From an uncultured Bacteriovorax sp. (GTDB lineage Bacteria; Bdellovibrionota; Bacteriovoracia; Bacteriovoracales; Bacteriovoracaceae): a stretch of DNA of 64,000 nt. The first letter of the stretch is position 1. Each line of letters starts with the position of its first letter. The position numbers were made by a program, and so were the translations under genes. Positions 1-64,000 of the stretch are shown in pieces. Below the pieces are notes generated by a model. The model did not search any database and was not told where the DNA came from. It saw only the letters and a list, made by a program, of their open reading frames with translations. Where the stretch lies: positions 1 through 64,000 of the forward strand of contig CAMLMH010000001.1 of NCBI GenBank assembly GCA_946481315.1, given 5' to 3'.

Positions 1-1322
1 AAGTTCAGGCAAAACACTTAGAAGTTTGTGATGAATGGGTAAGACTTCCTGGTTCGACCAATGCTGAGACCTACTTGAATATCCCGAATATTCTAGACGT
101 TTGTAAAAAGTATAAAATCGACGGCGTTCACCCGGGATACGGATTTTTATCAGAGAATACTGAGTTTTCTCAAGCGCTGGTAGATAACGGAATCACCTGG
201 ATTGGACCGCACCCGGAAGCTGTAAGAGTTATGGGTGATAAAGCGGTTTCAAAAGAGTTCGCGCAAAAAGTAGGAATTCCGGTTGTTCCGGGTTCTACTG
301 GTGCCGTTCCAACTGTTGAAGAAGCGATCAAAATTGCCAATCAAATTAAATATCCTATTTTGCTTAAAGCCGTTGCTGGTGGTGGTGGACGCGGTATGCG
401 CGTTTGTCATAACGAGCAGGATGTTCGCAACAACTTCGAAGCCGTAGGCCGTGAAGCAAAAGCTGCTTTTAAAAACGGTGACCTACTTGTTGAAAAATAC
501 ATCGTTAATCCTCACCACATTGAAGTGCAGATCTTAGCTGACAGAAAAGGAAACGTTTTCCATTTTTTTGAGCGCGAATGTTCAATCCAGCGTCGTCACC
601 AGAAAATCGTTGAAGAAGCACCTTCGCCATTCATTGGTGAAGATGAAGAGCTTCGGCAGAGGGTTTGTAATTCCGCTGTAAAACTTGCTAAGGCCATCAA
701 CTATGATTCAGCAGGTACAGTTGAGCTCATCATGGGTGAAGATAAAGAATTCTACTTCCTGGAAATGAACACGCGTATTCAGGTTGAGCACCCTATTACA
801 GAAGAAATCACAGGAATCGATTTAATTGTTTGTATGATTCAATCGGCTTTCGGTGAAGATTTAGGAATTCCTTCTCAAGATTGGATTAAGCGAACAGGAC
901 ATGCAATTGAATGTCGTATTTGTGCTGAAGATCCGATCACCATGCTTCCTGCTCCAGGACTTGTAACTGGTTGTGAAACAAACTTCCCGCAAGGAATTCG
1001 TTTTGATAATTGTCTTTATAAAGGATTGAATGTAACTCCTGATTTCGATCCAATGGTTGGAAAACTTGTCGCGAAAGGAATCAATCGTGATGTTGCCATC
1101 AGAAAGATAAAATCTGCCCTTGATGGACTTTTAGTTGAAGGATTAAAGACAAATATTCCTCTGCATAAAGTTATTATGCGTAATGAAGTTTTTCTGAAAG
1201 GTAAATATTCAACTAACTTCATCTCGACTGAAAAACCTCAGGAACAAGTAAATACCGAAATGGACTTCATCCACATCTATAAAGTGATTGCGGGAATTGA
1301 AGCCAGAAGGATGGGACTGTAA
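1..1322 (+). CDS. Biotin carboxylase subunit of an acyl-CoA carboxylase (5' partial)
   Basis: This is the ATP-dependent biotin carboxylase component that carboxylates biotin on its partner carrier protein, as in acetyl- or propionyl-CoA carboxylase. The reading frame is open from base 3 at the window edge, so the gene begins upstream and no start is visible. Landmarks are the N-domain motif HPGYGFLSEN, the ATP-grasp glycine loop GGGGRGM, and the active-site stretch EMNTRIQVEHP. About 440 residues are present, against roughly 450-500 for the family. The stop overlaps the start of the biotin carrier gene by one base, so the two form an operon. The methylmalonyl-CoA mutase at 10-12 kb suggests that propionyl-CoA is the substrate, but sequence alone does not separate acetyl- from propionyl-type enzymes. 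Confidence 0.93.
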   Translation, partial: VQAKHLEVCDEWVRLPGSTNAETYLNIPNILDVCKKYKIDGVHPGYGFLSENTEFSQALVDNGITWIGPHPEAVRVMGDKAVSKEFAQKVGIPVVPGSTGAVPTVEEAIKIANQIKYPILLKAVAGGGGRGMRVCHNEQDVRNNFEAVGREAKAAFKNGDLLVEKYIVNPHHIEVQILADRKGNVFHFFERECSIQRRHQKIVEEAPSPFIGEDEELRQRVCNSAVKLAKAINYDSAGTVELIMGEDKEFYFLEMNTRIQVEHPITEEITGIDLIVCMIQSAFGEDLGIPSQDWIKRTGHAIECRICAEDPITMLPAPGLVTGCETNFPQGIRFDNCLYKGLNVTPDFDPMVGKLVAKGINRDVAIRKIKSALDGLLVEGLKTNIPLHKVIMRNEVFLKGKYSTNFISTEKPQEQVNTEMDFIHIYKVIAGIEARRMGL

Positions 1323-1837
1323 TGAGAACATACCTAATCGATAACGATAAAAATGAATACATCATCGATCTGACAAAGACCCGCGCTCACTCAGCTGAAA
1401 TGGTTGAATTCGAATTCAGAACAATTAAAGATACTAAAGAAGTGGATAAAGCGACCGTCTTCGTTCGCAAACTCGCTGATCAATACTTTGCTTCTACTGA
1501 TGGAATCCGCTGGAATAAAATCGCCAGACAAGACTCACCATCAATCATGCTAAACGTTGACCGTGTCTTTAAGCTTTATCGCGGTTACAAGCCGTCGAGT
1601 CTAGGCGGAGATGATGCCGGAGGACTGTTTACTCAAATGCCGGGCAAAGTCGTTAAGCTTCTTGCTAACGTTGGCCAGAAAGTAGAAAAAGGTCAGACGC
1701 TTCTGATTCTTGAAGCAATGAAAATGGAAAACGAGATCAAATCAAATACCAATGGAACAGTTAAGGCCATCCACGTAAAAGCTGGTGACGCTTTAGAAAA
1801 TGGTGTTCTGATGATGGAAGTTGAACCGGGAGAATAA
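1322..1837 (+). CDS. Biotin carboxyl carrier protein (biotinyl domain)
   Basis: This 171-residue protein carries biotin between the carboxylase and carboxyltransferase subunits. The C-terminal 70 residues form a biotinyl/lipoyl domain with the signature EAMKMEN; Lys134 is the expected biotinylated lysine. The first 100 residues are a separate, less conserved region, as in carrier subunits of propionyl-CoA type carboxylases. The start overlaps the upstream stop (TAATG), implying translational coupling. No carboxyltransferase is seen downstream, so it presumably lies upstream of the window or elsewhere. Confidence 0.92.
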   Translation: MRTYLIDNDKNEYIIDLTKTRAHSAEMVEFEFRTIKDTKEVDKATVFVRKLADQYFASTDGIRWNKIARQDSPSIMLNVDRVFKLYRGYKPSSLGGDDAGGLFTQMPGKVVKLLANVGQKVEKGQTLLILEAMKMENEIKSNTNGTVKAIHVKAGDALENGVLMMEVEPGE

Positions 1838-1868
1838 CTCTGCGGTAAGTCTCTTTTTTAACAATCAC

Positions 1869-1888
1869 CGCCTGCTATCCAGCAGGCG
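1869..1888 (+). terminator. Hairpin after the carboxylase operon
   Basis: A perfect 8-bp inverted repeat (CGCCTGCT, loop ATCC, AGCAGGCG) lies 32 bases after the biotin carrier stop. It is not followed by a strong T run, so it is a candidate terminator or RNA-stabilising hairpin rather than a textbook rho-independent terminator. Confidence 0.5.
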
Positions 1889-1985
1889 AATTGTTGCAAG
1901 TTCTTTAATAATCTGCCGTGTAATTTTTTCATAGTTTAATTCTATATCTGAAATCGTTGCTAAAACCTGGGGTTACGAGGTTTAT

Positions 1986-3314
1986 ATGCGATTGATTCTT
2001 CTTCTGTTGTTAAGCTGCATTGGTAGTGTCCAGGCACAAGAAAAAATGTCATTTGATGTGACAATAGACAAGCTAAACTACACCCGTCCTCTAAAAGGAG
2101 TTGGTCGAGCAGGAAATCTGGTTTTTAAAACGGCCAGTGTTTTTAACAACGGTATAGTTCTCAATGTGAATAACATAAATAATTATTTTGATTCGCAAAT
2201 CTTCGTACGTCCCACCTTCCTCGGCTTTACTACCCAATTCGGAAACTTCGGTTTTGGAATTGAAGAGAACAGTGTCATCAATACAATTAAGCAAACAGAT
2301 TTACTAAATGCAAAATTCATCATGGATGAAAATCAGCTCACCCTTTCGGGAGAGTCTATGGATTTTATGAATGAAGATTCCAGTGTAAAATTAAAAGCTT
2401 TTCGTCTTTATTGCCAGAATAATTCTCTTCTCAAATCGGCAGGTTCAGCTCAGGCCGATGTTTTAAGTAGTTGTTTTAGCTTCATGACATTAAATGGTAC
2501 TTATCAGCCGGGCAATGAACAGGCAGTACTTGAGTATGAAGGTGTCGACGGAGTGGATAAAACATATATTAAAGCGAAAGTTAAAAGTTTTGATATTCGT
2601 CGAAATGAGATTCTTGTCCAATTACCCTCTGTTACAACCGTGAGTAATGATAGTTATACAATTCAGGCAAGTGATGTTGTTCTCAACTGCTCAAAAGATG
2701 AAGATCTTGCAGGACTTGATTTTGAAAAAATTAAAAAGCCGTGCATGAACAAACTTAGATTAAACCCGCTTAAAGCATACCTGAACGACAAGAAAGAAAA
2801 CTCGCAGTTCAACCTGGATCTGAAGAACGTTGTTGTTCAGGATAAAATTCTCTATGTGACTCTTAATAGCGCTATTATGTCTGACAAAATCTCATCTACA
2901 TTCATTACGAATGCACTGGTAAACTGCAGAAAAAATGAAGATTCGGATTTACTGGAATTAAATCATGTTCTGCGGGATTGTATTGAGTACGGCCGTGTTT
3001 CTATAGTAGAGGTAAAAAGCGATAACATAGTTGACGACAAAAAAGACAGTTCCAATAAAAATATCGCCATCAGCATTGAAAACGGAAACATTTTAATTCA
3101 AGCCGATATTAAATTTTTAGGTTTTACAAATCGTGTAAGTATTTATGGTAAAATTGCACTGGATGAAAATAAGAAACACTTAATCTTAAGCGTAACCGAC
3201 ACAAAACTTCCATTCGGCATTACTTCAGTGAAATTATTAATGCATTTTCTGAAAAAAGATCTGATATCAAAAGACATTACTTTTAATAAGAATGTTATTA
3301 CTATTGCACTTTAA
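1986..3314 (+). CDS. Secreted protein of unknown function (442 aa)
   Basis: I do not recognise this family. The first 17 residues are a typical signal peptide (basic start, leucine core, cleavage expected after VQA), so the mature protein should be periplasmic or secreted. The rest is beta-strand-like, with two similar cysteine-containing stretches near residues 235-250 and 315-330 (VLNCSKDEDL and VNCRKNEDSD), which suggests an internal repeat. It is preceded by GAGG five bases before ATG. A small exported protein gene follows after a 10-base gap, so the two are probably cotranscribed. Confidence 0.75.
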   Translation: MRLILLLLLSCIGSVQAQEKMSFDVTIDKLNYTRPLKGVGRAGNLVFKTASVFNNGIVLNVNNINNYFDSQIFVRPTFLGFTTQFGNFGFGIEENSVINTIKQTDLLNAKFIMDENQLTLSGESMDFMNEDSSVKLKAFRLYCQNNSLLKSAGSAQADVLSSCFSFMTLNGTYQPGNEQAVLEYEGVDGVDKTYIKAKVKSFDIRRNEILVQLPSVTTVSNDSYTIQASDVVLNCSKDEDLAGLDFEKIKKPCMNKLRLNPLKAYLNDKKENSQFNLDLKNVVVQDKILYVTLNSAIMSDKISSTFITNALVNCRKNEDSDLLELNHVLRDCIEYGRVSIVEVKSDNIVDDKKDSSNKNIAISIENGNILIQADIKFLGFTNRVSIYGKIALDENKKHLILSVTDTKLPFGITSVKLLMHFLKKDLISKDITFNKNVITIAL

Positions 3315-3324
3315 GGAGACCTTT

Positions 3325-3669
3325 ATGAAATATTTTCTTCTGACTATGGTACTTTTTCCTTCGCTCTCATGGGCCAGTCTTTATAATTGTAGCGGAGCTG
3401 GTTTTAACATCGATATCTCTGTTAATCCGATTGCTATGAAGGTGGTGGGTAATGGTTTTAATTCCAATATTATGAATATTAATTCTACAGCTACCTTTGA
3501 TACGGTTATCACCGGAAATTCAGCAAATCCTGCAGCAACATTAAAGCTAGTCATTAAAGATTCCAGCTTTGCTAATCCAGGTGACAGTTTTAAAGCGGTA
3601 TTGTCAGTCTCAACACCTACGGGTGTTAAGGAATATGCAGGTTTAACTTGTCTGCGGGGAAATGATTAA
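3325..3669 (+). CDS. Small exported protein of unknown function
   Basis: This is a 114-residue protein with an N-terminal signal peptide (MKYFLLTMVLFPSLSWA) and a short, Ser/Thr/Asn-rich mature part with two cysteines that could form a disulfide. I chose the ATG at 3325 because AAGGAG sits seven bases before it; an open frame extends upstream but overlaps the preceding gene. It is not recognised as a known family. The 3' end overlaps the end of the convergent radical SAM gene by 4 bases. Confidence 0.7.
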   Translation: MKYFLLTMVLFPSLSWASLYNCSGAGFNIDISVNPIAMKVVGNGFNSNIMNINSTATFDTVITGNSANPAATLKLVIKDSSFANPGDSFKAVLSVSTPTGVKEYAGLTCLRGND

Positions 3670-4679
3670 ACATTCTGTAAAATGGTATCCAGCTCATCTT
3701 TTGTGTAGTTCATGAGCTGGTCACCTTCATACTTTTGATAAAGGGGACCAAAATTTACAACATTAATTTCAGAGAAATTATCCAAAGATTTTAAATCTTC
3801 CTTGAGGCTTAAGGCTTCATCCGACTTACCCGGCGCGACCATAATGCGGATACTAAAATGTTTTTTTCTGTCGGGTTCAATAGTGCTTTTTTTTGCGGCA
3901 ATTGCTGAGCAAACAGCGAGAAAACGGCTTCGATTGTATTCTTCCAAGTGTACGCTCAGTCCAATAGAACTTTTTTCAATCAGATTGCAATAATATTCTG
4001 AATCTCTACTTCCGTTGCTTTGAGTATGGACAAGATGCCCCTCAGATAAAATGATATTTAGAAGATCGAGATAGGCTGGATTTAAAGTCGGTTCACCACC
4101 GGTAAAAATCCATTGTGCTTTAAGTTCTTTACAAAACCCTTTGAAGATAGTTTCAGCGGCATAACGTAAGCTTCCCAACGTTTTATGAACTTCAAAAGTG
4201 TTTGCCGTGGAAGGTGGACAATAACTGCATTTATAATTACATCTTCGTCCTAAATCCCAGGTGATAGATAAGGGGACATTTTTGCTTCTATTTACGTTTG
4301 AAGAACCCACCCATTGAGGAGTGACTCTTTCTTCAGAATAATTTTTTAACTCAGACAGTTGATATTTTTTTTCACCAACTTGTTTAAATTTGAAAAGCTC
4401 CATCTCTGCGCCACACATGCACCATTCCTTAGTGCAGGTAATCCATTGATTGGGAAATTGAACTCCGTGATCATAGACATTGCCTAATAAGCCCCCCACA
4501 CGACATGTGCCTGCGTAAATGTTTCCATCTGCGGTAATATGTAAATTGGCCATGCCGGCAGAACATCTCCATCCTTTCCAGGAGTTAGTTCGGGAAACCA
4601 GGATTTCTTCCATTGAATGTGCTGAAAAATTTCCATTTTCATCGCAATATAGAATGTTTTTCTTTTTTATGTTTTCCAT
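3666..4679 (-). CDS. Radical SAM protein with N-terminal Cys-rich domain (copy 1)
   Basis: This 337-residue radical SAM enzyme has its core cluster motif at Cys147, Cys151 and Cys154 (CNYKCSYC), followed by FTGGEPTLNP (the GGEP SAM-binding motif). Before the core, residues 1-90 hold Cys12, 39, 59, 82, 87 and 89 in an arrangement recalling SPASM/twitch auxiliary-cluster domains (HITADGNIYAGTC, then CTKEWCMC), which normally follow the core. It is a close paralogue of the gene just upstream, which ends 6 bases before this start, so a tandem duplication is likely. Substrate is unknown; the neighbourhood suggests peptide modification. Confidence 0.85.
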   Translation of the reverse strand: MENIKKKNILYCDENGNFSAHSMEEILVSRTNSWKGWRCSAGMANLHITADGNIYAGTCRVGGLLGNVYDHGVQFPNQWITCTKEWCMCGAEMELFKFKQVGEKKYQLSELKNYSEERVTPQWVGSSNVNRSKNVPLSITWDLGRRCNYKCSYCPPSTANTFEVHKTLGSLRYAAETIFKGFCKELKAQWIFTGGEPTLNPAYLDLLNIILSEGHLVHTQSNGSRDSEYYCNLIEKSSIGLSVHLEEYNRSRFLAVCSAIAAKKSTIEPDRKKHFSIRIMVAPGKSDEALSLKEDLKSLDNFSEINVVNFGPLYQKYEGDQLMNYTKDELDTILQNV

Positions 4680-4685
4680 TAAATC

Positions 4686-5693
4686 CTAAGAGTGTGAGTT
4701 GATCAGGCTTAACTCTTCCGTCGAGTAATTCATCAGCTGATCACCGTTATCTTTACGATAAAGAGGACTCATATTGATGGCATTGATCCCTTTAGCTTCA
4801 TTCATAGCTAACAAATCATTTTTCAGTTTTAAAGCACGCTCAAAGCCTCCAGGGGCTACCATCATTCTGATACCCAGCCAGTTAACAGAAGCATTCTCAT
4901 TACTGAATTTTTTTTCGACAATGGCTTTACAATTATCAAACAATCTTTTTTCATTAAATTCTTCAAAATGAATACTGAAACCAATTGATCCATATTCGAT
5001 CAGTTCTGAAAAATATGAAGGATCACGACTGCCATTTGACTGGGTATGAACCAGGTGAGTGTTTTTTACGATGTATTTAACTATGTCCATGTAAGCCGGA
5101 TTAATGGTGGGTTCACCGCCGGTAAAAATCCATTTAGCCCGTTTGCCCCGGCAGAAATTATTTAGCAAAGTGTCCACTGCGGTCTTTAAGGTTAAAAAGG
5201 ATTTGTGTGCTTCATAATTATTAGCAGTGGATGGAGGACAATAACTGCAATGATAATTGCATCGTCTGCCTATATCCCAGGTTATATTTTGAGGGAAGTC
5301 AGCATAGTCATGCAGGTTTCCGGGACCAATCCAGTGAGCTTCTACAGTGTGTTCACTGAATGTTTGGGGAGGGCTCAAAGTGTCATCGCTACCTGATTTC
5401 AATTTGAGCAGCTTCATGTCAGCTCCACACATACACCAGGTTTTAGTGCACGTTAGCCATTCATTCGAAAATTTCACTCCAACGTCAAAAACATTACCCA
5501 GCAAGCCACCAACCTTGCAGGTTGCTGCAAAAATATTCCCATCAGCCGTGATGTGCAGATTATTGATTCCCGCTGAACACTTCCAGCCGAGCCACTTGTT
5601 CATCCTGTTGCTCAGAATTTCTTCAATGGAGTGCAGAGAGTAATTACCCTCTTTATCGCAAAAAAAGATGTCCTTGCCTGCAATTTGCTTCAT
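4686..5693 (-). CDS. Radical SAM protein with N-terminal Cys-rich domain (copy 2)
   Basis: This 335-residue protein is a paralogue of the downstream gene. Its N-terminal Cys12, 39, 59, 82, 87 and 89 fall at the same residue numbers; the core cluster cysteines are 145, 149 and 152 (CNYHCSYCPPSTAN), followed by FTGGEPTINP. Its ATG overlaps the TGA of the upstream nucleotidyltransferase-like gene (ATGA), so the four-gene minus-strand unit 7797-3666 is probably one operon. The two copies diverge through most of the middle and C-terminal parts, suggesting different substrates or a heteromeric pair. Confidence 0.85.
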   Translation of the reverse strand: MKQIAGKDIFFCDKEGNYSLHSIEEILSNRMNKWLGWKCSAGINNLHITADGNIFAATCKVGGLLGNVFDVGVKFSNEWLTCTKTWCMCGADMKLLKLKSGSDDTLSPPQTFSEHTVEAHWIGPGNLHDYADFPQNITWDIGRRCNYHCSYCPPSTANNYEAHKSFLTLKTAVDTLLNNFCRGKRAKWIFTGGEPTINPAYMDIVKYIVKNTHLVHTQSNGSRDPSYFSELIEYGSIGFSIHFEEFNEKRLFDNCKAIVEKKFSNENASVNWLGIRMMVAPGGFERALKLKNDLLAMNEAKGINAINMSPLYRKDNGDQLMNYSTEELSLINSHS

Positions 5694-6565
5694 TTATATG
5701 CTTCCAACTTTTCTTCCAAAAATGTAATCCATCCCATCCAGGGTGAAATATCCAGCAACTGAGCCGACCTCAGTCTGATGGCACTTTTGCTTAAGTATAA
5801 CTCATGATATTCGATTGCCAATTTTGCATCGACAAACTCAACACTTAAGAATGGCCTTATATTTTCAGGAATCGATTCTCCAGGCATAAGGCAATTCAAA
5901 GTGGCAAATTGCTCATGACCAATCAATAATTTAAGGTGATTTGCTTTAGTTGTCTCAAGATACTGAGAATAATAACAAACACTATACTGTGAAGATGGAG
6001 GGATGAATTTCATCAGCGTAGCAGAATGATTCACGGGAATAATAAGTTCATCTAGCAGATCTTCTGACAAACCCATTTTGAATAATGCTTTACTGATCGC
6101 TCTTTGTTTTTTTATTTTTACCAAAGGCGACTTTTTCATGCCGTTGATTTCATCAAGGCTCCAGTTGATTTTTCTGAAATTCCAGCAAAACTCTATTAAT
6201 TCCTGCTCCAGGGGCTTCAGTGATTGTAATCGATTAAACTCACTTTCCGTGTAAATTTCAGGTGAATCAAACATCGGTAAAAATTTTTTAAGACGAAGAT
6301 AAGTTTTAACTAATTCTCCCTTATCTTCTTCCTGGATAACCAGAGAGACATCTATATCTGATAAAAGCGCATTAAAGCTTTCATTTTTCAGTGCTGAGTT
6401 TCGGATGGAAACTTTGACTAAATTTTTGTGCTTCGACTTTAGATAAAAACTAACGGCGGGAATTAAAAATACAAGATATATTTGTCTGACAATCTGGTGA
6501 AACAAACCCTTTTCGGGAAGTATTCGGTATAAAATCCAGATGATCTTATCCCTGACCGACATCAT
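5690..6565 (-). CDS. Possible nucleotidyltransferase-fold protein
   Basis: The only recognisable element of this 291-residue protein is LLSDIDVSLVI near residues 67-77, which resembles the Asp-x-Asp strand of minimal nucleotidyltransferases. The Gly-Ser helix start that normally precedes it is not clear, so the protein may be divergent or inactive. A hydrophobic stretch near residues 25-42 could be a membrane-associated helix. The start overlaps the upstream radical SAM gene by 4 bases and the stop overlaps the next gene by 4 bases, so it belongs functionally with radical SAM enzymes. Its role is unknown. Confidence 0.55.
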   Translation of the reverse strand: MMSVRDKIIWILYRILPEKGLFHQIVRQIYLVFLIPAVSFYLKSKHKNLVKVSIRNSALKNESFNALLSDIDVSLVIQEEDKGELVKTYLRLKKFLPMFDSPEIYTESEFNRLQSLKPLEQELIEFCWNFRKINWSLDEINGMKKSPLVKIKKQRAISKALFKMGLSEDLLDELIIPVNHSATLMKFIPPSSQYSVCYYSQYLETTKANHLKLLIGHEQFATLNCLMPGESIPENIRPFLSVEFVDAKLAIEYHELYLSKSAIRLRSAQLLDISPWMGWITFLEEKLEAYK

Positions 6566-7797
6566 TTCACCAGTTCTGCCAGTTCAGGGAAGGTGGTAGT
6601 GAAAGATTCTTTTCGAAGTTCATCCAGCTTGAGGGTGTTTTGTTTAAAAAGTCCCAGAAGGTGTGATTGATCTTTTTCTTCCAGAAAAGAAATAATGTTT
6701 TCGAAATCCCGTGAAGCCTTTAAAAATTCAATTCCCCGGCGGGCAAGCTCGTCACTAAAGGTGGAAAGTTTTTCTTTAACTTTAGTTTTCAGATGAGCTG
6801 GTAAAACCTGAATTGAATATTCGTAAGGATCAAGTAGTAAATTAATATTAAAATTATAAGGATCAATGACTTTCGAGCTGATTAGTTTGTCGAAAAGTTC
6901 AGGAAGATAAAGAACGTTCATTATATTCACCGTACAGTTCACATAACGAATAACTGTAGGATGATTAGTGATGAGTTTTTGGATATTTTCTTCTATCAAC
7001 TTCCACTTTGTTCCATGCCGAAAATATTCAGCACGGGCACCCATATCATCAATACTGATTCCCACTTTTACGAATTTAAACTTGGACCAAATTTCAGCCA
7101 GGTTATGCTGACCATAATTTAATGTAGCAAGATTAGTATTATAACTTAACCGAACATCAAATCGTTCCATTTTTTCCAGTAATTTTAGAACTTCAAAATG
7201 TTCTTTAGTTATAAGTGGCTCTCCACCCCCAAAATAAATTTCTTCTGAGTGGGGAATGGCTTCTTTAAGTTCTTCCCAGAAGGCCGGAGATTGAATGGAT
7301 ACACTCTTAACCTTCTGCTCTTTTGAAACATAATTAAAGAGCAACTGGTGATCTTCGTACCACGAGCTACTCAGTGAAGGACCGCAACCACGACATTTAA
7401 AATTACATAAATTACTAAAACGAATATCGATATATTGTAAGTCCGGACCTTCGCTTTTAAATGTTCCGTCTTCTTTAGTTTCCAGAACTTTCGGCAGATA
7501 AGATTCAAAACGTTTGTTGATTGACTGGCGCATACTCTCAAAACCGGAATTCTCGACAACATAACAACGCTGGCAACCGGGAGATTGTACTTCGTTAAGC
7601 ATATTCTTGCGAAGGTTCCTGTACTTTTCTGAGTTCCAGATTTCCTTCAATGTTTGGTTAGATCCGTTGCCATACAAATCGTCGTAAGGTGATATACAGC
7701 AGGGGATGACTGAACTATCAGGCATGACATGCAAATGAATCCAGGGAATCAGACAAAATGTCTTTGATTCACAAAGTTTTTTCAGCTCTTTTTCCAA
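6562..7797 (-). CDS. N-terminal twitch radical SAM protein
   Basis: The 411-residue protein begins with a twitch-type auxiliary-cluster domain: Cys9, Cys15, Cys33, Cys34, then Cys75 and Cys78 (CLIPWIHLHV, PCC, CQRC). The core motif lies at Cys131, Cys135 and Cys138 (CNFKCRGC), followed by FGGGEP. This order matches the known family of twitch-domain radical SAM proteins, whose substrates are mostly unassigned. The start is probably TTG at 7797, with GGAGA about 6 bases upstream. It leads the minus-strand operon ending at 3666 and diverges from a related gene at 7884. Confidence 0.88.
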   Translation of the reverse strand: MEKELKKLCESKTFCLIPWIHLHVMPDSSVIPCCISPYDDLYGNGSNQTLKEIWNSEKYRNLRKNMLNEVQSPGCQRCYVVENSGFESMRQSINKRFESYLPKVLETKEDGTFKSEGPDLQYIDIRFSNLCNFKCRGCGPSLSSSWYEDHQLLFNYVSKEQKVKSVSIQSPAFWEELKEAIPHSEEIYFGGGEPLITKEHFEVLKLLEKMERFDVRLSYNTNLATLNYGQHNLAEIWSKFKFVKVGISIDDMGARAEYFRHGTKWKLIEENIQKLITNHPTVIRYVNCTVNIMNVLYLPELFDKLISSKVIDPYNFNINLLLDPYEYSIQVLPAHLKTKVKEKLSTFSDELARRGIEFLKASRDFENIISFLEEKDQSHLLGLFKQNTLKLDELRKESFTTTFPELAELVK

Positions 7798-7883
7798 GAA
7801 AAATCTCCAATCTTAATTACTTTAAGACTAGCCTAATTGGTGTTGATAGTTAATCATTAGCTATAGGAAATTTTAGGATAGAC

Positions 7884-9170
7884 ATGGCCGAAAAACCAAT
7901 CGAAAATTCTTTTTGTATCCTTCCCTGGATTCACAGTTTCGTAAACAGCGACGGAAACTATCAAGTTTGCTGTACGAGTGAAGAACATCACCGTGCCATA
8001 TTAAGCAACGACGGAAAACCCTTTAATATCAATAACAAGCCTTCTCAGGAAGAAATCATGAATTCTGAATTCATGAAAAAACTTCGAAAAGATATGCTTA
8101 AAGGGAAATGGAGTCAGGTGTGCACACGCTGCCTGGTGACAGAGCTTGATCAGGGTATAAGCCGGCGACAGATTGAAAATAAGAACTATGACCACCTTAT
8201 TGTGGAAACAGTGATGGCAACTAAGCCTGATGGAAGCATACCGGTAAAGTACCGTTCAATCGATTATAGGCTGGGAAATCTCTGTAATCTTCAGTGCAGG
8301 ATGTGTGGCCCTCATTCTTCAACGGCATGGTTGAAAGACTGGAACAATGTCAAACCAGAAGGCGAGAAGATGAGTGATACCCGTCGGATTGAGCTGGAGA
8401 GTTACGATTGGATTGAAAAAGACTTTCTCTTTGAAGAATTCCAGAAGAAATTATCTTATGCCGAGCATCTGCATTTTGCTGGTGGTGAACCTCTGATCAC
8501 CCCCCAAATGGCGCGTATGCTCCAATATTGTATTGATAGTGGCCACGCTCAGAATATTACACTTACATATAATACCAATCTAACCAAGTTGCCAGAATCG
8601 ATTCTGGAGCTTTGGAAAGGATTTAAAAGTGTCCGCTTGCTTTGTAGTATTGATGGATACGGAAAAGTTAATGAATATGTTCGTCATCCATCTAAGTGGG
8701 ATGTTCTGGACAGAAACTTAACCTACCTCGACGACAACGCTGAAAAATATCATATTGATGAGATTCTTCTCTCCTGCACAGTCCAGATATACAACGTTCT
8801 GGATTTGCCAAATTTGTATAACTATTTGAAGAAATTTAAAAAAGTAGTTCCTGCTCTGAATTTGATTAATCTGCATATTCCTAATTATTTGCAATCCAAT
8901 GTACTTCCTGACGAAGTGAAAACCATTGCGACTCAGCGATTAATTACTCTTTATGCTGAATTAAAACAAAATCTGCCTGAGCATCATTCCTATCTGGCAG
9001 ATAATATTCATCAGGTGCTGAACTATATGAATTCGCCACGCGATGAAAATCTTCTGCCTCTATTTATGAAAATAAATGGAAATATGGATCAGGTAAAAGG
9101 CGTAAAGCTGGAAGACCAGATTCCGGAATTGCACAATTTCATTCAGCAATACGGTTTAGTTAAAGAGTAA
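7884..9170 (+). CDS. N-terminal twitch radical SAM protein
   Basis: This 428-residue relative of the divergent gene has the N-terminal twitch cysteines at 11, 29, 30, 80 and 83 (CILPWIHSFV, CCTSE, CTRC) and the core cluster motif at Cys134, Cys138 and Cys141 (CNLQCRMC), with FAGGEP after it. AGGA precedes the ATG by a few bases. It is monocistronic as far as can be seen and ends overlapping the convergent meaB by 15 bases. With the minus-strand genes it makes a block of four radical SAM genes inserted beside the methylmalonyl-CoA genes. Confidence 0.88.
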   Translation: MAEKPIENSFCILPWIHSFVNSDGNYQVCCTSEEHHRAILSNDGKPFNINNKPSQEEIMNSEFMKKLRKDMLKGKWSQVCTRCLVTELDQGISRRQIENKNYDHLIVETVMATKPDGSIPVKYRSIDYRLGNLCNLQCRMCGPHSSTAWLKDWNNVKPEGEKMSDTRRIELESYDWIEKDFLFEEFQKKLSYAEHLHFAGGEPLITPQMARMLQYCIDSGHAQNITLTYNTNLTKLPESILELWKGFKSVRLLCSIDGYGKVNEYVRHPSKWDVLDRNLTYLDDNAEKYHIDEILLSCTVQIYNVLDLPNLYNYLKKFKKVVPALNLINLHIPNYLQSNVLPDEVKTIATQRLITLYAELKQNLPEHHSYLADNIHQVLNYMNSPRDENLLPLFMKINGNMDQVKGVKLEDQIPELHNFIQQYGLVKE

Positions 9171-10118
9171 GCGGATATATTCTTTGGCTGCAGCTAGAGG
9201 AAGTTTTTTTCCTTCGCTGATCTCCTGCTCAATTGAAATTTTTTTATTTTTAAGAACTGAATTAGAATTAATTTTAAGTTCGAGCAATTCTTTAATTAAT
9301 TTATTAAACCAGTCCTTGTTTTGCGCCAACCTTTTATTTTGAAAGTGTCCATTCATAGTCGTTTCGGACTTATAATCCAAAATCATCTGGTAAATTTTAT
9401 CCAGATTAGTTTTTTCCAGCGCGCTACAATAAATCGCTTTTGCTTTCCAGTGTCCGGAAGATTTAATAAAATCCATAGCATTGGAGTATTGAGAGTGAGC
9501 TTTCATCGCGAGCGGAAGCATATCGCCGTCTGCTTTGTTAATAATAATAGCATCGGCAAGTTCCAAAATTCCTTTTTTAATTCCCTGTAGTTCATCGCCG
9601 GCATTAGGAAGCATTAATACGGCGAAAAAATCTACCATGGCCGCTGCTTCATATTCAGACTGGCCGACTCCAACGGTTTCAACAAGAATGATATCAAACC
9701 CTGCAGCTTCACAAAGCAATATGCTTTCTCTGGTTTTCTGGGCAACGCCTCCCATAAAACCGGAAGATGGAGAGGGGCGTATGAATGACTGCTCTGATTG
9801 CGACAAGTGCTCCATTCGAGTTTTATCACCAAGAATAGATCCACCGGATATCGGCGAACTAGGATCTATCGCTAGTACAGCCACTTTGTGGCCTTGGGAG
9901 ATAAGATAGAGACCAAAATTTTCGATGAAAGTGGATTTGCCGACTCCTGGAACGCCCGTAATACCCACTCTGAGGCTCTTTCCAACATGAGGAAGAATCT
10001 TATTCAGCAAGTTTTGCGCTTCTATTGCATCAGCTTCAAGTGAGCTTTCAACTAGAGTTATAGCTTTGGCCAGGCTTCGACGATCACCAGAGAGTAGCTG
10101 ATCAATGTCGACTTTCAT
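9156..10118 (-). CDS. meaB: Methylmalonyl-CoA mutase-associated GTPase MeaB
   Basis: MeaB is the G3E-family P-loop GTPase that chaperones and protects methylmalonyl-CoA mutase and its B12 cofactor in the cytoplasm. The 320-residue length is normal. Landmarks are the Walker A GVPGVGKS at residues 55-62, the switch region [10 protein letters not shown], and the guanine-specificity motif NKAD. Its start overlaps the end of the mutase gene by 4 bases, the usual operon order. It overlaps the convergent radical SAM gene by 15 bases. Confidence 0.95.
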
Positions 10119-12259
10119 TTCTTTTTTTCCTCAAACGCATTTAATAACTCTTCAGCACAGTAAGGAATGGTTGTCCCCGGTCCGAAAATACGAGCTACGC
10201 CACTTTTAAACAGAAAGTCATAATCTTGTTTTGGTATAACCCCACCAGCGATTACAATAATGTCATCAGCTTTTTTCTTTTTTAATTCAGAAATAAGCTC
10301 AGGAATGAGCGTTTTATGTCCAGCGGCCAGAGAGGAAGAAGCAACAAAGTGAACATCGTTCTCAATGGCTTGTTTAGCGACTTCTGCTGGAGTAGAAAAA
10401 AGAGGGGAGAGATCTACATCAAATCCTAAATCTGCCAGACCAGTGGCCACAACCTTAGCACCGCGATCGTGACCGTCCTGACCCATTTTAGCAATCAGAA
10501 TTCTTGGTCTTCGCCCTTCGCGGGATATAAAAGTTTCAATTTTCTCTTTGATCAATTTTGTCTCCTTGGCATTTTCTGCATCGTAGGAATGTCCGTATAC
10601 ACCGGAGACTGTTTGTGTTTGAGCTGAGTAACGTCCCCAAACTTTTTCCAGGGCATAAGTAATCTCACCCACCGATGCTCTTAAGCGGGCAGCATTGATG
10701 GCCAGTTCAAGAGCGTTGCCTTTTCCTGTCTGTGCGTATTCAGTCAATGCCTGCAGGGCCTGCATAACTTTTTCGTCATCGCGGTTATGTCGAAGGTTGT
10801 TCAGTCTTTTGATCTGATTTTCCCGAACTTTGTGATTATCAATTTCCAGAATCTCAATTTCTTCTTCGTTTTTGAGCTTATATTTATTTACACCAACGAT
10901 TGTATCGAGCCCTTTATCTATACGTGCCTGCTTTTTAGCAGCGGCTTGTTCAATGTTTAATTTGGGCATTCCAGTTTCAATTGCCCGCGCCATGCCTCCC
11001 AATTTAGTGATTTCTTCAATCATAGAGCGCGCTTTATCTGCGATCTCTTTAGTGAGAGATTCCATCATGAATGACCCACCCCAAGGATCGACAACTTTTG
11101 TAATGTTAGTTTCTTCCTGCAGGATAATTTGAGTATTGCGGGCAATCCGGGACGAGAATTCAGTTGGAAGAGCAATAGCTTCATCAAAAGAATTAGTGTG
11201 CAATGATTGAGTTCCACCAAAAACTGCTGCCATCGCTTCAACGGTTGTCCTGATAATGTTATTGTAGGGATCCTGTTCAGTTAAAGACCAGCCGGAAGTC
11301 TGACAATGCGTTCGTAATACTTTTGAGTCTTCTTTTTTCGGATTATAGGCAGAGACAATCTCGTGCCACAGTAATCTGGCTGCCCGTAGCTTGGCAATTT
11401 CCATATAAAAATTCATTCCGATACCAAAGAAAAATGAAAGTCGGGGTGCAAAATCATCAATGGATAAGCCGGATTTTATAGCTGTATCAATATATTCCTT
11501 TCCATCGGCCAGGGTGTAAGCAAGCTCTAAGGCTGCATCAGCGCCTGCTTCCTGCATATGATAACCTGAAATAGAAATGGAATTATACTTAGGCATATGC
11601 TTTGAAGTATAGGCGAAAATATCAGCAATAATTTTCATTGAAGGAGCTGGCGGAAAAATGTAAGTGTTCCGCACCATAAACTCCTTCAGAATATCGTTTT
11701 GAATAGTACCTGAAAGCTTATCTGCACTAACCCCCTGCTCTTCGGCGGCTACTATGTAATTAGCCAGAATAGGTAAGACAGCTCCATTCATTGTCATTGA
11801 GACAGAAATCTTGTCCAGCGGAATACCGTCAAAGAGAATTTTCATGTCTTCTACTGAATCAATAGCTACTCCTGCTTTTCCCACGTCACCACTTACTCTC
11901 GGGTGATCTGAATCATAGCCTCTGTGAGTTGCAAGATCGAAAGCAACCGAAACTCCTTGTCCACCGGACGCTAAAGCTTTGCGATAAAAAGCATTAGACT
12001 CTTCGGCCGTAGAAAATCCTGCGTATTGTCTGATAGTCCAGGGTCTTCCGGCGTACATAGTGGCTTTCGGACCTCTGACGTATGGACCAAAGCCAGGAAG
12101 TGAGTCAGTAAACGAGATATCTTCTATATCACTTTTCGTGTAAAGTGGTTTGACGGCGATTCCTTCCGGACTTTGCCAGGTTAAATCATCTGCCGACTTA
12201 CCTTTTGTTTCTTTTTCTACTAATTTTTGCCATTCACTATAAGTATGTTTTGATGCCAT
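10115..12259 (-). CDS. mutB: Methylmalonyl-CoA mutase, catalytic and B12-binding
   Basis: This 714-residue enzyme interconverts (R)-methylmalonyl-CoA and succinyl-CoA using adenosylcobalamin. The N-terminal TIM-barrel part is recognisable by [21 protein letters not shown] and the region through residue 550. The C-terminal 125 residues form the B12-binding domain with the Asp-x-His-x-x-Gly motif (GQDGHDRG, axial His about residue 597), SSLAAGH and AGGVIP. Length and completeness match single-subunit or large-subunit mutases; no small subunit lies next to it, so a homodimer is likely. Together with MeaB and the carboxylase at 1-1837 it forms a propionate/branched-chain degradation route. Confidence 0.95.
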
Positions 12260-12304
12260 TTTTAGACGTCCTGCGAAGGAAATATTTACCCTATTTTAGA
12301 GTGA

Positions 12305-12901
12305 ATGCTTAATGAAGTAAAATTTAATATGGCCCGCCAACAGGCCCTCAAGGAGATGTGTCTCATGAGTCAAAAAACAGGTCTTGTTCTCGATAGCAGT
12401 CTTCAGGTTTTCTTCTATGATCATCTTCAGGAATTTAATAAAAAATCCTTAAATCCACTTCCTAACGAGACAATTTATTATTCAAGCCTTGTAATGGATA
12501 ATTACGGTGTGTCAGAAAAATTTTTTGAATATGTAAATGGCAAAGCAAAAGAAAAAATTTTAGGTATCAAATTACTGGAGTCTTCCCAGCACCCCAAGGA
12601 AAAACAAAAACAAATTCTTAAAGATATTGCTGAGATGTCATTACTCATATGCGGTTATTTTGCTGATTCGATGAATCGGAAAATTATAGACGTCAATTAC
12701 TACCAGGACCTGGGAATCATAGCTTATGGCAGGTTAAACTCATTTTCGCCAACTGCATATGATATACCAGCATTTTATAAACTTATGGCAAGATCATTTA
12801 GTGAAATAACTTTGCTGATGAGTTTTGTTTCAAAAAAATATTCAGCTGATAGTGATAAAGACCTTCCCTGGTTAATATTACCCCAGCGGAAGGTCTCTTA
12901 G
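12305..12901 (+). CDS. Conserved-looking protein of unknown function (198 aa)
   Basis: This is a soluble, mainly alpha-helical protein with no motif I recognise. Two starts are possible: ATG at 12305, with a weak AGAGTGA just upstream, or ATG at 12362, which has AAGGAG nine bases before it. It diverges from the mutase gene and its 3' end holds the hairpin that terminates the convergent M16 peptidase gene. Confidence 0.65.
   Translation: MLNEVKFNMARQQALKEMCLMSQKTGLVLDSSLQVFFYDHLQEFNKKSLNPLPNETIYYSSLVMDNYGVSEKFFEYVNGKAKEKILGIKLLESSQHPKEKQKQILKDIAEMSLLICGYFADSMNRKIIDVNYYQDLGIIAYGRLNSFSPTAYDIPAFYKLMARSFSEITLLMSFVSKKYSADSDKDLPWLILPQRKVS
12858..12896 (-). terminator. Terminator of the M16 peptidase gene, inside the convergent coding end
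   Basis: An inverted repeat (AGACCTTCC plus CTGG, pairing with CCAG plus GGAAGGTCT, one bulged base) has an AT-rich loop. Read on the minus strand it follows the peptidase stop within 10 bases and is followed by TTTAT. It lies wholly in the last codons of the plus-strand 198-residue protein. Confidence 0.65.
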
Positions 12902-12902
12902 C

Positions 12903-15464
12903 TTATTCTCTTCCAACCAGAATCGTGTTCCATTTTTGAGCCAGAATCTTCTTAATATTTTTCTGGAAGTCTTCGTGCTTAAGATTTTCGATATCACTAT
13001 TTCCACGATAATAATAATCGAGACCTTGTGACTGTAAAACTGGAACAGAATAAATGCTGGCGTAGTCCTCATTGGTCTGAACATTAATCAAATTCTGACC
13101 TTTAATCATGGTTTTGATTCTGATGAAATCTTCTTCAGGTAAACCATTTTCTTTAATCTTGTTGATCAGATCTTTTATTGCTGCAATGGCCTTTGGAACC
13201 TTGTCATGTCCTGATGCCATATAAATTCCAAAATAACCGCCTTCAATAGCGGAGAAATGAACAGGCTGTGCTGAATAACAAAGACCCTGACGATCCCTGA
13301 CTTCAACGAAGAGCTCTGATGATTGACCAGATAAATGGGTAGATAACATTTTAAGATAGAGATTCTCTGGTGAGCCCATCTTTCCGCAAGGAATACCATA
13401 GAATATCTGAGTTTGTTCGCGGTCGAATTTAATAAAACGTTCTACACCAGTGGTTGGTTTATATTTTTTAAACACAGGCTTAGTACTTTTCCTCGCAGGC
13501 AATGCTTCAAAAAATGGAGCTAAATTTTCCATGATTTCATCGAAAGTTGCATCTCCACAATATGAAATAAGAATTTCTTTGCTTTTTAGATTCTTGCGAT
13601 GAATATCCAGAAGTTTTTTCTGTGTTACCGCTTTGATTGACTCATTTGAACCCACCGGGTTCAAGGCATAAGGGTGAGAACCAAAGAACAATTGCTGTGC
13701 TTCTTTAAAACATTGTTTAACCGGATCTTGTTTCTGATTTAACAGCGCACGTAGAGACAGCTGTTTTTCGTGAGCAAGGTATTTCTGAGGCATATCGGGT
13801 TTTAATAGTGCACCGGTGAAATGAGGGAGCAGACTAAGTAAATGATCAGAGAGTCCATGAACCAGTAGTCCATAAGCATTTTTACCGGAAAATCCATTTA
13901 TGTTAGAAGATTTTTCTTCAAGATCTTTCTTTATTTTTTCATAAGAAATTTTATCATGCCCTTTTGTCAGCATTGAACTGATGAGATGATAATAGCCATT
14001 GGTTTTAGTCGTCTCTTCGGTTAAGCCTCCTCGTAAATATGCCTGAAGAACAAAAGTAGGAGTCATATCGTTATAACGATAGAGTAGGGAAACGCCTGAT
14101 TTAATTCTCACAAGCTTAACTTGCTGATCGTTTTCCGAAGTTTCAATTTTCAGTTTATTTTTATTTTTTTGTGTTAAACCAGTACTGATTTTTTTCAGAT
14201 CATCCTGAAGGCCTGCTAAAGCTTTGCGGGAAGAATCGACACTGGCTTCTTTAGGTAGCTGTAAACATAGATGGATATTTTTTGAAAAAATACTTTTAAG
14301 CGCATGATTGACTGCGCTTGGATTAGTTACTTTTATTCTCTCAATAAATTCTTCTTCACATTTAATATCGCCACTCTGTGCGTAGCTGTGACCAAATGAA
14401 AAGGAGAACGATTCAATTGATTCCATTTCATATATCTTAGAAGAAAGATATTGGTTCTTTATTTTTTGTACTTCATCGACACCCAACCCTTTGTCCAGCG
14501 CTTCTTTTACGACATGAGTAAATTTTTTCAAAACATCGTTGAGGTTTTTATGAGGGAAAACGAATCGGATGAAGTGAGCTCCGCCTTTGGCCATAAACAT
14601 AGTCGAGGCTGACGCCACATTGGCCAGCGTTTTATCCAGAACAAGTGCCTGGTATAAACGTGATGTTTCACCATATCCCAGACAATTTATTGCCAGATCC
14701 TCGGCAGCCGCTTCTCTATCGTTATATTGCGGGGCTTTTACAACCATAGTGAGTGTAGCCATTCCAACTTCTTTTTGGTGAATATCAATGGCCGGTTTTC
14801 CTTTTAATTCGAATTCAGGAAAAGAACTAGCAGGTCCTTCAGGCAGAGTGTATTTCTCGATAATAGCTTCAATTTCTTCTCTATTAGAGAGATCTCCCGC
14901 AACGATCAACATTGAATTTGAAAGGTTATAAAACCTGTTGCGGAAAAAATGAAGTTGTTCGACTGAAAAATTCTTGATGGTCTCTTCACGTCCCAGGATC
15001 TGATGAGAATATGCGCCATCAAAAGCTGCATGCTGAAGCTTGGCAAAAGCAAATTGACTAGGACTATCTATCGATCGACGGAATTCTTCAAAAACAACTC
15101 CGCGTTCTGGAATGAGATCTGATTCCTGAAACATTGGATTGGCAACCATATCCATCAGTATGTTAGTTGAATCTGTTAATTTGTTTGCAGGAGTGTTGAT
15201 ATAATAACAAGTGTAATCGAAGCTGGTAAATGCATTAATTTCCCCACCAAAAGTCTCCACTTCGTAAGCAATCTGAGCTCCGGGACGTGTTTCGGTACCT
15301 TTAAAAAACATATGTTCCAGGAAGTGGGCAATACCTTCATGATCATGCTCTTCCAAAGCACTACCGGCACGAAACCACATTTGTACGGTCGCAGCCGTCG
15401 AACCTGGAGAATGAATGAAAAGTGTTTTGAGATTATTTTTTAAAGTAACAAGTTGATGCTGCAT
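12903..15464 (-). CDS. M16 family zinc peptidase (two tandem M16 halves)
   Basis: This pitrilysin/processing-peptidase-like metalloprotease of about 853 residues has two M16 halves. The first carries the inverted zinc motif HFLEH close to its N-terminus (within HEGIAHFLEHMFFKG); the second half lacks it, as is usual. I chose ATG 15464 (protein MQHQLVTL...) because AAGGA sits seven bases upstream; the open frame extends 12 codons further to 15500 without support. There is no signal peptide, so it is cytoplasmic or exported by another route. Such enzymes degrade or mature peptides. A link to the peptide locus 3 kb away is possible but speculative. Confidence 0.9.
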   Translation of the reverse strand: MQHQLVTLKNNLKTLFIHSPGSTAATVQMWFRAGSALEEHDHEGIAHFLEHMFFKGTETRPGAQIAYEVETFGGEINAFTSFDYTCYYINTPANKLTDSTNILMDMVANPMFQESDLIPERGVVFEEFRRSIDSPSQFAFAKLQHAAFDGAYSHQILGREETIKNFSVEQLHFFRNRFYNLSNSMLIVAGDLSNREEIEAIIEKYTLPEGPASSFPEFELKGKPAIDIHQKEVGMATLTMVVKAPQYNDREAAAEDLAINCLGYGETSRLYQALVLDKTLANVASASTMFMAKGGAHFIRFVFPHKNLNDVLKKFTHVVKEALDKGLGVDEVQKIKNQYLSSKIYEMESIESFSFSFGHSYAQSGDIKCEEEFIERIKVTNPSAVNHALKSIFSKNIHLCLQLPKEASVDSSRKALAGLQDDLKKISTGLTQKNKNKLKIETSENDQQVKLVRIKSGVSLLYRYNDMTPTFVLQAYLRGGLTEETTKTNGYYHLISSMLTKGHDKISYEKIKKDLEEKSSNINGFSGKNAYGLLVHGLSDHLLSLLPHFTGALLKPDMPQKYLAHEKQLSLRALLNQKQDPVKQCFKEAQQLFFGSHPYALNPVGSNESIKAVTQKKLLDIHRKNLKSKEILISYCGDATFDEIMENLAPFFEALPARKSTKPVFKKYKPTTGVERFIKFDREQTQIFYGIPCGKMGSPENLYLKMLSTHLSGQSSELFVEVRDRQGLCYSAQPVHFSAIEGGYFGIYMASGHDKVPKAIAAIKDLINKIKENGLPEEDFIRIKTMIKGQNLINVQTNEDYASIYSVPVLQSQGLDYYYRGNSDIENLKHEDFQKNIKKILAQKWNTILVGRE

Positions 15465-15547
15465 TTTAGTTCCTTTTTCACTAACTTTTGGTAAGTTCAA
15501 TTATAGACCTCATTCCTATTACTGTCCGCAATGAATTTGTAAGATAA

Positions 15548-16678
15548 ATGACAAAAAAAATAGACTCGCTTTATATCCACTTTCCTTTTTGTCTGCATTT
15601 ATGCAACTACTGCGATTTTTTCAAAAGAAAAAGTGATGCTTCAGAATCCGACCTTGAATTTTTTCATCAATTTTTACAGCGAAGCTGGATAGAACATGAA
15701 AAGCTGACTAAAGAGTATGGTTATTCTTTTGTTCCTCTAAAAACGTTGTATATCGGTGGGGGAACTCCATCCTTATGGGGCAGCAGGGGCGCAGCTTTTC
15801 TGCAGAATTTCCTTGCTGAAAAGGGAATTGCGCTGGATGACAAATGTGAATTTACCATTGAAGTTAATCCCCGTGCCTGGACATCGGAAGACATAGAGGC
15901 TTTCGAAGCTATTGGTACTAATCGGTTCTCTCTGGGCATTCAGACATTAAATCCAGGGGTACTTCCCTTGCTGGACCGAACTCATAATATTGACGACGTT
16001 TATGAAACGTTAACTTTTTTTCGCGATAAAAACGTGAACTTTTCTGTGGATTTTATGCTTGGTCTTCCGCGTTCTGCTCAATTTAAAAGAGACATTGCGG
16101 ATGAATTGAAGCAGGTATCTGCATATAATCCGAAACACTTCAGTGTCTATATACTGACTGTCAAAGACAATTATAAACACTATCTGGAATTACCTAACGA
16201 AGACTGGATTCACGACGAGTATATGCTGACCTCTGACACACTAAAAGGCATGGGCTACCAACATTATGAAGTTTCTAACTTTGCTTTTCCGGGCTTCGAA
16301 TCTGTTCACAATTTAAATTACTGGAATTCAAAAACAGTAGCGGCCTTGGGGGCATCTGCCACCGGTTTTTTAACTGAGGAACTGATACGCTATAAATGGA
16401 AGACTCAGGAAGCCCAACTGGAAAAGGAAATCCTTACAAAGAGTGAATTCAGATTAGAGCGAGTTTATATGGCCTTAAGATCATCCATCGGACTTTCTCA
16501 CGAAGATCTTGGAATAAGCAGCGCTGAGTTCAATTCTATTCTGGAGAAATGGAAAAAAGCCAATATCGTTCAGGAAATTAATCCTAGAGTTAAGTTGAAT
16601 TCCGCGGGATATCTGATTCTGGACTCTCTTATGAATGATCTTTTTCCATTTCTGGATTATCATAAGAGTGATAGCTAA
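15548..16678 (+). CDS. hemW: HemW-like radical SAM protein
   Basis: This 376-residue protein belongs to the coproporphyrinogen oxidase-like radical SAM family, now mostly viewed as the heme chaperone HemW. It has YIHFPFC with the cluster cysteines at 15, 19 and 22 (CLHLCNYC), then GGGTPS and the conserved FSLGIQT and DFMLGLP stretches. Cys22 is followed by Asp-Phe-Phe; this short motif does not by itself separate HemW from HemN, but the protein lacks the longer N-terminus of HemN. It is treated as housekeeping rather than part of the peptide cluster, although its last 50 bases overlap the convergent oxygenase gene. Confidence 0.85.
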   Translation: MTKKIDSLYIHFPFCLHLCNYCDFFKRKSDASESDLEFFHQFLQRSWIEHEKLTKEYGYSFVPLKTLYIGGGTPSLWGSRGAAFLQNFLAEKGIALDDKCEFTIEVNPRAWTSEDIEAFEAIGTNRFSLGIQTLNPGVLPLLDRTHNIDDVYETLTFFRDKNVNFSVDFMLGLPRSAQFKRDIADELKQVSAYNPKHFSVYILTVKDNYKHYLELPNEDWIHDEYMLTSDTLKGMGYQHYEVSNFAFPGFESVHNLNYWNSKTVAALGASATGFLTEELIRYKWKTQEAQLEKEILTKSEFRLERVYMALRSSIGLSHEDLGISSAEFNSILEKWKKANIVQEINPRVKLNSAGYLILDSLMNDLFPFLDYHKSDS

Positions 16679-17252
16679 CATTCATTATTATGTGATAACG
16701 CTTCTCTTCTGAGAGATTTACTGCTCGATGACGCTTACTAATTAGTACCAGAAATGCAGAGCCATCTGCTGGCAAATGATGACGACTGTCTTCATAATCA
16801 AAAAAACACTGCTCGTTGGTAATAAGTGGAATGTGCAACCTAAAAGCATTCTCTCCACTCGATTGATCACCATCAACGTGCCAATATGCATCTTCTTCAG
16901 GGTGTTTCTCCAATACAGCTATTCGAATCCGGGAGAGTTTTATTCCGGGAATTGACCTTTCAATAAGCTGGATCACTTCTTTGAAGTAGCCTCGATAAAG
17001 AGGAGTTGGTGTTGTAAATTCATTTGTAGAGAAAAATTCACGTAATGAATTTATTTCATCTTTCGGAACTGTAGGATCATTAACCTTTTCTCCGGTTTGC
17101 CAGCCATCATGTATGCTTCCATCTGAAGAAGTAATAGACCAGCCTCCCCAGGGGCCATTTTTCTTCATATTAGGTGGAAACTCGGCAATGACTCTTTCCA
17201 ACTCTTCCCGCAACTTTTGAATATCAAATTTTATATCTAGTTTAATAATCAT
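16629..17252 (-). CDS. Asp/Asn beta-hydroxylase-like oxygenase
   Basis: This 207-residue cupin-fold protein resembles the aspartyl/asparaginyl/prolyl hydroxylase group of Fe(II)/2-oxoglutarate oxygenases. The likely iron ligands are His125 and Asp127 (WHVDGD) and His175 (KRHRAVN); Arg138 and Arg185 are candidate 2-oxoglutarate ligands (RLHIPL, KRYH). It is the last gene of the precursor operon (18623-16629), two bases after the previous oxygenase, which suggests it hydroxylates the 47-residue peptide. It overlaps the HemW gene end by 50 bases. Confidence 0.78.
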   Translation of the reverse strand: MIIKLDIKFDIQKLREELERVIAEFPPNMKKNGPWGGWSITSSDGSIHDGWQTGEKVNDPTVPKDEINSLREFFSTNEFTTPTPLYRGYFKEVIQLIERSIPGIKLSRIRIAVLEKHPEEDAYWHVDGDQSSGENAFRLHIPLITNEQCFFDYEDSRHHLPADGSAFLVLISKRHRAVNLSEEKRYHIIMNVSYHSYDNPEMEKDHS

Positions 17253-17254
17253 AA

Positions 17255-18139
17255 TTATTTTTTGAAAAAAGGTGTGATCAAACCTTCAGAGAAAATTTCA
17301 AATGGGTGAGCTACGCCGTAATATTTATTGCTGGACCAGACTTGTCTTATTGGATCAAAATCAAACCAGGGAGTGACTCCGCAAATCATATTTGTTCTGG
17401 AGCTTGTGGCATTAGCTTTTGCAAATGGCCTGTGGTTCTTGTGAGAATTATAAACGTAAACTTGACCCGGTATTAAAGCAAACTCCTGGAAGTCGACTTT
17501 GTAGGGATCGGAAGGATCTTCACTCATTAACTGAATGACATACTCCGGTCCAGAGACCACTGGCACATTAATTCTCAAATTTAAGAAAACTGTTTCATCT
17601 CTATGCCACATATACTCAGTTTTTTTAATATCATCATGACCGGGTGTCATGATTGAGATTCTTGAACGAATGAGGGGGAGCTGAAAGCTATCCAACAATG
17701 TGCCAATGCTTTTGTAATGGGAAAAGGGTGTTCGCTGATTAAAACTGAGTGTATCAGCATATGTATTTTTCAGTCCGGCTTGAATTAAATCTGCACTTCC
17801 GGAGGAATATTTTGAAGACCCCAATGTGTTCTGGTGAGGATCCTGAGAGAGACTATCAATTGAAAAAGGGTTCCAACTAAGCGAAGCTGATAAATAGCTT
17901 TCAAAAAAACTTTCTACTTTGTTATAGCGAAAGGGATAAACGCCGAATTCTTTAACGGCATTCTGAATATCAGATTGTAATTGCTGTATAGGAAAATCCA
18001 AATGAGCTGTACGATAATTATCTGGAAAATTTCGAAAATTTTGAATTTGTTTCTTGAAATCAGTATGTCGATAGATAAATTCCTCTACCGTACAATCGTC
18101 GGGGATATCTGATACTTCAATCGCCCAGTTACCGGCCAT
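17255..18139 (-). CDS. Larger Asp/Asn beta-hydroxylase-like oxygenase
   Basis: In this 294-residue protein the C-terminal half is cupin-like: His179 and Asp181 (MWHRDE) as probable iron ligands, the RINVPV strand, His233/His236 (SHKNHRPFA) as third ligand, and Arg248 as a possible 2-oxoglutarate anchor (SSRTN), followed by PWFDFD. The N-terminal 150 residues are unrecognised and may bind substrate. AAGGA precedes the ATG. It sits between the PqqD-like gene (15-base gap) and the second oxygenase, so all act on the same substrate, probably the precursor peptide. Confidence 0.75.
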   Translation of the reverse strand: MAGNWAIEVSDIPDDCTVEEFIYRHTDFKKQIQNFRNFPDNYRTAHLDFPIQQLQSDIQNAVKEFGVYPFRYNKVESFFESYLSASLSWNPFSIDSLSQDPHQNTLGSSKYSSGSADLIQAGLKNTYADTLSFNQRTPFSHYKSIGTLLDSFQLPLIRSRISIMTPGHDDIKKTEYMWHRDETVFLNLRINVPVVSGPEYVIQLMSEDPSDPYKVDFQEFALIPGQVYVYNSHKNHRPFAKANATSSRTNMICGVTPWFDFDPIRQVWSSNKYYGVAHPFEIFSEGLITPFFKK

Positions 18140-18154
18140 TGTGTTCCTTAAGGA

Positions 18155-18451
18155 TTAATTTTCCAGAGGAGATTCGTGAAATGTAATGAGTTTATTATTT
18201 TCCAGATCAGCTAATAGCTTTTCGATTTCGTCTTTAAAAAGACCAGCGTTTAAATTTTGCTCTTTTTCCAGCTCAGTAATTAAATCCTGCAGCTTTCGTT
18301 CACCTGTGAATTTTCGACAGAGATGAGCAGCGATACCATCGATTGAAAAGCCTCGATTGGTGGCTGGGTTGAACAGAAAAAATTCTTCTTTGCTTGTATT
18401 GCTTGGGAATATTTGTGCAGATATTTTAGGAAATAGATTGTTGTATTTCAT
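18155..18451 (-). CDS. PqqD-like peptide-recognition protein
   Basis: The 98-residue protein has the pattern of PqqD-type RiPP recognition elements: an N-terminal strand region, then FFLFNPATNRGFSIDGIAAHL, followed by helices with regularly spaced leucines (LQDLITELEKE, DEIEKLLADLENN). In known systems this fold binds the leader of a precursor peptide and delivers it to modifying enzymes. It lies 28 bases downstream of the 47-residue peptide gene and 15 bases upstream of an oxygenase. No clear Shine-Dalgarno is seen, suggesting coupling to the peptide gene. Confidence 0.8.
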   Translation of the reverse strand: MKYNNLFPKISAQIFPSNTSKEEFFLFNPATNRGFSIDGIAAHLCRKFTGERKLQDLITELEKEQNLNAGLFKDEIEKLLADLENNKLITFHESPLEN

Positions 18452-18479
18452 TGTAACTATTTACAGGTGAGCATTACGA

Positions 18480-18623
18480 TTAATAACAAGCACCTGCTCC
18501 CACTGGACTAGATGGTACAATAAGACTGATAATTTGAATCGCAGTCAAAGGTTTTAATGTCCCAAAATAAGGTTTTTCTCCCTCAGGGCCTTTTTCATCA
18601 GTTTTGTTTTCGTCGTCACGCAT
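18480..18623 (-). CDS. Candidate RiPP precursor peptide (47 aa)
   Basis: This small gene encodes 47 residues. The front is charged and acidic (MRDDENKTDEKGPEGEK); a hydrophobic stretch TAIQIISLIV follows, and the tail reads PSSPVGAGACY. AAGAGGT sits about ten bases before the ATG, and a TTGGTA-N17-TATACT promoter lies 27 bases upstream. The next gene is a PqqD-like protein, followed by two hydroxylase-like oxygenases. Short length, charged leader, distinct small-residue tail and this context are what a RiPP precursor looks like. The modified residues are unknown; the terminal Cys-Tyr, the Ser-Ser-Pro and the Asn/Asp of the front are candidates. A small membrane-active peptide is an alternative. 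Confidence 0.75.
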   Translation of the reverse strand: MRDDENKTDEKGPEGEKPYFGTLKPLTAIQIISLIVPSSPVGAGACY

Positions 18624-18649
18624 ATAAAATTAACCTCTTAATAAATACA

Positions 18650-18678
18650 AGTATAAAGTAAACTCTCTAATTTACCAA
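18650..18678 (-). promoter_or_regulatory. Promoter of the precursor operon
   Basis: On the minus strand TTGGTA (18678-18673), a 17-base spacer and TATACT (18655-18650) match the sigma70 pattern. Transcription would start near 18643, giving a short leader of about 20 bases that includes the AAGAGGT ribosome-binding site. Confidence 0.6.
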
Positions 18679-18899
18679 TTAAATAAATTCAATGCGTCTA
18701 TATACCTGTTTGTATGTCGCGGCTAGCCAGGGACCTGCCCTATCTTATGGCCACTTAGGGGCCAATTTTGCCCGATTATTCCAGGGCCTTTCACTTCCAC
18801 CCACCAAGGCTAAGTCCTTTAAATAAAAAAAGGTATGGAATTATCCTGTCTTATACTGAGATAATAAGATCTCCAAATTAAGAGGAAAAAGACTAAATA
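18679..18899 (+). promoter_or_regulatory. Divergent control region with a GC-rich patch
   Basis: This spacer separates the precursor operon from the ten-gene plus-strand operon. Bases 18717-18814 are clearly richer in G and C than the flanks and hold the palindrome GGCTAGCC (18721-18728), the inverted repeat TGGCC/GGCCA (18748-18764) and repeated CCAGGG blocks. A candidate plus-strand -10 TATACT lies at 18852-18857 but lacks a good -35, so an activator may be needed. AGAGGA is about 13 bases before the first ATG. No further small ORF with a good ribosome-binding site was seen. Confidence 0.45.
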
Positions 18900-20237
18900 A
18901 TGAAACTGCTGATTATAAAAAGCCAGGATGAATCAACGTGGGGTAGCTGCAAGGTCATTTCGCCCAACTTGCATGAGTTATACAAAAAGCTAAAAGCTCC
19001 TAATCAGGTTGACTGGTTTGCAGTGCCGGTTGAGTTGCTTAAGAGCGAAGTTAGTTCAAGAGATTCGGCGATAACTTTGCTGAAAGAAAAAATCCAGACT
19101 TTTAACCCTGATCGAATAGTCTTTGTTGATCATCTTCCCGTTCCAGCTTCTATACTGGGGCATTTGTCACTGCATATGAATTTAAATCGCCTTCCTCCGA
19201 TGGTGTTTCATCTTTATGGTGATTTTACATATTTCGCAAGTGAGTGGCTTTTTCTAAACACTGAACTTCGCGGGCACAGGTTAAAATTTATTGTAGCTTC
19301 CCAGTCCCAAAAGAGATTAGTCGAACAATTTCTTGAAAAGAAAGAAGGCGTTCACAAGCTTTGCTTTCCAGTGAATCGACTGGATTATTTTTATTCTGCC
19401 GAAGAAAGGAAAAGTAAAAGAGAAGAACTAAAAGTCAGCAAAGAAGATTTTATCATTCTCTACTCCGGAAGAATCAGTCTGCAAAAAAATGTAGATGTTC
19501 TACTTGAGGAGTTTTCCCGTCTGAAAAAAAACAATCCTAAGTTTAAGCTCTGGATTGTTGGTGCCTTTGATGACGTTGGGGCAGAGTTTTTGGGATACAG
19601 TACTTTCAACGGTTATATGTTTCAAAAAATCCAGACACTCTTGCAGGGCATGGATGAGTCCGTAAAGAAAGACGTCATTTTTTGGGGTCACAAACCTAAA
19701 ACAGAGCTGCGTAAACTGAAGGCTGCTGCTGATTGTTTCATAAGCTTGAGTTTATATCACGATGAAGATTATGGCATGTCTCCGGCAGAAGCACTGGCGA
19801 CAGGATTACCTTCCTTGCTGACTGACTGGGGGGGATATTCTTCTTTTGCGGATGAAGGAGATTGGGATTGTAAGCTTGTACCTGTCCAGATTTCTGAATT
19901 CGGACTTGAAATAGACTGCAGTCAGATAGGCATTGAGATAAGCAGAATAATTTCCGCAGGAATGAATGATAAAAGACGAAGCGAATACTCAGAATGTTTC
20001 CATCGTAAGTTTTCAATTGAAAGTAATGTTTCTGCTCTTGAAAATATTCTCAAGAGTGAAGTCCCTCGTTTTGCAGGATTTAACTGGCTTTATGAGCAGT
20101 ATTCCAATGCAATGGGAATGAATTGGTCCAAGAGCAAACTGAATAAATTTCTCAATCCGGATCGAAGAACCTTTTATTACAGCATTTATCGCAATTATAT
20201 TTCAAAAGAGTGCAAGGAAGAAACTAATGGCCAGTAA
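18900..20237 (+). CDS. GT4-like glycosyltransferase (copy 1)
   Basis: This 445-residue glycosyltransferase has a GT-B fold. The C-terminal half has the group-1 pattern: YSGRISLQKNVDVLLEEF, KLWIVGAFDD, an FWGHKPKTELRKLKAAADCFISLS block, and the nucleotide-sugar site HDEDYGMSPAEALATGLP with the E-x7-E arrangement. It should transfer a sugar from an activated donor to an acceptor that cannot be read from sequence. It opens a plus-strand operon with 1-11 base overlaps and is duplicated at 21219. No membrane segment is seen. Confidence 0.85.
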   Translation: MKLLIIKSQDESTWGSCKVISPNLHELYKKLKAPNQVDWFAVPVELLKSEVSSRDSAITLLKEKIQTFNPDRIVFVDHLPVPASILGHLSLHMNLNRLPPMVFHLYGDFTYFASEWLFLNTELRGHRLKFIVASQSQKRLVEQFLEKKEGVHKLCFPVNRLDYFYSAEERKSKREELKVSKEDFIILYSGRISLQKNVDVLLEEFSRLKKNNPKFKLWIVGAFDDVGAEFLGYSTFNGYMFQKIQTLLQGMDESVKKDVIFWGHKPKTELRKLKAAADCFISLSLYHDEDYGMSPAEALATGLPSLLTDWGGYSSFADEGDWDCKLVPVQISEFGLEIDCSQIGIEISRIISAGMNDKRRSEYSECFHRKFSIESNVSALENILKSEVPRFAGFNWLYEQYSNAMGMNWSKSKLNKFLNPDRRTFYYSIYRNYISKECKEETNGQ

Positions 20238-21219
20238 TGAAATTATTCAGTGGAGTTATGATTTTATTCAGAATTTTTACCTGAATAATGTTGAAACTAT
20301 CTCCGATACAGAAAAAATTTATCTGAATTATTTATCACCTTTTGGCGACAAGTTTTATGGTCCCACCAACCCTGTTTTACTCTTGGGGGGAGCCGATCTC
20401 GGTCAATTGATGAAAAAAGACATATGGACCTTAAGAGATGGTTTAATTCCTCTGAGTGTGTTTTTTAAAGAAAATACTCTGAATGAAAAAAAGCTAAATC
20501 TACTAATTCATAAAGATTTATGGTTTTTAGTTCCGGAAAAATGGCGGAACTCTGTTAACTATTATTCAATCGAAGCGAATCAGAGATTTTCTGCTAAACA
20601 ACCTCCTAAAAAGTTAATCATCATGGGCTCACCAAATGAAACACTGGCTGACCCTGAAGAGTTTTGTGAAGATGTCGAATATCTTGCAAAAAAATTAGGT
20701 AAAACTAACATTGAAAAAATGGATATTGTGGGCTTCTTTCCCAATAAGAGAACGGATTTATGGGGGCGTTGGCAAGATGAAAATATTTTTGGTTATTCAA
20801 AAGTGCTTTTCAAAAATCTAAAACTCGACATTCATTTTCCAGAGTGGCAAATCCTTAAATCTGAAATGAACTTAAGCGATACACTTTATTATGAAATCAA
20901 CCGCGGGCATTTTATAAAGGATACTTTTCCTAAGCATCTTTTCCTTTCCAGAGGAGCAGGCTTGCTGGAAAGTGAAGATGAAAAAAGCCCGATGATTCCA
21001 ACTAACAATGTTAAGCTTAGTCTTTATCACAGCATGCAAATTTATAAACTGGATGAAAAGAATTGTGGAAAGTATATTGATCCAATGTCAGATGAGCTTA
21101 TGCCTTATCTGAGAAAGATCATTGAAAAAGGAACCAACCCACGTAATGTTGGGGCAAGCTGGGAAAAATGGTTCGGTACTTTTATTAAAAAACATTATAA
21201 AAATCAAGAGCTGATCTAG
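20227..21219 (+). CDS. Unknown partner of the glycosyltransferase (copy 1)
   Basis: This 330-residue soluble protein belongs to no family I recognise. It overlaps the glycosyltransferase by 11 bases and the next glycosyltransferase by 1. Features conserved with its paralogue at 22545 include IIQWSYDFIQNFYLN near the start, LYLNYL, RDGLIPLS, DLWFLVPEKWR, an FFPNKRTDLWG motif mid-protein, YYEINRGHFIKD, and a C-terminal WEKWF. The constant pairing with a glycosyltransferase suggests an accessory subunit or an enzyme acting on the same glycan. Confidence 0.6.
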   Translation: MASNEIIQWSYDFIQNFYLNNVETISDTEKIYLNYLSPFGDKFYGPTNPVLLLGGADLGQLMKKDIWTLRDGLIPLSVFFKENTLNEKKLNLLIHKDLWFLVPEKWRNSVNYYSIEANQRFSAKQPPKKLIIMGSPNETLADPEEFCEDVEYLAKKLGKTNIEKMDIVGFFPNKRTDLWGRWQDENIFGYSKVLFKNLKLDIHFPEWQILKSEMNLSDTLYYEINRGHFIKDTFPKHLFLSRGAGLLESEDEKSPMIPTNNVKLSLYHSMQIYKLDEKNCGKYIDPMSDELMPYLRKIIEKGTNPRNVGASWEKWFGTFIKKHYKNQELI

Positions 21220-22541
21220 TGAAGAAAAAAGCATTAATCATTCGGTCATCAAAACAATCGTTGTGGGGAAGCTGTAAGGTTATTTCTCCCAATCTTCAGG
21301 CTTGCTATTCAAAGCTAAGCAGTCTTGAACTGCATTATTTCGATATTGCAGATGATTTCTTGAAAAAAGAACTAACAGAAGGAACCGAAACCCTCCAGGC
21401 TTTGGCTGATAAAATAACCACTCTAAAACCTGACGGATTGATCTTTATTGACCATGAACCAACAGCACCTAAGATCTTATCGTTTCTTAGTTTTTATATG
21501 CCAGTTCAGAAACTTCCACCGCTGACTTTTCACATCTATGGTGACTTCACTTTTTTCGCAAATGAATGGAAGCATTTAGGAACAAAAATTAAAGATCACC
21601 CGGTTAAACTTATTGTCGCATCTGAGGCACAAAAAAAATTAATGAGTTTCTTCTGTCATGACGATCAATCACTTGAACAGTTTTTATTTCCAGTGAATAA
21701 ATCTGATTACTTTTTTGATTCTGATGAGCGCAAGCTGACGAGAGATCTTCAGGGAGTCAATCCTGATGAGAGAATAATCCTTTATTCTGGTCGGGTGAGT
21801 CTCCAAAAAAATGTCGACCTCATTATCCAGGAATTTCCGGAACTTTATAAAGCACACCAGGGAAAGTTGAGACTTTGGATTGCAGGAGCTTTTGATGATA
21901 TGGGTGCTCCTTTTATGGGAGTAAAACATCATGATGGTTTTATGTTCGCAAAGCTTCAGGCTTTAATTGAATCACTGCCGGGTGAAATTAGTAAAAACAT
22001 AACACTTTTTGGACAAGTTAATAAAACAAAATTAAGACAGCTTAAGAACGCTGCGGATTGTTTTATCAGTTTGAGTCTTTATCATGATGAAGATTTTGGA
22101 ATGTCTCCTGCTGAAGCTCTAAGTTGTGGACTCCCAAGTTTGTTAACCGATTGGGGAGGATACTCCTCTTTTGTTGGGGATGGCTGGAACTGCAAGCTTC
22201 TTCCGGTTCAGCTTTCACCTTATGGCCATGAATTAGAAATGAAAACTTTGCATTCTTTCGTGGGTGACATTTTTACCAACGATCAATTTGCCAAACGAAA
22301 AGAATATGCTGAAAACTTCCAGAAAAAATTCTCGATCGAAAGCTCAGCCCCTCAGTTAGAAGAAATACTGCTGAAGCCTTTTAAAAAATTTGCCGGTTTT
22401 AAATGGAACCTGGGGTATTTCTCAACAGAATACTGGACTGTAGATATTGGAAGGGAGATCAGTAAACAGCTGACGCCATCAAGTGATAATTTTTATGCAG
22501 AGGTGTATTCAAATTACATTTCTGGAAAAACGAAGGTGTAA
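21219..22541 (+). CDS. GT4-like glycosyltransferase (copy 2)
   Basis: This 440-residue paralogue of the glycosyltransferase at 18900 is recognisably similar from end to end (WGSCKVISPNL near the start, YSGRVSLQKNVDLIIQEF, HDEDFGMSPAEALSCGLP). Its start codon overlaps the upstream stop by one base (the TAG/GTG junction at 21219). It probably acts in sequence with copy 1 on the same acceptor or uses another donor; the C-terminal 60 residues differ most. Confidence 0.85.
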   Translation: MKKKALIIRSSKQSLWGSCKVISPNLQACYSKLSSLELHYFDIADDFLKKELTEGTETLQALADKITTLKPDGLIFIDHEPTAPKILSFLSFYMPVQKLPPLTFHIYGDFTFFANEWKHLGTKIKDHPVKLIVASEAQKKLMSFFCHDDQSLEQFLFPVNKSDYFFDSDERKLTRDLQGVNPDERIILYSGRVSLQKNVDLIIQEFPELYKAHQGKLRLWIAGAFDDMGAPFMGVKHHDGFMFAKLQALIESLPGEISKNITLFGQVNKTKLRQLKNAADCFISLSLYHDEDFGMSPAEALSCGLPSLLTDWGGYSSFVGDGWNCKLLPVQLSPYGHELEMKTLHSFVGDIFTNDQFAKRKEYAENFQKKFSIESSAPQLEEILLKPFKKFAGFKWNLGYFSTEYWTVDIGREISKQLTPSSDNFYAEVYSNYISGKTKV

Positions 22542-22544
22542 TTT

Positions 22545-23534
22545 ATGAATAATTCAATTGTGCAATGGGGTTTTGATCTTGTCAGAAACTCTTATCTTAA
22601 CCGCGATAAAGAAATTGAAGAAAAAAATGAACTTTATTTAAATTATTTGGCTCCTTTTTCCATGGAATTCTTTTCGGGAAATCATCCCATTCTTTTATTT
22701 GGCGGACATGATTTTGCCGAAGTTACAAAAAAAGGAAATATAACAATCAGGGATGGCTTAATACCGTTGAGTTTATTTTTTCAGAATACTAAGCCCGAAG
22801 AGATTGATGGGATTCTTTATGTTCATTGTGATTTCTGGTTTGTTGTACCGGAGGAATGGCGGCCTAAAATAAAATATTATCGAATTAAAGCAAAGCAAGT
22901 CTATAATGGCGACAAAACACCAAAAAAAATATTGGTGACGGGGCTGCTTAATTCTACACTCGCTGATCCAGTTGAATTCGATTCAATGCTTAAACATCTT
23001 AAAGAATCGATTGGTTCGGAAAAGATAGGTCAAGCAGAAATTTTGGCTTTCTTTCCGGAAAAAAGAACAGATCTATGGGGTTCATGGGAAGAGGATAATA
23101 TTCTGCGCTTTTCAAAATCAATATTTAATAATCTCGGTCTGAATGTGGCGACACCGGCCTGGAAAGACCTGGCAACAGAAACTGATTTCAATGATTATTT
23201 GTATTACGAAATAAATTCTGGTCTATTCATTAAAGATTCATATGTTCAGCATCGGATCTTATCCCGCGGAGGAGGGCTACTGGAAGAAAAGAGTAGTGAT
23301 TTCTTCCGAAAAAGTGGAGAAGTAAAAGCCTCTTTATATCATTCTTATGAACTTTTTGAATTAAATCATGAGTCGATAAAGCTAGCCAGTTCCCCCTTTC
23401 CGACAGAAAAAATTCCTTATTTTAAACGTATCGCCGAGCATGAGTTCAATAGTGTTAAACTAAACTTTGATTGGGAAAAATGGTACGCTTACTATATTAA
23501 AAAAATGATAAAAGACCGACACTCTATTAAATGA
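22545..23534 (+). CDS. Unknown partner of the glycosyltransferase (copy 2)
   Basis: This 329-residue paralogue of the 20227 protein has matching blocks (IVQWGFDLVRNSYLN, RDGLIPLS, DFWFVVPEEWR, FFPEKRTDLWG, YYEINSGLFIKD, WEKWY). No known family is recognised. Genes 18900-21219 and 21219-23534 therefore represent a duplicated two-gene unit. It is followed by a 4-base overlap with the next gene. Confidence 0.6.
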   Translation: MNNSIVQWGFDLVRNSYLNRDKEIEEKNELYLNYLAPFSMEFFSGNHPILLFGGHDFAEVTKKGNITIRDGLIPLSLFFQNTKPEEIDGILYVHCDFWFVVPEEWRPKIKYYRIKAKQVYNGDKTPKKILVTGLLNSTLADPVEFDSMLKHLKESIGSEKIGQAEILAFFPEKRTDLWGSWEEDNILRFSKSIFNNLGLNVATPAWKDLATETDFNDYLYYEINSGLFIKDSYVQHRILSRGGGLLEEKSSDFFRKSGEVKASLYHSYELFELNHESIKLASSPFPTEKIPYFKRIAEHEFNSVKLNFDWEKWYAYYIKKMIKDRHSIK

Positions 23535-24481
23535 ATGAATTACAAAGTGTAATTTTAACCAATGCTGATTCGCGTGACTGTCAGCAACTGTTTGCGAAGG
23601 CTGGACAATGGTTCAATAAGGGTATTATCGAGCAACGGCCTGTGCTTTATTCAGATTCATATAAAGTTTATACCTCAGAAAGTGTAACGACCTTGGGAAT
23701 AAAAAAAGCAAAGAACCTGATAGCAATGTGTACTTTCATTGTTCTATCTGAAGATCAGACCATTTATCTGACCGATTTTATAACTGATCCCGAAATAGAT
23801 GATGTCAGGGTCGTGTCTTACCTCCTCAGAGAATTGGATAAGCAATTCAGCAAACTGCCGGTTCGCTATCGTTTGACGGCAATCGAGCAGTCACTGAATG
23901 CACTTGAACCACTAACGAAAATTCTGTCCAGATATGATTACAATACTGATTTTAGTAATTTTCTATATCAACATGTCTGGAATTTACAGAGTATGGAAGA
24001 AGAAATTCCAGCTTTGGATAATGATTTGCTTATTCCACTAGCAACTATGCTGGCAGATAAATCTTTCGAGGTAAGTGCTTTAAACCATTCCTTGCCGCTT
24101 CTGAATGCAAAGATTCTCATGTCAATATCCCGACTGGACAAGGACGCAACAGTTATACTGTCACGAATAGACAAAAAGCCCATGGCCATAATTTTTTCAG
24201 ATGATAGCAGCCGACATTATATAGTGAATGAAAAGCGAGTCTGTAAAAACAATCTAATTATTCTGGATAGTCGCGTGTTAGAGATGCCTGAGAAAATAAT
24301 CCTAACGGCTATGCATTTCACTTTGAAGCAAAAGAAAGATCTATTGGTATTTAATCATTCACGCTTAGTAAAGTTTTCTGCGGTTAAAGCATTTGTCTAT
24401 CAGAAGAGAATTATGAATAGTTTTCATGTTTGCAATAAACTAAATCCTGTTTTGTCAGTTCACGCTGGATTTAATTCATGA
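23531..24481 (+). CDS. Unknown protein, possibly acyltransferase-like
   Basis: This is a 316-residue soluble protein with no certain family. The N-terminal 130 residues alternate strands and helices in a way that could fit a GNAT-type acyltransferase fold, but the acetyl-CoA binding motif is not evident, so this is only a guess. It overlaps both neighbours by 4 bases, putting it firmly in the operon between the glycosyltransferase module and the ATP-grasp enzyme. Confidence 0.5.
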   Translation: MNELQSVILTNADSRDCQQLFAKAGQWFNKGIIEQRPVLYSDSYKVYTSESVTTLGIKKAKNLIAMCTFIVLSEDQTIYLTDFITDPEIDDVRVVSYLLRELDKQFSKLPVRYRLTAIEQSLNALEPLTKILSRYDYNTDFSNFLYQHVWNLQSMEEEIPALDNDLLIPLATMLADKSFEVSALNHSLPLLNAKILMSISRLDKDATVILSRIDKKPMAIIFSDDSSRHYIVNEKRVCKNNLIILDSRVLEMPEKIILTAMHFTLKQKKDLLVFNHSRLVKFSAVKAFVYQKRIMNSFHVCNKLNPVLSVHAGFNS

Positions 24482-25647
24482 AGAGACTGGCATATGCAAA
24501 TTTATTTATCGATAACGATTGGGATACCGAAAAAATACTAGATAGAATTTTTAAGGTTCGAATACAAAGTACACAATCTATTCTTGAATCATACAATACA
24601 TTTGGTCACTTTTTTTCAGGAGAACATGATTATGTATTAATGGAATCCAGGAATGACCCTGATTTGCTGGCTTTTTGGAATCAGTTTTTTTCAGTTGCAG
24701 AAGAAGTCAGTTTAAATGACCTTGGGAAAATTAAGGTCGATAGTCTGTCTTTTGTGGGGATTTCAACAAAAGAAGAAGCGCTGGCTGCTCACTTCAATTT
24801 AACTCTAACGAGTAGCAGTCATAAATATATTGAACTAAACTCCAAGGATCTTCTTTGGAAAATGGCTATCAGGAATAATATTAATTTCCCGCCAACTGAA
24901 CTAATCGGTATTAATGAACTAAAAAACGTTAGTCCCGGAACGGTTTTGAAGTTCCTCACCAGCTCAGGAGGACGTGGTGTACTCATAATTGATGAGAAGA
25001 AAAAAGATTTACCGGGATATTTTGCAGAACAATTAACTGAAATAAAACCAAACTTAAAGCTACTTAAACAGAAATTCGTATCGATTAAAAATAATTTTTA
25101 CACTCTCGCTGATACCGAAACAAATTTGGTTCATGGTTTCCGGATTGATTATGATTTATCTAATAGTTCCCGTCGTCATGTCCCCGAACTGAATATTAAT
25201 GCTGAAAGAACGAGAGCAGCTCATCAGCTGGCACAAGAATTAAAATCTCTTGGTTATCATGGTTCTTTTGGATTTGATGGGTTTGAGGATGTTAATGGAG
25301 ATATATATCCGGCGATAGATCTTAACGTCAGGATAGACAAAGCCAGATTTATTCATGAAGCTGCCAAAAAATTTGGAATATCTCATTTAAACTTTGAGTT
25401 CAGAAGAGAGAGAGTGTTTGGAGTTCCCTTTAGCAATTTTAAAGAACTCAAAAAAACGTTATTGGATGTACTTGAAGTTTCCGGCTATAAATGTATTCCG
25501 GTCATATGTTCCAATATGTTCAGCATGGATTCTAAGCCCCGACAAATGGAATTCAGTTTTTTTGTAGTAATTACGAATAAAAATGCTGACAGCTCAGCAT
25601 TGCATTCCTGGTCGGAAAAAATGGTTAAATTGTTAGAAAAAAGGTGA
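24478..25647 (+). CDS. ATP-grasp family ligase-like protein
   Basis: In this 389-residue protein the central and C-terminal parts fit the ATP-grasp fold: a Lys before a glycine-rich loop (VLKFLTSSGGRGVLII, about residues 157-172) and the metal-binding end DLNVRIDKARF (about residues 280-290). Such enzymes join a carboxylate to an amine or thiol via an acyl-phosphate. The N-terminal 110 residues are unusual. Standing before a PLP-dependent decarboxylase-like gene, it could condense an amino acid or amine with the pathway product. Confidence 0.7.
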   Translation: MKRLAYANLFIDNDWDTEKILDRIFKVRIQSTQSILESYNTFGHFFSGEHDYVLMESRNDPDLLAFWNQFFSVAEEVSLNDLGKIKVDSLSFVGISTKEEALAAHFNLTLTSSSHKYIELNSKDLLWKMAIRNNINFPPTELIGINELKNVSPGTVLKFLTSSGGRGVLIIDEKKKDLPGYFAEQLTEIKPNLKLLKQKFVSIKNNFYTLADTETNLVHGFRIDYDLSNSSRRHVPELNINAERTRAAHQLAQELKSLGYHGSFGFDGFEDVNGDIYPAIDLNVRIDKARFIHEAAKKFGISHLNFEFRRERVFGVPFSNFKELKKTLLDVLEVSGYKCIPVICSNMFSMDSKPRQMEFSFFVVITNKNADSSALHSWSEKMVKLLEKR

Positions 25648-25651
25648 TGAC

Positions 25652-26782
25652 ATGATTGATTTTGATACTGCAATTAATTCTCTCATTTTCCACCAAACGG
25701 ACGACCGGCCATTTTTTATTTATTCCGCAGAAAAATTGAAAAGTAATGTCGATGACGCCAAATCGATGCTGAGAAAGTTAAACTTAGTCACAAGCGGCTC
25801 GCAATTTTATTACTCTGTTAAAGCAAATCCCAATAAGACATTAATTGATGAAATTCTAAAAAATTGTAACGGGCTGGACGTAAGTTCAGAACGTGAACTT
25901 GAGTATGTTCTGCAGCAAGGTTTGCTCGGTGACCAAATTACGGTCAGCGGCCCTGCCAAGACTGATCGCTTTTTAAAACGCGCGGTGCAGGCCGGAGTAA
26001 AGGTTATACATATTGATAATAAAGAAGAATATGAACTTTTAGCTGAACTTCCGGCAACTAAATCTACTTATTCTTTGCGCATCAATATAGATGATAAATC
26101 ATCAAAGCTTGGACTGAAGCCGGAAGATGCAGAAAAAATCCTTAATACTAATAGCTTAAATATAATTGGATTTCACTTTTACCTGGGCCGCGAGAGCTTT
26201 TCCGAGCTGAAGATTATGGATGCTCTCAATCAGATACTACCTCTTGCTGATAGGTTCTATGCAAAAAAATCTCTAGATCTTTTTATTGGCCCGGCTTTTC
26301 CTTCCGGTCTGGATGTAAATCATTTAAGTATAATCAGCCATCCTCTACTGGAGCGGCCGGAGATACAAATTCATTTTGAAATGGGCAGAGTGATTGCTGA
26401 AACATCAGCCCGTTATTGTGCCAAAGTTCTGGCTGTAAAAGAAAACAGAAATGGCAAAAAGGAAATAATTATCAATGGTGGAATTCAGCATCTTTCTTCA
26501 ACTTTAATATCGATTAAAAGAAAAGAGGCGGTTCATGTAAGTAGAGTGGGTAAAAATGCTCAGCAGAAATGTGAGGCTAACATCTATGGAAGTCTATGCC
26601 TGAGCAATGATCTTATTTTCATCACAGATGAATGTCCACCGGACATAAAGCGTGGAGATTGGTTGCAGTTTTTTCCCTGTGGTGCGTATAATTTATCAGC
26701 AAGTGCTGTTGATTTCATCATGCAGGACCAGGCCCGAGAATACATAATTCGATCTAATAATATTGAAGAGATTAGCAGATGA
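25652..26782 (+). CDS. PLP-dependent decarboxylase-like protein (fold type III)
   Basis: This 376-residue protein belongs to the diaminopimelate/ornithine decarboxylase group. The PLP lysine lies in FYYSVKANPN (about residue 53); other landmarks are GLDVSSERELEYVL, SSKLGL, IGFHFYLGRES and the C-terminal GAYNLSASAVDF. AGGTGATGAC precedes the ATG. It is unlikely to be the housekeeping lysA because it sits in an ATP-grasp/carrier-protein operon. Similar enzymes occur in non-ribosomal or exosortase-linked biosynthetic loci, where they make an amine or act on a carrier-bound amino acid. Confidence 0.8.
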   Translation: MIDFDTAINSLIFHQTDDRPFFIYSAEKLKSNVDDAKSMLRKLNLVTSGSQFYYSVKANPNKTLIDEILKNCNGLDVSSERELEYVLQQGLLGDQITVSGPAKTDRFLKRAVQAGVKVIHIDNKEEYELLAELPATKSTYSLRINIDDKSSKLGLKPEDAEKILNTNSLNIIGFHFYLGRESFSELKIMDALNQILPLADRFYAKKSLDLFIGPAFPSGLDVNHLSIISHPLLERPEIQIHFEMGRVIAETSARYCAKVLAVKENRNGKKEIIINGGIQHLSSTLISIKRKEAVHVSRVGKNAQQKCEANIYGSLCLSNDLIFITDECPPDIKRGDWLQFFPCGAYNLSASAVDFIMQDQAREYIIRSNNIEEISR

Positions 26783-28059
26783 CCCTGAAACAATTTGAAG
26801 ATACTTTAAACAATCTAGAAGAGCATCTTGTAAAAATACTCGGGTCAGCAAATTACTTTCTGGTTGTTGTAGCTGTTTTGCTTTTTTTCGGGATGTTCAA
26901 TTATTTCTTTCATAATTCACTGTCTCGTCTTGGTATTAAATTACTGCATTACCCTAATATCGCCGGAGCTTTTAATGTCATCACCCATCTGATTTTTTCC
27001 TCATGCTTGATGCCATTACTTCCCAGCAGAAGAATGAGGACAATTTTTACAATAATCGTTCTATGCTGCATCTGGTGTCTGCACGTGACATACAGTCTGG
27101 GCTGGGGCATGGTCACTCCATCCATATTATTTTTTTTCCCATTATTGGCAGCATTTAGTTTTCTTTGTCTAAATCTTAATTGGTCCAGGTACAAAGTTGT
27201 TATTTTTTTTATATCCGGATTTGTAATCCTGATGGCAAGTATGAAGGTATTTCCCGGAGATTGGGTCTGGCTCTATAAAAAAAAGTGGAACATATATTTT
27301 TTCTTCATCCTGGCATTTATTATCACTCGGGTTAAGCTAACGAGAGAATCGCTTTTACTGCTTACTTTTTCACCGGCGCACATTGCTTTGCCTGTTAATT
27401 ATCCCATTCCAGAAAAAGATAATTATGAATTGGATAATCGTGAAATCTGGATACGTGGAATTGTAAACCTGGCCAAAGCATACATCCTTGTGGTGATTAA
27501 TATGTATCTGGTGCGAACTTTTCTCTCCAGGCCAGTTGTAGGGTTAAATAATTCCTGGATGGTTTATATAAGTTACTTGTTCACGGCAACGGTCGTCGGG
27601 AATTTCGTGACCGGACTTGCACGAATTTATATGGTAAAAGTTGCCGATTGCTCAAATTTTCTGTGGTTAAGCTCTTCGCCGCTGGATTTTTTTAAGCGTG
27701 AAAATGTACACGCTTATTTGTTTTCAATTCGGTTTTTCTATTTTAATTTTTTAAAACTTACCCGAAACATGGGAATTATCGTTCTTTGTTACTTTCTCAT
27801 TTTTCCTCTTTACCGGAACTCCCTGGATCTGATTACGTTTAACAATTTTTTAAGTTCAAAAGTTTTTCTTCAGTATGTGGGACCCACTTACGTATTTTGG
27901 TTTACTCTCTTTACATTAATTGCCTCAACTTATCGTCTTAAGTTCTTTGCCCGACCAAGTTGGCGTACCTGTCTAGTGACCCATTTATTAATGCTTGTCT
28001 GTTTTCATATGGTTTTCAGTGAAGAGTACAGTTTTATGGGGTTAGGGTTGCGATTTTGA
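26779..28059 (+). CDS. Polytopic membrane protein, possibly MBOAT-like
   Basis: This 426-residue protein has about ten hydrophobic segments. The stretch SPLDFFKRENVHAYLFSIRFF recalls the region around the invariant Asn/His of membrane-bound O-acyltransferases (FW-RRWH), but the catalytic histidine context is not conserved, so it may be a degenerate relative. A similar arrangement occurs in the protein at 36375. It overlaps the upstream decarboxylase by 4 bases. A role in moving or acylating a lipid- or carrier-linked intermediate is inferred from neighbours only. Confidence 0.5.
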   Translation: MTLKQFEDTLNNLEEHLVKILGSANYFLVVVAVLLFFGMFNYFFHNSLSRLGIKLLHYPNIAGAFNVITHLIFSSCLMPLLPSRRMRTIFTIIVLCCIWCLHVTYSLGWGMVTPSILFFFPLLAAFSFLCLNLNWSRYKVVIFFISGFVILMASMKVFPGDWVWLYKKKWNIYFFFILAFIITRVKLTRESLLLLTFSPAHIALPVNYPIPEKDNYELDNREIWIRGIVNLAKAYILVVINMYLVRTFLSRPVVGLNNSWMVYISYLFTATVVGNFVTGLARIYMVKVADCSNFLWLSSSPLDFFKRENVHAYLFSIRFFYFNFLKLTRNMGIIVLCYFLIFPLYRNSLDLITFNNFLSSKVFLQYVGPTYVFWFTLFTLIASTYRLKFFARPSWRTCLVTHLLMLVCFHMVFSEEYSFMGLGLRF

Positions 28060-28066
28060 TGTTTCA

Positions 28067-28094
28067 TTGCCTTTTAAGCATATTAGCTTATAAT
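28067..28094 (+). promoter_or_regulatory. Internal promoter for a possibly leaderless carrier-protein transcript
   Basis: TTGCCT (28067-28072), a 16-base spacer and a perfect TATAAT (28089-28094) lie directly before the carrier-protein ATG at 28102, seven bases after the -10. Transcription would begin at or next to the A of the ATG, and no Shine-Dalgarno sequence is present in the gap. Confidence 0.5.
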
Positions 28095-28101
28095 CTTTTT
28101 C

Positions 28102-28356
28102 ATGACGTCAATTGCTGTACAGGTTAAAGAAATACTTGGTGAAATCAATTCCACCTCGGTTCAGCACGCCATCAAGCCAGATGATAATCTATTTGAAATG
28201 GGAATATTGGATTCTCTGACAATGGTTCAGTTTATCGTGGCAGTTGAAAATCGCTTCAAGATTAAAATTGCAAATCGCGATATCAATTATGAGACTTTCA
28301 CTACAATTGGTGAGATTGAAAAGTTTCTATCCACAAGAGTAAGCAAGAATGAATAA
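28102..28356 (+). CDS. Acyl or peptidyl carrier protein
   Basis: This 84-residue four-helix carrier protein has the phosphopantetheine site ILDSLTMVQF; Ser38 is the modified residue. Acidic helix-II context and length are normal, and the FEMGILDSL wording is close to DltC-type aminoacyl carriers. It overlaps the following desaturase gene by 8 bases, suggesting that the carrier presents an acyl chain to that desaturase or an aminoacyl group to the Dlt-like set 5 kb away. Confidence 0.88.
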   Translation: MTSIAVQVKEILGEINSTSVQHAIKPDDNLFEMGILDSLTMVQFIVAVENRFKIKIANRDINYETFTTIGEIEKFLSTRVSKNE

Positions 28357-29161
28357 AACCATTGCTTATCTTTATGCCAACTGGTTAATCATTCTTATCA
28401 CTGTTTTGTTTTGCCAGATCTTTCCCTGGCTTTATCTGATTGGCTTTTTCCTCATTGCCAGCAGACAGTTTGCTATTTATCTCGTGGGACATGAAGGTCT
28501 GCATGGGCTTATTACTAAGAATTCATTTTTCAATGATTACATCACAAAATATTTTTGCTTATTTCCGGTACTTGTTTCGCTAGAAATGTACCGCACTAAC
28601 CACCTTGCCCATCATCGCTTCTTAGGAACAGCCGTTGATCCAGACAGAAATTTATATAATTTCTACCCAGTAAAGAAGGAGACTTTTTTTAAATCACTTT
28701 TTCAAAGTTATTTCAACCTCAAGTTGTTGAAAGATTTCCTTAGATATTTCACACCTTTTTATCTTTTAAAAAAGATGGGGGGCGCAAAGGCACTGAAGAA
28801 GGGAGATTTCCTGGAGTATTTTATTTATCTGACTTTGACACTGCTCTTTCTCGCAGTTACTGGTTTGTGGTTTATTTATCTTAAATACTGGCTTGCCCCA
28901 CTGCTGTTGATGATCCCGTATTACTATTTTGTCAGCGCCCTTCAACACGGTCTTATCCATGAAAATGCTGAAGGACAAAATTCACGAAACATCAAAGGAT
29001 CAGGACTGGCGATGGAGTTTCTCCTTCCATGTAAGACAAATTTTCATGGAACTCACCATGATTATCCCGGTGTCGCATGCTGGGAACTGGCCAAGGTAGC
29101 CGAAAAACAAAATACTCCTGCAGAAAGCTATTCCGAAGCGGTCGCCAAATTACTCACGTGA
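28349..29161 (+). CDS. Membrane fatty-acid desaturase-like protein
   Basis: This 270-residue di-iron membrane enzyme has the three histidine boxes HEGLH (48-52), HLAHH (85-89) and HGTHH near residue 234, with hydrophobic segments between them. The family desaturates or hydroxylates acyl chains. Coupling to a carrier protein suggests a carrier-bound acyl substrate rather than bulk lipids. It ends the plus-strand operon and overlaps the convergent permease gene by 8 bases. Confidence 0.85.
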   Translation: MNKTIAYLYANWLIILITVLFCQIFPWLYLIGFFLIASRQFAIYLVGHEGLHGLITKNSFFNDYITKYFCLFPVLVSLEMYRTNHLAHHRFLGTAVDPDRNLYNFYPVKKETFFKSLFQSYFNLKLLKDFLRYFTPFYLLKKMGGAKALKKGDFLEYFIYLTLTLLFLAVTGLWFIYLKYWLAPLLLMIPYYYFVSALQHGLIHENAEGQNSRNIKGSGLAMEFLLPCKTNFHGTHHDYPGVACWELAKVAEKQNTPAESYSEAVAKLLT

Positions 29162-29891
29162 AAAACTTTTTTCTCTGATGGGTAATTAGATAATCAAAAG
29201 AATAATAAAGAAAAAAACCAGTAAGACTCAGAAAGTATACACCTGAATATACATTAATGAGTTTAAACTGATCCCAGGATCTCCAGATATAATACCCAAT
29301 ACCATTATTACTTGTGGTTGTTTCACTTACCACAACCAGAGTTAGACCGTAATTAACAGCAAGCTTCATTCCGGTTAATATTTCTAATTGAGCTCCTTTT
29401 AATAGATAATGATAGATAAAATCCAGTCTTTTTAGTGGATAGATGGCCAGGATCTCAGCCGTTTTTCCTGATATTAATTTTTTAAAGCCTATTCTGGAAT
29501 TAATGAATACCGGATAAAAAATACCGACAGAAATCAAAGCGATTTTTGATTTTTCATCAATACCGAAAACCAACAGCATTAATGGAAAGATTGCTACTTT
29601 GGGCAATGGAAACGTCAGAGCTACAATCGGATTAAAAATCTGATCGACGATATTAAATTTTGCACAAGCGGCAGCAAAAAAAATAGCGAGCGGAAACGTT
29701 ATCGTTATTGCTACAAAGAGACGGCCAAAACTCGACCAGATATCCATTAAGAAGTATTGATCTGTAAGGAGAGTCCCTAAATTTTTTATAACAGCGAATG
29801 GGGATGGATAAAAAGCAGAGTCTATCAGCTGGATATTAACCAGCAAGTGCCAAGCTATCGCTGCTGCTATGATTGTAAGAATACTTCTCAT
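29154..29891 (-). CDS. ABC importer permease, sulfonate/nitrate type
   Basis: This 245-residue integral membrane permease of the SsuC/TauC/NrtB group has about six hydrophobic segments and a cytoplasmic loop near residues 150-175 that should contact the ATPase (KTAEILAIYPL...). It is the last gene of a three-gene importer operon with 4-base overlaps. The substrate cannot be read from sequence; taurine, sulfonate, nitrate, or pyrimidine precursors are the family range. Confidence 0.85.
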   Translation of the reverse strand: MRSILTIIAAAIAWHLLVNIQLIDSAFYPSPFAVIKNLGTLLTDQYFLMDIWSSFGRLFVAITITFPLAIFFAAACAKFNIVDQIFNPIVALTFPLPKVAIFPLMLLVFGIDEKSKIALISVGIFYPVFINSRIGFKKLISGKTAEILAIYPLKRLDFIYHYLLKGAQLEILTGMKLAVNYGLTLVVVSETTTSNNGIGYYIWRSWDQFKLINVYSGVYFLSLTGFFLYYSFDYLITHQRKKFFT

Positions 29892-30610
29892 TGCTGATCC
29901 TTTTTATAAAAGGCATGGATTGTTGCAAATTGAGTAGCATAGTTTGGTTTATTTTTTTCTGATGCTAAATCTTCTGTGTGCTGAGCTTCTGGTGAGCGGA
30001 TCAGTATATTCTCAGTAAGTTTTTTTTCATGACGGGAGAGAAATGAAATAGTGTGGCTTAAGTATATTGCTTCATCTATGTCGTGGGTAACCAGAATGAT
30101 AGTTGGTTTGTAGTCCTTCCAGAGCTCAATAGTAAAGTTATATAAATCTTCTTTTTGTATTTGATCCAGATGTGAAAAAGGTTCATCAAGTAAAATGATC
30201 TCCGGTTTATTCAGGAAAGCTCTTAATAGGTTAAACTTTTGCTTAGTTCCACCAGAAAGAGCATTGGGCGCATAATCCAGATAGCTCTTGAGCTTGAATC
30301 TTTCCAGCCAGCTGTTTGTATTAAGTTTAAGTCCCGAAGAGAGCTCTATATTTTTACGTATCGTTAGCCATTCGAAAAACGCCTGTTCCTGAAAAACGAA
30401 TGAAATTTTTTTTGCACTTATTTCACGCTTGCCGGCTGACTGTTTAGTCATGCCGGCAATTAATTTCAAAAGCAGGCTTTTTCCTGAACCAGTTGTTCCG
30501 ATAATAGTATGAATACAGTTCTTTTCTACATTCAGATTCAGGCCGTTTAGTATTTGGCTGTTTCCAATGGCCAGCTGTATGTTTTCGAGAATGACTGAAT
30601 ATTCTTTCAT
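29888..30610 (-). CDS. ABC importer ATPase
   Basis: This 240-residue nucleotide-binding subunit has Walker A GTTGSGKS (near residue 40), the Q-loop FVFQEQAFF, the signature LSGGTKQKFNLLRA (slightly unusual, Thr-Lys where Gln/Met-Arg is common), Walker B IILLDEPF and the switch histidine VTHD. It powers the permease and binding protein encoded beside it. Confidence 0.9.
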   Translation of the reverse strand: MKEYSVILENIQLAIGNSQILNGLNLNVEKNCIHTIIGTTGSGKSLLLKLIAGMTKQSAGKREISAKKISFVFQEQAFFEWLTIRKNIELSSGLKLNTNSWLERFKLKSYLDYAPNALSGGTKQKFNLLRAFLNKPEIILLDEPFSHLDQIQKEDLYNFTIELWKDYKPTIILVTHDIDEAIYLSHTISFLSRHEKKLTENILIRSPEAQHTEDLASEKNKPNYATQFATIHAFYKKDQQ

Positions 30611-31599
30611 TTTAAAGTGGTCGCTGCATATTCGGTAAATGTAGTGTCGATGATAGTTTTTGGATTGAGCTTCTTTTTAATATACTTTTTTTCATACCAT
30701 TTAATATCATCACTGAATTCCTTAACATTTAGTCTACCATAGGGATTTAATCCCACAATTGCCATTTTTTCCCAGATAATAGCATCATCAATTTTGATAG
30801 ATTTTTTTAAGTCTGAGATAACCTCGTTTCTTCCGATGTTGTTTAAAAAGGCATTGTTGTAATCAGCAATACCTTTACTGTAGGCAATCATAAATTTCTT
30901 TGCTTCATCAGGATTTTCCTTAATAAATTTTGGGGAATAAAAGAGAGCACCACTTTGCTGTTTGGGATAGCCCTCTGACCCACGTGCAACTATTGTTGCG
31001 ATATTATCCATGACGACTTTTGTGAGAAAAGGCTCGATTTGAATAGCTGCATCGATTAGACCCGATTTTAAGGCAAGGTTCATTTCAGCATAGGAAACTT
31101 TAACAAAGGTTACGTCCTTTAAGGTGAGCCCTCCCTTCATCAAAAAACGTTCGGTTAAAATTTCCTGGGAAACACCATCAAGGGATGTCAGTCCCATTTT
31201 GAATCCCTTCAGATCTTTGAATTTTTTATATCTTCCGCTTTTGATAAGTTCATTTCTAACGATTAAGGACAAATAGTCCTTTCCAGGAGCAAGATGTCCT
31301 TTATCGGCTACGATTTTAAAATCCTGCCCTTCAGCAATAGCATTAAAAAGACCAGCCGTAATATTTCCAGCTCCCACATCCAGCTCTCCCTTTGAAAGAA
31401 GTAAAGTCATGGGAGCGCCGGAACTATTAAAATCTGTAATTTCAACTTCCAGCCCTTGCTCTTTAAAATAGCCTCTTTCTTTTGCCAGATAGATTCCTGC
31501 AGAGCTGGTGACTGGTGAAGATCCGACTTTAATTATCTTTGCTGCGAGGGGAGATGAGGAAATCAAGAGAACAAACAAAGTGGCCAATAATGGTTGCAT
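30607..31599 (-). CDS. Periplasmic binding protein, SsuA/NMT1-like
   Basis: This 330-residue type II periplasmic binding protein has a signal peptide cleaved near SPLAA/K (residues 1-20) and the family pattern KVGSSPVTSSAGIYLAKERGYFKEQGLEVEI, QEILTERFL, and AAIQIEPFL. AAGGA lies seven bases before ATG. It is the first gene of the importer operon and follows a 20-bp palindrome. The family binds sulfonates, nitrate, thiamine precursors and similar anions or aromatics; which one applies here is open. Confidence 0.87.
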   Translation of the reverse strand: MQPLLATLFVLLISSSPLAAKIIKVGSSPVTSSAGIYLAKERGYFKEQGLEVEITDFNSSGAPMTLLLSKGELDVGAGNITAGLFNAIAEGQDFKIVADKGHLAPGKDYLSLIVRNELIKSGRYKKFKDLKGFKMGLTSLDGVSQEILTERFLMKGGLTLKDVTFVKVSYAEMNLALKSGLIDAAIQIEPFLTKVVMDNIATIVARGSEGYPKQQSGALFYSPKFIKENPDEAKKFMIAYSKGIADYNNAFLNNIGRNEVISDLKKSIKIDDAIIWEKMAIVGLNPYGRLNVKEFSDDIKWYEKKYIKKKLNPKTIIDTTFTEYAATTLK

Positions 31600-31657
31600 G
31601 ACAAAATCCTTGTATGGTTTTAATCATTCAATATTGCACTCGGATTAAGTCGGATTC

Positions 31658-31677
31658 AACCCGATATATATCGGGTT
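31658..31677 (-). promoter_or_regulatory. 20-bp palindrome before the importer operon
   Basis: AACCCGATATATATCGGGTT is a perfect 20-bp palindrome between the FNR-like gene and the importer operon. Next to it, toward the importer, is the direct repeat CGGATT-AAGT-CGGATT (about 31641-31656). There is no T run on the minus strand, so an operator is more likely than a terminator, though a terminator of the regulator gene is not excluded. Confidence 0.5.
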
Positions 31678-31679
31678 TT

Positions 31680-32378
31680 CTAATCAATTTCTGCCAATTT
31701 TTTTAACATATCCGGGCGGATAATGTTTATTTTTTTGTCATTCTCCTCAATCCAGCCTTCTTCCCGGAATTCTGAAAACAGACGAATGATGGTATCTTCG
31801 GCGGCACCTACAAGTTGAGCTATCTCTGATCGACTCAATTTTAAGTCTATGGTTGTGGCTTGATCCTGAGAATATTCAGCCATGAGTTTTATCAGAAATT
31901 GGGCAAATCGCTCCCGTACATTTTTTTGTTTGTGCAGATAATGAGCCTGTTCAGTAGTATTAATTTCTGCTGCCATTCGGGTTATCAGCTTACGGGCAAA
32001 AGTCGTATTTTCGTTGAGCATTCGATTTATGTTTTCCATTGAAATGAAACATAATTTGGAACCAGCTAGTGCAACTGCACTTCCTTTGAACTGCTTATCT
32101 AAAAAAATACTCCTATGGCCGACGGTATCTCCTGGCGGAGCAAGTCTCACAATTTTTTCAGCCTCATTTTTGTTTTTTTGTAAGACTTTGATACCTCCGG
32201 TACCAATGCAATAAAGACCATTCGTTGCATCGCCTTGTCTGAAGACAATTTCATTTCTTGCAACAAACATTTCAATTTTTAGCGAAGCTAATTGTTTCAG
32301 TTCTTCTTCTGTAAATTCACTAAAAATACTTTTATTCCAGGCCGGGCATTTTGCACATGTCATTGTTTTGCAATCCAT
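31680..32378 (-). CDS. FNR-like Crp-family regulator
   Basis: This 232-residue regulator has an N-terminal cyclic-nucleotide-binding fold (VFRQGD, PPGDTVG) and a C-terminal helix-turn-helix (LSRSEIAQLVGAAEDTIIRLFSEF). Cys3, Cys8 and Cys11 near the start plus Cys110 in the beta roll mirror the four-cysteine layout of FNR, so it may hold an oxygen-sensitive iron-sulfur cluster. It lies 7 bases after the MBOAT gene and 80 bases before the importer operon; it could regulate the importer, the precursor operon or itself. Target sites are not clearly visible. Confidence 0.82.
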   Translation of the reverse strand: MDCKTMTCAKCPAWNKSIFSEFTEEELKQLASLKIEMFVARNEIVFRQGDATNGLYCIGTGGIKVLQKNKNEAEKIVRLAPPGDTVGHRSIFLDKQFKGSAVALAGSKLCFISMENINRMLNENTTFARKLITRMAAEINTTEQAHYLHKQKNVRERFAQFLIKLMAEYSQDQATTIDLKLSRSEIAQLVGAAEDTIIRLFSEFREEGWIEENDKKINIIRPDMLKKLAEID

Positions 32379-32385
32379 AACATTC

Positions 32386-33735
32386 CTAAAAAAGAGAATA
32401 TATAAAACCGGAAGTTTGATTTATGCTGGCCATTGCAAAGACTACCAACACTCCAAGGCTAAAAATAATCGTTCTTAAAAATGGATTTTTAGAATGAATA
32501 ATTTTTATAAAAGTCTCCGGTTTTTTAGTATGTACATATTCTACCATGATCAATGCAATACAACCGAGAATCAGAGGAAGCTTTAAGTTGACTGCGAAAA
32601 TCACTAATTTCTCCCAGGCGGAATGCGTGATTAAAGATGTCATGATTTGTCGAAACTGATTTAAAGACTGCGAACGAAAAAGCACACCGGGAATTGAAAT
32701 GCTGAACACATAGAACCAAATCCAGGGGAAAAACATCAAGTATTTGTTAGACTTGATGTTTAGTTTGCGTACTTGATTAGCAAAATATATGAGGAGAACC
32801 TGAACAATGGCATAGCATATGTAAGTCCATTTGAGCCCATGCCAGATTGCAAATACCATGAAAGTTACCAGCATAATTGCATAGGGACCGGCTTTTCCGA
32901 AGGGTGATGTTACAAGTGGATAAAAAATATAATTTCTTATCCAGGAGGTTAGTGACATATGCCATCGCTTCCAGAACTCGATAATGGAAGAAGTATGAAA
33001 AGGATTATTGAAGTTTTGAGGTAATGAAATTCCAAAGATCAGTCCAATTCCTATTGCCACATCTGTATAACCGGAAAAATTGGCGTAAATTTCATATTTG
33101 TTGAAAAGGAAGGGAATAAGCAAATCAATGTTTGGATTCAGATCGGGTAAGTACAAATGGCTCGTCAAAATGCTAAGGTTTCCTGCTACGGCCATGATTT
33201 TAAAACACCCAAATATAATATAGAAAATCCCTGATGTAAGATTGGCGCCTGAAAAATACAGTTGATTTCTAGGATCATTAACAAAGGGCGAATACTGAAG
33301 AATTGGTCCTGTGGCAATATTGGAAAAAAGAAAAGAGTAGCTGAAATAATGAGATAATCCATTAAGTGGGCTTTTTCTGATATTAACATCTATCAGAAAC
33401 GATAGTTGTTGAAAAACAAAAATGGAAATTCCAATAGGAAGTAGATAGCTTTCATTCTGAATCGGAAGAAGATATTTATAGTAAATGAGAAATAAAAGAT
33501 TAATAGTAATAAGCGCAGGTCCGGGCCAGTTTCTTTCTCTAAAAAGAGTCGTAACTGTGTAATTTAAAATTGCCAGCAGAATGAAAAAGAAACCTACCCA
33601 CTGATTTAATGAAATAATATATACTATTGATAAAGAAGCTATTATTAACCAGCGTCTCTTTAGACTTACGGCAAATGATAACATAAACGCTATTGCGGTC
33701 AGAAATAATACAGGGAAAAGGGAAAAAGTACCCAT
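32386..33735 (-). CDS. MBOAT acyltransferase (DltB/AlgI-like)
   Basis: This is a 449-residue polytopic membrane protein of the membrane-bound O-acyltransferase family. The catalytic signature is IIEFWKRWHMSLTSWIRNYI and, downstream, the invariant histidine in FAIWHGLKW. It should transfer an acyl or aminoacyl group from a carrier across or at the membrane to an extracytoplasmic acceptor. I prefer ATG 33735; a TTG immediately before is possible. The adjacent ligase, carrier and SGNH genes complete a Dlt-like set. Confidence 0.9.
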   Translation of the reverse strand: MGTFSLFPVLFLTAIAFMLSFAVSLKRRWLIIASLSIVYIISLNQWVGFFFILLAILNYTVTTLFRERNWPGPALITINLLFLIYYKYLLPIQNESYLLPIGISIFVFQQLSFLIDVNIRKSPLNGLSHYFSYSFLFSNIATGPILQYSPFVNDPRNQLYFSGANLTSGIFYIIFGCFKIMAVAGNLSILTSHLYLPDLNPNIDLLIPFLFNKYEIYANFSGYTDVAIGIGLIFGISLPQNFNNPFHTSSIIEFWKRWHMSLTSWIRNYIFYPLVTSPFGKAGPYAIMLVTFMVFAIWHGLKWTYICYAIVQVLLIYFANQVRKLNIKSNKYLMFFPWIWFYVFSISIPGVLFRSQSLNQFRQIMTSLITHSAWEKLVIFAVNLKLPLILGCIALIMVEYVHTKKPETFIKIIHSKNPFLRTIIFSLGVLVVFAMASINQTSGFIYSLF

Positions 33736-33758
33736 CAATATGTTCCAGGAAAAAAAGG

Positions 33759-35117
33759 ATGAGTGATATTGATAAAATTTTAGCAGAACTTAATGGCTTG
33801 AGTCTATCTGCAATCACTGAAGTTGGTTCTGGCAAATCCTATTCAGCGGCTGATTTTAAAGCAGCGATCCGCTCTAAAGTTTATGTCTTCTATAATGATT
33901 ATGCGATTCGGGAAGGTCACAGTGTGTTGTTGTTGAAAAACAACTCGATTGATTTTTTCATCGATTTCATGGCTTTGTTGTGCATCGGGGCGACAATCGT
34001 GCCGTTGGATAAAAAAATCAGTTCTCCGGAGCTGGAAAAGATCAAAAATGCGACTGAGCCGTTTTTGATTGTGACCGATGAAAAAGATGAACTCTCAGAA
34101 AAAAAAATAAATGAGCATCTGAAAAATCAAGCCCTCATTTTGTTTACCTCTGGTACAACGACCCTTCCTAAAGGAGTGGTTATTTCCAAAAAAGCTCTTT
34201 TGAAAAAAATGGATGTGCTCGAAAAGTTCATTCCTCTTTCTGACATTGCACACACACTTTGTTTTGTACCTACCTATTTTGGTCACGGATTAATCTGCAA
34301 TTGTCTTTTTCCATTATTGAAAGGCAAGCATTTATTTATCAGTGATAGATTAGATCTGAAGTTAGCGTCTACATTTTCGGAAACTATCGAAAAATATCGG
34401 ATCAACTTTTTTAGCTCAGTTCCAAGCCATTGGGAAATGATACTTGAATTTTCCAAAGTCTATAGAGGTGACACTTTAAAAAGAGTTCACTGTGCAAGTG
34501 CCCCTCTTAAAAAAGAGAAGTTGCAGCCTATACTAAACTGGATCAATCAGGCAGAACTTTATGATGTGTTTGGAGCAACTGAGATGCTTGGCTGGTTTGC
34601 GTGTAGAAAAATAGACAAGAATGCTGAGGCCGGAATCTTTGAGAATTTTTGGGATGTCTCTGTTTCATTCTCTCCGGACAATGAGTTGTTAGTCAGTTCT
34701 GACTTTATGTTTACTGGATACTGGACCAAGAACGGGGTTGACACAGTTAGCGTTTTTAATACAGGAGATATCTTCCGTGGGAATCGACTAATTGGCAGGT
34801 CTAAAAATGTAATTATAAAAAATGGTTTAAAAATTCAAGCAGAAGAATTAAATGCAGAATTGTCCTCATCTGGTTTAATAAAGGATGTAGCGGTATTTCC
34901 CGTTGATGACAAATACAGTGGTGAAGCCGTCGGTGTGTTTGTCGTTCTTAGAGAAAACATTGACCTGGATTCTTTTAAAGAATTCTGTCGGAAAAACCTT
35001 TCTGCACTTAAAATACCGAAGGTCTATAAAGTTGTTAATGAAATTCCAGTTAATAATCGCGGAAAATGTAGTTTGAATGATCTTAAGAAATTTTATGAAG
35101 CAGGTATGAATGAATAA
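33759..35117 (+). CDS. AMP-forming acyl/aminoacyl ligase (DltA-like role)
   Basis: This 452-residue adenylating enzyme has the P-loop LFTSGTTTLPKGV, the VFGATEM motif, NTGDIF, the hinge KNGLKIQAEE and the C-terminal lysine region NNRGKC. It would activate an acid as the adenylate and load it on a carrier protein, most likely the one encoded immediately after (8-base overlap). I chose ATG 33759; the frame opens 22 codons earlier. Substrate specificity cannot be predicted with confidence; fatty, hydroxy or amino acids are possible. Confidence 0.88.
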   Translation: MSDIDKILAELNGLSLSAITEVGSGKSYSAADFKAAIRSKVYVFYNDYAIREGHSVLLLKNNSIDFFIDFMALLCIGATIVPLDKKISSPELEKIKNATEPFLIVTDEKDELSEKKINEHLKNQALILFTSGTTTLPKGVVISKKALLKKMDVLEKFIPLSDIAHTLCFVPTYFGHGLICNCLFPLLKGKHLFISDRLDLKLASTFSETIEKYRINFFSSVPSHWEMILEFSKVYRGDTLKRVHCASAPLKKEKLQPILNWINQAELYDVFGATEMLGWFACRKIDKNAEAGIFENFWDVSVSFSPDNELLVSSDFMFTGYWTKNGVDTVSVFNTGDIFRGNRLIGRSKNVIIKNGLKIQAEELNAELSSSGLIKDVAVFPVDDKYSGEAVGVFVVLRENIDLDSFKEFCRKNLSALKIPKVYKVVNEIPVNNRGKCSLNDLKKFYEAGMNE

Positions 35118-35340
35118 AAGTGAAATAATTCTTAAAGTTTTTAATAAAATTTTTGATACTCAATTTGGCAGTTTGGATATTGAAAGAGAACTACTTCCAG
35201 AATGGGATTCGATGAAACATGCTGAACTGATCATAGAGTTACAAAAAGAATTAAAAGTAAGGTTTAGAACAGAGGATATTGTTGATGTTAGCAATGCCCA
35301 TCAGTTCATCGGTGCTCTCGAGAGATCTAATAAGAAGTGA
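35110..35340 (+). CDS. Acyl carrier protein (second)
   Basis: This 76-residue carrier protein has the phosphopantetheine site EWDSMKHAEL; Ser34 is the attachment site. It overlaps the ligase gene by 8 bases and, at its end, the convergent SGNH gene by 14 bases. Distinct from the carrier at 28102, it is the natural partner of the adjacent ligase. Confidence 0.87.
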   Translation: MNKSEIILKVFNKIFDTQFGSLDIERELLPEWDSMKHAELIIELQKELKVRFRTEDIVDVSNAHQFIGALERSNKK

Positions 35341-36316
35341 GTTGCTGTTTGAGGAATAAACTGAATTTTTCAGCCCCTCTGGCGTTGAGATGATTAAAAT
35401 CTAAAAAATCAGACCGATCTAGTTCCTTACCCATTTGTAATCCGTCTATTACAATAAAATTCTCATCCTTAATCTGATTAAGCAGATAATCAACAGAATG
35501 TATATAGCTCGAAATGTCTTTGCGGGTAATGTAATTTGCCATGGGGGTTTTCAGAAAAAACACTTTTAAATCATTTTTTTTAGCTTCCTGAACAATCCCT
35601 TTCAATGTCGACAATTCACTTGAAGGTATCGTCACGGCATTTGAAAAGTGATTAAAATAGGGAGCCATGAATTTGGTGGAAGGGAGAACTTTATCAGAGT
35701 TTTCAGCGAAGTGTCCTGCGTTTTTTTCTAAGGAGCTTTGAAACAGGAAGCGATAATCCTCATAGTCTTGTTGTGTTAATCTGAGCCGGTGAATAAAAGC
35801 TTCAGCTGCATATTTATCCAGATGGAATCGTGACAGAAAAAACCGCCAACGAATCTCTGCCCATGTCTGCCAATTAGTATTTTCGCCCATTAATAGGTGA
35901 TCAATTTCATCAAGAGTCATTATTCCATTAGGAACCAGAATGCTCCAGATATCTAGCCCATAGTGATCCCGTATAAAACTCTGGCTTATAATCAATCCTT
36001 TTCGAATTTTTTTTAGATCCCATTTTTTTATCAATTGCTGACTATGGAACAAAGATGAAGCCAGCAAGGTTCTCCCTTCAGATGATCCCGATAGCAGTAA
36101 GGGGGCTACTGAATAGAGGGCGCTGGAGTCGCCTAATATGACATAGTCCAGATCGTTTAGAATAGGACCGGACGATCGACGGAAAGTTTCCTGCGCTCTG
36201 ATCGAATAAATATTAGAATGGGGATAAACATGCTTTTCCATAAAGAGAATATATCCAGCCAATATTGAGACCAGAGGAAAAGCCACTTTAAGAATAATTT
36301 TAAGACGTTTATGCAT
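35327..36316 (-). CDS. SGNH-like membrane-anchored protein (DltD/AlgX-like)
   Basis: This 329-residue protein has one N-terminal hydrophobic anchor (residues 7-25) and an extracytoplasmic SGNH-hydrolase-like domain: block I GDSSALYS with the probable nucleophile Ser, and the C-terminal DFNHLNARG carrying the Asp/His pair. Such proteins complete acyl or alanyl transfer after an MBOAT. It lies beside the ligase, carrier and MBOAT but on the minus strand. Confidence 0.78.
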   Translation of the reverse strand: MHKRLKIILKVAFPLVSILAGYILFMEKHVYPHSNIYSIRAQETFRRSSGPILNDLDYVILGDSSALYSVAPLLLSGSSEGRTLLASSLFHSQQLIKKWDLKKIRKGLIISQSFIRDHYGLDIWSILVPNGIMTLDEIDHLLMGENTNWQTWAEIRWRFFLSRFHLDKYAAEAFIHRLRLTQQDYEDYRFLFQSSLEKNAGHFAENSDKVLPSTKFMAPYFNHFSNAVTIPSSELSTLKGIVQEAKKNDLKVFFLKTPMANYITRKDISSYIHSVDYLLNQIKDENFIVIDGLQMGKELDRSDFLDFNHLNARGAEKFSLFLKQQLTSY

Positions 36317-36374
36317 TTTCGGTTAAAATATTAAATGTAATTTTAAAATAAGCCCGCTTCCAAAGGATAGTCGA

Positions 36375-37790
36375 TTGGCCCTGTTAAATCTAGCAGCTAT
36401 TATTTTTTTGATTTACCTGTTGGGCTCTTCAGCTTTTCTTTTGATATCAATTGCATTGATTCTTAATCATTTTATTAAGAAACCCTTTTTAATTCTTTCA
36501 ATTTTTTCACCGTTAGTATTTATCTATAGTCTTTATCTGTCCAAGCTTGAGCAAGGTCCGGTTTATGATCTGATTCGGACAAGGTTTAAAATAGGATCAA
36601 TCGAAACATTGACTATCATTTTGATCTCTTTAATCGTCTGCTATTTTTTGTATGTCATAACTTTAAAAATTTATCGAAGGCTGGATACTGAAAGGAGGCA
36701 TCCTCTTGCTGCTGTTCTCTGTCTATTTGTAATGGTTTTTTTACTCAGCAAAGCTGAAATACATCTTCGCTACTGGCCGCTAATGATTACTATATTGCAG
36801 GCTTATTTCGCCAGTATATTTGTCATGCTCGCTTACGATCTGAAAGATGATAAAGAACTTTCAGATTTATCAACTGTGTCTCGGTTCAGTATGCTTAGCA
36901 CGATGCACTCCACATTCTTTCAACCTGGTGGAACTCAACTTTCCCCGAAAGGTTTAAAAGAACTCCGTCAAACACTTTTGCCCGCAGAAAATCAGGAATA
37001 CTGGCAAATAGCTGCATTGAAAATGCTTTTGTTGTGTGTAGCGCTTAGATTTATTGCAGTTTTACTGGGGCATTTATTTTTGGGACTAGAGAATATTTCA
37101 TTGATCAAACTCCACATTCCAGCTTTTCCAATAATGGAAATTGATATGCACAAAACTATCCCTCGTTATTATGCCTTTAGTCAGCATGTGGAGCGCAGCC
37201 AGATTTATCTCTTGGTATTTATCAGAAGTATTCACTGGTTTATTATTAAGTATATAGGTTTCAATAGTAAAATAGCTCTTCTGTGGTTCATGGGCTTTCC
37301 AATTGAGCTTGGAATTCTAAATCCTTTTAGAGCTTCTTCGTTTGTCGATTTTTTCCGGCGAACTCATGTTTATGTCGCTCATTTTTATCGAGTTTTCATC
37401 TACCCTTATGTAAGTTCATTGTTAAGAAATATTAAAAATATTCGCTTTAAAAAGTATCTTGCTATCTGGTTGATGATTATCCTGGGTGGATTTTTATACC
37501 AGACTGTTTCACACAGTTATCAGATGTTTTGGTGGGAAAGAGCGGAGTTTTATCAGGTGATGCTTTCGCGCTTAACTTACAATTGTATCCTGGCTACGGC
37601 CATTACGGTTAGTTTATATATCGAAAAACGCTTCCCGCCAAAGCAAAACGTGCTCAGGATTTTTAGAGGGTCTTTATATTTGGTGTTTTATACGGTCGTA
37701 ATGTCGTTGAGCGCATCCAGTAAATTTCAGTCGTTTCATGCTGAAGATCTTATTCACTATCTTCTCTTTTTGGTGGGCTTTGGAACCTAA
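36375..37790 (+). CDS. Polytopic membrane protein, possibly MBOAT-like (second)
   Basis: This 471-residue protein has roughly ten hydrophobic segments. A TTG start at 36375 is supported by AAAGGA eight bases upstream. The segment FVDFFRRTHVYVAHFYRVFI recalls the MBOAT FW-RRWH region, and HSYQMFWW later has a histidine in a plausible position, but the family is not certain. It shares this layout with the protein at 26779. Downstream is a membrane-anchored binding-protein-like gene. Confidence 0.55.
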   Translation: MALLNLAAIIFLIYLLGSSAFLLISIALILNHFIKKPFLILSIFSPLVFIYSLYLSKLEQGPVYDLIRTRFKIGSIETLTIILISLIVCYFLYVITLKIYRRLDTERRHPLAAVLCLFVMVFLLSKAEIHLRYWPLMITILQAYFASIFVMLAYDLKDDKELSDLSTVSRFSMLSTMHSTFFQPGGTQLSPKGLKELRQTLLPAENQEYWQIAALKMLLLCVALRFIAVLLGHLFLGLENISLIKLHIPAFPIMEIDMHKTIPRYYAFSQHVERSQIYLLVFIRSIHWFIIKYIGFNSKIALLWFMGFPIELGILNPFRASSFVDFFRRTHVYVAHFYRVFIYPYVSSLLRNIKNIRFKKYLAIWLMIILGGFLYQTVSHSYQMFWWERAEFYQVMLSRLTYNCILATAITVSLYIEKRFPPKQNVLRIFRGSLYLVFYTVVMSLSASSKFQSFHAEDLIHYLLFLVGFGT

Positions 37791-37856
37791 AGCATTCTGA
37801 ACTTTGAATTCTTTTTTTTTAAGGGTAGAATTAGACAAATTATGAAGTGAGGATCT

Positions 37857-38894
37857 ATGGCTCAAAAAAATTCTAATGTCATTGGTATTGTTGTGCTGGT
37901 CATTGTTTTAGCTGGATTGGGATACTGGAAATTTAATCAGCGCCCGAAACAAATTAAAGAAACAAATCTCAATACGAGCATAAAGGAACCCGTTGATCTT
38001 ACAAGGAAAAGAGGAGATGGACCTTTGATATTCGTAGCAGGGTACCTATCCGAAAAACAGCTGGAAGCGATGAAAAAAGGAAACCAGCGAGTAATGAATT
38101 ATTATAAAAGCAAAGGACTCGATTTTGAATTTCGTTATACTGCTGCAGATCCAGCGCGAGTTGTGCTAATTGAGCCTGACTGGGATTTTGCTCTTTCGTC
38201 GGGGGGGATTACTATTACTCAGCATTTTAATGGAACTAAAATGCGGCCATTGCTATGGAACCGAAGTTGTGAATATGTGACTCAGATGGTTGCTCCAAAA
38301 GACTCAAATATCTACAACCCAATTGATTTTGCTGGTAAAAAAATCTTAATTTTTACATACGGATATTTGTCGCCTAACCAGCTGCAGGCAATGAAAGACT
38401 GGAATTTAGATAAAGCTACTCTATATACAGTTTCTGATCCGAGAAAAGCTTATGCTGCCTTACAATCACGTCAAGTTGATGCCGTCATGTCCGACGCTGC
38501 AGTCGGAACAGAATCACAAATCAGTCACGTATTCGGGCCATATCCAAATGAATTTATAAAAGTTGTAGGTCAGACTAAAACAGATTTACCTTGCAGAATT
38601 ATCAACGTTGCAACCAATACTGATCCAGAAAGTGTAAATTTATTATTGCGCATTCTGGAGGAAGATAAAGATAAAAAGCCGGGAGAAGAAGTTCCGCGTT
38701 TCTTTGAACGTATGACAGTTGTGGGTAAGGGCGAATTTGAAGATATTGCTAAAAAGTATGATATGCAGGTCCTGGCAAAATATAAAGAATTACCTAAGGA
38801 CTTCGATCAGTACTTAGGTTCACTTCCTCAGCCTACGCCTCCGGTTCAATCTCCAGAAGCCGGCTCATCTGCTCCAGGTGCAGCTGCTCAGTAG
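37857..38894 (+). CDS. Membrane-anchored periplasmic-binding-protein-like protein
   Basis: This 345-residue protein is anchored by one N-terminal transmembrane helix (residues 8-24), with a type II binding-protein-like domain resembling phosphonate/phosphate binding proteins (DPRKAYAALQSRQVDAVMSDAA). The motif FVAGYLSEKQLEAMK near residue 60 recurs as FTYGYLSPNQLQAMK near residue 170, an internal repeat. The end is Pro/Ala/Gly-rich. GAGGA precedes the ATG. It may present a ligand to the cell surface or sense one; no ABC partners are adjacent. Confidence 0.6.
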   Translation: MAQKNSNVIGIVVLVIVLAGLGYWKFNQRPKQIKETNLNTSIKEPVDLTRKRGDGPLIFVAGYLSEKQLEAMKKGNQRVMNYYKSKGLDFEFRYTAADPARVVLIEPDWDFALSSGGITITQHFNGTKMRPLLWNRSCEYVTQMVAPKDSNIYNPIDFAGKKILIFTYGYLSPNQLQAMKDWNLDKATLYTVSDPRKAYAALQSRQVDAVMSDAAVGTESQISHVFGPYPNEFIKVVGQTKTDLPCRIINVATNTDPESVNLLLRILEEDKDKKPGEEVPRFFERMTVVGKGEFEDIAKKYDMQVLAKYKELPKDFDQYLGSLPQPTPPVQSPEAGSSAPGAAAQ

Positions 38895-38899
38895 TTTTG

Positions 38900-39496
38900 G
38901 TGAAAGTTTACATTGGTCCAATTTGGGGACAGATAAATATTTTAAACCAGGCTCATTCGCTGAAATCCAGCAATGAGCTTGTTTTTTATGGCGCCTACGC
39001 TTTTTTTTCTAATCAAAATGGTAAAATACTTTCTGATTTGATGTATCTCTCACAACAAAGACAGGTCCATTTTAATTTATCACGTTTTGAAGAATCTTTT
39101 CTTATTCTCGCCGGTCAGCAGCCGGAAAAAAATTATCATTTTAAAAGATGGATAAATCCTTTTAGTGGAATCTTTGCTCAGCTTGCAATATATGGGATCA
39201 GCTTTAATCAGACATTTAACAATGTAGAAAATATAGCATCCAAAATCTGGTACAAGGTCTTGGAGAATAAGCATGAAAATTTTTATTCAAGCTTACAAAA
39301 GAATTTACTTCCTTCCGTTGTTGTAAAGAAGATAGAAAAAAGTATTGAAGATGGTAGTGCGTTCCGGGAATTGACCTTGTATGCCGAGGACGGGGCAGTC
39401 CTGGAGAAAGTAAATTTGGACTACTCTTTAATCACAAGACATATCGAATCAATAACAAAAGATCTCGCAACATTTGAGGTCAGTTGTGAAGATTAA
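38900..39496 (+). CDS. Unknown protein (198 aa)
   Basis: This is a soluble protein without recognised family. No good ribosome-binding site is seen. GTG at 38900 gives MKVYIGPIWGQ, and TTG at 38897 is the alternative. It ends overlapping the following oxygenase gene, so the two are likely coupled. Confidence 0.55.
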   Translation: MKVYIGPIWGQINILNQAHSLKSSNELVFYGAYAFFSNQNGKILSDLMYLSQQRQVHFNLSRFEESFLILAGQQPEKNYHFKRWINPFSGIFAQLAIYGISFNQTFNNVENIASKIWYKVLENKHENFYSSLQKNLLPSVVVKKIEKSIEDGSAFRELTLYAEDGAVLEKVNLDYSLITRHIESITKDLATFEVSCED

Positions 39497-40115
39497 TAAA
39501 AAAACCGAAAAAATTTCATTTTTTCCGGTGAGTGAACAATTACTTGCAAATATTCATTCTTTTAACCAATGGGATGAAAAAAGAAACCAGTATTATGGCC
39601 TTAGTGAATCCTCTTCCATATTGCTGAAATACAATCTTAATCTGGCAGAGGGCGTTGCTCCAAAAATAAATCAAGCTGCCCGGACACTACTTGAACAACT
39701 CAAACCAGTGATTGATCACATAATAAAAATTACCGGACCTGCTTATTGCTCCAAAGCACTTATTACCAATCTTCCTTCTGGCAAAACCATTGAAGATCAC
39801 GTTGATCCAGGATGGTTGTTCTCAATACAACGAAGGTATCACTGGGCCATTACCACAAATCCAGAGACTTTTTTAAGAATTGGTGAAGAGCAGATACATA
39901 TCGAAACAGGCGAGATATGGGAAATTGATAATAAAAAAATGCACGGTGCCTTCAATAAGGGTGAGTCTAACAGAATTCATTTCATCTTTGATCTGATGAT
40001 ACTGGATGAGGTCTTAGCTGCAACTCCGGAACCATTTGAAGAGGGAAGTTTTGACGACAGATTTTTCAGCATAGTCTTGAGAAAGAAACAAAAAACAGGG
40101 AAGTTTGAGGTTTAA
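39486..40115 (+). CDS. Asp/Asn beta-hydroxylase-like oxygenase
   Basis: This roughly 209-residue cupin oxygenase of the aspartyl/asparaginyl beta-hydroxylase type has a clear signature: His105/Asp107 (EDHVDPGW), RRYHWAITTN, GEIWEIDNKKMH with His153, and SNRIHFIFDL with Arg163. GTG at 39486 is preferred because GAGGT lies five bases upstream; the open frame extends to 39474. It is the third such oxygenase in the window and may act on the precursor peptide or another protein or amino-acid substrate. Confidence 0.8.
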   Translation: MKINKKTEKISFFPVSEQLLANIHSFNQWDEKRNQYYGLSESSSILLKYNLNLAEGVAPKINQAARTLLEQLKPVIDHIIKITGPAYCSKALITNLPSGKTIEDHVDPGWLFSIQRRYHWAITTNPETFLRIGEEQIHIETGEIWEIDNKKMHGAFNKGESNRIHFIFDLMILDEVLAATPEPFEEGSFDDRFFSIVLRKKQKTGKFEV

Positions 40116-40118
40116 AAT

Positions 40119-40715
40119 ATGCAAAAGCTGGATATAAGTTATTTAGGAAAACGTGACTATATTGATGTGAGCACATTGAGCTCAGCTCTCTATGCAGCTC
40201 TGCCGGATATTACTGACAATCGCAGGATTAAGAACCTTAATATCAGACTTTTAAAAAAAGTGACCAATGAATGCCTGCTTAAGTTATGTGATAAAAATAC
40301 ACATGTTGATAAAGAAAAAACGGCTGTCGTTTTTAATTGGGACTTTGAAGGTGTTAACTATGCTGCCCATTTTATAGAGTCCGATAATCTCATTACCAGC
40401 CGAAGGCAGGAACTGGTGGATGACCCTTCTGATTTAATGAAATATAAAGACGGAGAAGTTCTACTGTTTAATCCTATAAATGACGATTGTATTTATAATT
40501 TAATGAAGATGGGCAGGCTTATTGTTGTAAATAAATACAATCTTTACCCCAGAGTGGTACGGTTTCATTTCGACAGACTGTTCAATCGTGAAGAAATGAA
40601 GGGTATCATCATGAAAGCTGATTTTTTTGCGGCAAAGGACTTTTATAAACTGGAAACTTTTAAAGATGGTCACAAATTTGGTGAGATCATTATTAAAGGG
40701 CTTCAGCCTTATTAG
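40119..40715 (+). CDS. Unknown protein (198 aa)
   Basis: This soluble protein is of unrecognised family, four codons into the spacing pattern of the 37857-40715 operon. It has a VVFNWDFEGVNYAAHFIE stretch and an aspartate-rich middle. Its 3' end overlaps the convergent desaturase by 4 bases. No function is proposed. Confidence 0.5.
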   Translation: MQKLDISYLGKRDYIDVSTLSSALYAALPDITDNRRIKNLNIRLLKKVTNECLLKLCDKNTHVDKEKTAVVFNWDFEGVNYAAHFIESDNLITSRRQELVDDPSDLMKYKDGEVLLFNPINDDCIYNLMKMGRLIVVNKYNLYPRVVRFHFDRLFNREEMKGIIMKADFFAAKDFYKLETFKDGHKFGEIIIKGLQPY

Positions 40716-41611
40716 TTTTTGTAAATTGTCTTTAAAGCATCTCCCATATCAAAGACATCCTGAGGAAAATCTTTGTATTCCTTCTGCAGAATTTCCCTGA
40801 TTCTTGGCAAATACTTGGAAGGTAAATTGGGGAATAGATGGTGCTCAACATGATAACCCAGGTGCAATGAATAATATTCCAGCCACCGGGGAAGCTTAAC
40901 AGAGAATGTACGGATGGTTTTACCATTGTCCAGATGCTGAGAATGCTGAGTAACCAGAAAAGCACTGGATATGAAATTCTGAATCAGCAATGGAATTAGT
41001 TCCAGCCATACCCAGATCTTAAAAGGCAAATAGACAAAGAGAGTAATCTTAACGGCAAGGATAATTGCATACTGGATGAAAGTGGCTTTCTTAAGATCAT
41101 GGTGATTTTTACTGGTGTAACGATCATCGAGCAAGAAGCGAATTTGGGTCTTGTTTAAATGAATTGCTTTGTAAATGAATAACTCGAAAGGGCCAAGCCA
41201 TTTTCTCAATAGTGGATAGCCTACTGTCTCAAACCCCATTTCGTATGGTCTTTCTGAAGTTGTCCAGCGATCAACGGACTGATGATGAAAGTTATGCCAG
41301 AACTTCCAGAAGCTCGGCGCAATCAGAGTTACGCACGAATTTGGGATACAAAAAAGAACAGACAACAGCCGCGACTTAAACACTGATCCATGCAAAATAT
41401 CGTGATTGGCCATTGATAAAAATTCGGCCATAAATCCCAGAACAACTGCTACGGGAATTAGCCATTGCTGGTGATTAAAAGCAAACCAGAAAAAATAACA
41501 GTACAATCCAAAAACACCTGCCGTGATGAAACCCAGCAATGGATCACGCCGATGAAACTCTGCTGGTAGTTTACGACTCAACGTATGTCTTAATTCTTTA
41601 TAATTTTTCAT
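40712..41611 (-). CDS. Fatty-acid desaturase-like membrane protein (second)
   Basis: This roughly 299-residue di-iron membrane enzyme has the histidine boxes HDILHGS, HNFHH and HVEHHLFPNLP, the last typical of acyl-lipid front-end or delta desaturases and hydroxylases. I chose ATG 41611, with GGAT six bases before; the frame opens at a TTG (41635) inside the upstream gene. It forms a minus-strand unit with an HTTM-like protein and a small membrane protein. Confidence 0.85.
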   Translation of the reverse strand: MKNYKELRHTLSRKLPAEFHRRDPLLGFITAGVFGLYCYFFWFAFNHQQWLIPVAVVLGFMAEFLSMANHDILHGSVFKSRLLSVLFCIPNSCVTLIAPSFWKFWHNFHHQSVDRWTTSERPYEMGFETVGYPLLRKWLGPFELFIYKAIHLNKTQIRFLLDDRYTSKNHHDLKKATFIQYAIILAVKITLFVYLPFKIWVWLELIPLLIQNFISSAFLVTQHSQHLDNGKTIRTFSVKLPRWLEYYSLHLGYHVEHHLFPNLPSKYLPRIREILQKEYKDFPQDVFDMGDALKTIYKN

Positions 41612-42350
41612 TGACGGATCCGTAAGGTTTTTCAACTTTTAAAAGCATAATAAATATTAACATGATTGCGATGAGAAAATAGATTTTCATAATGAAAAAG
41701 AGGCCAGCAAACAAAACGACCATTGACCAAAAGGCATAAGTTCTTGTTTTGGGGTACAGGTAAAGCGGGAAAAAAATGAGTTCTACAATCATAACTGCAT
41801 AGTTTAAGCCAGTAAGTATAAAATCGGGAAAATGTAATTCAGCCAATAAGGGATTAACCCGAGGATTAGTTTGTAGCATTGCCACGGCTCGACCGGTAAG
41901 CCATTCCTGGCTGAAAAATTTTGTAGCGCCTGAATAACTTAAGGAGAAGGAGATCGTCAGTAGTAGCGGAAGACTTATATATTCCGGAACCGGTTCTCGG
42001 GAAGAAGAATCTTTCTCAGGACAAAAAATATCTAGCAGCAAAAAGAATCCTATATATCCTGGAAAAACTCTCATCGCGGAGGGGGAAGCCTTAACGGCCA
42101 TGAAAAAGATAACAAGATTCATCATGACGAAGATTTTTCTGATCCAATAAAAATGGGGATAAATGAACATTAGTGCCATCTGTATTACTGAAAAGATGCA
42201 ACCTGCTATTAGCCAGTAATAAAGCCCCCGATAATTCAGAAATAAATTATCATAGTAGAAAAGCATGTTCAGTTGGATGAAAAAAAGAAGTGCTCCTACT
42301 ATCAATCGATATAGATTAAATTTCTTATAGCTGATGTTTAAGCCTTGCAC
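41598..42350 (-). CDS. HTTM-like membrane protein
   Basis: This 250-residue polytopic protein recalls the transmembrane part of HTTM/vitamin-K-dependent gamma-carboxylase-like proteins: SYSGATKFFSQEWLTGRAV followed by helix. Six or so hydrophobic segments are visible and no soluble extension is present. It overlaps both flanking genes. Role unknown. Confidence 0.6.
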   Translation of the reverse strand: MQGLNISYKKFNLYRLIVGALLFFIQLNMLFYYDNLFLNYRGLYYWLIAGCIFSVIQMALMFIYPHFYWIRKIFVMMNLVIFFMAVKASPSAMRVFPGYIGFFLLLDIFCPEKDSSSREPVPEYISLPLLLTISFSLSYSGATKFFSQEWLTGRAVAMLQTNPRVNPLLAELHFPDFILTGLNYAVMIVELIFFPLYLYPKTRTYAFWSMVVLFAGLFFIMKIYFLIAIMLIFIMLLKVEKPYGSVNEKL

Positions 42351-42799
42351 TTTAATTCCTTTACTTTAATCCATTGATGATTTCGATTGCGAATATAAGC
42401 CTGAACTTTAACATATTTCCGCTGCATGAAGGAATCAATGAAAACATCACCTTTTTTCTCGCAGATAAAAAAGTTTACATATCTTTTCCATTGGTAGTAA
42501 TTGACCAGAGTTGGCCTGTCTAATGTTCTGAGGACAGGATAGTAAGCAGCAAAAAATGTATTCTTAAATGGCCAGGTGGAATTAGATTCGAAATCGATGT
42601 CCACAACCTGCATGTCATCAGTATATAATCTAAGAATTTTTTTATAATAGAAATTGGCATTCACGAAAACCTGAGGTTTTGGTGCCAGGGCTGTCAGCCA
42701 GGGTGCCTCCAGTTCTAGGCTATCGGGAATGAACAGCATCCGACATAAACCTATGATCAGGAAGAAACCCAGTATTGCCAATCGGTGGAACTTATTCAT
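42338..42799 (-). CDS. Small membrane-anchored protein, unknown
   Basis: This 153-residue protein has one N-terminal hydrophobic segment (residues 5-24) and a basic, Tyr/Phe-rich extracytoplasmic part. Its coupling (12-base overlap) to the HTTM-like gene resembles the small companion protein often found beside HTTM proteins, but I do not recognise the family. Confidence 0.5.
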   Translation of the reverse strand: MNKFHRLAILGFFLIIGLCRMLFIPDSLELEAPWLTALAPKPQVFVNANFYYKKILRLYTDDMQVVDIDFESNSTWPFKNTFFAAYYPVLRTLDRPTLVNYYQWKRYVNFFICEKKGDVFIDSFMQRKYVKVQAYIRNRNHQWIKVKELKCKA

Positions 42800-42825
42800 T
42801 CTCTAAAGTGTATCAAATAAAAAGA

Positions 42826-42854
42826 TTGAACTCCAGCTAGCTAACGCGTAAACT
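42826..42854 (+). promoter_or_regulatory. Promoter of a possibly leaderless radical SAM transcript
   Basis: TTGAAC (42826-42831), a 17-base spacer and TAAACT (42849-42854) are followed by only seven bases before the ATG at 42862. No Shine-Dalgarno sequence is present, so the mRNA may begin at the start codon. Confidence 0.5.
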
Positions 42855-42861
42855 TTCTTTA

Positions 42862-43767
42862 ATGACAGCTGCAAAACAGACTAATCCGATCCTGCTTTTT
42901 GAGCCGGAGAATAATCCTTTTCAGGTGATTTACGTCGACATCACTCATCGTTGTCAGATGGCCTGTGCCAATTGCTATCTTCCCAACCGAAGTATCCCCG
43001 ACATGAATGTAGATAAACTCTACCCGCTGTTGAATGTATTACCCCGGAAAACAGATATTCGTCTTATTGGTGGTGAGCCTACTTTAAGAGAAGACTTACC
43101 TACGATAATAAAGCACATTGCTGAAGCTGGACATCGACCTATGCTGATAACAAATGCTTTACGCTTAAGTGATCTTGAATACTGCCGAACCCTGAAAGAT
43201 GCAGGACTGGAATATGCCCAGATATCTCTCAATGGATTCAATGACGATAAAATTTATCAGATTATTGACCAAATGGCATGTGCGCAAAAAAAAATGGCAG
43301 CCGTTAAAAACTGTGATGCTGTAGGAATCGGAGTTTCCATTTCTTCGATTATTATCAAAAACCTCAATCCACATATTGTTGGCGAAATAATCGAATACAG
43401 TAAAAGTTTAAAATTGCCAGTCAGAATTAATTTCAGGAATGTAGGAGATCTTGGCCGTAGCATGGCAGGAAAAATTGATAATTTGAGCTTTGATGATCTT
43501 ATTACACTTGTTTCCAGACATATCGGAGTATCGGCGGAAGAAATGAAACAGCATATGACCTCCGATAATCAGCTTCGTTACCCGTTTAAATTAGGTACTA
43601 AAAGAAGTGATACAATCTGGATCAAATTAACGGACTGGAACAATTATCCTTTGGGGGTAGTTGATGTTGATTTTATCAAAGATAAAAATATTAAAGGAAG
43701 AGTCACAGAAGACTTTAAATTAGCCCCATTTTTTGAACATGTTAAACTTAATGAATTTGGGTATTGA
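42862..43767 (+). CDS. Short radical SAM protein
   Basis: This 301-residue radical SAM protein has core cluster cysteines 31, 35 and 38 (CQMACANC) followed by LIGGEPTLRED and ITNALRLS. No SPASM cysteines follow, so it is a single-cluster or twitch-less enzyme. Its stop overlaps the start of an oxygenase gene (TGATG), and the two likely modify the same substrate. Peptide modification is inferred from context. Confidence 0.85.
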   Translation: MTAAKQTNPILLFEPENNPFQVIYVDITHRCQMACANCYLPNRSIPDMNVDKLYPLLNVLPRKTDIRLIGGEPTLREDLPTIIKHIAEAGHRPMLITNALRLSDLEYCRTLKDAGLEYAQISLNGFNDDKIYQIIDQMACAQKKMAAVKNCDAVGIGVSISSIIIKNLNPHIVGEIIEYSKSLKLPVRINFRNVGDLGRSMAGKIDNLSFDDLITLVSRHIGVSAEEMKQHMTSDNQLRYPFKLGTKRSDTIWIKLTDWNNYPLGVVDVDFIKDKNIKGRVTEDFKLAPFFEHVKLNEFGY

Positions 43768-44522
43768 TGGAAATCCGGCGTTTATATCAAAAATCCTATT
43801 ATCCCCATACAGAGTGGAAACTGCCCAGAGAAAAATTTCTGCGCTTACCAGAACATTACTCATTTGATTATGAACAGCTTCGTCGCTATATCAACCAGGT
43901 TGTTGATCAGGTTGGATTAACCAATCTGGTGATGGATGATAATGAAACCATTTTTAATATGGGCTATAAGGGAATGGGATTTACTCATCGAAAGAATGCA
44001 CCTGATCCTCACCATGATGCTTTTAGGCTCTTTAACGAAAAAGGTCAATTTGATACATCTTCTTCTTCCAAGCGAACAATGCATGCCTTGCTAAAGGCAA
44101 AAGACGCTCATCATTTTGAACGCAATTTTACTGAAAAAAGTAAATTCGTCGCAGGTCCATTGGAAGAAGTTCTGAACAAGTTTCATTCTCTAATTACTAA
44201 AGTTCGGGTTGTAGAACTTGGCCCGGGACAGGAATTGCATGAACATTTCGATTACCCTTTCTATGAAAACGTACGTGTTCACGCATCAATCGAAACAAAT
44301 GATCAGGTTGAATGGTGGGTTGAAGATATGAAATTTAGTATTCCAGCCGATGGTCATTTCTATTGGTTTGATGCCGGAAGAGCGCATAAAGTTATTAATA
44401 ATGGTCCTACGGCCCGCCGGGTGCTTAGTATCCATTTAAGCGTCTATAAAGACGCTCTTGATAACCAACTCTATGGGCCGGAGACAGATTTAATCGATCT
44501 GATTACCAACGCCAAAATCTAA
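43767..44522 (+). CDS. Asp/Asn beta-hydroxylase-like oxygenase (fourth)
   Basis: This 251-residue cupin oxygenase has probable iron ligands His160 and Asp162 (HEHFDY) and His207 (GRAHKV), an SIETND motif after the first pair, and Arg residues near 217-218 for 2-oxoglutarate. The ATG at 43767 overlaps the radical SAM stop. The 3' end overlaps the convergent glycosyltransferase by 4 bases. It could hydroxylate a radical SAM-modified peptide or a free amino acid. Confidence 0.78.
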   Translation: MEIRRLYQKSYYPHTEWKLPREKFLRLPEHYSFDYEQLRRYINQVVDQVGLTNLVMDDNETIFNMGYKGMGFTHRKNAPDPHHDAFRLFNEKGQFDTSSSSKRTMHALLKAKDAHHFERNFTEKSKFVAGPLEEVLNKFHSLITKVRVVELGPGQELHEHFDYPFYENVRVHASIETNDQVEWWVEDMKFSIPADGHFYWFDAGRAHKVINNGPTARRVLSIHLSVYKDALDNQLYGPETDLIDLITNAKI

Positions 44523-45496
44523 CTGTACTCTTTGGTATTATCTCTGAGAATTATCCAGCTATGGGTAAAAAGTCCTTTAACCAGACCAAGACTGTACATA
44601 AACAAAATGAAAAAGTGCATGACCAGAAATCGCCAGTGCATACTGCGATATTTTATCAATCCTGATAAGACAACAGCTAGAATATAAATAATAAAGAAAA
44701 AGCCTAATTTAGATGAAAGATTAAAGATCCATGTAAACAAGAGCAAATTAAAAATTAAGGGAAGAAAATATTTACATTCAGCCATTACTGGAAGTTTGGC
44801 AAAATTTAAAACCCGACACTCACCGCTTTTCATAACAGCGTTCGCCAGCAAACTCCAGGTATTTCTTCTCGAGTGAAAGACAAATAAAGAAGGATCGTAT
44901 TTGATTATCTTGTTTTCAAGTTTTAATTTTTTCAGCAAAAAGTTTTCTTCATTGCGGAATAACTCAGTGTCAAAACGATGTCCTTCCTCACGAAAAATAT
45001 GTGCAGACATCCATAAGTTACATAAAATAAGTTTTGATTCATCAGATTCAATTATGGATTTATTTGGGTCGATCTGATGGCGAAAACGAGTCTGTCCCAT
45101 GCAAAGAGGTGAAGCTAGCACCTGACCTAGTGTTTTCTGGAACTCGCTGCTATCTGGTGAAGTCTGATCTGGCCCTCCCAGAACATCCCAGTCATGGAAG
45201 GATATTCTTTTTAAATAATCTGCCGGAAGTATACAATCATCATCCAGAAAGAAGAAATAGTCTCCCATCGCTTTGGTGAGCCCATAATTTCTGGCAGCTG
45301 ATGGAGAACTAGAGGGCATATAGAAGCATTTAAAGCCGGGATAGGCAGCTTTAGTTTTTTCGAAGTAGCTGAGTTCACCATTAAAAATGACTATAACTTC
45401 ATATGCATGCGGGCATTGTTGCTGCTTGATTGAATCAAGACAGAGCTCCAATTCTTTTTTTCTATTATATGTCACTATAACAATGCTAAACTTCAT
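44519..45496 (-). CDS. Family 2 glycosyltransferase
   Basis: This 325-residue GT-A enzyme has FSIVIVTYNRKKELELCLDSI at the start, FLDDDC as the metal-binding Asp triplet, and HSRRN near the end of the catalytic domain. Three hydrophobic segments at the C-terminus suggest membrane attachment. Donor and acceptor are unknown. It diverges from the HPr-kinase-like gene at 45527. Confidence 0.82.
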   Translation of the reverse strand: MKFSIVIVTYNRKKELELCLDSIKQQQCPHAYEVIVIFNGELSYFEKTKAAYPGFKCFYMPSSSPSAARNYGLTKAMGDYFFFLDDDCILPADYLKRISFHDWDVLGGPDQTSPDSSEFQKTLGQVLASPLCMGQTRFRHQIDPNKSIIESDESKLILCNLWMSAHIFREEGHRFDTELFRNEENFLLKKLKLENKIIKYDPSLFVFHSRRNTWSLLANAVMKSGECRVLNFAKLPVMAECKYFLPLIFNLLLFTWIFNLSSKLGFFFIIYILAVVLSGLIKYRSMHWRFLVMHFFILFMYSLGLVKGLFTHSWIILRDNTKEYS

Positions 45497-45526
45497 TCAT
45501 CAATTATCATCTGTATAGGGGTACTT

Positions 45527-46552
45527 TTGCAACGTCTTCGGTTACAAATCTTTTCTTATTCCATATTAATTGAATCTGATTGGCCGGAAGTTTTAGAGTT
45601 GCTTAAAAAAGATTTCTGGAGTTTTTTTAGAGAGATTGAATTAACTGAAGCTATACCCGATTTGCATTTGACTATTTTACATTCAGCGAGCAAGCCTGGT
45701 TGGGCAAATCTGAAACATGATTTTTGTACAAAAAATGCCATGACCATTGATCAGGGAAATAAACGTTTTTGTAATTATTTTGACAAACTATATTCAGAAA
45801 TAGACCTTGGCCTCAATAAGGCATTACTGCAATCTGCAGATCTTGATAAAATGCATGAAACCGCTTATCTGCTAATCCTGTCCAGAATTGGAAAAAAGCT
45901 GGATACTACAGGAATTCATAAGCTCCACGCTTTTGCAGTGGCCAGGAAAGATGTAGTACTGATTTGTATGATGCCTAGTGGAGGAGGAAAAAGTACACTT
46001 CTTACTGAATTGCTGATGCTGCCCGATGTCCGCATGCTCTCTGACGATATACCTATGGTCAACCAGAAAGGTGATATACTTCCATTTCCTTTAAAGATTG
46101 GTCTCAATCAGATAAAAGATAATTTTATAGTGAATGAGCCGGATTTGAATATATATCAGATGAGAAGAACTCATTATGGTCTGAAACAATTAATCTGTAC
46201 GGCGGGACTTCCAGGTAAAGTTGAAACTGAAGTAAAAAAATATCGGAGTATTATATTAATTGAAGGTCACAAGTCTCAATTATCAACTTCCCTTAAAAAA
46301 GTTCCCTTCTTTTTTAATCTGCCAGGTTTACTCATTCATGGACTAATTGGATTTGGAACACCGATAATTTTTGAATACTTTTGGGAAAAAGGAATCAGAG
46401 ATTTCTTTGTGAAGAGCAGAATTTTTTTACTTAGATTAAACGCTTTCCTTAAATTATCTTTTAAGGCAGAACATTATCATTTACGATCAGGACCTAAACC
46501 TGGGGAAACTGCAAAGCTGTTAATAAAGCTAATGGACGATTATGCGGGATAA
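45527..46552 (+). CDS. HPr-kinase-like P-loop protein
   Basis: This 341-residue protein has Walker A PSGGGKST (residues 150-157) and MLSDDIP (about 170-175), the layout of the HPr serine kinase C-terminal domain. Proteins of this group occur beside PqqD-like proteins and peptide precursors, where some phosphorylate a substrate serine. TTG is the likely start, with AGGGG six bases before. It overlaps the following FG-GAP gene by 11 bases. Candidate substrates include the precursor Ser-Ser pair, but this is inference. Confidence 0.72.
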   Translation: MQRLRLQIFSYSILIESDWPEVLELLKKDFWSFFREIELTEAIPDLHLTILHSASKPGWANLKHDFCTKNAMTIDQGNKRFCNYFDKLYSEIDLGLNKALLQSADLDKMHETAYLLILSRIGKKLDTTGIHKLHAFAVARKDVVLICMMPSGGGKSTLLTELLMLPDVRMLSDDIPMVNQKGDILPFPLKIGLNQIKDNFIVNEPDLNIYQMRRTHYGLKQLICTAGLPGKVETEVKKYRSIILIEGHKSQLSTSLKKVPFFFNLPGLLIHGLIGFGTPIIFEYFWEKGIRDFFVKSRIFLLRLNAFLKLSFKAEHYHLRSGPKPGETAKLLIKLMDDYAG

Positions 46553-48302
46553 AGTCAGGCTCATTTTTTCTGTCAGCTGTGGGATGGCCATCGTGATTTA
46601 TATTCTGTTTGTTAGTCCTTACCGCGAACGGCTAGAAGCAGTTTATAGTACAGATAAATTATCAGCGGAAAAATTAAAAAAAATATCTTTTAGCGATGTT
46701 ACCGAAGAGTGGGGAGTTGTTTATAATCATCAGAGCAATTTTTCAAGATTCAATTCTTATCTTTCAACCATACACCCGTCTGTATTGATTTATGATTTTA
46801 ATGAAGATGGTTTCGTCGATATCTTTTATTCCGGTGGAGCAAGAAACTATCTATATATCAACAATCAGCAAGGAAAGTTTAAAGAAGCTGCTGAAGAATA
46901 TGGTTTAGTGTCAAACGACTGGCCTTCAAATCTCAATTCCATGGCACTCATGGCGGACTTCAATAGGGATGGAAAAGATGATTTGTATCTTGCCGCCACA
47001 CCGACTCATCGACTTTATCTGCGGAAAGAAAATAAATTTGAAGATGCCAGTATCAGACTGAATAATTACAAATCGTTTCCAGATGGTGCTAATTTACTCG
47101 ACTTTAATCAGGATGGTCTTCTGGATATTGTTGTTGGCAATATTATTGAATTGGATGATGAGCCAAATAACGTATGGTACATTCCGCGCAGATATGATGA
47201 GCAAACAGGAGGCTATAATCATTTACTGATACAACAGCCCAATGGTGAGTTTATCCCTGAATATAAAATTGATTTTCAAACTCGTTCATTTACTCATGCA
47301 GTTGGTATTTCCGATATCAATAGAGACAGTTTTCCGGATATTTTTTTCGCAAATGATTACTCCATGGATCAAATGTTCCTAAACAACGGAGGAAAGACTG
47401 TAAGTGAAGTGACTGAACAATGGATTCCGAGAAGATGGCATGGAAATTCAGGAATGAACGCTGAATTTGCTGATTTCAATCGCGACGGTCTGAATGATTT
47501 ATACGTAACCAATATTCATAAACCTCCTTTTTACCGGGCATTCAATCTTTTATGGATGAAAAAGAAAGATTCCTCTGGTTTTGAGCAAGTCTCCTGGGAT
47601 GAAAATATTGGTAAGTGTGGTTTCTCATGGGCTGGAAAATTTGCAGATTTTAATCTTGACGGTCAGCTGGATATGTTTGTTGTTAATGGGCGGGATAAGG
47701 ATCCGGCCCTTAAAAGTCCTGAAGAGGGTCAATCGTTCTGGTATGAAAGAACTCAGCTGACTTCTGTTCCCAAGTTCTTCCTGGGTTTCATGAAAAAATA
47801 TGAAAGAGACCCATCAAAGAGATATTACAATTCTGCTTTTGAAAGAGACTGTCTGTTTATACAGGATCAGGGAAAGTTTTTTGATGTTGCAAATGATATT
47901 GGCCTGACAGATGCTCAGGAAGGTAGAGCATTGGCAATCGCTGATTTTAATAACGATGGAAAAGCAGATATCGTTGTGGGAAATGTCGGTGGGAATTCTA
48001 AGGTCTATCTCAATCGTTCTCAAACAATTCATAATTGGGTGGGGGTAAAGCTCCACAACATAAACGGTAGCCAGATTCCAATAGGAGCACTTCTGAATTT
48101 TTATCAGACAAAAGGTCCGGTTTTATTCAGAGAGTATTATCCAGGTAACGGCTACCGGGGGCAAAGTGATAATCGACTTATATTCACGCTGGATAAGGAC
48201 AGTTTGCCGGAAAAACTCGAAATTATATTTCCAGGGAAAAGAAATAAGCAAGTATTTAAAGATCTCAGGATAAATACATACAATGAAATACGTGAGCAAT
48301 AA
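46542..48302 (+). CDS. FG-GAP/CRTAC1-type protein with UnbV domain
   Basis: This 586-residue protein has one N-terminal hydrophobic segment (residues 8-24). It carries repeated calcium-loop modules (DFNEDGFVDI, DFNRDGKDDL, DFNQDGLLDI, DFNRDGLNDL, DFNLDGQLDM, DFNNDGKADI) forming a beta-propeller, and a C-terminal ASPIC/UnbV domain with GNGYRGQSDNRLIF. Such proteins appear in enediyne cassettes (UnbV) and elsewhere beside UnbU-like membrane proteins, exactly as here. Expected to be extracytoplasmic; the molecular function is not established. Confidence 0.85.
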   Translation: MRDKVRLIFSVSCGMAIVIYILFVSPYRERLEAVYSTDKLSAEKLKKISFSDVTEEWGVVYNHQSNFSRFNSYLSTIHPSVLIYDFNEDGFVDIFYSGGARNYLYINNQQGKFKEAAEEYGLVSNDWPSNLNSMALMADFNRDGKDDLYLAATPTHRLYLRKENKFEDASIRLNNYKSFPDGANLLDFNQDGLLDIVVGNIIELDDEPNNVWYIPRRYDEQTGGYNHLLIQQPNGEFIPEYKIDFQTRSFTHAVGISDINRDSFPDIFFANDYSMDQMFLNNGGKTVSEVTEQWIPRRWHGNSGMNAEFADFNRDGLNDLYVTNIHKPPFYRAFNLLWMKKKDSSGFEQVSWDENIGKCGFSWAGKFADFNLDGQLDMFVVNGRDKDPALKSPEEGQSFWYERTQLTSVPKFFLGFMKKYERDPSKRYYNSAFERDCLFIQDQGKFFDVANDIGLTDAQEGRALAIADFNNDGKADIVVGNVGGNSKVYLNRSQTIHNWVGVKLHNINGSQIPIGALLNFYQTKGPVLFREYYPGNGYRGQSDNRLIFTLDKDSLPEKLEIIFPGKRNKQVFKDLRINTYNEIREQ

Positions 48303-49161
48303 AATTACTGCGGGCGTTCGGTTAATGGATCATCTTTTGCCTAAAGATGGTCGCTGGTATTTAGGAGGAAGTCATCTTTTACTCTGTTTAATTTCAATTT
48401 TATTCTATAATTTTCAACGCAGCATTTTGCAGATACTACTGGGATATATCGCTGCTTTAATTACTGAATTTTTGTTTTTTAAATTCTCTGATAAATACAA
48501 AGGCAGATCACTGGCTGACAGGATGTTTTCAGCCGCAACAGAAGCAGCCGGCTTAATTATTCTGGTGAAGTCAGGCCATTTATTTTATTACGCTATCGCC
48601 AGCAGTATGGCGGTTAGTTCAAAATATATTTTTCGTATCGACGAAAAAAACCATCTCTATAATCCTACCAATTTTGCCATAGTGACCGGATTGTGTTTTT
48701 TTCCTCAAGGAAGTTTTAATTTATTACCTGATGAATTTACCCTCAGTCTGTATCCGATTATTCATGTAACACTATTTGGTCTGCTGGCCATATGGAGAGG
48801 AGGAACATGGCCAGTAACATTGGGTTACGTGGCCACCCTTTTCGCCTTTTCACTGGGGGGTAGCCTATTCTTCAAACAGTCATTCTTTTACTGGTTTATG
48901 CCGGAAATTGGTGCTGCAGGACTTATTTATATTTTCCTTATGATAACTGATCCAAGGACTACACCAAAAAGTTGGCAGTCAATGCTGGTATTTGGAATAA
49001 CGGTCGCTCTTCTTAAAATTTTACTTAAATACAATCAAATCCTTTATCCGAACTATATTGCTTTATTTACCGTAACTTTGGTCCGAGGGTTATATCTGCT
49101 TATACCCATTCGTAACCATAATTGGCCTAAAAAAAGATTTAAGCTTACTATGGAGAAATAA
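48283..49161 (+). CDS. RnfD/NqrB-like membrane protein (UnbU-like)
   Basis: This 292-residue protein has about eight hydrophobic segments and the family motifs HLYNPTNFAIV and MITDPRTTPKSW, recalling the flavin-bearing RnfD/NqrB family. In enediyne clusters the equivalent is UnbU, encoded next to UnbV. It overlaps the UnbV-like gene by 20 bases. Whether it carries a flavin here, or moves electrons or ions, cannot be told. Confidence 0.75.
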   Translation: MKYVSNKITAGVRLMDHLLPKDGRWYLGGSHLLLCLISILFYNFQRSILQILLGYIAALITEFLFFKFSDKYKGRSLADRMFSAATEAAGLIILVKSGHLFYYAIASSMAVSSKYIFRIDEKNHLYNPTNFAIVTGLCFFPQGSFNLLPDEFTLSLYPIIHVTLFGLLAIWRGGTWPVTLGYVATLFAFSLGGSLFFKQSFFYWFMPEIGAAGLIYIFLMITDPRTTPKSWQSMLVFGITVALLKILLKYNQILYPNYIALFTVTLVRGLYLLIPIRNHNWPKKRFKLTMEK

Positions 49162-49172
49162 AGGAGTTCTAT

Positions 49173-50825
49173 TTGGATTGGCTAAGGATACATGTATCCA
49201 ATCTTTGTAATTTTAAGTGTCCTAATTGCCATGTCTTTGAACTGGGGGAAAATAATTTACCTAATCGGGTCATGTCTCAGGAAATCTTTAATCAAAGTAT
49301 CGATCAGTTTCTGAATGTAATGAAACTGCGAGATCACACTCATGTGACTGTTTCCTTATATGGGGGTGAAACCCTGGCCAACAAAAAAATTATTAAGGCA
49401 GGTATAGAGCGTTACGGCAAAAACTGCAATGGAATTCAGATTCATTGGGTCCTCAATACTAATGGAAGTCTATTGAGCGAAGAAGACGTTATTTTTTTCC
49501 ATAAAAATGACGTCGAATTACATGTCAGTGTTGACGGTGAAGAAGAAATTCATAACCTCTCGCGTCCTACTCACAAAGGTAAAGGTACTTTCCATATGGT
49601 AACTCCGGCACTGGAATTTATCCGTGACCATTCCGCTCCTGCACAAATCAATTCCTATATGATGCCCAGTAATTATCTACATTTGAAACAAATTGTGGAT
49701 ATTGCTGAAAAATATAACATCAAAAAAATTTATCTCGATCAGTTTTACAATCTGGACATGATTTCTCATAAAATCGGGATGGAAAAATATCGGGAAATTT
49801 TTTTCTATGCAGCCCAGAAAGGAATTACAATCAGCGGGCCATGGGCAAAAGTGATAGACCGCTTTCAAAAAGGTATTGCCCGGTATAATGAATTAATTGA
49901 AAAACTTGCAATAGACGTTAATATTGACGGCACCTATTATTTTCCTTTTTACAGCGCAAGTAAAAACACCCACAGACATATAGCAAATCTGACCAGTGAT
50001 CTCATCCAGAATGAAGTCTGGAATGATACAGTTAATCTGGCCCGGAATGTTTATACACCTAAGTGTCAATCGTGTTCGATAAAAGATCACTGTTTTGGCT
50101 CAGCCATTGAACAGGTTTTTTATCATATTGGCGAAGATGCCGATACAAAAGTTAGTTGTGACTTTTTCAGGGATTGGTGCCAGTTTTTAATGCGACCGAT
50201 TTATATCGATTCTCAATCGAAATTTGACATAGTTTCTACTTATCCGATTTCTGCCCTTAGCGATCTCACAGCTCAATTGCAGCAAATTATAATTCATCTT
50301 GAAAATTTACTTTGGCCTTTAAAAGAAAAAATCATTCTTAATGTATTTCAGTATTCTGAAGAATTGAGACTGGCCAGCCATCAGTACAATCTGCCTGATT
50401 GGGTTCGCGCCACTACATATGGTTCCCGGAACCTTTTTCATCTGGGTGTTGCAGCTTCACCTAATTTAATTCATGAAGTGACTCATTTTTTTATTATCCA
50501 ATCAAATTTGCTCTGGCCGAAATGGTTCACTGAAGGATTTTGTGAATATATGCAAAACCAGGATATTGACAGGGATTTAGTAAAAAAACATTTGCAGGAG
50601 AATAACCTTTTCCAGGACCGGGTAATTGAAAAGGTGGACTTCATAACTAACAGCAGTTTGAAACCTGAATCAAACACTGCTTATATTCAGGCGAAGGCGT
50701 TTGTCGTTTTTGCTATTGATAAGGTCGGCTTTAAGACAATCATTAAACCTGACTCAGTTTTGCCTTTTGAATCTTTAATGAAGGACTTTCAGGAAAACTA
50801 TCTTAGCGATATTAAGAAAATATGA
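49173..50825 (+). CDS. Radical SAM/SPASM protein fused to a zinc-peptidase-like domain
   Basis: In this 550-residue protein, residues 1-340 are a radical SAM enzyme (Cys12, 16, 19; YGGETL; auxiliary Cys298, 301, 307, 329, 336). The C-terminal half adds HEVTH at 434-438 and Glu454 in WFTEGFCEY, the HExxH-plus-Glu arrangement of gluzincin peptidases. A fusion of a peptide-modifying radical SAM enzyme to a possible protease is uncommon; it could modify and cleave the same peptide. TTG 49173 is supported by AGGAG six bases before. Confidence 0.85.
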   Translation: MDWLRIHVSNLCNFKCPNCHVFELGENNLPNRVMSQEIFNQSIDQFLNVMKLRDHTHVTVSLYGGETLANKKIIKAGIERYGKNCNGIQIHWVLNTNGSLLSEEDVIFFHKNDVELHVSVDGEEEIHNLSRPTHKGKGTFHMVTPALEFIRDHSAPAQINSYMMPSNYLHLKQIVDIAEKYNIKKIYLDQFYNLDMISHKIGMEKYREIFFYAAQKGITISGPWAKVIDRFQKGIARYNELIEKLAIDVNIDGTYYFPFYSASKNTHRHIANLTSDLIQNEVWNDTVNLARNVYTPKCQSCSIKDHCFGSAIEQVFYHIGEDADTKVSCDFFRDWCQFLMRPIYIDSQSKFDIVSTYPISALSDLTAQLQQIIIHLENLLWPLKEKIILNVFQYSEELRLASHQYNLPDWVRATTYGSRNLFHLGVAASPNLIHEVTHFFIIQSNLLWPKWFTEGFCEYMQNQDIDRDLVKKHLQENNLFQDRVIEKVDFITNSSLKPESNTAYIQAKAFVVFAIDKVGFKTIIKPDSVLPFESLMKDFQENYLSDIKKI

Positions 50826-50829
50826 GATT

Positions 50830-52176
50830 ATGTTAAATATGAGATCGGCTTATCATTTACATTTACAGGACAAAGAAGGGATCAGAGTTGCACTTTATGA
50901 TCCTTATAGTTCACAGCTGGTGTGGAAGGATACTGGTGAAAAAATACTTCCTTCTGAGCATGTTTTTAAGCCTATAGTTGAAAAAACGGGTCCTCAAACA
51001 CCTGTAGGTAAAACTGTAGCTCTCAAAAAAATAAAAATTCAGATGGGCTTTGCCTGCAATTATTCTTGTTCCTACTGCAGTCAAAATAATCAGCGCAATT
51101 TTCAAAAAGATACTGTTCAGGAAACTCTGGCAAAAGTACCTTCCTTTTTGGATAAGATGCAACACTGGTTTGATGGAGGTGAAGATGGCAAAGGCAAAGG
51201 TGTAAAATTAGAATTTTGGGGCGGAGAGACGCTGCTGTACTGGAGTGCCGTCGAAATAATGGCTCGCAAACTGCGGTCGCTTTATCCACAAATTGGTCTG
51301 GCTTTGTTTACAAACGGTTCAATTTTATCTAAAGAAATGGCCGACACAGCAGCTGAGTTAAAGATTCATTTCATTGTTTCTCATGATGGCCCGACATTTA
51401 ACGAGGACAGAGCTAAGGATCCTCTGGATATTCCTGCACAAGCTGAAAATTTAAAATATCTGTTCAATACCCTCTCACCACTTAATCTGATTTCTTTTAA
51501 TGCCACCGTTTCACCGAAGAATTATTCTTTTCTGCAAATCCGGGATTACATCGCAAGAAAGCTTCAGGTCCAAACAGAAGAAGTAAAAGTCACTCACGAT
51601 CTGGCAACACCTTATGACTCTCGAGGTTTGTTGTACGTATCCGATGTATCTAAAAGAAATGAACTCATTAATGTTCTTTTTCATGAATACAAACAGCAAT
51701 TCCCTTTTCAGATGGAAGTAGGAAGACTGAATTCAATTGTGCATGATTTTTTTGGTTCACTGACTGAAGAACGTCACGCTGACAGTGTTGGACAAAAATG
51801 CAGCATGGATTTACCAACTTCCATAGCCGTGGATATCGATGGCAATGTTTTAACCTGTCAAAACGTAACAGCAAAAGGTGGACATAAAATTGGTCATATA
51901 GATCATCTTGCAGAAGCTAAACTTTCGACAGCCTGGCACTGGAGTAAACGTCAGGAGTGCGTTCAGTGTCCAGTTGTCCAGATATGCAAAGGTGCCTGCA
52001 TGTTTCTGGAAAATAAATTATGGGAAGGCGCCTGCAATCAGCATTTCACCTGGGGCCTGGCTTATCTCGCTCTGGCCCTTTACTGGCAGACCAACCGCTA
52101 TCTTGTTCTCATTGACGGTGCACCGATCAGATCAGCTTCCGAAAACTCCCTAAAGGTACTCGATTTTGTAGGTTAA
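50830..52176 (+). CDS. Radical SAM/SPASM peptide-modifying enzyme
   Basis: This 448-residue protein has core cluster cysteines 76, 80 and 83 (CNYSCSYC), FWGGETLLYW, SHDGPTFNEDR, and a classic seven-cysteine SPASM region (CSMDLPT..., DIDGNVLTC, then CVQCPVVQICKGAC and a last Cys near residue 400). Family members modify peptides (thioether, carbon-carbon or epimerisation) or mature enzymes. It follows the fusion gene by four bases and ends the accessory block. Confidence 0.9.
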   Translation: MLNMRSAYHLHLQDKEGIRVALYDPYSSQLVWKDTGEKILPSEHVFKPIVEKTGPQTPVGKTVALKKIKIQMGFACNYSCSYCSQNNQRNFQKDTVQETLAKVPSFLDKMQHWFDGGEDGKGKGVKLEFWGGETLLYWSAVEIMARKLRSLYPQIGLALFTNGSILSKEMADTAAELKIHFIVSHDGPTFNEDRAKDPLDIPAQAENLKYLFNTLSPLNLISFNATVSPKNYSFLQIRDYIARKLQVQTEEVKVTHDLATPYDSRGLLYVSDVSKRNELINVLFHEYKQQFPFQMEVGRLNSIVHDFFGSLTEERHADSVGQKCSMDLPTSIAVDIDGNVLTCQNVTAKGGHKIGHIDHLAEAKLSTAWHWSKRQECVQCPVVQICKGACMFLENKLWEGACNQHFTWGLAYLALALYWQTNRYLVLIDGAPIRSASENSLKVLDFVG

Positions 52177-52322
52177 AAGCCCCATGCTCAGGGCATCAAA
52201 AAAGCCAAGTCTATATCTGATATCGGTAGGTTATTCATTTCTTTCAAAAAAGATCTGTTCCTAACATTGACACTTACGAGGGTGATACCATCTTTGTGAT
52301 GACTCAAAGATAAGGATGAATA

Positions 52323-52850
52323 ATGAATAACGAAGAAACAAATGAACAACAAGAAGAAGTAAAGGCCGAGCAGGTTAGTGATGATCAAGCCGGAGTAGAA
52401 ACTGAGACTAAAAAACCGGCTGAAGATTTCAAAGCTAAGTACTACTATTTAGCAGCTGAATTAGATAATGCCCGCAAACGCTTTGAGCGTGAGAAAGAAA
52501 ATCTGCTCAAATTTGGGAATGAAAAAATACTAACCGGGCTGATTAGTGTCGTGGATAATTTTGACTTAACCGTCAATGCTCTTAGAAACGACAATGATGA
52601 CAAGGTTCAGAACATCGTAAAAGGTATTGATATGATCCGTAATCAGTTCCTTGATGTTTTAAAACAAAATGGACTGACCCAAGTCGAAGCACTAGGGAAA
52701 GTTTTTGATCCTAACTTCCATGAAGCTGTTGCACAAGCTCCGGCTGAAGGAAAAAAAGATCAGGAAATTATCACAGAATACCAAAAAGGTTACATGTTAA
52801 ATGGAAGACTGCTTCGGGCGTCTAAAGTTGTAGTAGCAAATAACAATTAA
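52323..52850 (+). CDS. grpE: GrpE nucleotide-exchange factor
   Basis: This 175-residue co-chaperone releases ADP from DnaK. It has an acidic, disordered N-terminus, a coiled-coil start (YYYLAAELDNARKRFEREKEN), the VVDNFDLTVNAL segment, and the C-terminal beta domain with FDPNFHEAVAQ and KGYMLNGRLLRASKVVVA. It begins the grpE-dnaK-dnaJ order. No CIRCE repeat is visible in the 146-base upstream gap. Confidence 0.95.
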   Translation: MNNEETNEQQEEVKAEQVSDDQAGVETETKKPAEDFKAKYYYLAAELDNARKRFEREKENLLKFGNEKILTGLISVVDNFDLTVNALRNDNDDKVQNIVKGIDMIRNQFLDVLKQNGLTQVEALGKVFDPNFHEAVAQAPAEGKKDQEIITEYQKGYMLNGRLLRASKVVVANNN

Positions 52851-52881
52851 AGAGTATTAGAAAACAAATAAGGAGAATTAT

Positions 52882-54816
52882 ATGGGAAAAATTATCGGTA
52901 TCGACCTTGGAACAACCAACTCATGTGTGGCCGTTTTAGAAAACGGAACTTACAAGATTATCGCAAACGCTGAAGGTCATAACACAACTCCATCTATCAT
53001 TGGTTTTGCCAATAATGGTGAAGTTTTAGTTGGTCAGGTAGCAAAGAGACAATCTGTTACCAACCCAAAGAAGACATTGTTTGGTATTAAACGTCTGATT
53101 GGTAGAAAAGCTGATGCAGCAGAAGTTAAAAAGTTTAAAGAAGTGGCTCCATTTGAAATTCTCGCCAATAAAAATGGTGATGCCTGGGTAAAAGTAGACG
53201 GCAAAGAAATGTCACCTCAGGAAGTTTCGGCGAAAGTTCTTGAGAAACTTAAAAAAGCTGCTGAAGACTATTTAGGACAACCGGTAACGGAAGCGGTTAT
53301 TACTGTTCCTGCTTACTTCAACGATGCTCAAAGACAAGCCACAAAAGATGCAGGTAGAATTGCCGGTCTTGAAGTTAAACGTATCATCAACGAGCCAACA
53401 GCAGCAGCACTTGCTTACGGTCTGGACTCAAAGAAGGATAAAAACATTGCTGTATTCGACCTTGGTGGCGGTACATTTGATATTTCAGTTCTTGAGATTA
53501 CTTCAGACGGTGTTTTTGAAGTTAAAGCAACTAACGGGGATACATTCCTTGGTGGTGAGGACTTCGACTACAGAATCATCAACTACCTTGCTGAAGAATT
53601 TAAAAAAGAAAATGGTGTTGATCTAAGACAAGATACTATGGCCCTTCAACGCCTGAAAGAAGCAGCAGAAAAAGCTAAGCATGAACTTTCAAACGTGACT
53701 CAAACAGATGTTAACCTACCGTTCATCACGGCAGATGCCTCAGGTCCAAAACACTTGAACATTAACATCACGAGAGCGAAGTTTGAGCAGTTGATTGGTG
53801 ATTTAATTGAAAAACTGGTTGAGCCATGCCGTACATGTATCAAAGATTCTGGATTATCACTGAATGAAATCCATGAAGTTGTTCTGGTTGGTGGTTCTAC
53901 TCGTACGCCAATCGTACAACAAAAAGTTAAAGAAATTTTCGGTAAAGAACCTTCTAAAGGTGTTAACCCGGATGAAGTTGTTGCTGCCGGTGCAGCGATC
54001 CAGGGTGGTGTATTAGCTGGTGACGTAAAAGACGTTCTTCTTCTTGACGTTACTCCGCTTTCACTGGGTATCGAAACTCTTGGTGGTGTTTCTACTAAGA
54101 TTATCGAAAAGAACACTACGATTCCAACTAAGAAATCACAAGTGTTCTCAACAGCTCAGGACAACCAGCCGGCGGTATCGATACACGTTCTTCAAGGTGA
54201 AAGAGAGTTCGCAAAAGATAACAAAACGCTTGGACGTTTTGATCTCGCGGGAATTGCTCCAGCTCCACGAGGCGTTCCGCAAATCGAAGTTATTTTTGAC
54301 ATCGATGCTAACGGTATCGTTCACGTTACAGCTCAGGATAAAGCAACTGGTAAATCTCAGGAAATCAGAATTACTTCTGGCTCAGGTTTAACAGAAGAAG
54401 AAATCCAGAGAATGGTAAAAGATGCTGAAGCAAACCGCACTGCTGACCAGGAAAGACGCCAGGTTGTAGATACAAGAAACAATCTCGATGGATTGATCTT
54501 TGCCACTGAAAAAATGATTAAAGAAGGTGAAGGAAAAATCGCAGGTCAGTCTAAGTCAGAACTTGAAAGTGCAGTAGCTGAAGCTAAAACTAAGCTAACA
54601 AGTGAATCTCTTGATGAGCTAAAAGCAGCTGTTGAAAGACTTCAAAATGTTTCGCACAAGGTTGCTACTGAAATGTATCAGGCAGGAGGAACCCCGGGGG
54701 GTGACGCCGGAGCTGGTGGGCCTCAAGGTCCGGGTGCAGGAAGTGCCGGAGGATCTGATGCAGGTTCAGCTAAGAAAGACGATGATGTCGTTGATGCTGA
54801 TTACAAAGAAGTCTAA
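52882..54816 (+). CDS. dnaK: Hsp70 chaperone DnaK
   Basis: This 644-residue Hsp70 has the ATPase motifs [14 protein letters not shown] and [12 protein letters not shown], the [11 protein letters not shown] hinge, the substrate-binding domain and a Gly/Ala-rich tail ending [15 protein letters not shown] precedes ATG. Length and order are normal, and a strong terminator follows. Confidence 0.98.
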
Positions 54817-54853
54817 TTTGTAGTAAACTGGCTTTTTAAAAATACAATTCTAG

Positions 54854-54882
54854 AGAGGTCTCTCCGTTGGAGAGACCTTTTT
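54854..54882 (+). terminator. Rho-independent terminator between dnaK and dnaJ
   Basis: AGGTCTCTCC, loop GTT, and GGAGAGACCT form a perfect 10-bp stem, extendable by two pairs, followed directly by TTTTT. It lies 12 bases before the dnaJ ribosome-binding region, so dnaJ is either read through partially or has its own promoter. Confidence 0.85.
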
Positions 54883-54894
54883 ATAAGGTAAAAC

Positions 54895-56025
54895 ATGAGT
54901 GCAAAAAGAGATTATTACGAAATTCTTGGTGTGCAAAAGGGCGCAAGCAAGGACGAAATAAAAAAAGCTTATCGTAAGCTTGCTATGCAATTTCACCCGG
55001 ATAAAAATCCCGGAAATGCCGAAGCTGAAGCGAAATTTAAAGAAGCATCTGAGGCGGCAGAAGTCCTTTTAGATGATGATAAAAAATCACGCTACGATCA
55101 ATTCGGTCATGCTGGCGTTAATGGTCAGGGCGGCTTTGGTGGAGCTGGCGGATTCCAGGGTGACTTTGGAGATTTCGGGGATATTTTTGGTGATATTTTT
55201 GGAGATATGCTCGGCGGTCGCGGTCGCGGTCGCGGCGGACGTCGCGCACAGGGGCGTCCAGGCGATGATCTGCAGATGGGCATCGACATTGATTTCACTG
55301 AAGCGGCTTTTGGCTGTGAAAAAACCATTTCTCTTACAAAAAATGTTAAGTGTGAAACATGTAGCGGCTCCGGTGCGAAACCTGGATCAAGCCCTACAAC
55401 CTGTGACTATTGTAACGGCCACGGCGAAGTCCGACGTCAGCAGGGGTTCTTTACCGTTTCATCTACTTGTCCGAAATGTAATGGTTCAGGCCAGATGATT
55501 AAAGATCCATGCGGAACTTGTCACGGGCAGGGTAAACGTAAAAAGAAGGTTGATCTACAAGTTAAAATCCCGGCCGGAATTGATCAAGGCCAGCGTTTGA
55601 AACTCTCTAATGAGGGAGATGCCGGTTCCATGGGAGGACCAAACGGCGATCTTTACGTTGTCATCAATATTAAACCGCACAAGATTTTTGAAAGAGACGA
55701 GTTTGATGTTCATTGTACAGTCCCGATCAGTTTTTCTCAGGCTGCACTGGGGGCTGAGATGGAAGTTCCAACCCTTTCCGGTAAAGTGGCGCTAAAAATC
55801 CCGGCAGGAACACAATCGGGAGTTAAAATGCGCTTGAAGGGAAAAGGAATTCAGCGTCTCGGAGGATATGGAGTAGGAGATCAGATTGTAACGGTGCATG
55901 TGGAAACCCCGACCAAGCTGACTTCCGAGCAAAAAGAACTCTTCAATAGACTCGCTGAGCTGGATGAGCACTCCAACCCAATGAGCCGCGGATTTTTTGA
56001 TAAAGTAAAAGACCTCTTTCAATAA
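54895..56025 (+). CDS. dnaJ: Co-chaperone DnaJ
   Basis: This 376-residue type I J-protein has the J domain with HPD in AMQFHPDKN, a Gly/Phe-rich linker unusually rich in Gly/Arg ([15 protein letters not shown]), and four zinc repeats [24 protein letters not shown] and CGTCHGQG. The C-terminal substrate-binding domain is complete. Confidence 0.97.
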
Positions 56026-56031
56026 CATTTC

Positions 56032-56056
56032 ATGGGACCGGCCAGGCTGGTCCCAT
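56032..56056 (+). terminator. Hairpin after dnaJ
   Basis: ATGGGACC pairs with GGTCCCAT around a 9-base loop, immediately after the dnaJ stop. No strong T run follows, so it may be a weak terminator or a stabilising structure. Confidence 0.5.
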
Positions 56057-56152
56057 CCTTGATTTAAACACTCTTGTTTAAACATTCATGCTTCCCCTTT
56101 AATTAAGTTCCATGCCTTGTTAGAATTGATGGGAATCATCATTGAGGTATGC

Positions 56153-58123
56153 ATGAAAATTATTTTGTTAATGTTTAGTTTGTTGATCTGGACTTCCTGC
56201 GCCGGAGTAAAAATGATTACACCGGAAAGAAAAGTCGCGGAAAATGTCGATACATCCAAGCTTTATCAGCAGTCTTTCCTCCAAAAAATAAACGCAATTA
56301 AAGAAAAAGTACGCTTGGGCAAAGCTGAGGCAGCGTTAAAAGATCTCGCTGGTATGAATGAAGAAGGCCTCAATATGGCAGAAAGGGCCACTCGTAAGAA
56401 TCTCATCGGCGTCATTAATTTTTCCAAAAAAAACTATGAGATAGCAGCTAAGAATTTTGAGGAAGCTGGTGCGATCGCTAAAGAAGATCCAGGACTGGAA
56501 GCGCAAGTACTGCTCAACCTTGGGAGTTCATACTATAAACTGAATCAGAATGAAAAAGCGCTGGCAACTTTGTCCCAGGCCAATTACAAAAATCTGCAGG
56601 ATAATGAAGCTAAAAAATTCCATCAGCTTTATGCTTTGCTCTCTCAGCAGTTAGGCAAGAAGGAGCAGGGCTTGTCTGCCCTTATAAGATCATTGGAAGA
56701 TAAGAAAACAATCGCCGATGTAAAGGCTGAAAGTCGTTATTCACAGATAGAAGAACAGTTCAGCAAATTAAGTGAAAGCGAAAGAGTTCGTTTGCTAGAA
56801 GAGTTTGACCAGGAAAAAAATCTGGTTGTTCCTTACCTGGCATATCGGGAAGCAGAAATTGCTTTTCGTAGTGGAGATCAGGATAAAGTCAAAGATTTCA
56901 CAGCATGGATCGAAGCTCGCTATGCTGATAATAATGAAATAATGAATCTTGTTAAAGGGCTGGGTGTGCGTAATCTTAACAACAGTGTGAAGATTGATAT
57001 GCGAACAATCGGAGTGGCCCTGCCAATTACCGGTGAATTAAAATCCCTTGGGGAAAGAGCGATGGCGGGAATTGATATCGCCCTGGAAGATTTAAGCGCA
57101 GATCCGAATAAAAAATATAAACTGGAAATTAAAGACACCAAAGGAAATGCTGCCACTGGAGCTTTTGCTGTTCGCGATTTAATTGAGCAGAATAATGTAG
57201 CGGCTGTCATCGGTGGATTAAATTCTCAGGAGGCGACTAAGGAATACCAGGAAGCACGTAAGTACGGCGTGCTCTATATCTCATTATCGAAAGTTCTTTT
57301 ACCCAAAGAAGAGAAAAACCATCTGCTGATTGAAATACCAGGTTCTATAGAATCGCAGGTAAGCCATCTTTTCTCTGAAGCAATGATCAAAAAAATTGGC
57401 AGCAGACCGGCGATTATGTACCCCAAGACTGAAATCGGTGAAGCATACGCTAATGAGTTCTGGAGACAGAGTAAAAAACATAATCTGGATGTTACTGGTT
57501 TGATCTCATTTGAAACCAATACAACTGATTATCGCGATCCGGTTAAAAATATTCTGGGAATAAAATTTACTCGAGAAAGAGAAGAGGAGCAGGCGTTAGT
57601 GAATGATATTGCTTCTCTGGAGAGTAAGAAATCAATTAAGCGTCTGCAGAACCTGCAGCCCCAAATTGATTTCGATTGGGTTTTTGTTCCGGCCCTACCA
57701 AGAGAAGTTGTGCAAATTCTGCCCAACTTTAATTACTTTGATGCTTTTAACCTGAACTATGTCGGAGTGCCTAGCTGGCGATCAGAACTTATGCTTAATG
57801 AGGGCTACCGTTACGGAAATGTCTATTTCATGGATGAGACCATTAATAATGGTGAAACAAATTTTACTCAGAAATTTTTCCAGAAGTTCAGAAAGCAACC
57901 CAACATAGTCGAGACCATTGCTTATGACTCACTGAAGATTTTGAGCGATGTCATAGAATCAGAGCCGACTATGCAATCGAGACAGGACCTGGATGTGGCA
58001 CTGGCGCGTAAAGCTCAGTTAAAAAGTGAAAGTGGACAATGGAGTTTAACAGACGATATTTGGCTAAAGGATATGAGTACTTTCCGGATTCGTCGTGAAG
58101 GAATAGAGGCATCAGTTAACTAA
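56153..58123 (+). CDS. LpoA-like lipoprotein with binding-protein domain
   Basis: This 656-residue lipoprotein has lipobox WTSC (Cys16). The N-terminal part is TPR-like (FEEAGAIAKEDPGLEAQVLLNLG...), the C-terminal 350 residues a type I periplasmic-binding domain (IGVALPITGELKSLGERAMAG). This two-part layout is typical of LpoA and related outer-membrane activators of penicillin-binding proteins. I chose ATG 56153 because GAGGT lies just before and the signal peptide begins there. Confidence 0.87.
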   Translation: MKIILLMFSLLIWTSCAGVKMITPERKVAENVDTSKLYQQSFLQKINAIKEKVRLGKAEAALKDLAGMNEEGLNMAERATRKNLIGVINFSKKNYEIAAKNFEEAGAIAKEDPGLEAQVLLNLGSSYYKLNQNEKALATLSQANYKNLQDNEAKKFHQLYALLSQQLGKKEQGLSALIRSLEDKKTIADVKAESRYSQIEEQFSKLSESERVRLLEEFDQEKNLVVPYLAYREAEIAFRSGDQDKVKDFTAWIEARYADNNEIMNLVKGLGVRNLNNSVKIDMRTIGVALPITGELKSLGERAMAGIDIALEDLSADPNKKYKLEIKDTKGNAATGAFAVRDLIEQNNVAAVIGGLNSQEATKEYQEARKYGVLYISLSKVLLPKEEKNHLLIEIPGSIESQVSHLFSEAMIKKIGSRPAIMYPKTEIGEAYANEFWRQSKKHNLDVTGLISFETNTTDYRDPVKNILGIKFTREREEEQALVNDIASLESKKSIKRLQNLQPQIDFDWVFVPALPREVVQILPNFNYFDAFNLNYVGVPSWRSELMLNEGYRYGNVYFMDETINNGETNFTQKFFQKFRKQPNIVETIAYDSLKILSDVIESEPTMQSRQDLDVALARKAQLKSESGQWSLTDDIWLKDMSTFRIRREGIEASVN

Positions 58124-58136
58124 ATCAACAGCTTGT

Positions 58137-58171
58137 GCCAATTGTCCGACTTAAACGATCAGACAATTGGC
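58137..58171. terminator. Shared hairpin between convergent genes
   Basis: GCCAATTGTC (58137-58146) and GACAATTGGC (58162-58171) form a perfect 10-bp stem with a 15-base loop, between the LpoA-like gene and the small basic protein gene. It could terminate both strands. Confidence 0.6.
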
Positions 58172-58182
58172 GCCATACTGAA

Positions 58183-58287
58183 CTACTTCTTAGCAGCAGC
58201 AATTTTCTTTTTAATACGAGCTTTTTTCTTTGCCTGAGCAGTTCTTCTTTTCATTTTAAGCGCAATGTTTTTTCTTCCCATTCCCAT
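58183..58287 (-). CDS. Very basic 34-residue protein
   Basis: A small ORF encodes a protein with about 15 Lys/Arg in 34 residues and an Ala-rich end (begins MGMGRKNIALKMKRRT, ends KKIAAAKK). AGGAAG lies seven bases before ATG and a hairpin follows the stop, so it looks like a real gene. Nucleic-acid binding, like a mini-histone or a small ribosomal protein of the Thx type, is plausible but unproven. Confidence 0.65.
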   Translation of the reverse strand: MGMGRKNIALKMKRRTAQAKKKARIKKKIAAAKK

Positions 58288-58453
58288 TGTGTATCTTCCT
58301 TTTTTTGTCGGTTAAATGTTGATCGCCATAGTCTATTCAAAACAACAAGGGAAATCTAGTATTTAATTGTTGTATCGATCGGAGTGAAATGATAAATTTT
58401 ATTATAAAAACTTAAGTTTATTGATGATTTAAATATGACATTGGTTGTTATAA

Positions 58454-59416
58454 ATGGTTGCTAAAAAAGCCACACGTAAAAAAGCTACGCAAAAAAAAAT
58501 AACGGAAAAGGTAGCCAAAGAGACGCAGAAGAAATCTCGTGAAGAGACTGTTGCAAGTCACACGGCTAAAAAGCGCCGTGAAGTTCTCAATGAGATTAAT
58601 CACCTAAAAGAAAAACTACGCGCCCGTCGTATTCACGGTAACGAAGAAAAAAGAAAAATCGCTCAGGATATGCTGGAACGATATACCGGCATGGATCTAA
58701 AAGATTTTCAGAAACAAATCATTCTGACCAATTTTCACTACTACGTAGAGCGCTTTAATGCTTTATTGCCTGATGCCCAGTACACACAAGGCTCTGCATT
58801 TAAAGCGTCTTCTTCAAAAAAAGCGCAAGTCACAATTATTGAATTTGGTGTTGGTGCAGCCATGGCAGCTCTTATCGGCGAATTGCTGGCAGTATGCGAA
58901 CCAAAAGCAGTTCTGTTTTTAGGTCTTGCTGGTGGTGTTCACCCTTCTCTGGATGTGGGAGATTTTGTTCTTCCAATAGCATCGATTAGAGGAGAGGGCG
59001 TAACTCAACACTTTCTTCCGGAACAAGTTCCGGCATTACCTACATTTAAGGTGCAAAAATTTGTGTCACAAATCCTGGTTGAACATGGTCTTGAATATCG
59101 TACTGGTACGATTCACTCAACGGACTATCGCTTCTGGGAATTTGATGATCGTTTTAAATTAAACTTATTAGAGCAAAGAGTTCTGGCCGTTGAAATGGAA
59201 ACAGCCGCTCTTTTTGTTTCTTGTTTTGTTAGTAAAGTTAACATCGGAGCCCTATTGCTTATTTCCGACTGTCCTTTGAAAGAAGGTGGGATTAAGACTA
59301 AGCAATCAGCTAAAGCCGTCTTCAGAAAATTTACGGATGTTCATATTGAACTTGGTATTGAAGCAATGGCTGACATCGCCGAACGAGGCGAGGCTATCCG
59401 GCATTATCAATGGTAA
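58454..59416 (+). CDS. AMP nucleosidase-like phosphorylase-fold protein
   Basis: This 320-residue protein has a nucleoside-phosphorylase fold domain from about residue 75: ILTNFHYYVERFN, GVGAAMAALIGELL, FLGLAGGVHPSLDVGDFVLP, and AVEMETAALFVSC with the family Glu-Met-Glu. It should cleave AMP to adenine and ribose 5-phosphate. The first 60 residues are Lys/Arg-rich and unusual for the enzyme, so they may bind nucleic acid or be a lineage-specific tail. Confidence 0.85.
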   Translation: MVAKKATRKKATQKKITEKVAKETQKKSREETVASHTAKKRREVLNEINHLKEKLRARRIHGNEEKRKIAQDMLERYTGMDLKDFQKQIILTNFHYYVERFNALLPDAQYTQGSAFKASSSKKAQVTIIEFGVGAAMAALIGELLAVCEPKAVLFLGLAGGVHPSLDVGDFVLPIASIRGEGVTQHFLPEQVPALPTFKVQKFVSQILVEHGLEYRTGTIHSTDYRFWEFDDRFKLNLLEQRVLAVEMETAALFVSCFVSKVNIGALLLISDCPLKEGGIKTKQSAKAVFRKFTDVHIELGIEAMADIAERGEAIRHYQW

Positions 59417-59434
59417 AAACGAAAAGGATTATAA

Positions 59435-60472
<1,038 letters not shown>

Positions 60473-60503
60473 TTATAGTTTAATATTTTTATTAGAGGCT
60501 TTC

Positions 60504-61385
60504 ATGGTAGAAAGCTCCCGACGGGCAAAAGTCAATTTCATCAAAATGAATCAACAAGAGCTATCTTCTAAGATAGCTCTTTTAGTTTCTAATAATGACC
60601 GGGTCATTTTCTGGAAAACGTCTCCACGATATTATGAGGGACGGGCCACGCATTTTGAAATAGGTCCACGCATCAAACTAACTCTTAGTCGCTGCAATAT
60701 TCATCTGAAGCTTGCGGATGAGATCATTTGCCTGAATTTCGCCATAAACGACATTGATTATTTTTTCAGAGCAAAAGTGACAGATCAAATGGATCAGCTT
60801 GAGACAATTACTTTTGAACTGGAAGAGTCATGTTTCCGTATGGAAAAAAGAAGCCGTGATCGTCTGATTACTTATCCGATTTATGAAGTTTATGCTTATT
60901 TGAAGTATTCAAAAGTGCCACAATCCAATGTTGTTTTTTTCAATAAAAACGAACAAAAGCATCATAACTTCTTTACCGAAATCGATAATTTGCAGAAGAA
61001 TCGTCTGGCCAGTCTGGCACAGGGGAATTTTGAAGAGGACTCCGAGGATCTGCTCGGTTTTCGGGTAGAGGATATTTCTTCGACCGGTCTTAGTTTCTTT
61101 GCTAACCAGAAAGAGAAGGAACTTATCCTGGATAAGCTTTCATCTAAAAGCTTTAATCTAGTGCTGAATTTTGAAATGCAGGTCTTTAATCTGCAAAACG
61201 CTTCGATTGTTTACATGATCAATTATATCAATGCTCAATTCTCAGGAGTGCCTATGTTTAAAGTTGGCATAACTTTTGAGGCTCATCCAGATCTTAAAAA
61301 TAAAATAGAAGGTCTTACCGGCAACACGCTTGAGCTGGCAGACTATCAAAAAGAATTCGAAGAGTTCATTAAAAATGAGCACTAA
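60504..61385 (+). CDS. PilZ-domain-like protein
   Basis: This 293-residue protein has the PilZ signature pieces: an Arg-x3-Arg motif in RSRDRL and DISSTGLSF about 80 residues later, with an N-terminal YcgR-like region. It probably binds cyclic di-GMP. AGAGG precedes ATG. It overlaps the following lipoprotein gene by 11 bases. Confidence 0.7.
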   Translation: MVESSRRAKVNFIKMNQQELSSKIALLVSNNDRVIFWKTSPRYYEGRATHFEIGPRIKLTLSRCNIHLKLADEIICLNFAINDIDYFFRAKVTDQMDQLETITFELEESCFRMEKRSRDRLITYPIYEVYAYLKYSKVPQSNVVFFNKNEQKHHNFFTEIDNLQKNRLASLAQGNFEEDSEDLLGFRVEDISSTGLSFFANQKEKELILDKLSSKSFNLVLNFEMQVFNLQNASIVYMINYINAQFSGVPMFKVGITFEAHPDLKNKIEGLTGNTLELADYQKEFEEFIKNEH

Positions 61386-62184
61386 TACTTTCACTTATAT
61401 ATTCACTATTTTGCTTCTGATTAGTTGTGCCAGTCCTGCCGGTAAAATTAAAGAAACTCTTGAAAAAAACAGCGAAGTTTTTAATTACAACGATAAAAAT
61501 GGAACATTCCGGGTAAAGACGGAAAGTTTCACCAATAAAAAGGGTAAGTCATATATTACTAAAAAATCGCTGGAAACTTTAAACAAACAAAAAGAAAATA
61601 TCCTGGAAAAAAGCATAGTAGTTTCTGATATCGGTACAATTAAAAACATCGCAATACTTCGCCCACGTCGCTCACAATATACTGTGTGGTTTGACGGGAA
61701 AAAATATTTTAGTGAACTTAATCTCAACGCTGAAAAAAAAGCAATCGACGTAAAAATGATCAGCCCGGAAAAACAGTGGTCTGGAATTAAAACGATAAAA
61801 TTTCCTACTACTCGGGCTATCCCATGCTTCTTTTCTCAAATTATCGAATGTGCCGATGTCTCAGGGTTCATTAATATGGCTTCCAAAAAGGAAGCCGGAG
61901 CAATGGAATTGCTGATTGTCTGGGAAGGATTTCCTTATTTAAACGAAACTTTCTCTGACTTTCCCGCCGAGCTATTTTCTGAAGGTACATTGGAATATGA
62001 CGGAAAAACGAAAGATTCTGAGAGAAAATTTAATCTGAAAGTGGCAGGTCAATCGATTGTCTTCGTTTTGAATGATAAAAATAAAATGACGAAAATGTTC
62101 TGGGTAACTCAGGGTATTTCCATGGTTGGTAAGTCAGTAGAAAAAAATACTTCCAACGATGAGGAGGATCCGGGATTTGAGTAA
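61375..62184 (+). CDS. Lipoprotein of unknown function
   Basis: This 269-residue protein starts at ATG 61375, giving a signal peptide with lipobox LISC (Cys18). No known family is recognised. It lies between the PilZ-like protein and the peptide-type permease genes, overlapping both. Confidence 0.7.
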   Translation: MSTNTFTYIFTILLLISCASPAGKIKETLEKNSEVFNYNDKNGTFRVKTESFTNKKGKSYITKKSLETLNKQKENILEKSIVVSDIGTIKNIAILRPRRSQYTVWFDGKKYFSELNLNAEKKAIDVKMISPEKQWSGIKTIKFPTTRAIPCFFSQIIECADVSGFINMASKKEAGAMELLIVWEGFPYLNETFSDFPAELFSEGTLEYDGKTKDSERKFNLKVAGQSIVFVLNDKNKMTKMFWVTQGISMVGKSVEKNTSNDEEDPGFE

Positions 62185-63094
62185 ACTAATAAAAAAAGTC
62201 TCTTATGCTTTGCTGACAATCTTTGTAGCTCTCTCCACTATTTTTTTTGTGATAAGACTTTCCCCGGGCGATCCGGTGGAAACAGTTCTTGGTCAAAAAG
62301 CCAGCCAGGAAGAAATAAACAAATTACGATCCCAGCTAGGATTAGATATGCCAATGAGCAAACAATACCGTTACTATTTGAAAGGTATTGTTAAGGGTGA
62401 CTTGGGGAAAACAATTTATGGAAATAAAGACGTAAAAGAGCTTCTCAAAGAGAGAATGCAACCCACAATTACTCTTGCCGCGGTCTCTGTAACGATTGCT
62501 GCTTTTGTAGGTGTTTTCTTAGGAATTATGGCCGGATACCGCAAAAATCGAGGATTCGATAAGTTTTCCCGCATTTTATCTTTATTTGCTCTGTCCTTTC
62601 CCATTTTCTCCCTCGCACCTTTATTAGTATTGTTTTTTTCTATCAAACTAAATCTTTTTCCAGTCTCTGAATGGGGAACATTAAAACATCTGTTTCTTCC
62701 GATTCTGACTTTGGTTATTCCGCTTAGTGCAGTCATTATGCGGGTGACCCGTAACAAATATCTTGAAGAAGTCCACAGCCAATGGGTGACAGTAACTAAA
62801 TCTAAAGGATTGGGTGAAATGGCCATCTTGTTGCGCATACTAAAAGTTTGTCTTCCAACGATTTTAAATGTTGTTTCGATTCAGCTTTCAGTTGTTATTG
62901 CTGGTACAATGATCACCGAAACTATTTTTGATATACCAGGTATGGGGTCTTTGCTTTTTGACGGAATCCAAAACCGTGATTATCCAATTGTTCAGGGGGT
63001 AATAGTTTATTCAACTGTGACCTATATGTTGATTTATTTTTTTATTGATACAATCAATGAAAAACTGGATCCTCGAACCACGCAGGCAGGATAG
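62177..63094 (+). CDS. Peptide-type ABC permease (DppB/OppB-like)
   Basis: This roughly 305-residue inner-membrane permease has the DppB opening SYALLTIFVALSTIFFVIRL then LSPGDPV, six hydrophobic segments, and the EAA loop region followed by VSIQLSVVIAGTMITETIF and IPGMGSLLF. I prefer TTG 62177, with AGGAGG nine bases before; ATG 62159 is the alternative. It imports peptides with its DppC-like partner. Confidence 0.88.
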   Translation: MSKLIKKVSYALLTIFVALSTIFFVIRLSPGDPVETVLGQKASQEEINKLRSQLGLDMPMSKQYRYYLKGIVKGDLGKTIYGNKDVKELLKERMQPTITLAAVSVTIAAFVGVFLGIMAGYRKNRGFDKFSRILSLFALSFPIFSLAPLLVLFFSIKLNLFPVSEWGTLKHLFLPILTLVIPLSAVIMRVTRNKYLEEVHSQWVTVTKSKGLGEMAILLRILKVCLPTILNVVSIQLSVVIAGTMITETIFDIPGMGSLLFDGIQNRDYPIVQGVIVYSTVTYMLIYFFIDTINEKLDPRTTQAG

Positions 63095-63099
63095 TCAGA

Positions 63100-63933
63100 A
63101 TGTCACACAAATATACAAAAGAAATGAAATGGGGATTCGGGATACTTTCTTTGTATGTTGTCTGGGCAATTGGCTGGTTTATTTACAAATATTTTATTGC
63201 CGGTTCACCCACTAAACCTTATGCCCCTATATTGAACATGGAAGCTGAGCTTGCTATGCCTTTTTCGAAAGGTCTGTTGCTGGGAGGGGATTTGCTTGGC
63301 CGCTCACTACTGGAAGTTTTATCAGCAGGCTTAACGTACTCATTGGCCCTCTCAATAATTGTTACACTTATTACTGCTTCGATGGGAGTTGTAATGGGCT
63401 ACCTGGCAGTAAAAGCTCCGGGGTGGATCAAGCTTCTTTTTGATCTGGCCATTAATCTGGTTTTTATTTTCCCAAGTATTTTGATCGCAATTATGGTTAT
63501 GGCCGTAACTGGCCAGTCCATGCAGGGTCTGATTTTTGCCATGATTATAACCGGCTGGCCGGGTTATGCTAAAATTGCTCGTGGAGAATCCAAGCGCGTT
63601 CTTTCTCTTACCTATGTTGAAGGAGCAAAAGCTATTGGTATCGGAGAGCTCCGTATGTTCTTTACAATTATAGTTCCGGCCATATTACCTGTTTTAATAG
63701 TCAATATGGTTTTAGGAATTAGCGGAGTCATTATCAGTGAAGCTGCATTGGGATTTTTAGGCCTGGGGGGAAGCCCCTATTCTTGGGGGGCGATGCTTTC
63801 TGCTGCTAAAACAGTACTGCTGGAAGCTCCACACATTGCTATGATTTTGAGTATGACCATGGCTGGTCTGATTATTGGATTAAATTTAATGGGCGATGGG
63901 TTACGTGATTACTTAGACCCGAATAAAGGCTAA
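63100..63933 (+). CDS. Peptide-type ABC permease (DppC/OppC-like)
   Basis: This 277-residue permease partner of the DppB-like protein has the DLLGRSLLEVL start region, the EGAKAIG EAA loop, and EAALGFLGLGGSPYSWGAML, typical of the family. The genes are five bases apart. The ATPases and binding protein must lie outside the window. Confidence 0.9.
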   Translation: MSHKYTKEMKWGFGILSLYVVWAIGWFIYKYFIAGSPTKPYAPILNMEAELAMPFSKGLLLGGDLLGRSLLEVLSAGLTYSLALSIIVTLITASMGVVMGYLAVKAPGWIKLLFDLAINLVFIFPSILIAIMVMAVTGQSMQGLIFAMIITGWPGYAKIARGESKRVLSLTYVEGAKAIGIGELRMFFTIIVPAILPVLIVNMVLGISGVIISEAALGFLGLGGSPYSWGAMLSAAKTVLLEAPHIAMILSMTMAGLIIGLNLMGDGLRDYLDPNKG

Positions 63934-63942
63934 AAGGATTTT

Positions 63943-64000
63943 ATGAATCAATTAGGACAACTTGTTTTCACCGGCATCAGTGGCTTCACATTAACGGAAG
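63943..64000 (+). CDS. Start of a glycoside hydrolase family 3 gene (partial)
   Basis: Only the first 19 complete codons are present: MNQLGQLVFTGISGFTLTE. This opening resembles NagZ-type beta-N-acetylhexosaminidases. AAGGAT precedes ATG. With the peptide permeases this suggests cell-wall recycling, but the fragment is too short to be sure. Confidence 0.6.
   Translation, partial: MNQLGQLVFTGISGFTLTE

What the first reader, a model, noticed from the sequence alone, without database searches (positions are those of the whole stretch)
16629..18678. Compact RiPP-like operon: 47-residue peptide, PqqD-like protein, two oxygenases
A small peptide gene with its own promoter and a good ribosome-binding site is followed by a PqqD-like recognition protein and two Asp/Asn-hydroxylase-like oxygenases. 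The peptide has a charged front and a small-residue tail ending GAGACY. This order is what RiPP operons show, and I do not recognise this peptide or enzyme set as a described class.
Basis: partly seen in the sequence, partly recalled or inferred. Interest (0 to 1): 0.93.

Follow-up and report, generated by a model that had tools for sequence, protein, structure and literature searches.

The report
New tyrosine-tailed modified peptide gene family
A tiny gene encodes a peptide that neighbouring enzymes very probably modify chemically; its relatives form a family with a fixed middle signal, a changeable tail that almost always ends in tyrosine, and an enzyme set that I could not match to any described class.

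Summary
Window 16629-18623 (-) holds four tightly packed genes: a 47-residue peptide, a PqqD-type recognition protein and two homologous 2-oxoglutarate (2OG) oxygenases. The peptide is a real gene: 66 homologues were found, all with a block FGx[LIV]xP[LM]TxxQ[IV] and all ending in Tyr, with differing cores (window VPSSPVGAGACY; others ACACACACGGPCY, VGTTGSNSSYGGY, NAEPTMAACVY). In 129 genomes of one class, the peptide and strong matches to the 294-residue oxygenase occur in the same 10. The 'compact operon' is only part of the system. Glycosyltransferases lie near the peptide in all 10, and radical SAM enzymes F3a/F3b (window 49173-52176) go with Cys in the core: F3b in 9 of 9 Cys-core carriers counting the window and one genome outside the class (F3a in 8 of 9), in 0 of 3 Cys-less ones. 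Best reading: a RiPP family not found in the papers I searched. PqqD presents the peptide, F3a/F3b act on Cys, the 294-residue oxygenase acts at or near the terminal Tyr, glycosyltransferases add sugar. The RiPP call is well supported; residue assignments are inference; product and function are unknown. The logic resembles mycofactocin, but two tested membership features fail.

The parts
18480..18623 (-). precursor peptide gene, 47 aa: variable charged front (residues 1-19), recognition block FGTLKPLTAIQIISLI (20-35), core VPSSPVGAGACY (36-47); the leader/core border is my reading
   Evidence: 21 homologues, 66 with a profile; pN/pS 0.20; motif occurs once in the window
18519..18566 (-). recognition block FGTLKPLTAIQIISLI inside the peptide gene
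   Evidence: F, G and Q invariant in 17 of 17 aligned precursors including the most divergent; FGx[LIV]xP[LM]TxxQ[IV] in 66 of 66 homologues; position
18155..18451 (-). PqqD-like RiPP recognition protein, 98 aa
   Evidence: Pfam PF05402 25.4 bits > 23.4; profile A4 matches PDB 3g2b PqqD E 3.5e-4
17255..18139 (-). 2OG/Fe oxygenase, 294 aa (Ox294): H179, D181, H236, R248 invariant in 21 of 21 rows
   Evidence: 20 homologues besides its own record; invariant residues; model pLDDT 87.5; fold of 2OG hydroxylases
16629..17252 (-). 2OG/Fe oxygenase, 207 aa (Ox206), Asp/Asn-hydroxylase family: H124, D126, H174, R184 (alignment numbering, one less than in the ORF) invariant in 5 of 5 rows
   Evidence: PF05118 above cut-off; alignment A5; homologous to Ox294 (hhalign 97%)
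18900..20237 (+). GT4-type glycosyltransferase, divergent from the peptide operon
   Evidence: PF00534; a related glycosyltransferase near the peptide in all 10 class carrier loci read
20227..21219 (+). glycosyltransferase partner protein of unknown fold
   Evidence: no Pfam above cut-off; fused to the glycosyltransferase in L021 and L022
21219..22541 (+). second GT4-type glycosyltransferase
   Evidence: PF00534; 49% identical to one in L016
22545..23534 (+). second glycosyltransferase partner protein
   Evidence: 42% identical to the first partner
49173..50825 (+). radical SAM protein (F3a) with a C-terminal HExxH...E stretch, perhaps a metallopeptidase part
   Evidence: PF04055; CX3CX2C in 7 of 8 aligned rows, HExxH and E454 in 8 of 8; Peptidase_MA_2 only in the L001 homologue and below cut-off (22.7 against 32.4); distribution
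50830..52176 (+). radical SAM/SPASM protein (F3b)
   Evidence: PF04055, SPASM TIGR04085 above cut-off (35.4 against 27); 58-65% identical to 6 homologues aligned, of 7 in the class carriers

Best explanation
A RiPP family found here in one bacterial class (that of the Bacteriovoracaceae MAG UBA6153), with one relative elsewhere in its phylum. The 47-residue peptide is a precursor: the PqqD-like protein binds the block FGxLxPLTAxQIIxLL and presents the C-terminal core to the modifying enzymes. The two 2OG oxygenases hydroxylate, or otherwise oxidise, the core; Ox294, present in every class genome with a Tyr-ending precursor, acts on or next to the terminal Tyr (possibly by oxidative decarboxylation). 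The radical SAM proteins F3a and F3b act on core cysteine(s), most simply by making a thioether. The glycosyltransferases with their partner add sugar to a core residue, and the HExxH part of F3a may release the product. Shown: homology, co-occurrence, invariant residues, folds. Inferred: PqqD-leader binding, substrate residues, order of steps, glycosylation, release. Sub-estimates: RiPP precursor with these enzymes 0.9; F3a/F3b act on Cys 0.6; Ox294 acts on or beside the C-terminal Tyr 0.4; product glycosylated 0.55.
For: Precursor: 66 of 66 homologues carry the block and end in Tyr; purifying selection. Linkage: peptide in 10 of 129 class genomes after dropping two unrelated frames, Ox294 at E <= 1.9e-114 in the same 10 of 129, PqqD at E <= 1.7e-32 in 9 of those 10; scattered presence on a DnaK tree, 7 changes, at least 3 forced. 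PqqD fold. 2OG fold and residues. Cys and radical SAM: F3b in 7 of 7 and F3a in 6 of 7 class carriers with a Cys core, both also in the window and, F3a as two separate ORFs, in G350; neither at E <= 1e-10 in the 3 Cys-less carriers; 2 changes of that state on the tree. Tyr and Ox294: the one precursor ending in Trp (G350) comes from a genome with no Ox294 hit though it has PqqD. Precedents for oxidative decarboxylation of a C-terminal Tyr: a plant 2OG enzyme (PMC12871766, passages) and MftC (PMC7491314, passages).
Against: No product, mass or mutant exists. Residue assignments rest on correlation in few genomes: 12 for Cys/radical SAM, one for Trp without Ox294. The Cys-less carriers are not free of radical SAM genes: each has another type (F4, twitch-type by its homologue in L016) within 10 kb, as have G010 and G016. 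In the window F3a/F3b lie 31 kb from the peptide; in G008 peptide, Ox294/F3a and F3b are on three different contigs. G017 (2.6 Mb assembly) has no PqqD, F3a or Ox206 hit. The operon-type glycosyltransferase of the type-A relatives was not seen in the window. 45 of the 66 homologues came only from a profile of which 16 of 17 rows end in Tyr, which favours such hits.
Confidence: 0.72

Rival explanations
1. A mycofactocin-like system: the product is a small Tyr-derived, glycosylated redox cofactor or metabolite cut from the C-terminus, not a peptide.
For: Same logic as mycofactocin: PqqD-like chaperone, radical SAM/SPASM enzyme, glycosyltransferase, perhaps a peptidase, C-terminal Tyr; 4 of 66 precursors end in Val-Tyr; the type-A core is nearly invariant while the front varies.
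Against: Cores differ strongly between types apart from the last residue, unlike a fixed cofactor; none of 10 precursors matches a mycofactocin model in NCBIfam (6, 4); the glycosyltransferases tested are GT4 (PF00534), MftF is GT2, though one GT2 gene lies at 44519-45496; F3a/F3b absent from Cys-less carriers.
Confidence: 0.15
2. A plain sactipeptide/ranthipeptide-type thioether RiPP with ornamental hydroxylation; the oxygenases are secondary.
For: F3a and F3b score among the best against peptide maturases such as PapB; Cys state and F3a/F3b go together.
Against: Scores are far below the PapB cut-off (89 and 67 against 340 bits); Cys-less carriers keep PqqD, Ox294 and glycosyltransferases but lack F3a/F3b, so a thioether cannot define the family.
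Confidence: 0.1
3. The peptide is a small membrane-active or signalling peptide that works unmodified, and the enzymes nearby act on something else (for example a surface glycan).
For: Hydrophobic stretch AIQIISLIV; glycosyltransferases and, in some relatives, an ABC-2-type exporter gene next door.
Against: PqqD directly beside the peptide in 8 of 10 class carriers and co-occurrence with Ox294; conserved block plus variable core is a precursor pattern.
Confidence: 0.04

Closest known systems
Mycofactocin biosynthesis (MftA-F)
   Same: Small precursor ending in Tyr, PqqD-like partner (MftB as PqqD-like is recalled), radical SAM enzyme, glycosyltransferase and a peptidase (MftB, MftC, MftF, MftE in passages of PMC7491314).
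   Different: No match to a precursor model; window ends Cys-Tyr; GT4 instead of GT2 beside the precursor; two 2OG oxygenases, which the passages on mycofactocin do not mention; variable cores; carriers without F3a/F3b.
Sactipeptides/ranthipeptides (PapB-type maturases)
   Same: Radical SAM maturase-like proteins with Cys-containing core and a PqqD-type recognition protein.
   Different: Scores far below the PapB equivalog cut-off; oxygenases and glycosyltransferases; Cys-less family members.
AspH / proline hydroxylase 2OG oxygenases
   Same: Fold and metal/2OG residues of Ox294; family and residues of Ox206.
   Different: Ox294 has no Pfam match and at most 18% identity to the solved structures listed; it goes with a RiPP precursor and PqqD.
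PQQ biosynthesis (PqqA, PqqD, PqqE)
   Same: PqqD-fold recognition protein beside a small precursor.
   Different: PqqD equivalog cut-off not reached (19.2 against 46 bits); different core and enzymes.

Membership tests
RiPP (general) | Conserved small precursor gene with a recognition part and a C-terminal core | tested here: met
   66 homologues with conserved block and variable core
RiPP (general) | RRE / PqqD-fold protein encoded with it | tested here: met
   PF05402 above cut-off; PDB PqqD match; in 9 of 10 class carriers and in G350
RiPP (general) | Enzymatic modification of the precursor | not testable with these tools
   needs expression and mass spectrometry
PqqD-type RRE | PF05402 score above gathering cut-off | tested here: met
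   25.4 against 23.4 bits
PQQ biosynthesis PqqD (TIGR03859) | equivalog score above cut-off | tested here: not met
   19.2 against 46 bits
Asp/Asn beta-hydroxylase family PF05118 (Ox206) | score above cut-off | tested here: met
   26.4 against 22.6
Asp/Asn beta-hydroxylase family PF05118 (Ox294) | score above cut-off | tested here: not met
   no match at E <= 1; 1 of 21 family members matches weakly, E 0.014; profile relation to Ox206 97%
2OG/Fe oxygenase (Ox294) | 2OG-oxygenase fold with HxD...H...R | tested here: met
Mycofactocin | precursor matches a curated mycofactocin precursor model | tested here: not met
   no such model among NCBIfam matches at E <= 10 for 10 precursors; HMMER filters limit weak hits
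Mycofactocin | C-terminal Val-Tyr core | tested here: not met
   window ends Cys-Tyr; 4 of 66 homologues end Val-Tyr
Mycofactocin | MftC-type radical SAM enzyme | tested here: inconclusive
   not among the 25 best families shown for F3b (of 45) and F3a (of 53)
Ranthipeptide (PapB) | maturase reaches PapB equivalog cut-off | tested here: not met
   F3b 67.2 and F3a 89.3 against 340 bits
Sactipeptide/ranthipeptide | Cys thioether bond | not testable with these tools
   needs mass spectrometry

The most novel reading that the evidence does not exclude
A new RiPP class whose defining step is oxidation of a near-universal C-terminal Tyr by a dedicated RRE-guided 2OG oxygenase, combined with optional radical SAM chemistry on Cys and glycosylation by a glycosyltransferase with a partner of unknown fold: a modular pathway in which the core can be exchanged (Cys-rich, Cys-less, Val-Tyr) while the Tyr step stays fixed, possibly giving a decarboxylated, sugar-bearing peptide or cofactor in Bacteriovorax relatives.
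Probability: 0.3. Interest if true: 0.88.

Novelty: new variant of a known kind. Interest (0 to 1): 0.74.

Why it matters
It adds a precursor family with at least four distinct core types, an uncommon enzyme combination (two 2OG oxygenases, two radical SAM proteins, glycosyltransferases with an unknown partner) and a natural experiment: core type and enzyme set change together, which makes enzyme-residue assignments directly testable. It comes from a bacterial phylum for which the one paper I looked into reports RiPP clusters only in general terms (PMC8067016, passages).

Tried and rejected
Searching the window's own genome: none is held. Weak peptide hits in G090 and G103 and in G243 and G267 were read and dropped as unrelated frames lacking the block or the ending (G267 looks like ribosomal protein L13, recalled). 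A predicted structure of the glycosyltransferase partner (collected) had mean pLDDT 47.9 on 3 sequences and was not searched with. Ox294 against plasmids: no match. Defence-system models (8 window proteins): F3a and F3b hit viperin (pVip) profiles at E 5e-9 and 1e-12, F3a also Cas4d at 0.007, the other six nothing; read as general radical SAM likeness. Precursors against family models: no hit except a chance one for P0086 (CheB, E 0.13). A mycofactocin-type radical SAM enzyme was not among the rows shown, which were cut at 25.

Literature: (open-licence PMC only). One search found no paper holding both its terms; in the other listings I recognised no description of this precursor or gene set, from titles and starts of abstracts only. 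Looked into: PMC12710340 (outline and abstract, passages, section 7), PMC7491314, PMC12871766 and PMC8067016 (passages). PMC9413430 (PapB) was seen only as a listing.

Counting caveats: the PqqD hits in G010 and G350 report one TAG; the open frames read run to that end, so I take it to be the terminal stop. The 10 co-occurring genomes are related, so I give no probability. The hand-made Fisher figure for Cys and F3b (9 of 9 against 0 of 3, 1 in 220) ignores kinship. The DnaK tree holds 33 rows (window, the 30 best of the DnaK matches, G088, G089), 10 of 30 inner branches open; label shuffles gave as few changes in 48-49 of 500; G008 (no DnaK hit) and G350 are not in it. Alignments: A5 holds 5 of 6 strong Ox206 (G088's was not fetched), A9 7 of 8 F3b (G008's was not fetched).
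Full report
What is there. On the - strand of the window, from 18623 down to 16629, four genes follow each other with gaps of 28, 15 and 2 bp: a 47-residue peptide (18480-18623), a 98-residue protein (18155-18451), a 294-residue protein (17255-18139, 'Ox294') and a 207-residue protein (16629-17252, 'Ox206'). The peptide has AAGAGG ten bases before its ATG; AGAGG at a similar place recurs in G008, G016 and G017 but not in G001. A sigma-70-like site exists upstream, but the scan finds about as many sites as in shuffled sequence (3 against 2.2).

The peptide is a real gene. A search of 5.8 billion proteins with it alone returned 21 homologues. In their alignment the front varies in length and sequence while the C-terminal 28 residues are nearly invariant. 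With a profile that includes divergent relatives the number was 66 proteins, 65 at E <= 3.2e-4 and one at 0.097. All 66 hold FGx[LIV]xP[LM]TxxQ[IV] and all 66 end in Tyr: 41 in Cys-Tyr, 21 in Gly-Tyr, 4 in Val-Tyr; 45 cores contain Cys, the 21 Gly-Tyr ones do not. The profile's rows end in Tyr in 16 of 17 cases, which favours such hits, so 66 of 66 is a weaker statement than it looks. Core types are VPSSPVGAGACY (window type, 'type A'), Cys-rich tails such as INSDNSAGACACACACGGPCY, LNAEPTMAACVY, and Cys-less VGTTGSNSSYGGY. In five type-A genes pN/pS over the 28-residue block is 0.20; over a 16-residue block in 11 genes it is 0.24. The window holds the motif once.

Where it occurs. The only locus confirmed in the GTDB contig scan is in a Bacteriovoracaceae MAG, UBA6153 = G001; several homologues carry the source name Bacteriovorax sp.. 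Of 129 genomes of its class, 12 gave a peptide hit; two (G090, G103) proved to be unrelated frames, leaving 10 genomes, one of which (G089) has two precursor genes. Of 368 genomes of the phylum, 13 gave a hit; two (G243, G267) were dropped on reading, leaving the same 10 and G350, whose precursor has a Cys/Gly-rich tail ending in Trp. The window's DnaK is 92% and 93% identical to DnaK of G001 and G006, so the window comes from this group.

Linkage. Ox294 was found at E <= 1.9e-114 in exactly the 10 peptide genomes of the 129; besides a fragment in G008, the only other hit is G030 at 2e-39, without a recognisable precursor in the 19 kb read. Ox294 lies within about 6 kb of the peptide in 9 of the 10; in G008 they are on different contigs. 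The PqqD profile matches 27 of 129 genomes; 9 of the 10 carriers have E <= 1.7e-32, the other 18 genomes 3.7e-9 or weaker; G017 has none. PqqD is directly beside the peptide in 8 of 10 carriers; in G010 it is about 20 kb away beside F3b. On a DnaK tree of 33 rows the carriers are scattered (7 changes, at least 3 forced by well-supported branches), which suggests that the genes were gained or lost together more than once.

A glycosyltransferase related to the window's GT4-type ones lies within the 8-20 kb read around each of the 10 class carriers, and in the window one starts 277 bp from the peptide on the other strand (18900). Most go with a partner protein that no family model recognises; the partner groups are related to each other (hhalign 97% for the two larger ones, 73% for the short one of type-A relatives) and the partner is fused to the glycosyltransferase in G009 and G006 (L021, L022). 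In addition, two radical SAM proteins recur. In the window they sit at 49173-50825 (F3a) and 50830-52176 (F3b), just before grpE-dnaK-dnaJ-like genes (those names by inspection). F3b passes a SPASM-domain model. F3a carries an HExxH...E stretch conserved in 8 of 8 rows; one row, the second G089 locus, lacks CX3CX2C. Both resemble peptide maturases but stay far below every equivalog cut-off shown.

Core and enzyme set go together. Of the class carriers, the seven with Cys in the core (G001, G008, G010, G016, G017, G088, G089) all have F3b and six have F3a (not G017); the three with Cys-less cores (G006, G009, G013) have neither at E <= 1e-10. The window and G350 (Cys cores) have both, F3a as two separate ORFs in G350. 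That is 9 of 9 against 0 of 3 for F3b, with two changes of state on the DnaK tree. Against this: the three Cys-less carriers do have a radical SAM gene of another type (F4) within 10 kb, so they are not without such chemistry. Ox206 is strong (E <= 1.4e-87) in G001, G008, G016, G088 and G089 and present in the window; in G088 and G089 it is not on the contig of the main precursor. It is absent from the Cys-less three and G017 and weak in G010 (3e-8). Ox294 accompanies all Tyr-ending carriers of the class; G350, whose precursor ends in Trp, gives no Ox294 hit although it has PqqD at 3e-11. One genome is thin evidence.

How it probably works. PqqD-type proteins bind precursor leaders; a survey of RREs reports a widespread W/Y/LxxP/L/I recognition sequence for several groups including PqqD (PMC12710340, section 7). 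The block has LxPL in 58 of 66 homologues, IxPL, VxPL or IxPM in the rest, which fits loosely. From that I infer that PqqD binds the block next to the core. F3a/F3b are the best candidates for Cys chemistry because F3b is found where Cys is. Ox294 is the best candidate for the fixed Tyr end, because both are constant while the rest of the core changes; a 2OG enzyme that oxidatively decarboxylates a C-terminal Tyr residue is known from plant cyclopeptide alkaloids (PMC12871766, passages) and a radical SAM enzyme does so in mycofactocin (PMC7491314, passages). Glycosylation is inferred from the constant presence of glycosyltransferases. None of these steps has been shown.

Against what is known. 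The gene set reads like mycofactocin with oxygenases added, but none of 10 precursors tested matches a mycofactocin model, the window's core does not end Val-Tyr, the glycosyltransferases beside the precursor are GT4 rather than GT2, and F3a/F3b are dispensable. It is not a ranthipeptide by the PapB cut-off. In my searches of the paper library I saw no description of this precursor or set in the listings; PMC8067016 mentions RiPP clusters in Bdellovibrionota only in general (passages; its Table S4 was not read). I therefore file it as a RiPP family that I could not find described, a new variant of a known kind.

Noticed in passing
window 23531-37790: Genes for an acyl-carrier protein (PF00550), fatty-acid desaturase, MBOAT acyltransferase and AMP-binding enzyme, with ATP-grasp-like, decarboxylase-like and ABC-transporter-like genes (the last by inspection); 23531-31599 shares most of its genes, partly reordered, with L001 (G001) beside its precursor locus.
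   Followed up: partly
window 39474-40115 and 43764-44522: Two more Asp/Asn-hydroxylase-family proteins (PF05118), the second directly after a radical SAM gene (42862-43767); I did not look for a precursor of theirs.
   Followed up: no
L041, L042, L043 (G030, G033, G036): Other members of the class carry a PqqD-like gene among glycosyltransferase, partner-protein, F4 radical SAM and (G033, G036) exporter-like genes, without this precursor motif or Ox294 in the stretch read: perhaps related pathways with other precursors.
   Followed up: partly
L024 (G089:C35): Second precursor locus in G089 with core FTGDALGAPCACGPCGGPCACGTPCY, its own PqqD and Ox206, and a radical SAM homologue lacking the CX3CX2C motif.
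   Followed up: partly
L021 4631-6167, L022 5305-6823, L023 9922-11440, L037 4316-5753: An ABC-2-type exporter permease family (tested for L021 only; nearest NCBIfam models are polysaccharide exporters, below cut-off) with a second ABC gene stands next to the precursor operon, or next to PqqD/F3b in G010, in four carriers.
   Followed up: no
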